DNA of 22,607 bases, taken from positions 1 through 22,607 of IMG/VR virus record IMGVR_UViG_3300029309_000372; one strand, written 5' to 3'. Source of the DNA: a virus. Every line of letters starts with the position of its first letter. Position 1 is the stretch's first letter. Of this stretch, positions 1 through 22,607 are shown piece by piece. Below the pieces are notes generated by a model. That model was not told where the DNA came from and did not search any database. It saw only the letters and a program-made list of their open reading frames with translations. The translations under genes and the position numbers were made by a program.

Positions 1-1
1 C

Positions 2-478
2 TTTGCATCGGTAAACGAACCTGAGTTTTTAGCAGACGGCAGTGGTAATAGAAGATTCTGGTGCATTAAGGTTACAGACATAAACCCACACCACGGTATT
101 GATATGCAACAAGTGTGGGCAGAGGTTAAGGCAACTATCTATGAGCCGGGCAATAAGAATTGGTACCTAAGCACAGAAGAAAGAGATATGTTGCAAGAAA
201 GCAATGAAGGTTTCAGAACACAAGGTGCGGTTGAAGACTTGCTGTTGCAACACGTGGACTTTGTGGCTGATGCAGAAGACAAAGAGCCATGGCAACTCAC
301 AGCTTTACTCAGAGCATTGGGTATACGCAATCCTCGTAATATAGATTTTAAAGATGCTAGCAGAGTGTTGACTGACCGTGGTGTTGAGCCAAGAAAGACC
401 AATGGCAAAAAAGTTTATGATGTAAATTTAATTGACTTACCTGAAGACAATAAGGTTTGGGATGAGTCACCGTTTTAA
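2..478 (+). CDS. VapE-type primase/helicase, C-terminal part (5' truncated)
   Basis: The frame is open from base 2 and runs to TAA at 476-478, so about 158 C-terminal codons are visible and the start lies outside the window. The first residues read FASVNEPEFLADGSGNRRFW, which matches the late part of the virulence-associated E (VapE/VirE) ATPase domain, where a GNRRFW-type segment carries the sensor arginines. VapE proteins are phage and satellite replication proteins of the SF3/AAA+ helicase type, often paired with a primase domain. The tail (about residues 60-158) is acidic and looks like a small winged-helix C-terminal domain; that part is inference. The next gene follows within 15 nt, so it probably heads or sits inside an early replication operon. 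ATG at 104 is internal, not the true start. Confidence 0.75.
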   Translation, partial: FASVNEPEFLADGSGNRRFWCIKVTDINPHHGIDMQQVWAEVKATIYEPGNKNWYLSTEERDMLQESNEGFRTQGAVEDLLLQHVDFVADAEDKEPWQLTALLRALGIRNPRNIDFKDASRVLTDRGVEPRKTNGKKVYDVNLIDLPEDNKVWDESPF

Positions 479-492
479 AAAAGGAGATGTAT

Positions 493-711
493 ATGTTTGG
501 TAAAAAAGATGATGCTTTGCAAAACGCAAGCAAGATGACAGGTGAAGAAGTGATTGATGCTTATGCAAGATTAAACTTGTATCAGAAAGCAGCTATGCTT
601 AGGCTCTTGGTTCGTGATGTGATATTTAAAGTCAACAACGAAGAGGTCAGTGGATTGAACTTTACTGACATAAAAGTTGATGGAGCAATCATAATTGCAG
701 ATGAAAAATAA
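493..711 (+). CDS. Small hypothetical protein (72 aa)
   Basis: A short acidic and helical protein that I do not recognise. It begins MFGKKDDALQNASKMTGEEV and ends with a beta-rich stretch (GLNFTDIKVDGAIIIADEK). ATG at 487 and 493 are both in frame. The Shine-Dalgarno AAGGAG at 481-486 abuts ATG 487 with no spacer but lies six bases from ATG 493, so 493 is chosen. It follows the VapE-type gene by 14 nt and is probably co-transcribed. It ends just before a strong-looking promoter, so it is likely the last gene of the upstream transcription unit. No membrane segment or metal site is visible. Confidence 0.6.
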   Translation: MFGKKDDALQNASKMTGEEVIDAYARLNLYQKAAMLRLLVRDVIFKVNNEEVSGLNFTDIKVDGAIIIADEK

Positions 712-734
712 TTAAATAAAAGTGTTAAAAAGTG

Positions 735-762
735 TTGATAATAAATGTTAGCTGTGTATAAT
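735..762 (+). promoter_or_regulatory. Sigma70-type promoter
   Basis: TTGATA at 735-740 and a perfect TATAAT at 757-762 are separated by 16 nt. The element lies in the 83-nt gap before the gene at 795. The preceding AATAAAAGTGTT context recurs at the promoter at 6754-6782. It probably drives the run of small genes from 795 to the methyltransferase. Confidence 0.7.
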
Positions 763-794
763 ATAGGTATATCAAATAAAAAAGGAGAAACGAT

Positions 795-1112
795 ATGACA
801 TTAACATTAGTAAAAAACCCAAAGTTTGCTAAAAGAGTTGAATACACAACTGAGCAAAAAAGAGATAACTTTGCAGAGTTCTACAAACTTGCAAACAAGG
901 TACATCACTTCAGACAGTTTGGTCTTGCTAAAAACAAAGAAGACTTACATTGGAAAGATGAGATGTATGCAGTTATCGACCCTAAAGACTTTAACAAATT
1001 TGCAGATGCTGTTGGATTTGTATGTGGTAGTCCATTAGAGGTTGAAGAAAAAATTAGCCATAAAAAAATGATGGTCTATGCTAGTGGCTATTGGAATTGC
1101 ATAGGTCAATAA
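795..1112 (+). CDS. Hypothetical early protein (105 aa)
   Basis: I do not recognise this protein. It starts at ATG 795, eight bases after AAAGGAG (781-787), and is the first gene downstream of the promoter at 735-762. It is soluble, lysine-rich and aromatic-rich, with the C-terminus ASGYWNCIGQ. Two cysteines (in FVCGS and WNCIG) do not form a metal-binding pair. Position and length fit a phage early host-interaction or regulatory protein, but nothing in the sequence shows a function. The overlapping frame at 826-1038 has no ribosome site and is a shadow. Confidence 0.65.
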   Translation: MTLTLVKNPKFAKRVEYTTEQKRDNFAEFYKLANKVHHFRQFGLAKNKEDLHWKDEMYAVIDPKDFNKFADAVGFVCGSPLEVEEKISHKKMMVYASGYWNCIGQ

Positions 1113-1136
1113 TATTAATTATAAAAGGAGATAAAC

Positions 1137-1343
1137 ATGGAAAACAAAAAATTAACCAAAGGTAAGTGTGAGATTACTACTAGACACCCAAATGGCAAAA
1201 TGGTTGTTTTAGAGGGCAACATTGTAGAAGTTAAACATAATCGTTGCGAAGTAGAAATCCCAAAATACAACGGCAAGGTTGGTGAGACTGTAATTAGAAC
1301 AATACCAAATTGGTGTCTTACAAATGTAGAAGGGGTGGCGTAA
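1137..1343 (+). CDS. Small hypothetical protein (68 aa)
   Basis: A small basic, beta-rich protein with AAAAGGAG at 1123-1130 and ATG at 1137. The layout CEITTRHPNGKMVVLEGNIV, followed by more strands, suggests a small OB- or SH3-like barrel. This is inference from strand pattern only. Its TAA (1341-1343) overlaps the next ATG by one base (TAATG), so translation of the two is probably coupled. It is the second gene in the small-gene operon starting at 795. No family is recognised. Confidence 0.6.
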   Translation: MENKKLTKGKCEITTRHPNGKMVVLEGNIVEVKHNRCEVEIPKYNGKVGETVIRTIPNWCLTNVEGVA

Positions 1344-1534
1344 TGGGTATTACACTTAAAAAACTACCAAAAACAAGCAAGTCAGAATATTCAGTCTATG
1401 AATACAATGATTGGCAAATAGAAGATACAGGGGTAAATTGGATGGTTACGAGAAAACCAAACCCTTCTTTTGTTTTGCATTTTTTTAACCTAAAAGATGC
1501 AAGAAACTATATACAAAATCAAGAGGTGGCCTAA
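1343..1534 (+). CDS. Small hypothetical protein (63 aa)
   Basis: Begins at ATG 1343, overlapping the previous stop by one base, with GGGGTGG-type purines just upstream. The frame is open upstream to 1310 through a TTG, but that would overlap the previous gene and lacks a ribosome site. The protein (MGITLKKLPKTSKSEYSVYE...) has alternating aromatic and polar residues and looks like a compact alpha/beta fold (YNDWQIEDTGVNWMVTRKP, then a helix KDARNYIQNQ). That arrangement resembles small phage proteins of unknown role. No function can be assigned. Confidence 0.55.
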   Translation: MGITLKKLPKTSKSEYSVYEYNDWQIEDTGVNWMVTRKPNPSFVLHFFNLKDARNYIQNQEVA

Positions 1535-1806
1535 TGAAATTTTATTATGTACAAGATGTAAATGGCTACAATTCTCAAATATTCAGCACAAAAAAAGCTG
1601 CATTAGATTGGATTAAAACGTCTAACAATCGTAGTAGCATGTATGACTACGGTGATGAAGCATATTTTACTAAAGAAGATATACAGGTTATGTATGTGCC
1701 ATCATTAACTAAAAAATCATTACTAGGTGCTTTTATTGATATAAGCATGATAGTTGGTTCAAAAATTTATGCGCCTGAGGTAGAAGATTTTTATAACATT
1801 AAGTAA
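1534..1806 (+). CDS. Hypothetical protein (90 aa)
   Basis: ATG 1534 overlaps the upstream TAA by one base, with AGAGGTGG as ribosome site. The N-terminus (MKFYYVQDVNGYNSQIFSTK, then KAALDWIKTSNN) suggests a strand-helix pattern in which a residue or cofactor could be sensed, but I do not recognise a family. The middle is tyrosine-rich (SMYDYGDEAYFTKEDI) and the C-terminal third is mildly hydrophobic (LLGAFIDISMIVGSKIY), too polar for a confident membrane span. It is part of the operon of small unknown genes feeding into the methyltransferase. Confidence 0.55.
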   Translation: MKFYYVQDVNGYNSQIFSTKKAALDWIKTSNNRSSMYDYGDEAYFTKEDIQVMYVPSLTKKSLLGAFIDISMIVGSKIYAPEVEDFYNIK

Positions 1807-1822
1807 AAAAGGAAATCTATGA

Positions 1823-1993
1823 ATGAAAGATAAAAAAGAAGAGTTGTACCAAAAGATAAAGAAACAAGATGAAAATGGTTGGCTTGAAAGTGAGGTACAA
1901 ATCATTTGTGATACTTATGGTCTTGATGAAACCAAAGACCGAGACGAAATACGCATGATAATTTTACAGCAAAGACTCAATGAAACACGATGA
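1823..1993 (+). CDS. Small hypothetical protein (56 aa)
   Basis: A 56-codon frame beginning MKDKKEELYQKIKKQDENGW and ending LQQRLNETR. It is highly charged and predicted helical by eye. AAAAAAGG (1805-1812) lies ten bases upstream; an alternative ATG at 1819 leads to an immediate stop. The spacing to the previous gene (16 nt) and overlap with the next tiny frame fit the compact operon. One cysteine; no metal motif. Coding use (A-rich third positions) matches its neighbours. Function unknown. Confidence 0.5.
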   Translation: MKDKKEELYQKIKKQDENGWLESEVQIICDTYGLDETKDRDEIRMIILQQRLNETR

Positions 1994-2057
1994 GCAGATG
2001 TATTGGATTGCTGTAGGCAGTCTTTTGGTCTTTGTGTGGCTAGTTATATACATGTAG
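1980..2057 (+). CDS. Possible 25-aa single-span membrane peptide
   Basis: ATG 1980 overlaps the preceding gene by 14 nt in another frame. The product is a charged head (MKHDEQ) followed by one hydrophobic helix (WIAVGSLLVFVWLVIY) and stops at TAG 2055-2057. The ribosome site is poor, so it may rely on coupling to the upstream gene. Tiny membrane peptides are common in phage early regions, but this one could be chance. Confidence 0.35.
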   Translation: MKHDEQMYWIAVGSLLVFVWLVIYM

Positions 2058-2070
2058 AATGGAGAGATAA

Positions 2071-2238
2071 ATGAATCAAGTTAAATGTGAAAAGTGTAAG
2101 AAAAGCTTAGCAGATTTTTCTGACAACACGGATTGGGGTGATGGTACAGGTGAAGATGAATACTTTTGTCATGACTGTGAAATAAGTACCGTCATGCCTT
2201 ATAAGAAAGTATATGAAAAACCATACACACTAGAATGA
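2071..2238 (+). CDS. Small zinc-ribbon-like protein (55 aa)
   Basis: Starts at ATG 2071 five bases after GGAGAG-type purines (2060-2065). It carries two CxxC knuckles, CEKC near residue 6 and CHDC near residue 35, separated by an acidic loop (DWGDGTGEDE). This arrangement is that of a zinc ribbon, a fold used for nucleic-acid or protein binding. Its TGA (2236-2238) overlaps the methyltransferase ATG (2235-2237) in an ATGA junction, so the two are probably translated together. It could be an accessory factor of the methyltransferase, but that is inference from position only. Confidence 0.65.
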   Translation: MNQVKCEKCKKSLADFSDNTDWGDGTGEDEYFCHDCEISTVMPYKKVYEKPYTLE

Positions 2239-4124
2239 AGGTACTAAGTTTATTTGATGGCATGAGTTGTGGTCGTATCGCACTCGACCAACTAGGCATA
2301 CCTGTCGAAACCTATTACGCTAGTGAGATAGATAAGTATGCTATTCAAGTCAGTCAAGCAAACTATCCAGACATTATACAAGTAGGTGATATATGTGACC
2401 TAGACCCAAAAGATTACATGGATGTGGACTTAATGCTTGCAGGCAGTCCATGTCAGGGATTTTCATTTGCGGGAAAGCAGCTTGCCTTTGATGACCCAAG
2501 GAGTGCATTGTTCTTTGAATTTATACGCCTTCTCAAAGCAATCAAGCCAAAATATTTCTTATTAGAAAACGTAAGAATGAAAAAAGAGTTCTTACAGGTC
2601 ATATCGCAACAAGTATCAGAGTGTTATCCTGAGATACCCTTTGGCATAGAACCCATTTTTATTAACAGTTCGTTGGTATCAGCACAATCTCGCCAACGCT
2701 ACTATTGGACTAACATACCCGGAATCAAACAACCTGAAGAACGAGGTATTGTGCTTAGGGATATATTAGAGACAGAAACAGATGAGCAACCTGTTAAGGA
2801 CACAGAAAGAAATCAAAGGCACTATAGGGATGAAGATGAGAAGTCTTTGTGTATGACAGCTACCATGTACAAGGGTGCAGGCAATAATGGTATGACCTTA
2901 GTTCCTAATAAGCCTATCAAGGTAGGCATGAACGTAGAGCAAGTAAAGATTAGAAAGCACGAGGTTGATATAGTTGGATTGCAACAATGTATTTTAAGCC
3001 ATTATGCAAAGTGTGGTATGAGTAAAAGAGAGATAGCTAAGCAGCTTAAAGACAAATATTCTACGGTAGAACATTATTTTAGAAACCTTGGTAGCGAATA
3101 CTTTGCTATACCATCAGACGAGCATTGGCCTCAGTTAAAAGAAATATTAAACATCAAGACCAATAAGTATGATAAGTCCATCATGGAGTTTGAGTATCGT
3201 GACGGTGTATTTGAAAGCACACAAAGAGTTTATAGCGAAGAAGGTAAGTCACCAACGCTTACTGCATCTAACACAGAGCAGATGATAGAGACTAAGCCTA
3301 AGAAAGCATACGACATACCTAGAGACATACTCAAAGACAATGAAAGGCAACGCAGGGTCTATGACCCAAGTGGCAAATCGCCTACGATATTGGGCAGAAG
3401 TGATAGTCCAAAAATTACCTCACCCAAGCAAGTAGGCACAGCAGTAGATATAAACGGACATGACATACTCAAACGAGTTTATAGTCCAGATGGTAAGTCG
3501 CCTACAGTAACAGCTTGTAGCGGTGGTAACAATGAGCCTAAGGTGGTTGTTGGTGGTGCTTTACGAGCTAGGTCAAAAGATAAAGATGGAAAGCATGTTG
3601 GTTGGAAAGAAACAAAGCCTGAACAAATGTTAGAACTGCGTAAAGATAATAAGTCAAACGCTGTTTCATCAGTAAGCAAAGATAGTTTAGTGGTAAAAGG
3701 TGGTCGTGTAGTTGGTAGGGCTTATGACAAAGATGGTAAACGCATGGATAGATTTGGTGACTCAGTAGCAGGAAAAACAAAGCAAACACTCGAAGTTCGA
3801 GAAGACAATAAAACAAACGCTATTACAACAGTAGGTAAAGATAGTGTTGTGGTTGAAAAGTCACACCCTTTGAAAGCAAACTATTACAAATCATCACGTG
3901 CTAACTTTGAGAATGATACGAGTAAAGGTGGTAAGTTCTCAGCTACAGGTGTGCAGCAAGAAGACCTAACATGGCGTAAGCTCACACCCTTAGAGTGTGA
4001 ACGTTTACAGACAGTCCCGGACAACTACACGAACCATGTGTCTAACACTCAAAGATATAAGATGTTGGGTAACGGTTGGACAGTTGAAGTGATTAAACAC
4101 ATATTTAATAACATGGAGTATTAA
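2235..4124 (+). CDS. DNA (cytosine-5) methyltransferase, probably multispecific
   Basis: A 629-residue C5-methyltransferase that would transfer a methyl group from SAM to cytosine in DNA. Visible motifs: I (SLFDGMSCGRIAL, 5-17), IV with the catalytic cysteine (GSPCQG, Cys73), VI (LLENVR, 109-114), VIII (QSRQRYYW, 151-158), IX (LTPLECERLQTVPDNYT, 583-599) and X (MLGNGWTV, 610-617). The order and spacing of VIII to IX are unusual: about 420 residues separate them, against roughly 100-150 in a single-specificity enzyme. This insert holds a helix-turn-helix-like segment (about 250-285) and repeated recognition-like segments (see 3222-3854). Phage enzymes with several target-recognition domains are known from Bacillus phages such as SPbeta and phi3T; this looks like the same principle. 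The likely role is protection of phage DNA from host restriction. No cognate endonuclease is nearby. Confidence 0.9.
   Translation: MKVLSLFDGMSCGRIALDQLGIPVETYYASEIDKYAIQVSQANYPDIIQVGDICDLDPKDYMDVDLMLAGSPCQGFSFAGKQLAFDDPRSALFFEFIRLLKAIKPKYFLLENVRMKKEFLQVISQQVSECYPEIPFGIEPIFINSSLVSAQSRQRYYWTNIPGIKQPEERGIVLRDILETETDEQPVKDTERNQRHYRDEDEKSLCMTATMYKGAGNNGMTLVPNKPIKVGMNVEQVKIRKHEVDIVGLQQCILSHYAKCGMSKREIAKQLKDKYSTVEHYFRNLGSEYFAIPSDEHWPQLKEILNIKTNKYDKSIMEFEYRDGVFESTQRVYSEEGKSPTLTASNTEQMIETKPKKAYDIPRDILKDNERQRRVYDPSGKSPTILGRSDSPKITSPKQVGTAVDINGHDILKRVYSPDGKSPTVTACSGGNNEPKVVVGGALRARSKDKDGKHVGWKETKPEQMLELRKDNKSNAVSSVSKDSLVVKGGRVVGRAYDKDGKRMDRFGDSVAGKTKQTLEVREDNKTNAITTVGKDSVVVEKSHPLKANYYKSSRANFENDTSKGGKFSATGVQQEDLTWRKLTPLECERLQTVPDNYTNHVSNTQRYKMLGNGWTVEVIKHIFNNMEY
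3222..3854 (+). repeat. Reiterated target-recognition-like segments in the methyltransferase
   Basis: At protein level, three copies of an RVYxxxGKSPTxTA-type segment (residues 330-352, 373-394, 413-439) are followed by two copies of an LExRxDNKxNAxxxVxKDSxVV segment (466-487 and 519-540). Both segment types resemble recognition-region motifs that normally occur once per enzyme. Codon-level divergence between copies argues against recent duplication. Confidence 0.75.
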
Positions 4125-4211
4125 TTGGATAGAAGAAAAATACCTAAACATTTAAGGCATTTATCGGACCAGGCTTTGCAATGTTTGTTATACATATTTA
4201 GAGCAAGGTAA
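4125..4211 (+). CDS. Possible 28-aa TTG-start microprotein
   Basis: TTG at 4125 follows the methyltransferase stop directly, and GGAG at 4115-4118 lies six bases upstream, an ideal spacing. The frame reads MDRRKIPKHLRHLSDQALQ and continues to a TAA at 4209-4211; it is basic and helical. Nothing else supports it, and it could be chance. Confidence 0.3.
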   Translation: MDRRKIPKHLRHLSDQALQCLLYIFRAR

Positions 4212-4215
4212 CGAC

Positions 4216-4487
4216 AGGGTAGGGTAGGGCATAGTAAATTGCTCAACATTACAGCTTTATGCGTCTGGTGTAAGGGATAGGGTACAGCAAGAGGGGATAA
4301 TACCCTTTTCCTTACCCTGACCGTAAACGCTGATTCTACCGTTGTTTAAGGTGTTATTAGTGTATAGGGTATAGTATTATTAATAATAATAATAATTATA
4401 ATAATATAGGAGTACAGGTATATATATAGTATGGCTAATATATACATATATAAGAATAGGGAAAGCATACCCTCTACCCTCTACCCT
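4216..4487. repeat. AGGGTA/TACCCT hexamer cluster
   Basis: Nine exact copies of one hexamer in either orientation within 272 bases: AGGGTA at 4216, 4221, 4279 and 4366; TACCCT at 4301, 4313, 4468, 4475 and 4482. The first group is spaced 5 bases apart, the last three 7 bases apart. The cluster ends 24 bases before terS. Likely a protein-binding array such as a packaging site, an origin or an operator; which one is inference. Confidence 0.7.
4270..4315. repeat. Long imperfect inverted repeat (hairpin)
   Basis: Left arm 4270-4284 (GTAAGGGATAGGGTA) and right arm 4301-4315 (TACCCTTTTCCTTAC) match at 13 of 15 positions around a 16-base loop. Each arm contains one hexamer of the cluster. No T-run follows, so it does not look like an intrinsic terminator. 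Confidence 0.6.
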
Positions 4488-4510
4488 AATATTACATTTA
4501 AGGACATTTG

Positions 4511-5035
4511 ATGGCTAATTATAAAAAGAAAGGTAAGAAGGCTCCTGATAAACCATTGGTTAATAGACCAGCAGCATTTGAATCTGACCCGGAGTTTGCA
4601 CTAACAGAAATGCAAACAGCCTTTGTTTGGCATTATGTAAATGACAATTGCACACAAACTGAGGCTGCAAGAAGAGCAGGGTTCGAGTTCCCGGCGCAAG
4701 CAGCTACTAGGTTTCTCAATGGCAAAGAATATCCAAATGTACTTAAAGCCATCAAGGTTGGTCGAGAAGAGTTGGCACATAGATATGCAATCACTCCTGA
4801 GAAGACAGCAAAAATGTTATGGCAGATAAGTGAAGAGGCCTATAACAAAGGTCAGTTCAATGCTTCAGTATCTGCATTACGAGAACTGAACGAGCTTGCT
4901 GGGTTAAAGATTAAGAAGACAGAGAACTTAAACATCACAGCCAATCTGGATAATATGAGTCATAAAGATATAGAAGGCAGACTAAAAGAAATATTCGGTG
5001 GCGATATAATCGATGCACAAGTAGATGACGTGTAA
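4511..5035 (+). CDS. terS: Terminase small subunit
   Basis: A 174-residue protein of the Terminase_2 (PF03592-like) type, the DNA-recognition subunit of the phage packaging motor. After a basic N-terminal tail (KKKGKKAPDK), residues about 31-60 (LTEMQTAFVWHYV, then CTQTEAARRAGF) form the family's N-terminal helix-turn-helix. The following helices (NASVSALRELNELAGL) resemble the oligomerisation region, and the acidic tail (IFGGDIIDAQVDDV) fits the part that contacts the large subunit. ATG 4511 is chosen over TTG 4508 because AAGGA (4500-4504) sits six bases upstream of it. Unusually, no large terminase, portal or head gene follows; the next 416 bases hold no supported gene. The hexamer cluster directly upstream is a natural candidate for its binding site. 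Confidence 0.85.
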   Translation: MANYKKKGKKAPDKPLVNRPAAFESDPEFALTEMQTAFVWHYVNDNCTQTEAARRAGFEFPAQAATRFLNGKEYPNVLKAIKVGREELAHRYAITPEKTAKMLWQISEEAYNKGQFNASVSALRELNELAGLKIKKTENLNITANLDNMSHKDIEGRLKEIFGGDIIDAQVDDV

Positions 5036-5451
5036 GAGTTTAGTGCTAGTCCATAAATATCAAATCAAACCTAGTGTTGGCCTTTTTTTCTCCCAAAACT
5101 ATTTTTTTTGACCGGGCGACCCTAAAAAACAAAAAACAACCTAATATCAGTAACTTACGCACACGATAATTTATTGCGTTTCCGGGCATTGTTAATTTAT
5201 GTTGGTCGCATAGTGTCCACAGTGCTAACATCTACACTTTTATGCGGCCAAAAAGCCTATAAACACGGGACTCTATTGGATTCCAAAACCAAATCTCAAA
5301 AAATAATAATTTATTGACCGCACCCCAAAAATATCAGGGCTGCTGTCACAACAGCTATTGCAACTAAGTTATAAAAATTCAATATCCATTTTTCATCGCA
5401 AGTGTTGTTCACAACATAAATTAATGTATAATCTTTTTTAAAGGACATAAC
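5036..5451. other. Gap after terS with no supported gene
   Basis: About 416 bases, richer in C and T on the + strand than the surrounding purine-rich coding DNA. It holds a T8 run followed by a GC-rich patch (GACCGGGCGACCC, around 5110-5122), an exact 11-base direct repeat ATAATTTATTG (5166-5176 and 5306-5316), a small hairpin (5342-5355) and, at its end, a promoter. A 61-codon minus-strand frame (5046-5231) lacks a ribosome site and family resemblance, so I do not call it. A small RNA or a remnant of an excised gene is possible. Confidence 0.5.
5405..5432 (+). promoter_or_regulatory. Probable sigma70-type promoter
   Basis: TTGTTC at 5405-5410 and TATAAT at 5427-5432, spaced 16 nt, just ahead of the ribosome site and ATG at 5452. 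As at 735 and 6754, the -35 box is preceded by GTG (AGTGTTG). It ends the non-coding gap and would start the accessory operon. Confidence 0.6.
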
Positions 5452-5679
5452 ATGAAAATTGATAAACCCGCATTAAAAGAATCAATCGTTGATACGCTGA
5501 TTGGCGCAGTCTTTAATTTTCCATTATCTTGGCTGACCATAACGCTGGTCCTGTTGTTTACTCAGAACTCATTTTTATTGTCGCTAAGCCAATTAATTGT
5601 TTTATCCATAATCGCAATAATCAGAAGATATTATGTTAGAGTATATTTTGATAAGCAGAACAAAAGGAATGGTTTATGA
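5452..5679 (+). CDS. Small two-span membrane protein, DUF7220-like
   Basis: A 75-residue inner-membrane protein with two hydrophobic helices, about residues 15-37 and 41-58, followed by a basic tail (RRYYVRVYFDKQNKRNGL). The arrangement and the C-terminal RRYYVRVYF motif resemble a small phage membrane family that I associate with DUF7220, from memory and not by search. AAAGGA ends ten bases before ATG 5452 and a promoter lies just upstream. It overlaps the next gene by four bases (ATGA). The role is unknown; envelope interaction or superinfection-related functions are possibilities only. Confidence 0.65.
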   Translation: MKIDKPALKESIVDTLIGAVFNFPLSWLTITLVLLFTQNSFLLSLSQLIVLSIIAIIRRYYVRVYFDKQNKRNGL

Positions 5680-5873
5680 GTATAGAAAAAGAAGACATGG
5701 TAAGTATTGATGAGCTTATCAAAGAATTATCAAGAATTAATGAAAGCTTGTTTGCAATAAACAACAACATTGCTCAATTGGTATTGGTTTACCAAATGCA
5801 GCTAATGGCCAGCGAAGAGTTTAAGCAGTTGGCTAATCCAGATTCAAATACCCCAAAAAAAAAGTTACATTAA
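5676..5873 (+). CDS. Small hypothetical helical protein (65 aa)
   Basis: ATG 5676 overlaps the upstream stop as ATGA, and AAAGGAAT purines lie about ten bases upstream. The product is almost entirely helical (SIDELIKELSRINESLFAIN and onward) with leucine/isoleucine heptad-like spacing, so it may be a short coiled coil. It ends with a basic KKKLH tail. It may act with the membrane protein encoded just before it, given the translational coupling. I do not recognise a family. Confidence 0.55.
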   Translation: MSIEKEDMVSIDELIKELSRINESLFAINNNIAQLVLVYQMQLMASEEFKQLANPDSNTPKKKLH

Positions 5874-5879
5874 TTTTTT

Positions 5880-6731
5880 ATGCAAAATAATTTTTTTGTT
5901 AAAGAACCCTCAATAATTAGTTTTAGTGGTGGAAGAACATCTGGTTATATGCTTTATAAAATATTACAAGCTCATGGTGGGATATTACCTAATTATTGCC
6001 GGGTAGTTTTTTGTAACACAGGTAAAGAAATGCAGCAAACTTTAGATTTTGTTAATGACTGTCAAAAAAACTGGGGTGTCAATATTGATTGGTTAGAGTT
6101 ATCAGGTGTTGATAAACACGGCTATAAGCCAACAGAAAATAGTAGAGATTGGATTTTTAAATACAGAATTACAGATTACGACAATTGTTTTAAAAATGGA
6201 GAACCTTTTGAAACTTTAATAAATCACTATAATAAACTGCCTAACGCAACTAATAGATTTTGCACATACTTAATGAAACAAAGAGCTATTATTTGGTATG
6301 AAAAGATTAACAAACTTGTTAATCCAACTCATATATTAGGTTTAAGATACGATGAACCACATAGAGTGCATAGAATAAAAGCAAGAAAAGATAACAAACA
6401 TCATATATGTCCACTTTATGATGAAAAAATTACAAACATTGATGTTGCAGAATTTTGGCGCAAAAGTAATTTTGATTTACGATTGATTGCAAAAAACGGA
6501 CACACAGTGTTTGGTAATTGTGACATGTGTTTTCTAAAAGGAAAAAATCAATTAACACACATGATGCGAGAAAAAAAAGATTTAGCTGATTGGTGGATAG
6601 AGCAAGAAGAAAAAACAGGTAAAACTTTTAAGTATGATATTTCTTTTAAAGAATTAAGAGACAAAGATAAAAAACAATTAAAGTTTAATTTTGATACTGA
6701 AGAAAGTATTGATTGTTTTTGCCACGATTAA
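5880..6731 (+). CDS. PP-loop PAPS-reductase-family protein
   Basis: A 283-residue member of the adenine nucleotide alpha-hydrolase superfamily that resembles phosphoadenosine phosphosulfate reductase. The PP-loop SFSGGRTSGYML is at residues 14-25, where ATP or an adenylylated substrate would bind. A GLRYDEPHR motif (154-162) follows, like the conserved GIRADEPRR of phage homologues. Cysteines occur at 128 (RFCTY), in a CDMC pair (214-217) and in a terminal CFCH (279-281), suggesting an iron-sulfur or zinc site. Phage proteins of this family are common but their substrate is usually unproven; sulfur-based nucleic-acid modification (DndC-like) and sulfur assimilation are both possible. No dnd partner genes are visible. 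The ribosome site is weak, so translation may couple to the gene ending at 5873. Confidence 0.8.
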   Translation: MQNNFFVKEPSIISFSGGRTSGYMLYKILQAHGGILPNYCRVVFCNTGKEMQQTLDFVNDCQKNWGVNIDWLELSGVDKHGYKPTENSRDWIFKYRITDYDNCFKNGEPFETLINHYNKLPNATNRFCTYLMKQRAIIWYEKINKLVNPTHILGLRYDEPHRVHRIKARKDNKHHICPLYDEKITNIDVAEFWRKSNFDLRLIAKNGHTVFGNCDMCFLKGKNQLTHMMREKKDLADWWIEQEEKTGKTFKYDISFKELRDKDKKQLKFNFDTEESIDCFCHD

Positions 6732-6753
6732 AATAAAAAAATGAATAAAAGTG

Positions 6754-6782
6754 TTGACTCTAATACTTTATTACCCTAATAT
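6754..6782 (+). promoter_or_regulatory. Sigma70-type promoter
   Basis: TTGACT at 6754-6759 and TAATAT at 6777-6782 with a 17-nt spacer, in the 83-nt gap ahead of the gene at 6815. The sequence around the -35 box, AATAAAAGTGTTGA, is nearly the same as around the promoter at 735, suggesting a shared early-promoter type. Confidence 0.65.
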
Positions 6783-6814
6783 GAACACTGTAACAAACAA
6801 TATAAGGAAAAATT

Positions 6815-7054
6815 ATGAAAAAAATAGAATTAACCAAGCTAGAAAAATTACAAAAACAACTAGCTGAACACTTGGATGAAAAGGTAGAACTCAATTGTCA
6901 TATCTTTGGCAAGATGACATTTACCATAGGCAGTTTTTTAGATACCGGGATAGTATCTAAAAAGGTTCTAAAACAATGCCCGGCATGGCACGAAGACATG
7001 TTGGTTTATCCAACCACAAGAGCCTTGATGAAAATGGCTAAGGGGGATGAGTAA
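6815..7054 (+). CDS. Hypothetical protein (79 aa)
   Basis: The first gene after the promoter at 6754-6782, with AAGGAA eight bases before ATG 6815. An N-terminal charged helix (KKIELTKLEKLQKQLAEHLD) leads into a small alpha/beta part containing FGKMTFTIGSFLDTG. Two cysteines (in ELNCHIF and KQCPAWH) are far apart; I see no metal site. The stop overlaps the next ATG by one base. I do not recognise a family and assign no function. Confidence 0.6.
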   Translation: MKKIELTKLEKLQKQLAEHLDEKVELNCHIFGKMTFTIGSFLDTGIVSKKVLKQCPAWHEDMLVYPTTRALMKMAKGDE

Positions 7055-7230
7055 TGGAAGATAGAAGAAACCAAAATCCGTTTATTACTATGAAAACTGG
7101 TGAAAGAAATGGAGCTACATGCAGAAAAGCTTTACGAGCTAGCGATTTGTTTGATACAGATGGCAGGCCATTGAATCGTGCTGCAAGACGATTGCTTAAA
7201 AAAATGTCTAGGAAAAAAAATGGTATTTAG
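7054..7230 (+). CDS. Small basic hypothetical protein (58 aa)
   Basis: ATG 7054 overlaps the preceding TAA (TAATG), with AGGGGGATGA as ribosome site. The product is strongly basic: it begins MEDRRNQNPFITMKTGERNG and its C-terminal half is an arginine/lysine-rich helix (PLNRAARRLLKKMSRKKNGI). The charge suggests RNA or DNA binding, or binding to an acidic host factor; this is inference. It overlaps the next gene by 11 nt. Confidence 0.6.
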   Translation: MEDRRNQNPFITMKTGERNGATCRKALRASDLFDTDGRPLNRAARRLLKKMSRKKNGI

Positions 7231-7408
7231 CACAGCAGAATATTTGCAAATATGTTTGCAGAACGAAAGAGCAACTTTACAGCACCTAATTGGTGCGGCC
7301 AAAAGTGGCAATCAACCATTGGATAATCCTATTATTAAAAATCAAAAGGATAAAATATCAAAACTAATTATAAAAATAGAAAACTTGGAGAAACAAAATG
7401 AAAGATAA
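7220..7408 (+). CDS. Small hypothetical coiled-coil-like protein (62 aa)
   Basis: ATG 7220 lies six bases after AGGA (7210-7213) inside the end of the previous gene. The frame is open upstream to a GTG at 7178, but that start has no ribosome site and would overlap by 53 nt, so 7220 is preferred. The protein starts MVFSTAEYLQICLQNERATL and ends with a lysine/isoleucine helix (DKISKLIIKIENLEKQNER) that could form a short coiled coil. It overlaps the following gene by 11 nt, as it does its upstream neighbour, pointing to tight translational coupling. Confidence 0.6.
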   Translation: MVFSTAEYLQICLQNERATLQHLIGAAKSGNQPLDNPIIKNQKDKISKLIIKIENLEKQNER

Positions 7409-7952
7409 TTATTGGAAACAACTTACTGAACACAATGCAAAAAGAAAAAGGTGGAAAGAAAGACAGATTGATAAAGCTATAGATATACCACCGCCTTTGA
7501 ATAAGACATCTCCTACATACGCTGCGTTTTATGAATTTTTAAATACTCTTGAAATAGGTGACAGCTTTGTAATTGAAAAAGATGAGTATAAAAGTGGTGC
7601 TGCACAACATGTATCTATGGCAAAAAAAGCAGGCAAAAAATTAACTAGCAGAAAAATATATCATGATGACGACCCAAACGAGTTTCATTATAGGGTTTGG
7701 TATGTTGCAGATATAGAGCCTGTTGATTCTAAAAAGAAAAAAACACGTAAACCTTACGATATGGTTCATAGACAAGACCCTGCGATAGGTAATTATGATG
7801 CTTGCATGGGTAAATTACCCAACGACATACTGTTTTTAGCGGAACAAAACGAAGAAAACAGGCAAATAGTTGAAGATATTAGAAGATTGAATAGAATACT
7901 TATCGAAGAACTAGCAAAACAAAACATAAAGCTACCAAAACAGGGGGAATAA
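7398..7952 (+). CDS. Hypothetical phage protein (184 aa)
   Basis: A soluble protein starting at ATG 7398, which overlaps the gene before it. The centre (about residues 52-100) contains GDSFVIEKDEYKSGAAQHVS, then AKKAGKKLTSRKI and FHYRVWYV. This resembles a small phage domain I associate with DUF7303, in which a beta hairpin, a helix and a basic strand end in RVW; the match is from memory. The C-terminal 50 residues form a helix with heptad spacing (EENRQIVEDIRRLNRILIEE). The basic linker (SKKKKTRKPYD) separates the two parts. A nucleic-acid-related role is plausible but unproven. Confidence 0.6.
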   Translation: MKDNYWKQLTEHNAKRKRWKERQIDKAIDIPPPLNKTSPTYAAFYEFLNTLEIGDSFVIEKDEYKSGAAQHVSMAKKAGKKLTSRKIYHDDDPNEFHYRVWYVADIEPVDSKKKKTRKPYDMVHRQDPAIGNYDACMGKLPNDILFLAEQNEENRQIVEDIRRLNRILIEELAKQNIKLPKQGE

Positions 7953-7953
7953 C

Positions 7954-8073
7954 ATGGCTTCATCAGATTTAATTATTCAAATCGTGCAACTTTTTAATCA
8001 ATTAGAAAAAAAAGAGTCGCAAAAAGAACTTATTAAGATATTACAAAGCATAGTTAAAGGAGAAAAAAGTTAA
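7954..8073 (+). CDS. Small hypothetical protein (39 aa), possible 0-frame of a frameshifted pair
   Basis: ATG 7954 follows AGGGGGA (7942-7948) by five bases. The 39-residue product is helical (SSDLIIQIVQLFNQLEKKES, then KELIKILQSIVKGEKS) and ends at TAA 8071-8073. Its last codons include AAAGGAG followed by A6G (8056-8069). A frame with protein-like composition but no start codon (8058-8216) continues in the -1 register from exactly this place. It may therefore be the short product of a -1 frameshift cassette, or one half of a gene split by an indel. Confidence 0.6.
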   Translation: MASSDLIIQIVQLFNQLEKKESQKELIKILQSIVKGEKS

Positions 8074-8216
8074 TAAATTTTTGGGAAAGTATTAATGGCG
8101 TTTCCAACAATAGCTGCTTGCTAAGTGGCGGCGTAATCGACCTAGATGTGCGTGACACCCAAGCCATTTTGATTAGATTGCTTTCCAACTTAAACAGATT
8201 GACAGTTGCTGTTTAG
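8058..8216 (+). other. Open frame without a start, -1 continuation of the gene at 7954
   Basis: Opens after TAA at 8055-8057 and ends at TAG 8214-8216. It encodes SINGVSNNSCLLSGGVIDLD and then VRDTQAILIRLLSNLNRLTV, which reads like real protein, yet there is no ATG or GTG in frame. The only conventional start is a TTG at 8118. A -1 slip at the A6G run (8063-8069) would join it to the 39-residue frame to give about 87 residues. Confidence 0.4.
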
Positions 8217-8228
8217 GTTTTTCATAAA
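8191..8228 (+). promoter_or_regulatory. Promoter with overlapping inverted repeat (possible operator)
   Basis: A perfect -35 box TTGACA (8199-8204) is followed after 18 nt by CATAAA (8223-8228). It sits inside a perfect 7-base inverted repeat, TAAACAG (8191-8197) and CTGTTTA (8209-8215). A T5 run (8218-8222) follows, so a weak intrinsic terminator is the alternative. A small HTH-like protein is encoded just downstream and could bind here. Confidence 0.45.
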
Positions 8229-8276
8229 GGGTTAATCTAGGACACTTAGCATTAAATTATGAACAAAAAGGACAAA

Positions 8277-8411
8277 ATGGACAGACAAGAAAAAATTGAA
8301 TACTACCAGCGTTGTATCAAAGCATACAAAAAACGTGTGCCAGCTTCAGCATACAAACAACATATAAAATGGTATGAAGACGCAATAAAACGTGAGGAAC
8401 AAATCAAATGA
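8277..8411 (+). CDS. Small basic hypothetical protein (44 aa)
   Basis: Starts at ATG 8277, four bases after AAGGA (8268-8272); an in-frame ATG at 8259 has no suitable ribosome site. The product is short and basic, MDRQEKIEYYQRCIKAYKKR followed by VPASAYKQHIKWYEDAIK, and looks like two helices forming a hairpin. It is the first gene of a three-gene unit with the HTH-like protein and the recombinase, joined by ATGA to the next. No family is recognised. Confidence 0.55.
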   Translation: MDRQEKIEYYQRCIKAYKKRVPASAYKQHIKWYEDAIKREEQIK

Positions 8412-8644
8412 TTAAAGAAATTGAAATGATTAAAATGCGTAAGGACATCAATTATCTATTGAAAAATTATTTTAATTCAAGAACTGGCATGGCTAAAGCT
8501 TTGGGTATTGTACCCAAGGTGTTGAGTGATATAACTATAAAAAAAGTAACACCGCAAGATGAAAAATTTTTATATTTGCATCATAAAATTATAGAAATAA
8601 AACAACAAATAAAAGAAGCAGAGGAGTATCAACCAAATGGATAA
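8408..8644 (+). CDS. Small HTH-like putative DNA-binding protein (78 aa)
   Basis: ATG 8408 overlaps the preceding stop as ATGA. Residues about 22-48 (NSRTGMAKALGIVPKVLSDI) have the spacing of a Cro/C1-type helix-turn-helix: a helix, the turn A-LGI-P, and a recognition helix. The first and last thirds are charged helices (KIIEIKQQIKEAEE) that may dimerise. It overlaps the recombinase by 8 nt. In phages such a pairing fits a regulator of recombinase expression, and the inverted repeat at 8191-8215 is a candidate operator for autoregulation. Function is inferred from motif and context; I cannot name a family. Confidence 0.55.
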   Translation: MIKEIEMIKMRKDINYLLKNYFNSRTGMAKALGIVPKVLSDITIKKVTPQDEKFLYLHHKIIEIKQQIKEAEEYQPNG

Positions 8645-9380
8645 ACTACAATACGAATCAATTTACGGCTACTGCCGGGTGTCATCAGATGAACAAGCCA
8701 AGCACGGCACATCTTTGGCTGAACAAAAAAAGACTATAATTAAGATGTCTATGTATCTGTTTGAAAGAGAACCTGACGGTTTTTATGTCGATGACGGTAT
8801 TAGCGGTGCATTAGATTTCTACAAAAGACCAGAAGGAAAAAAATTGCAGAATGTACTCGAACCCAACGATGTAGTATTAGTCGCAAAGCTTGATAGGTTG
8901 ATTAGAAGATTGAGTGTGCTTTGTAGTGTGCGTGATGCGTTTAATGAGACAAACATACATTTGTTTGCGCACGATATTTTAGGTGGCGCTGAATCTATTA
9001 GCACCTCAAATTCACCAAACGTAAATATGTTTGTAAACATGATGGGAACTTTTGCAGAGTGGGATAGAGAGGAAACCGCACGAAAGTTGTATCAAGGTAA
9101 GATGGCTTGTGTTGAGCAAGGCCGACACATAGGCGGTGGTGTGCCATACGGCTATGAGTTGGTAAAGCAAGGCAGACATAAATACCTCAAAGAAATACCA
9201 GCACAACAAGAAATCATTGACTATGTAGATAAATCATTAGCTAGACACAAAAGAAATGGTCGCAAAACTCCGTGGCGCAGTATTTCAAAACAAATTAAAT
9301 CTTTGTATAACGCAGATATACCACCGTGGAAAGTTTCACGAATTGCACTAAGAAAGTTTAAAGAACGAGCAAGTGTGTGA
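8637..9380 (+). CDS. Short serine recombinase (resolvase/integrase family)
   Basis: A 247-residue serine recombinase. The N-terminal catalytic domain has YCRVSSDEQ (12-20, nucleophile probably Ser16), VDDGISGALDFYKRP (51-65), the arginine-bearing KLDRLIRRL (84-92) and the long-helix start EWDREETARK (141-150). After residue 165, GGGVPYGYELVKQGRHKYLK resembles the start of the Recombinase domain (PF07508). The protein then ends with a short helical part containing TPWRSISKQI and PPWKVSRIAL, probably the DNA-binding helix-turn-helix. It is longer than a Hin-type invertase (about 190) but much shorter than large serine integrases (450 or more), lacking the zinc and coiled-coil modules. It could integrate, resolve or invert DNA; no att or inversion sites are apparent nearby. 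Confidence 0.88.
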   Translation: MDKLQYESIYGYCRVSSDEQAKHGTSLAEQKKTIIKMSMYLFEREPDGFYVDDGISGALDFYKRPEGKKLQNVLEPNDVVLVAKLDRLIRRLSVLCSVRDAFNETNIHLFAHDILGGAESISTSNSPNVNMFVNMMGTFAEWDREETARKLYQGKMACVEQGRHIGGGVPYGYELVKQGRHKYLKEIPAQQEIIDYVDKSLARHKRNGRKTPWRSISKQIKSLYNADIPPWKVSRIALRKFKERASV

Positions 9381-9392
9381 TATATTTGTGCA

Positions 9393-9797
9393 ATGGACAA
9401 CGAGAATAAAACTGCTCCGACTGTTGGCACGATAGAACCCATACCCATTTATGAGCAAACACCTATCTTGGATATGTTGCCAACTGAAGTTAAAAATGCC
9501 TTACAAGGCATAGGCGGTTTATTAGATGACCCAGTGATTGCAATACCCGGAGGCTTTACTCGTATGCCACTTAAACAATTGCTTAAAGAATTAGCAGAAC
9601 GTAAAACCATCTTCAATCAACAAAAAGCAAAATATAATCGAGCTAAAGATGTTTACATTAGTGCTGTAAGAGATGGTTATGCACCAGATATAGATGAAAG
9701 TGTCAAAATTATGAACAACACAGAAAGTTACGGCAAGGTTTTAAAAAAAGAAATGGATGAACTTCAAAAACTAATAGATAACCATGGCGACACTTGA
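9393..9797 (+). CDS. Hypothetical protein (134 aa), start of structural region
   Basis: Begins at ATG 9393, 12 nt after the recombinase, without a clear ribosome site. The N-terminal 60 residues are proline-rich (TVGTIEPIPIYEQTPILDML) and include a GGL/GGF segment; the remainder is a long charged helix (QLLKELAERKTIFNQQKAKY through to KEMDELQKLIDNH) that is likely a coiled coil. It overlaps the 808-residue gene by 14 nt. Its place at the head of the virion gene block suggests a scaffold, internal virion or assembly protein, but that is inference. I do not recognise a family. Confidence 0.6.
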   Translation: MDNENKTAPTVGTIEPIPIYEQTPILDMLPTEVKNALQGIGGLLDDPVIAIPGGFTRMPLKQLLKELAERKTIFNQQKAKYNRAKDVYISAVRDGYAPDIDESVKIMNNTESYGKVLKKEMDELQKLIDNHGDT

Positions 9798-12210
9798 TAA
9801 CGTAAATCTATTTGCACCCAAAGACCCTGAAACAGGTAAAACCTATGAATTATTTGATGCTGAGGCCATAAAACAAAAACAAAGACAACAAAAACAACAA
9901 AGAGATAAAGCTGCAAGAGTTCTTGCAGAAGAACTTGAAGCTGGCAACATAAAAAAAGCTTACGAAGAAGGTTTTACGCAGTTGCCTATTCTTGAACAAC
10001 TTTTGTATTACATTAACCCAGTTACAGGCGTTCCAATAGAAACTTATGAAACTGGTTATTTTACAAAAGAGGGTGGTCTGGGCATAAAAACACCTAGAGA
10101 AATGTTAGTTGATGCCATTGACCCACGTAAAAACATATTTCAAAAATCGTTCTTAAAAGCTGATGACCCATTATCGGCAGCTATTGCACCACTTTCAGCG
10201 CTTGGTGCAGCAGGTGGTGTTTTCGAATTAGCCAACATACCCAAAGCAGGCTTGATGGCTCTTAGAAGATTTCAACAAAAAACTATGGACGGTGGTGGCG
10301 GTGGTATCGGAGGCTTGCCGCCGACTACTTTAGATGAAGATGTAAACAAATTTGCTCGTTACGGAGATTTTGTGTCACCCACCATAGAAGCTTTAATTAG
10401 AAACGCACCAAAAAATATCAAAGGTAAACAAATAATTGAATATCTAAACTCTAAAGGTGCGCCTAGTGCAGGCATAAAACCCAAAGAATTACCTTATCTT
10501 GGTATAGAAAGATTTATCGAAGAAAACCCTAACGCTACGTTGCCTGAGGTTATTGAACATGCAGCCAAAAACAAAGTGCAAGTAGGAGAAGTCGTGTACA
10601 GAGATATTGGCACAAAGGGTTCTGATTTTTATTTTGACAGGTCTACACCTGAGTTTGACCCTAAATCAGGCGAAATTATCTATCAACATATAATAGATGA
10701 TATTGTTTACGATGTTAAAAATAAGCAAGGTGCTTACGTTGATGATATATTAGAAAGCTATGTACAAAGATTAACGCCTGATGAATTGATAAACGATTAT
10801 GGGTACGTTGACCCAAATGATTTTACTGTTGACGATATGATAAATAGAATCAACAAATCTGTTGAATCAGGCGCAAGCACTGAAACACTTGAAGATATAA
10901 TAGAAGAAAAAGCAAGAGACATATACTTTTTAAACCCTTACAAATTAATCAAACCTGAAGGCGAAGGTTTTACAGGGGGAGACATGACTTTTGCTTTTGG
11001 TAATAGCGAGATAGGTTATCAAAACTTTATAGATGGCGAAAGAATAGACATTAAAGACTATGGCTACGATGACGTTGCATATTCAGCAACTGAAGCCGAG
11101 GTTCGTTTACAACGTATTTTAGAAGAACGAGAAGATATTGATATAGGCATGTATGCGGGCAACCAAAAATATAAAACATACGTTGATGAAACTTTGCCCG
11201 GCGGAAAAAATTATACAGAAAAAGTGTATACCTTTGAAAATACAGATGAATTTGCACCACCTTTAGGTCACTATGATGAAGATACACAAATTGCTCATAA
11301 ACTTGGTAGAGATAGATTACTTGAAGACGGCACACTTTCTGTGCATGCTGACGAAATACAATCTGATTTTCATAAAGAGGGTAAAAGGAAAGGTTACAAA
11401 GACCCTGAACAAGATGTAGATGATGTAATTAAGCTAGGTCGTATGTCTAGCAAAATCAGTATGGAGTTTAAAGCATTAAAAGATAAAGTATTACCTGTTC
11501 TTGATGAATCTTCTATAGATAGAGGTAGGTTAGCAAACATAGAAACTTTAGTGGCTAACGCAGAGGAGCTTTATGGTCAGTCTCCGCAAAGTAGACGTGC
11601 TATAATAGCATTAAGCAATGCTAGAGGAAATATGTACGATGGTTTGGTAGTGGCTAACAAAGACCCAAATCATAAATTTTTTAATTTTTCAAACTTTGAT
11701 GAAGCTTTTAGCCCAGCTTATGAATTAGCAATGATAAGAGAAAACAGAGTCCCCAATTTCCCATTCAAAGGCGATGATTACGGCGAGATGGTGTTGAAAC
11801 AAATGATTTTAGATGCAATTTATGAAGGCAAAGATGCTATTTCTGTTTCAACTTCAACGCCTATATTGGCAAGGTATGAAATGACACCGGGTAGTGATGA
11901 AGCACAATTTTTTGAACGCTTTTACGATTCAACCTTACCAAAATCAATGAATAAGATAGCCAAAAAATACGGCGGTAAGTTTGAAAAAGGTAGTTTAGAT
12001 TTAGAAGATACTTTGGGTGAGATGGCGATATCAACGACTTTTGCAGGCAACCCACGAGATGAAATAGTAAAAGCAAACATCTTACGCATTACACCTGAAA
12101 TGAAAGCAAAGATAAAAAAAGAAGGTTTGCCACTCTTTAACATGGGTGGTAAAGTTACAAAAAGAAAATTTATGGATAAACCCATAGAAGGCAACAGAAG
12201 AGAAATGTAA
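9784..12210 (+). CDS. Large phage polyvalent-type protein (808 aa)
   Basis: The largest protein of the window. N-terminus: a glutamine/lysine-rich helix (AIKQKQRQQKQQRDKAARVL), then a mildly hydrophobic Ala/Gly stretch (about 130-160) and a GGGGG linker near residue 170. The middle is acidic with many Asp/Tyr. From about residue 515 it carries ADEIQSDFHKEGKRKGY (Glu524), followed near 660-690 by VPNFPFKGDDYGEMVLKQMI and DAIYEGKDAISVST, and later a YDSTLPKSMNKIAKKYG segment. This ordered set resembles a domain found at the ends of phage polyvalent proteins and large virion proteins (the EIQSD type); its activity is not established to my knowledge. The C-terminus (LFNMGGKVTKRKF...) has an MGG motif seen in proteins of marine phages. 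It is probably packaged or injected, judging by length and neighbours. Confidence 0.6.
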   Translation: MATLDNVNLFAPKDPETGKTYELFDAEAIKQKQRQQKQQRDKAARVLAEELEAGNIKKAYEEGFTQLPILEQLLYYINPVTGVPIETYETGYFTKEGGLGIKTPREMLVDAIDPRKNIFQKSFLKADDPLSAAIAPLSALGAAGGVFELANIPKAGLMALRRFQQKTMDGGGGGIGGLPPTTLDEDVNKFARYGDFVSPTIEALIRNAPKNIKGKQIIEYLNSKGAPSAGIKPKELPYLGIERFIEENPNATLPEVIEHAAKNKVQVGEVVYRDIGTKGSDFYFDRSTPEFDPKSGEIIYQHIIDDIVYDVKNKQGAYVDDILESYVQRLTPDELINDYGYVDPNDFTVDDMINRINKSVESGASTETLEDIIEEKARDIYFLNPYKLIKPEGEGFTGGDMTFAFGNSEIGYQNFIDGERIDIKDYGYDDVAYSATEAEVRLQRILEEREDIDIGMYAGNQKYKTYVDETLPGGKNYTEKVYTFENTDEFAPPLGHYDEDTQIAHKLGRDRLLEDGTLSVHADEIQSDFHKEGKRKGYKDPEQDVDDVIKLGRMSSKISMEFKALKDKVLPVLDESSIDRGRLANIETLVANAEELYGQSPQSRRAIIALSNARGNMYDGLVVANKDPNHKFFNFSNFDEAFSPAYELAMIRENRVPNFPFKGDDYGEMVLKQMILDAIYEGKDAISVSTSTPILARYEMTPGSDEAQFFERFYDSTLPKSMNKIAKKYGGKFEKGSLDLEDTLGEMAISTTFAGNPRDEIVKANILRITPEMKAKIKKEGLPLFNMGGKVTKRKFMDKPIEGNRREM

Positions 12211-13301
12211 TGGCAGTAGATTATTTAAGAGATTACTTAGGTATTGACCCAGCTGACTATTCAGCCATGGAAAGAACCATTGCTGGTGTGTCGCCTGTTG
12301 GCCAATCTATTATTCCTAACATGGGCGTACCATCAACACCACAGCAAAGAATGATTGATGCTACACCTATTCCGTTTAGTCCTATGCCCATGCAAGATTT
12401 TGGCTCACAAATAAGCGGACTAGAAGAGCAAATAAGTAAATTAATGGAACAAATCGGTGCGCTAGAAGCAGAAAAAAACGCTGCACTTCAGCAACAAGAT
12501 GTAATGCGAGCCGAATTAGCACAAGCACAACAAGATGCTCTTACAGAGCAAGCAAGCGAGTTTGAAGGTGTAAAATCAGGTTTAGAGCAACAAATAGCTG
12601 ATTTAACCGCACAAATAGGTAATACTCAGACACCAACAGAAACTCCTATAGGTAAAGAAAGAAGTAGTTTAGGTCCACCAGAAAGACCTCCTGTAGCTGG
12701 TTTTACATCGTTACGAGAAAGGAATAGACCAATACCACTAGAAGATTTTGGCTTTGGACCCGGCATAAGACGTTCAGAAGATTTTTTTAGACCAGAAGAA
12801 TTAAGGAGAATCAACTCCATCAATCAAATACGTGGTAAAGTCCCAAATACATCATCAAGACAAATATTAGGTAAAGATGCACAAGGTAACGTGATTTTAG
12901 GTGATATTATAGAGCCAATAAAACCACCTCCATTTATTCAACAATTAAAACCACCTTCACTAGAAAGACCATTAGAGAGACTGCCATCAGGACCTAGAAG
13001 ACAAGATTTTATGTCAATAAATAGATTAGGTAGAGAAGCTATGGATATTCCACCACCAATGCCTAGTCCTGTAGCACCCATACCACCCAGTATACCACCC
13101 ATGACTCCACCCATGACACCAAGGCCTAGACCAAGACCTGTTCCTATGCCACAACCCATGACACCTAGTATGCCTATTGACATGCCTAGAATGGGCGGTG
13201 CAAGAGGCGGATTTTCAGGCACTATGAGACCAACTATGATGCGAGCAGGCGGAGGCGGTATCTCAAAAGCTATAGTAGATTTACAAAGCAGACTTAAATA
13301 A
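12210..13301 (+). CDS. Coiled-coil and proline-rich virion-type protein (363 aa)
   Basis: ATG 12210 overlaps the preceding TAA by one base. The N-terminal 65 residues are a mixed region with PIPFSPMPMQDFG. Residues about 67-140 are a regular coiled coil (SGLEEQISKLMEQIGALEAE and onward, then GLEQQIADLTAQIG). The C-terminal half is low complexity: proline/methionine/arginine-rich (TPPMTPRPRPRPVPMPQPMT) and ends in a glycine patch with MMRAGGGGISKAIVDL. Such a rod plus flexible tail fits an internal virion or tail protein. The MGGARGG and RAGGGG motifs echo the MGG at the end of the previous protein. No enzyme motif is visible. Confidence 0.6.
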   Translation: MAVDYLRDYLGIDPADYSAMERTIAGVSPVGQSIIPNMGVPSTPQQRMIDATPIPFSPMPMQDFGSQISGLEEQISKLMEQIGALEAEKNAALQQQDVMRAELAQAQQDALTEQASEFEGVKSGLEQQIADLTAQIGNTQTPTETPIGKERSSLGPPERPPVAGFTSLRERNRPIPLEDFGFGPGIRRSEDFFRPEELRRINSINQIRGKVPNTSSRQILGKDAQGNVILGDIIEPIKPPPFIQQLKPPSLERPLERLPSGPRRQDFMSINRLGREAMDIPPPMPSPVAPIPPSIPPMTPPMTPRPRPRPVPMPQPMTPSMPIDMPRMGGARGGFSGTMRPTMMRAGGGGISKAIVDLQSRLK

Positions 13302-13939
13302 TGTCTGAGTTTTTAAACGGTTGGGGTCGAGGCACGTGGGGTCAGCTTGGTTACGGTGTAGGTTCAGTACCGCTTTCCATTACAGCACCTGCCGCTGGTT
13401 CAGTAGGAACACCAGTCGTAGCGGTAAATGCACAAGCAGTAGCCTCAGTAGGTGGCGTGACCGCATCTTTAGGGTCTGTAAGCGTAGTTATACAAGCCGA
13501 TTCTAATGTAACACCCTCTAGTCTATTAGCAGCTAGTAATTTAGGCACAGTTACAACAATTTCAGTAAATGGTATCAGCGTAAGTGGACTTAGTGGAACT
13601 TCTACGTTAGGCACGACAAACCTAGCAACAAACAACAACTTATCACCATTCGGTGTAGACGGTGAGGGACGCTTAGGCACTGCTACCCTAACTACAAATA
13701 ATAATTTATCAGTTTCTGGTTTAGTCAGCACCTCAGCGCTCGGCACTATTTCGACCACCACAGTAAATAGCGTTAACATTGACGGTGTATCAGCTACAAC
13801 CTCCATTGGTAGTTCAATTGTAGATGCTGAAGCTAATACAACTTTAGCACTGGATGGTGCTGCGGCTGATGTAGGCGTAGTAGCAATTTGGAGTTTAATT
13901 GACGATTCACAAACACCAAACTGGGAAGATGTTGCTTAA
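13301..13939 (+). CDS. Repetitive structural protein (212 aa)
   Basis: ATG 13301 overlaps the previous TAA. The N-terminus NGWGRGTWGQLGYG is a tryptophan/glycine motif typical of virion proteins from marine phages. From residue 35 the chain is built from about seven 22-residue units, each starting with an LGT/LGS/VGT-type triplet, ending in VWSL-type sequence (VAIWSLIDDSQTPNWEDVA). Ser/Thr/Val dominate, so a beta-rich fibre or solenoid is likely. It is followed by another fibre-type gene after 44 nt. Probable role: tail fibre, neck or decoration protein. The minus-strand frame here is a shadow of the low-complexity codons. Confidence 0.7.
   Translation: MSEFLNGWGRGTWGQLGYGVGSVPLSITAPAAGSVGTPVVAVNAQAVASVGGVTASLGSVSVVIQADSNVTPSSLLAASNLGTVTTISVNGISVSGLSGTSTLGTTNLATNNNLSPFGVDGEGRLGTATLTTNNNLSVSGLVSTSALGTISTTTVNSVNIDGVSATTSIGSSIVDAEANTTLALDGAAADVGVVAIWSLIDDSQTPNWEDVA
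13403..13936 (+). repeat. 22-residue (66-nt) tandem protein repeat
   Basis: Unit starts fall at residues 35 (VGT), 57 (LGS), 81 (LGT), 103, 125 and 147 (LGT), 169 (IGS) and 191 (VGV). Spacing is 22 residues at every step except one of 24. Middle copies share TNNNLS (for example LATNNNLSPFG and LTTNNNLSVSG). Confidence 0.8.
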
Positions 13940-13983
13940 CTTTTGCAAAAAAACAACTTATAATAATTTGAACGGAGACAGAT

Positions 13984-15003
13984 ATGCCAGCATATACAAA
14001 TGATTTAAGATTAAAAGAAATAGCAACAGGTGATGAGGCAGGCACATGGGGTGCCTCTACAAATACCAATTTAGAACTTATTGCGGAGGCTTTTAGCTTT
14101 GGCACTGAAGCTATTACAACCAACGCTGACACCCATGCAACCACAATAGCTGACGGAACAACGGATGAAGGTAGAAGTATTTACTTAAAATACACAGGCA
14201 CACTTGATTCAGCTTGTACTATTACTCTAGGACCGAATACAGTATCAAAACTTTGGTTTATCGAAAACGCAACCACAGGCTCACAGAATATTATTATTTC
14301 GCAAGGTAGTGGTGCTAATGTAACCATACCTGCTGGTGATGTAAAAGCAGTTTATTCAGACGGTGCTGGTTCTGGTGCCGCAATAGTAGACGCTTTTGCT
14401 AGTTTAAATGTAGTAGATTTGAAAGTTGAAGATGATTTGACAGTTACAGACGATGCAACTGTTGGAGGAACTTTAGGGGTTACTGGAGTTCTAACAGCTA
14501 ATGCAGGTGTTGTAGTAGATAATATTACTATTGACGGTACAGAGATAGATTTATCAAGTGGTGATTTAACATTAGATGTAGCAGGAGATATTATTCTTGA
14601 TGCAGATGGTGGCAATGTTACTTTTCAAGACGGAGGCACTGCAATTGGTGACTTGGTTAATTCATCTTCTGATTTTGTTATAGAGTCAAAAGTTCAAGAC
14701 AAAGACATAATTTTTAAAGGTGATGATGGTGGTTCTGGAATAACTGCTCTGACCCTTGATATGTCAGAAGGAGGCGCGGCTACATTTAATGACAAAATTG
14801 TTGCGACAGAATTAGACATTTCAGGCAATGTAGATGTAGATGGCACGTTAGAAACAGATGCTTTATCTATTGCGAGTACAACTGTTACTTCAACAGCAGC
14901 AGAATTAAACTTTTGTGATGGAGTAACTTCTAACATACAAACACAACTAGATACTAAAATAGGAACAGGTAAAGCCATTGCCATGGCTTTAGTATTCGGA
15001 TAA
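13984..15003 (+). CDS. Marine-phage tail fibre-like structural protein (339 aa)
   Basis: Preceded by CGGAG (13971-13975) eight bases before ATG 13984. The N-terminus LRLKEIATGDEAGTWGASTN with NTNLELIAEAFSFG is a pattern I know from structural proteins of uncultured marine phages. The central part is a series of short beta repeats (VDLKVEDDLTVTDDATVGGT, then SSGDLTLDVAGDIILDADGG) like those in trimeric fibre shafts. The end AELNFCDGVTSNIQTQL followed by DTKIGTGKAIAMALVFG resembles a fibre tip or attachment end. Likely a tail fibre or related virion surface protein. The sequence is compositionally typical of secreted beta fibres; no enzymatic site is visible. Confidence 0.75.
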   Translation: MPAYTNDLRLKEIATGDEAGTWGASTNTNLELIAEAFSFGTEAITTNADTHATTIADGTTDEGRSIYLKYTGTLDSACTITLGPNTVSKLWFIENATTGSQNIIISQGSGANVTIPAGDVKAVYSDGAGSGAAIVDAFASLNVVDLKVEDDLTVTDDATVGGTLGVTGVLTANAGVVVDNITIDGTEIDLSSGDLTLDVAGDIILDADGGNVTFQDGGTAIGDLVNSSSDFVIESKVQDKDIIFKGDDGGSGITALTLDMSEGGAATFNDKIVATELDISGNVDVDGTLETDALSIASTTVTSTAAELNFCDGVTSNIQTQLDTKIGTGKAIAMALVFG

Positions 15004-15017
15004 CATAGGAGACAATT

Positions 15018-15377
15018 ATGGCAACCCCAAATTTAGTAAATGTAACCACTGTAACTCCATTCACAATAAATGGAGCAGTAACAACTTCTAATCAAGATAT
15101 TATTGATGTGACAGCAGAAACATGTCGTAAAATTAACACAATATTGATTGCAAACGTAGATGGTACAAATGCAGCAGATGTCACTGTTTCAATATCAACT
15201 GATAATGGCAGTACCTCTCGTTCCATAGCATCGACCATTTCAGTACCAGCAGATTCAACATTATCGTTATTATCTACTACCCTTTATTTAGATGAAACAG
15301 ATATATTAAAAATACAAGGTAGTGCTAATAATGATTTAGAATACACGGTATCTGGTGAAATTTTAAATGACGCATAA
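15018..15377 (+). CDS. Small virion-type protein (119 aa)
   Basis: Good ribosome site (AGGAGA, 15008-15013) and ATG 15018. A Thr/Ser/Val-rich beta protein (NLVNVTTVTPFTINGAVTTS, then NVDGTNAADVTVSISTDNG) with an immunoglobulin-like strand pattern. The segment CRKINTILIANVDGTNAADV followed by SVPADSTLSLL resembles small structural proteins found beside fibre genes in marine phages, where the domain packs against tail proteins. This is recognition by pattern, not by search. It sits between two fibre-type genes in the same operon. Confidence 0.65.
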   Translation: MATPNLVNVTTVTPFTINGAVTTSNQDIIDVTAETCRKINTILIANVDGTNAADVTVSISTDNGSTSRSIASTISVPADSTLSLLSTTLYLDETDILKIQGSANNDLEYTVSGEILNDA

Positions 15378-15388
15378 AGAGTTAGAAC

Positions 15389-15847
15389 ATGGCTCACTTT
15401 GCAGAACTTAATAGCACCAACGAAGTAATACGAGTAATAGTAATATCTAATGATGATATTAATGCTAATGGTGGCGATTATTCTTCACAAGCAGAAACTT
15501 TTGTATCTAACTTAATTCCACACTCAGAAAATGGTGTTGCTTGGAAACAAACTTCATATAATGGCAACCAACGCAAACAATACGCGGGTATTGGATATAC
15601 TTATGATGCAGCAAAAGATAAATTTATTGCTGCGAAGCCTTTTGCCTCTTGGTCATTAGATTCTAACGATGATTGGAGTGCGCCTGTCACTTACCCTAAT
15701 GTTAAAGAAGTAAACTCTAATCCTGTTGAAATTTTTTGGGATGAAGATAATAAAAAGTGGTTAGGTAAAACTTACACAGGTAAAAATGCACAAACTATAA
15801 CAGACTATGAGTGGGATTATAGTGGTCTTTCATGGAGTGAGGTTTAA
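15389..15847 (+). CDS. Marine-phage virion protein (152 aa)
   Basis: Starts at ATG 15389. The N-terminus MAHFAELNSTNEVIRVIVIS is a hallmark of a virion protein found in many cyanophages and other marine phages, where it follows fibre genes. The centre contains GVAWKQTSYNGNQRKQYAGI and GYTYDAAKDKFIAAKPFASW, the latter a conserved KDKFI.KPF.SW segment. The C-terminus (VEIFWDEDNKKWLG, later YEWDYSGLSWSEV) is aromatic-rich. Its precise place in the particle is not clear to me. It overlaps nothing and precedes the polyglycine protein by two bases. Confidence 0.75.
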   Translation: MAHFAELNSTNEVIRVIVISNDDINANGGDYSSQAETFVSNLIPHSENGVAWKQTSYNGNQRKQYAGIGYTYDAAKDKFIAAKPFASWSLDSNDDWSAPVTYPNVKEVNSNPVEIFWDEDNKKWLGKTYTGKNAQTITDYEWDYSGLSWSEV

Positions 15848-15849
15848 TT

Positions 15850-16857
15850 ATGTCAGAGGGTAATGGTGGAATAATTGGACCAAACAATACAGTACAAACA
15901 AGCACGCAAAGTGAAGTAATAACTACTTTCAATGCTAGTGGAACCTTAACTACAGCAACACATACAAAAGAATTACAATACCTTATAATTGCAGGCGGTG
16001 GCGGTGGTGGTGGCCATCCTGTGGCTCCAACATTTACAGTAGGAACTAGAGGTGACACTTCTTCTATAGCAGGAACCCCCATAACAACTGTGGACACAGT
16101 TGGAGGCGGTGGAGGAGATACAGGTTTTTTTACACCCAACCCCGGTAATCAACCCGGAGGCTCTGGAGGAGGGGGAGGTCGTTTCGCCACAGGCACAGGC
16201 ACTACAGGTCAAGGTTTTGCAGGTGGGAATGGTATAAGAGCAGCACATGGAGGCACAGATTTATCGGGGGGTGGCGGTGGAGCAGGTAGTGTAGGAGAAA
16301 ACAATCAACCTCATAACAGTCCCAATGGTAGGCGTAGTGGAAATGGTGGTTCAGGAGTTGCATCATCAATAACTGGCTCACCTGTCACGAGAGCTGGTGG
16401 CGGAGGTGGTGCAAGCAACTATGTTAACTCTCCACAACAAACTGGTTCAGGAGGCCCGGGGGGTGGTGGAAATGGAGGAAATGGAGGGCATACAGGCTCT
16501 AGTGGTACAGCAAATACTGGAGGTGGCGGTGGTGGTTGGAGCGATGCTATTACTGGTTTCCAAAACTTTGGAGGCGGAGGTGGAGCAGGCGGTTATAGAT
16601 GTTCTGTTCCGGGTGAAAGTAGTGGTGGAGGTGCTTCGGCTGAATCCACACTAACCGTTGTAGGGGGTACACCTTACACTATAACTGTAGGAGCAGGAGG
16701 AGCAGGAGCAGCAGTACCAGAAGGCAATGGTTCAAATGGCGGTTCTGGTGTAGTTATAACCAAAGAACCAGCCGTTGATTTTGTTTCTGGTGCTTCTGGA
16801 GTTTGGAGCTTGGATGAAGTTTATGACTTTGTAAAAGCTGGAACTTGGACAAATTAG
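15850..16857 (+). CDS. Polyglycine adhesin-like tail protein (335 aa)
   Basis: Starts at ATG 15850, just after the previous stop, with GAGG at 15838-15842. After 35 residues the segment YLIIAGGGGGGG opens a glycine-rich domain (PF21722-like). At least nine further glycine runs follow, e.g. GGSGGGGGRF, SGGGGGAGS, GPGGGGNGGNGG, TGGGGGGW and FGGGGGAGG. In T4-related gp38 adhesins, similar runs fold as polyglycine type II helices carrying receptor-binding loops between them; this protein probably works likewise as a receptor-binding tip. The loops between runs are the likely variable, specificity-setting parts. The C-terminus GVWSLDEVYDFVKAGTW is a conserved end seen in marine phage fibre proteins. 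Confidence 0.75.
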   Translation: MSEGNGGIIGPNNTVQTSTQSEVITTFNASGTLTTATHTKELQYLIIAGGGGGGGHPVAPTFTVGTRGDTSSIAGTPITTVDTVGGGGGDTGFFTPNPGNQPGGSGGGGGRFATGTGTTGQGFAGGNGIRAAHGGTDLSGGGGGAGSVGENNQPHNSPNGRRSGNGGSGVASSITGSPVTRAGGGGGASNYVNSPQQTGSGGPGGGGNGGNGGHTGSSGTANTGGGGGGWSDAITGFQNFGGGGGAGGYRCSVPGESSGGGASAESTLTVVGGTPYTITVGAGGAGAAVPEGNGSNGGSGVVITKEPAVDFVSGASGVWSLDEVYDFVKAGTWTN

Positions 16858-16878
16858 CAATCTTTTACATAGTAAAAA

Positions 16879-17499
16879 ATGAATCTTAAATGGTATTATT
16901 GGTACTTTCAATCTGCTATACCAAAAAGAATTTGTGATGACATGGTGCGTTATGGTAAAGAGCAAGATAAACAAATGGCTCTCACAGGTAATTCACAAGC
17001 TGAAAATCTCAGCGAAACAGACCTTAAAAACATACAAAAGAAACGTAAATCAGACGTGGTTTGGATGTCAGACCGATGGATTTACAAAGAAATACAACCT
17101 TATATACATCAAGCAAACGCAAATGCTGGTTGGAATTTTGAATGGGATTGGTCTGAGGCCTGTCAGTTTACAGAATATAAAAAAGGTCAATTTTATGATT
17201 GGCATTGTGATTCGTATATTGAACCATATAATCAACCAGAAGACCCAAATACACATGGTAAGCTAAGAAAACTTAGCATGACTATATCTCTTACCGACCC
17301 TATAGAATATGAAGGTGGTGATTTAGAGTTTGATTTTAGAAATCAAGATGAAGCATCACAACCTAGAATATGTAAAGAAATTAGGCCAAAAGGCAGCATT
17401 ATAGTTTTTCCTTCTTTTGTTTGGCATAGGGTCACACCTGTTACTAAAGGAACACGGCACTCCTTGGTGTGTTGGAATTTAGGACATCCATTTAAATGA
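16879..17499 (+). CDS. 2-oxoglutarate/Fe(II) oxygenase, prolyl-hydroxylase-like (first of four)
   Basis: A 206-residue enzyme of the 2OG-Fe(II) dioxygenase superfamily, of the prolyl 4-hydroxylase-like type (PF13640). The Fe ligands are visible as WHCDSY (His109, Asp111) and FVWHRV (His183), and the 2-oxoglutarate arginine as KGTRHSL (Arg193). A double-stranded beta-helix core (KLSMTISLTDPIEYEGGDLEF) lies between. Such enzymes hydroxylate protein side chains or nucleobases using O2 and 2-oxoglutarate. The substrate is unknown. It follows the polyglycine protein by 21 nt without a clear ribosome site and ends in an ATGA overlap with the next oxygenase, so all four may be co-expressed. Confidence 0.85.
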   Translation: MNLKWYYWYFQSAIPKRICDDMVRYGKEQDKQMALTGNSQAENLSETDLKNIQKKRKSDVVWMSDRWIYKEIQPYIHQANANAGWNFEWDWSEACQFTEYKKGQFYDWHCDSYIEPYNQPEDPNTHGKLRKLSMTISLTDPIEYEGGDLEFDFRNQDEASQPRICKEIRPKGSIIVFPSFVWHRVTPVTKGTRHSLVCWNLGHPFK

Positions 17500-18044
17500 T
17501 TACTAATTTAAAAAACCCTATAACAGAAGATTACAAAAATTTAAAAAATTTAGTATTAAGCTATAGTTTTCCTTGGTATTATCTAAATAAAACCGTACAT
17601 GAAACAAATAAAAAAGATATGGGGTTTTTTGCTCATTGTCTATTAGGCAGACCTGTACATGAAATCGATGGGAAAAAAGTACCTGCTATACCTGAAAGCT
17701 CTTCTGGTTATTTTCATCAATGTTATTTTATTTTAAAAGAAATATTAGATTTTAATAATATAGATTTTGAAGTTATGTATCGTATGAATATAAACATGAC
17801 ACCACATAGTTGTGTGAAAGAAAGCGTGCCTCACACAGATTTAAACTTACCACATAAAGTTGTTATAGTTTACTTAAACACATTTTCAAAAGGTAGAACA
17901 GTAGTTTTAGGAGAAGATAAACAAAAATTTTATTCAAATCCAAAAGAAGATAATGTAATTTTATTTGATGGCAAATTAACACACTTTCAAGAAAGTCCTG
18001 ATAAAAATGAAAAAAGAATAGTTATGGTTGCAAACTTTCAATAG
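17496..18044 (+). CDS. 2OG-Fe(II) oxygenase-like protein (second of four)
   Basis: A 182-residue protein overlapping the previous one by four bases. The predicted iron site is PHTDLN (His113, Asp115) with THFQES (His163), and the 2-oxoglutarate arginine lies in NEKRIVMVANF (Arg174). The strand pattern between them (HKVVIVYLNTFSKGRTVVLG and DNVILFDGKLTHF) is that of the beta-helix core. This is a different subfamily from its upstream neighbour, with little local similarity. The N-terminal half has aromatic residues (SYSFPWYYLNKTVHETN) that may form the substrate pocket. Reaction and substrate unknown. Confidence 0.78.
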   Translation: MITNLKNPITEDYKNLKNLVLSYSFPWYYLNKTVHETNKKDMGFFAHCLLGRPVHEIDGKKVPAIPESSSGYFHQCYFILKEILDFNNIDFEVMYRMNINMTPHSCVKESVPHTDLNLPHKVVIVYLNTFSKGRTVVLGEDKQKFYSNPKEDNVILFDGKLTHFQESPDKNEKRIVMVANFQ

Positions 18045-18052
18045 GAGTTTAA

Positions 18053-18646
18053 ATGAGTTTTAAAACAGAAAAGTATCAGATAATTAAAGGTGCAATATCA
18101 AAAGAATTAGCAGATTTTTGTTACCAGTATTTTTTAAATAAAAGAAAAGTAGCTAGACATTTGTTTGATACCCACTACATATCACAATTTACTGAATACT
18201 TTGGAGTTTGGAATGATACACAAGTACCTGAAACTTACTCTCATTATTCTGACATAGTTATGGAAACTTTATTGCAAAAAGTAAAACCAATTATGGAAAA
18301 AGAATCAGAAACTAAACTTATAGAAACTTATTCTTATGCAAGAATTTATAAAAATGGTGATGAATTAAAACGACACAAAGATAGATATTCTTGTGAAATA
18401 TCAACGACTATGTATTTAGGTGGAGATGAGTGGCCAATATATATTGAGCCTAATATCAAAGTTAATTTGAAACAAGGCGATATGTTAATGTATCGTGGTT
18501 GTGAATTAGAACATTGGAGAGAACCCTTTGAAGGTGAAGATTGTGGACAAGTATTTTTACACTATAACAATGCAAGCAGTAAAAATGCTAAACAAAATAA
18601 ATTTGATGGTAGGCCTATGTTAGGATTACCAGCATTTTTTAAATAA
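18053..18646 (+). CDS. 2OG-Fe(II) oxygenase-like protein (third of four)
   Basis: A 197-residue protein with ribosome site AGGAG at 18044-18048. Core motif ETYSYARIYKNGDELKRHKD (91-110) carries His108 and Asp110, and GCELEHWREPF carries His154. The strand between, SCEISTTMYLGGDEWPIYIE, matches a family of oxygenases common in marine phages and bacteria, in which RHxDR and EHWRE motifs flank a WPIYI strand. In that family the distal end reads QVFLHY (166-171) rather than a plain arginine. I am confident of the fold and less sure of the substrate. It shares little with its neighbours outside the core. Confidence 0.82.
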   Translation: MSFKTEKYQIIKGAISKELADFCYQYFLNKRKVARHLFDTHYISQFTEYFGVWNDTQVPETYSHYSDIVMETLLQKVKPIMEKESETKLIETYSYARIYKNGDELKRHKDRYSCEISTTMYLGGDEWPIYIEPNIKVNLKQGDMLMYRGCELEHWREPFEGEDCGQVFLHYNNASSKNAKQNKFDGRPMLGLPAFFK

Positions 18647-18648
18647 TA

Positions 18649-19146
18649 ATGTACGAAACTTATCATTGTGATATTTTAGAAAAAATAAACAGTAAAATTT
18701 TTTTAAAAAAACTGCAATCTTTTATAAAAAAAAATCCATGTTGTAGAGACTATCCCCAATGCGAACACGCAAGAATTCAATCTAATGGAACTTTATTTAA
18801 ACATTTCAAAAAGTTAAATGACTCTATTGATACTACTGTATATAGATATTTAGGCTATCAACCAAATATTTTACATAAAAAATGTTGGGTGTTTTTAAAC
18901 AAAGCAGACGAGAAAATAGATTCTATAAGGCATAATCACGTATATGATTCTAAAAAATTTAGCATATCAGCAATAGCGTATTTAACTGAAACTGATTTTG
19001 GAACTAGATTTTGTGATGGCGAAAAAATAAAACCGCAAGTAAATCATTGGAATGTATTTGATTCAAGACTTTATCATCAAGCTGAAGAAGGTGTACCAAA
19101 AATAGATAGATATGTGTTAGCTTTTGATGTGGTTATAGGCGACTAG
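18649..19146 (+). CDS. Oxygenase-like protein with variant metal site (fourth of four)
   Basis: A 165-residue protein starting two bases after the previous stop, without a visible ribosome site. The C-terminal half matches the pattern of putative 2OG-Fe(II) oxygenases of the PF13759-like kind: SIRHNHVYDSKKFSISAIAY (His95, His97), GTRFCDGE, then VFDSRLYHQAEEG (His143) and KIDRYVLAFDVV (Arg154). The first motif is HxH where the classical site is HxD; this could be a subfamily feature or a sign of a changed metal site. Cysteines CC (31-32), C38 and C79 are not arranged as a zinc site. Function unknown, oxygenase fold inferred. Confidence 0.6.
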   Translation: MYETYHCDILEKINSKIFLKKLQSFIKKNPCCRDYPQCEHARIQSNGTLFKHFKKLNDSIDTTVYRYLGYQPNILHKKCWVFLNKADEKIDSIRHNHVYDSKKFSISAIAYLTETDFGTRFCDGEKIKPQVNHWNVFDSRLYHQAEEGVPKIDRYVLAFDVVIGD

Positions 19147-19158
19147 ACAATTTTACAC

Positions 19159-19164
19159 TATAAT
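19159..19164 (+). promoter_or_regulatory. Perfect -10 hexamer in a 60-nt gap
   Basis: TATAAT at 19159-19164 lies in the intergenic gap before the gene at 19207. No -35 box lies at 16-18 nt, so it may need an activator or be chance. A similar lone TATAAT occurs at 13959-13964, ahead of the fibre gene at 13984. Confidence 0.3.
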
Positions 19165-19206
19165 ATTAGTAACTCTGCAATACATATTTTATTTAAGGAG
19201 AATAAT

Positions 19207-19368
19207 ATGAGTTTTTTGAAAAAATTATGGGGTAATTTAACCAATACAGAAGAAGTAAAAGTTAGAACACGTAACAAAAAAGGACACTATGTAGCTGACG
19301 ACAAATCTACACCAAATGTAAATGAAGCTTGGACTACTAAAAGAATAAAAAAAACATCTAAAAAGTAA
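19207..19368 (+). CDS. Small basic protein (53 aa)
   Basis: ATG 19207 follows AAGGAG (19195-19200) by six bases. The product, MSFLKKLWGNLTNTEEVKV then RTRNKKGHYVADDKSTPNVN, is strongly basic, with an N-terminal amphipathic helix (SFLKKLWGNL). The KKGHYVADDKSTPNVNEAW segment is a pattern I associate with small phage proteins placed near lysis genes, but I cannot name the family. Its stop overlaps the nuclease ATG by one base (TAATG), so the two are translated in tandem. A lone -10 hexamer lies upstream. Confidence 0.6.
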   Translation: MSFLKKLWGNLTNTEEVKVRTRNKKGHYVADDKSTPNVNEAWTTKRIKKTSKK

Positions 19369-19748
19369 TGGCTAAATCACCAGATGCGTTTGTTTACAAC
19401 GCAACCCTAGAACGTATTGTTGACGGAGACACATTTGATTGTTGTCTTGATTTAGGGTTTGACGTTAAATTGCATAAGCAAAGAGTACGTTTAGCTCAAA
19501 TTGATACCCCAGAATCCAGAACAAGAGATTTAGCAGAAAAAAAATTAGGCTTAGCTGCAAAAGCTAGGCTTAAAGAATTGTGTGTAGGTAAAATTAAAAT
19601 CAAATCTTTAGGCAAAGGCAAGTACGGAAGAATACTTGGAATACCCTATACAGAAGATGGTAAAGATATTTGTCAAATACTTATAGATGAAGGACATGCA
19701 GTTTTTTACGATGGAGGCAAAAAAACTAAAGTTTGGGGTGATTACTAA
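19368..19748 (+). CDS. Thermonuclease (staphylococcal nuclease-like)
   Basis: A 126-residue SNase-fold Ca-dependent nuclease. Relative to staphylococcal nuclease, the active-site set is intact: VDGDTFD (Asp19, Asp21), RLAQIDTPES with Arg41, Asp46, Thr47 and Glu49 in the canonical +5, +6, +8 spacing, and GKYGR with Arg88. There is no signal peptide, so it acts inside the infected cell or is released at lysis. Possible roles are degradation of host DNA or RNA, or processing during packaging. Located between the oxygenases and the CsgF/G module; its stop overlaps the next ATG by one base. Confidence 0.88.
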   Translation: MAKSPDAFVYNATLERIVDGDTFDCCLDLGFDVKLHKQRVRLAQIDTPESRTRDLAEKKLGLAAKARLKELCVGKIKIKSLGKGKYGRILGIPYTEDGKDICQILIDEGHAVFYDGGKKTKVWGDY

Positions 19749-20098
19749 TGGACGCAGCCGTCACAGTAATACAAGAAGTAGGCTTTCCTATAGCAGCAGC
19801 AATAGGATTAGGTTGGTTTATCTACAAGCTTGTTATAAGAATAGTTGATGGCATGGAGCAAAAATTAGATATTGTTGATGAAAAAGTAGCACAACAAATT
19901 AGTGCCATAGAAGAACGATTAGGCACTAAACTTGACTCGCAACATGGTATTTTAGTAGCATTGATAGATAGAGTTCGCAGTTTAGATAATGAAATCATAA
20001 GACAAGATACTCTTATAAAAACTATACTAGGCGTGCCACAATTAATAAATAGCAATAAAATTGCTAAAGCAGAAAGAGATGACCAAAGAAAAGATTGA
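19748..20098 (+). CDS. Single-span membrane protein with coiled coil (holin-like candidate)
   Basis: A 116-residue protein: a short outside tail (MDAAVTVIQEV), one transmembrane helix (GFPIAAAIGLGWFIYKLVI, about 12-31), then a long charged helical region (EQKLDIVDEKVAQQISAIEE and onward), consistent with a cytoplasmic coiled coil. The VGFPIAxAI start resembles small YvrJ-like or BhlA-like phage proteins, some of which act as holins. No endolysin is visible in the window, so a lysis role rests on fold and position only. It overlaps csgF by 20 bases. Start ATG 19748 uses TAATG coupling to the nuclease. Confidence 0.6.
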   Translation: MDAAVTVIQEVGFPIAAAIGLGWFIYKLVIRIVDGMEQKLDIVDEKVAQQISAIEERLGTKLDSQHGILVALIDRVRSLDNEIIRQDTLIKTILGVPQLINSNKIAKAERDDQRKD

Positions 20099-20579
20099 TA
20101 AAGAAGAATTAGAAAGATATAGACTTACAATAAGCTTGGTTTTTATAGGTTTTATATTATTTATTGGAGTTATTGCGATTAATTTAAAAGCAGACACTAT
20201 TACACATAAATTTAAGTCACCCTCATTTAGTGGTGTCGGCACTTCTAGTCATTATCTGACAATTGAAAATCAACAGTACACTCGTAAGCTTACTATTAAA
20301 GAAGAAATAAAAGCTTTACAAGATGAAATAGAAAGAGAAAAAGAGAACTCGACCCTAGCTAGGTTTATGCGTAATTTAGAATCAAGAGTGTACGCTGAAC
20401 TCTCTCGTCAATTAGTAAATAATTTATTTGGCGAAACACCGCAAAGCGAAGGTGTCATTACTTTAGAGGGAAATACAATTGAATATACGAGTGATGGCGT
20501 AACACTAACCCTAAAAATTACAGAAGCAGATGGCACAGTTACGGAAATCATCATACCTATTGGCACTTTTACTTTCTAG
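20079..20579 (+). CDS. csgF: CsgF-like curli assembly protein
   Basis: A 166-residue CsgF homologue. ATG 20079 is chosen over TTG 20061: it gives a charged n-region and overlaps the preceding gene by only 20 nt. A hydrophobic helix (SLVFIGFILFIGVIAI) precedes DTITHKFKSPSFSGVGTSSH, which lines up with the mature start of E. coli CsgF (GTMTFQFRNPNFGG). That segment inserts into the CsgG channel in the known curli complex. Further matches are SRVYAELSRQLVNNLFGE and the beta C-terminus (GNTIEYTSDGVTLTLKITEA). A charged stretch (EIKALQDEIEREKENS) is inserted compared with E. coli. The signal helix is preceded by an unusually long n-region (about 15 residues). Order csgF-csgG is as in bacteria. Its 3' end overlaps csgG by 50 nt. 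Confidence 0.82.
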   Translation: MTKEKIDKEELERYRLTISLVFIGFILFIGVIAINLKADTITHKFKSPSFSGVGTSSHYLTIENQQYTRKLTIKEEIKALQDEIEREKENSTLARFMRNLESRVYAELSRQLVNNLFGETPQSEGVITLEGNTIEYTSDGVTLTLKITEADGTVTEIIIPIGTFTF

Positions 20580-21363
20580 TTGTTCTATAACACATCAACT
20601 TGAAGATACTTATGAACAAAGGTTTTCAAAAGACGTAGCAACCATACAAGAACTACAATCTGTAGAACTTAAAAATGTCCCCATACCTGAAGTAAGTCCA
20701 GTAGTTGCTGTATATCCTTTATCATTCACAGACCAAACAGGACAAAGAAAAAGCAACAGCGAGTTTGCTTTATTCTCTACTGCAATAACTCAACAACCAA
20801 ACGCTTTATTGATTAGAGCTTTAAAACACACAGGAGATGGCAAGTTTTTTAGAGTGGTTGAAAGAGTTGGTTTAGACAATCTAACTAAAGAAAGACAGCT
20901 AATAAGGTCAGCAAGAGAACAATCTGGTAATGAAGAAGAAAAGAAAAAAGCACTTAGGCCATTATTGTTTGCAGGTATTTTAATAGAAGGCGCTGTCATA
21001 TCTTATGAAGCAAACCTTGAAAGTGGAGGTGCAGGTGCTAGATATTTAGGCATAGGTAAAAGTGTTATGTACCGGGAGGACAACATAACCATAAGTATGC
21101 GCATGGTTTCTGTTGCAACAGGTGAGGTATTGTTAGAAGTTTTAAGTCAAAAAACTATTTTTAGTTACGGTAAATCAGAAGATGTATTTCGCTTTGTAGA
21201 AGCTGATAGCGAGTTAGTAGAAATAGAGCTTGGTAATGCTAGAAACGAGTCATCTACAATAGCCTTGATGAAAGCTATAGAAGGCGCTGTGCTAGAGATA
21301 GTTAATACAGGCTATGACAAAGGGTTTTGGGTTTTACAAAATAAAAACGAAGGAGTAGAATAA
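20530..21363 (+). CDS. csgG: CsgG-like outer-membrane export lipoprotein
   Basis: A 277-residue CsgG, the nonameric outer-membrane channel of curli export. The signal MAQLRKSSYLLALLLSS ends in a lipobox, with lipidated Cys18. The core is close to E. coli CsgG: VVAVYPLSFTDQTGQ, ERVGLDNLTKERQLIRSARE, AVISYEANLESGGAGARYLG (E. coli GYESNVKSGGVGARYFG), and VATGEVLLEV. The constriction segment FALFSTAITQQPNALL aligns with ASNFSTAVPQSATAML: Phe82 keeps the E. coli Phe56, while Asn55 is replaced by Leu81 and Tyr51 by Ser77. The start lies in a different frame within csgF (overlap 50 nt) with no clear ribosome site, so translation is probably coupled. The full-length fold suggests a working pore rather than a remnant. 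Confidence 0.93.
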   Translation: MAQLRKSSYLLALLLSSCSITHQLEDTYEQRFSKDVATIQELQSVELKNVPIPEVSPVVAVYPLSFTDQTGQRKSNSEFALFSTAITQQPNALLIRALKHTGDGKFFRVVERVGLDNLTKERQLIRSAREQSGNEEEKKKALRPLLFAGILIEGAVISYEANLESGGAGARYLGIGKSVMYREDNITISMRMVSVATGEVLLEVLSQKTIFSYGKSEDVFRFVEADSELVEIELGNARNESSTIALMKAIEGAVLEIVNTGYDKGFWVLQNKNEGVE

Positions 21364-21367
21364 AATT

Positions 21368-22093
21368 ATGAAAAATAAACTAATAAGCATACTAGCTACA
21401 TGCTCTCTTGTGGTTTTTGCTGCTGACAATGAAATATATGTTGACCAGTCAGGAACAGGTGCAAACATTGATTTAGAGCAACTTGGTATTTCAAACATTA
21501 TAGGTGGGTTAAATTCAACTGCTGGTAGTGTCAATGCTTTTGATTTAGACGGTAATAGTATGACACTTGATATTAATATGATTGGTGCAACTAATAAGTT
21601 TTTAGGTGATATTTTTGCAGATAACTTTACAGGATTCTATGAGTTTGATGGTGGCACAAATTCTTTTACTATACAGGTAGACCCAACTGATACTTATAGT
21701 GCAGATGGCTCTAATCAGAATGTCGATGTTACAGGCAGTGGTAATACCTTTACTTTAAATCAAGGCACAAGCGCTCTAGCATCACAACTAGACTTAGATT
21801 GGATAATTAATGGCTCAAACAACACCATTACATCTAATATAAATATTGATGGCGCTACCAATTATATGGATATTGACGGTTCTGATAACACTCTAACCTA
21901 TACAGGTACAGGTGTCACAGCATCAGCAGGTGGATATTTTTATCTTGACCACACAGGAGGCTCTAGGACTTTTAATGTACAACAGCTATCAACACAGGAC
22001 AACGATTGGCTTAAAGTTATTTCAGTTTCTGGCACTGCTGCTTCTACTGTTTGTATTATTCAAAACGACCAAGGTACAAGCACAAGCTGTTGA
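21368..22093 (+). CDS. Exported curlin-like repeat protein (241 aa)
   Basis: AGGAG (21351-21355) precedes ATG 21368. MKNKLISILATCSLVVFAA is a Sec signal peptide, cleaved near VFA/ADN. The mature start YVDQSGTGANIDLEQLGISN has the Q-x-G then N, and Q-x-G-x-x-N, pattern of curlin repeats (compare CsgB IDQTGDYNLAYIDQAGSAN). The rest follows a looser G-x-x-N rhythm at about 11-residue steps: glycines 29, 40, 62, 73, 95, and again GSNN, GATN, GSDN near 149-174. A beta-solenoid fits. The end (TVCIIQNDQGTSTSC) has two cysteines that could form a disulfide. Directly behind csgG, it is the natural candidate substrate, though strict curlin repeats occur only at the start. Its last 119 nt also encode the start of the next gene. 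Confidence 0.75.
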   Translation: MKNKLISILATCSLVVFAADNEIYVDQSGTGANIDLEQLGISNIIGGLNSTAGSVNAFDLDGNSMTLDINMIGATNKFLGDIFADNFTGFYEFDGGTNSFTIQVDPTDTYSADGSNQNVDVTGSGNTFTLNQGTSALASQLDLDWIINGSNNTITSNINIDGATNYMDIDGSDNTLTYTGTGVTASAGGYFYLDHTGGSRTFNVQQLSTQDNDWLKVISVSGTAASTVCIIQNDQGTSTSC

Positions 22094-22607
22094 TATAGGT
22101 GACATATCTGAGCTAAACGGCACAGCACAAATTGTCCGAGATAAGCCATACGATGCTAATTTAAAGTTTGCTATACAGAGCAACGATGAGGCCATAACTA
22201 AAGATGGTCGCATGGCTATTAAATTTTTAGATGATTCTGTAGTTAAACTTACAGAATGGTCTGAACTTGTCATAGACTCATATATATTTGACCCGGACCC
22301 TAGTAAATCTAAGATGGCTTTAACATTTGGTTTAGGCACAGCAAGGTTTATTACAGGCAATCTTAATCGTATAGACAAACAGAATATTCAACTAAAAACA
22401 CCTACTGCAAATATAGCAATTAGAGGTACTGATTTTACTGCTACGGTTGATGAATTAGGTAGAAGTCTAATTATTCTTTTGCCTGATGCTTTTGGTTTAT
22501 CTAGTGGTGAAATAGAAGTAGTAACAGCTATGGGTACAGTAATACTTAATAAACCTTATGAAGCTACTACAGTAAGCGTGTTTGAGTCTGCACCTACTAA
22601 GCCTGTA
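21975..22607 (+). CDS. Exported FecR-domain protein (3' end beyond window)
   Basis: The frame beginning at ATG 21975 is open to the window end (211 codons). AGGA at 21965-21968 is six bases upstream. The N-terminus is a clear Sec signal peptide: TTIGLKLFQFLALLLLLFVL and then a cleavage motif AQA (36-38) before VDIGDISELNGTAQIVRD. This start region is out of frame with, and nested inside, the last 119 nt of the curlin-like gene. Mature residues carry KDGRMAIKFLDDSVVKL and TPTANIAIRGTDFTATVDE, the typical FecR domain (PF04773) segments. FecR domains occur in periplasmic regulators and surface proteins; here, beside csgG, a periplasmic or surface role in the export module is likely. No FecI-type sigma factor is present in the window. 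The 3' end is not seen. Confidence 0.85.
   Translation, partial: MYNSYQHRTTIGLKLFQFLALLLLLFVLFKTTKVQAQAVDIGDISELNGTAQIVRDKPYDANLKFAIQSNDEAITKDGRMAIKFLDDSVVKLTEWSELVIDSYIFDPDPSKSKMALTFGLGTARFITGNLNRIDKQNIQLKTPTANIAIRGTDFTATVDELGRSLIILLPDAFGLSSGEIEVVTAMGTVILNKPYEATTVSVFESAPTKPV

Follow-up and report, generated by a model that had tools for sequence, protein, structure and literature searches.

Why would a phage carry four oxygenase-like genes in a row, directly behind the gene of a putative tail adhesin? We addressed this question in a 22,607-base IMG/VR virus record (IMGVR_UViG_3300029309_000372), which we refer to as the window. Few 'auxiliary' genes of ocean phages are copied as often as those of 2OG oxygenases; the papers we found describe their function as uninvestigated and guess at DNA repair or nitrogen metabolism. 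Marine phages are already known to carry clusters of these genes (PMC3037559; PMC9599517; PMC9602691, where one genome has 24), and a likeness of phage 2OG oxygenases to prolyl hydroxylases has been noted in structure-based annotation (PMC12774648). New here, as it appears, are the fixed link of the oxygenases to a Gly-rich protein and its partner H, and the sulfotransferase, carbamoyltransferase or halogenase that joins them in relatives. Within the open literature, we found no paper that ties marine-phage 2OG oxygenases to a tail adhesin or proposes tail hydroxylation.

The locus and its host

The original prediction of four adjacent oxygenase-like genes at 16879–19146 agrees with the open reading frames, the metal sites, the database matches and the structural models of C and D. 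Genes A, B, C and D adjoin one another, all on the + strand, and encode 206, 182, 197 and 165 amino acids, respectively. Together with the two genes upstream, the locus reads as follows:

15389–15847, + strand: H, 152 aa, partner gene of the Gly-rich protein (phrog_7759, 5e-35)
15850–16857, + strand: Gly-rich adhesin-like protein, 335 aa, 30% Gly (PF21722, phrog_2295)
16879–17499, + strand: A, 2OG-Fe(II) oxygenase (PF13640, phrog_61); HCD109–111...H183...R193
17496–18044, + strand: B, 2OG-Fe(II) oxygenase-like (phrog_274); HTD113–115...H163...R174
18053–18646, + strand: C, 2OG-Fe(II) oxygenase-like (phrog_2954); HKD108–110...H154; prolyl-4-hydroxylase fold in the model
18649–19146, + strand: D, variant oxygenase-like, remote paralogue of B; HNH95–97...H143...R154

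A and B share 4 bp (ATGA), B and C are spaced by 8 bp and C and D by 2 bp. Only 21 bp separate the end of the Gly-rich gene from A, which bears out the predicted position next to a tail adhesin. This tight spacing suggests that the Gly-rich gene and A–D belong to a single transcription unit with the tail genes; a promoter and terminator scan of 15300–19800 returned matches at chance level. The label 'Gly-rich adhesin' is a judgement from composition, position and a weak match to PF21722 (Gly_rich_2, 3.7e-4, under the cut-off); phrog_2295 is matched at 4e-21.

The window probably derives from a marine phage with a SAR11 (Pelagibacter) host, an assignment based on curli genes and on the similarity of A and C to cultured phages. 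HTVC033P is the closest of these, with 66% identity for A and 71% for C. Curli secretion genes are located downstream of the cassette, CsgF at 20061–20579 (PF10614, 9e-15) and CsgG at 20530–21363 (PF03783, 1e-45), followed by a FecR domain at 21912–22607 that is open at the window end. One study reports curli genes (CsgF, CsgG, FecR) for pelagiphages (PMC9599517).

Elsewhere, the window encodes a PAPS-reductase-type protein (5880–6731; PF01507, 3e-8; phrog_424, 1e-46) and, near structural genes, a serine recombinase (8637–9380; resolvase domain PF00239, 8e-21) that may be a DNA invertase or an integrase. A C5-cytosine DNA methyltransferase of 629 aa (2235–4124) has two separate PF00145 matches; judging by its PHROG matches, a long insert seems to separate the N-terminal from the C-terminal methylase part. 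For an 808-aa protein (9784–12210), neither Pfam, PHROG nor tblastn against 50,697 phage records gave a match. A nearby-DNA search of the phage collection found no relatives.

Metal sites and predicted folds of A–D

The HxD/E...H pattern of the 2OG-Fe(II) oxygenase superfamily is present in A, B and C and absent from D. Gene A is clearly a 2OG-Fe(II) oxygenase: it matches PF13640 at 9e-16 and phrog_61 at 1.6e-38, its HxD...H metal site is intact in 207 of 207 homologues, and its putative 2OG anchor R193 is Arg or Lys in 205 of the 207. Profile comparison with the PDB retrieves PKHD-type hydroxylases (3dkq, PiuC) and also the chlorella-virus P4H vCPH (5c5t), and these matches, together with PF13640, predict a double-stranded beta-helix fold.

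Gene B matches phrog_274 at 1e-31 and has no significant Pfam match. Its HxD...H site is intact in 65 of 66 homologues, and the putative 2OG anchor R174 is kept in 64 of them. Motif and homology to D point to a 2OG-Fe(II) oxygenase-like protein. We rejected the name 'DNA endonuclease V' attached to phrog_274 (DenV, PF03013), as B proteins have no match to the Pyr_excise domain. PF03013 is present in only 3 of 11 phages (P-RSM4, S-CAM8 and Mosig), where it lies far from the cassette. In P-RSM4 (NC_015283, 134.6–136.6 kb), a PF03013 gene at 134.6 kb lies 1.2 kb from a B-family gene at 136.1 kb that bears the name 'denV', and the misleading phrog_274 name may stem from this PF03013 neighbour.

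Gene C matches phrog_2954 at 1.9e-51, again without a significant Pfam match. Its HxD...H site is intact in 227 of 227 homologues; no Arg or Lys, the usual 2OG anchor, stands 9–11 residues past the distal His, and a nearby Gln, Q166, is conserved in 223 of 227. The AlphaFold2 model (pLDDT 90.6) adopts the 2OG-oxygenase (double-stranded beta-helix) fold. A Foldseek search of the PDB places P. putida P4H, PHD2 and vCPH foremost (E down to 9e-9) and also returns amino-acid halogenases/hydroxylases and the epimerase SnoN; TM-scores for C and D are moderate, about 0.5–0.66, so that these are matches at the level of the fold. By sequence, C and B/D yielded no useful match in the PDB; the fold search alone gave matches.

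The name 'ferrochelatase' (phrog_2954, PF00762) was likewise rejected for C. The domain is matched in 0 of 7 phages whose C carries this name, the same PF00762 search being positive in 8 of 14 control genomes, and it is absent from the Pfam scans. The missing ferrochelatase signature, the modelled oxygenase fold and the metal site place C as another predicted oxygenase-type protein, not a ferrochelatase. Wittmers et al. 2022 (PMC9599517) take the 'ferrochelatase' for a partner that inserts iron for the oxygenases; the name has thus influenced a published interpretation.

Gene D is matched weakly by phrog_274 (9e-7) and phrog_81 (2e-6). HxH...H...R is found in 26 of 26 orthologues, so that the usual Asp is truly absent, and the putative 2OG anchor R154 is kept in all 26. 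The AlphaFold2 model (pLDDT 88.4) again shows the 2OG-oxygenase (double-stranded beta-helix) fold, and Foldseek against the PDB returns 2rg4/3bvc, P4H and PHD2 at E values of about 1e-6. The models of C and D thus show the anticipated fold, and the expected composition of three HxD...H genes and a fourth of related fold holds, with HxH in D. By profile match, 2rg4 is of the TIGR02466/PF13759 type and carries HIH at its site; a single-sequence search of the PDB with PF13759 returned nothing, and an alignment-based search gave 2rg4 and 3bvc. In addition, the E family, which replaces B in other cassettes, has HxH in 87 of 87 members. HxH in 2rg4 and in the E family indicates that the site of D is a recurrent variant rather than simple decay. 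We call D oxygenase-like, its activity being uncertain. About 30 IMG/VR contigs contain the D family, which has no tblastn match in the 50,697 phage records, isolated phages included. PF13759-type oxygenases with an invariant HxH also recur in cassettes of other contigs (4962–5648 in L118, 1365–1994 in L133, and relatives).

Kinship and selection

The four genes had been described as four different subfamilies. A, C and B/D are indeed unlike, and B and D are homologous by profile comparison (hhalign probability 98%, E 5.6e-14), which leaves three sequence groups (A; B/D; C). Profile comparisons of A with C and of C with D, made with shallow profiles, found no recognisable sequence similarity, and B and D are by their sequences only remote paralogues; the view that the genes are not recent duplicates is upheld. 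dN/dS values of 0.08–0.23 across A–D reveal purifying selection and mark all four as real, selected genes. Synonymous divergence between the window and a related contig (L012) amounts to 0.12 for A and 0.64 for B, a five-fold gap between neighbours that suggests recombination within the cassette.

Conservation of the cassette in other phages

We gathered homologues from IMG/VR with C, A, D and the unrelated gene H as queries, and GTDB contigs with C. The IMG/VR loci are the best-scoring, mutually related ones, picked by similarity, and counts among them measure conservation rather than independent trials: C adjoins A in 35 of 37 loci in which A is flanked by 4 kb or more on each side, A accompanies C in 32 of 32, and a Gly-rich ORF, A and C are all present in 51 of 51 H-selected loci whose downstream sequence spans at least 3.5 kb. 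In complete phage genomes with C, A is found on the same strand within 4 kb in 12 of 12 cases (3 podovirus-type, 9 T4-like). The co-occurrence on which the original prediction depended is thus far from random.

The commonest order in H-selected loci is Gly-rich, A, (B), C, (D), and the cassette genes in related loci mostly overlap or almost abut. In 50 of 51 loci, a Gly-rich ORF precedes A by no more than 4.5 kb, compared to 3 of 57 for control ORFs of the same contigs at a distance of more than 6 kb. GTDB contigs recruited by C alone (42–83% identity) repeat the order Gly-rich, H, A, ..., C (L283, L284, L290–L293), and hundreds of marine phages share the arrangement of oxygenase genes behind a Gly-rich tip gene. 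PF13640 is matched 30 times in four T4-like phages, pelagiphages and cyanophages. Of these matches, 16 sit no more than about 10 kb from the A/C pair, a region that comprises about 12% of the sequence, and the remaining 14 fall outside this cluster; tandem copies among the matches are not independent.

Cassette content is modular (AC, ABC, AEC, ABCD and others): A and C form the constant core, and B and D, or E, F and G in relatives, are exchangeable. This modularity fits a parallel modification of several sites as much as the stepwise pathway originally proposed. Inside relatives' cassettes we further found a sulfotransferase family (PF00685, 2e-11) and a Trp halogenase family (PF04820, 1e-29). 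The order Gly-rich, sulfotransferase, A occurs in 9 of the 51 H-selected loci; examples of a sulfotransferase between the Gly-rich gene and A are located at 5130–5894 in L059, at 1669–2433 in L040 and near 2569 in L281. A NodU-type carbamoyltransferase adjoins A in the cyanophages S-SSM5, P-RSM4, S-CAM8 and S-MS29, and a possible methyltransferase, weakly matched, is present in or beside relatives' cassettes.

H adjoins the Gly-rich ORF in most phages examined, with or without oxygenases. The pair occurs without C and without a nearby A in CRP-143, Greip, HTVC025P, phiPsal1 and Melnitz-3, from which it follows that the adhesin/H unit needs no cassette to work and that the cassette is an addition. 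The Gly-rich protein presumably resembles tail-tip adhesins such as S16-type gp38, being Gly-rich, variable and of tail-tip type; we know of no oxygenase cassette in gp38 phages.

Possible function of the cassette

We consider it just short of an even chance that the A–D cassette modifies the phage's own virion attachment proteins. This reading draws on the protein-hydroxylase folds, the company of tail genes, the tie to the variable Gly-rich tip and the group-transfer enzymes present in some lineages, and from it we infer catalysis, substrate and benefit as follows. The four genes would constitute an Fe(II)/2OG oxygenase cassette in the late tail operon, and during virion assembly the enzymes would hydroxylate residues of the Gly-rich tail-tip protein (most likely) or of the tail fibre beneath that tip. 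The exchangeable members B and D (E, F, G) would extend or alter the modification pattern, and in relatives a sulfotransferase, NodU-type carbamoyltransferase or flavin halogenase could act on the new hydroxyls or on other side chains. Such decoration may adjust binding to the receptor, make the fibre more stable in seawater or conceal it from decoys.

Most likely, the substrate of the cassette, or at least its functional neighbour, is the Gly-rich protein (15850–16857). The Pro-rich protein at 12210–13301 (363 aa, 14% Pro, with a coiled-coil-like stretch), which had been put forward as a conceivable substrate, has no consistent counterpart: among 35 cassette loci that extend at least 7 kb upstream, 34 contain no protein of at least 11% Pro there. 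We also attempted to derive the substrate from Gly-rich composition by cassette type, for example from Tyr content in the presence of a sulfotransferase, and abandoned this approach since the differences track lineage.

Somewhat less probable is the wider picture of a dedicated modular operon that would hydroxylate and, in some lineages, may also sulfate, halogenate or carbamoylate the receptor-binding tail-tip proteins. It would pass between unlike phage families as one module with the adhesin and combine HxH with HxD oxygenases.

The cassette could serve envelope or small-molecule modification instead: together with the added enzymes of relatives, it would alter a host surface glycan or lipid or produce a small molecule, for example to block superinfection, and proximity to the adhesin would reflect a shared host-surface theme. 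NodU-type carbamoyltransferases and sulfotransferases frequently act on glycans, both families are found in related cassettes, and a glycosyltransferase lies a few kb downstream in HTVC023P. However, the window's cassette is without glycan-synthesis genes and protein hydroxylases come closest in fold and in sequence, although C also matches amino-acid halogenases/hydroxylases and SnoN, and we regard this explanation as unlikely.

The published view for cyanophage 2OG oxygenases and dioxygenase-like proteins is metabolic (PMC3037559, PMC9602691). Transferred to the window, A–D would be auxiliary metabolic genes in a cargo hot spot by the tail-fibre genes; their products would use up 2OG or in another way change the nitrogen, iron or carbon metabolism of the host. 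The fixed position could also mirror such a hot spot, and cyanophage genomes carry oxygenase genes at other places too. Yet this explanation accounts neither for the fixed A–C pair and the set gene order that follows a Gly-rich structural gene in phages of unlike type nor for several unlike oxygenases in a row, where one suffices for a 2OG drain; we judge it quite unlikely. DNA repair or nucleobase hypermodification by AlkB-, TET- or JBP-like chemistry is highly improbable: a repair role for phage 2OG oxygenases has been proposed (quoted in PMC9146016, PMC3037559 and PMC11288001), older annotations and names like 'DNA endonuclease V' point to DNA and the C5-cytosine methyltransferase of the window (2235–4124) is a conceivable 5-methylcytosine source, but A–D have no Pfam match to AlkB or TET/JBP, the cassette lies in the tail operon away from the replication genes and the methyltransferase, and the endonuclease V domain is located elsewhere in genomes that possess it. 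Nucleobases, also suggested as substrates, thus gain no support here.

If modification of the phage's own attachment proteins proves true, host recognition by very abundant phages would rest on oxygen- and iron-dependent chemistry. Independently of function, two database names turn out to be misleading and are corrected here: 'ferrochelatase' for phrog_2954 and 'DNA endonuclease V' for phrog_274.

Comparison with known systems

By sequence, A has its closest solved relatives among the PKHD-type hydroxylases (Sbal_3634, 3dkq; PiuC, 9ghl; YbiX), which it matches at E 3e-8 to 1e-7 and whose metal site is identical; PiuC is tied to iron uptake. However, A scores at best 61 of 143 bits, far under the NCBIfam equivalog cut-offs. 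Prolyl 4-hydroxylases, namely P. putida P4H with EF-Tu (4iw3), vCPH of PBCV-1 (5c5t/5c5u) and PHD2, are the best fold matches of C and among the best of D, and vCPH is also matched by A in sequence; sequence identity to the phage enzymes is just 10–18%. The putative oxygenases of the TIGR02466/PF13759 type (2rg4, 3bvc), the best fold matches of D, share its HxH in place of HxD, whereas D reaches only 16.8 of the 62.5 bits of the TIGR02466 family cut-off, has no PF13759 match and is related to B by sequence.

Among phages, the HTVC023P-type pelagiphage groups (Wittmers et al. 2022, PMC9599517) are of the same kind and carry the A and C families. Several unlike 2OG oxygenases are clustered there and a 'ferrochelatase' is always beside one of them; in the accessible part of that study, no link to a Gly-rich adhesin is drawn. 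The cyanophage cluster T4-GC 412/615/240/101/155 (Sullivan et al. 2010, PMC3037559; S-SM1, S-RSM4, S-SSM5), which has been interpreted in print in terms of 2OG/nitrogen metabolism or DNA repair, includes A as T4-GC 412 and C as T4-GC 615. There, A and C are adjacent or at most 4 kb apart, near tail-fibre genes, a Gly-rich protein and H. It differs from the cassette of the window in comprising up to about 10 oxygenases and, in some phages, a NodU-type carbamoyltransferase.
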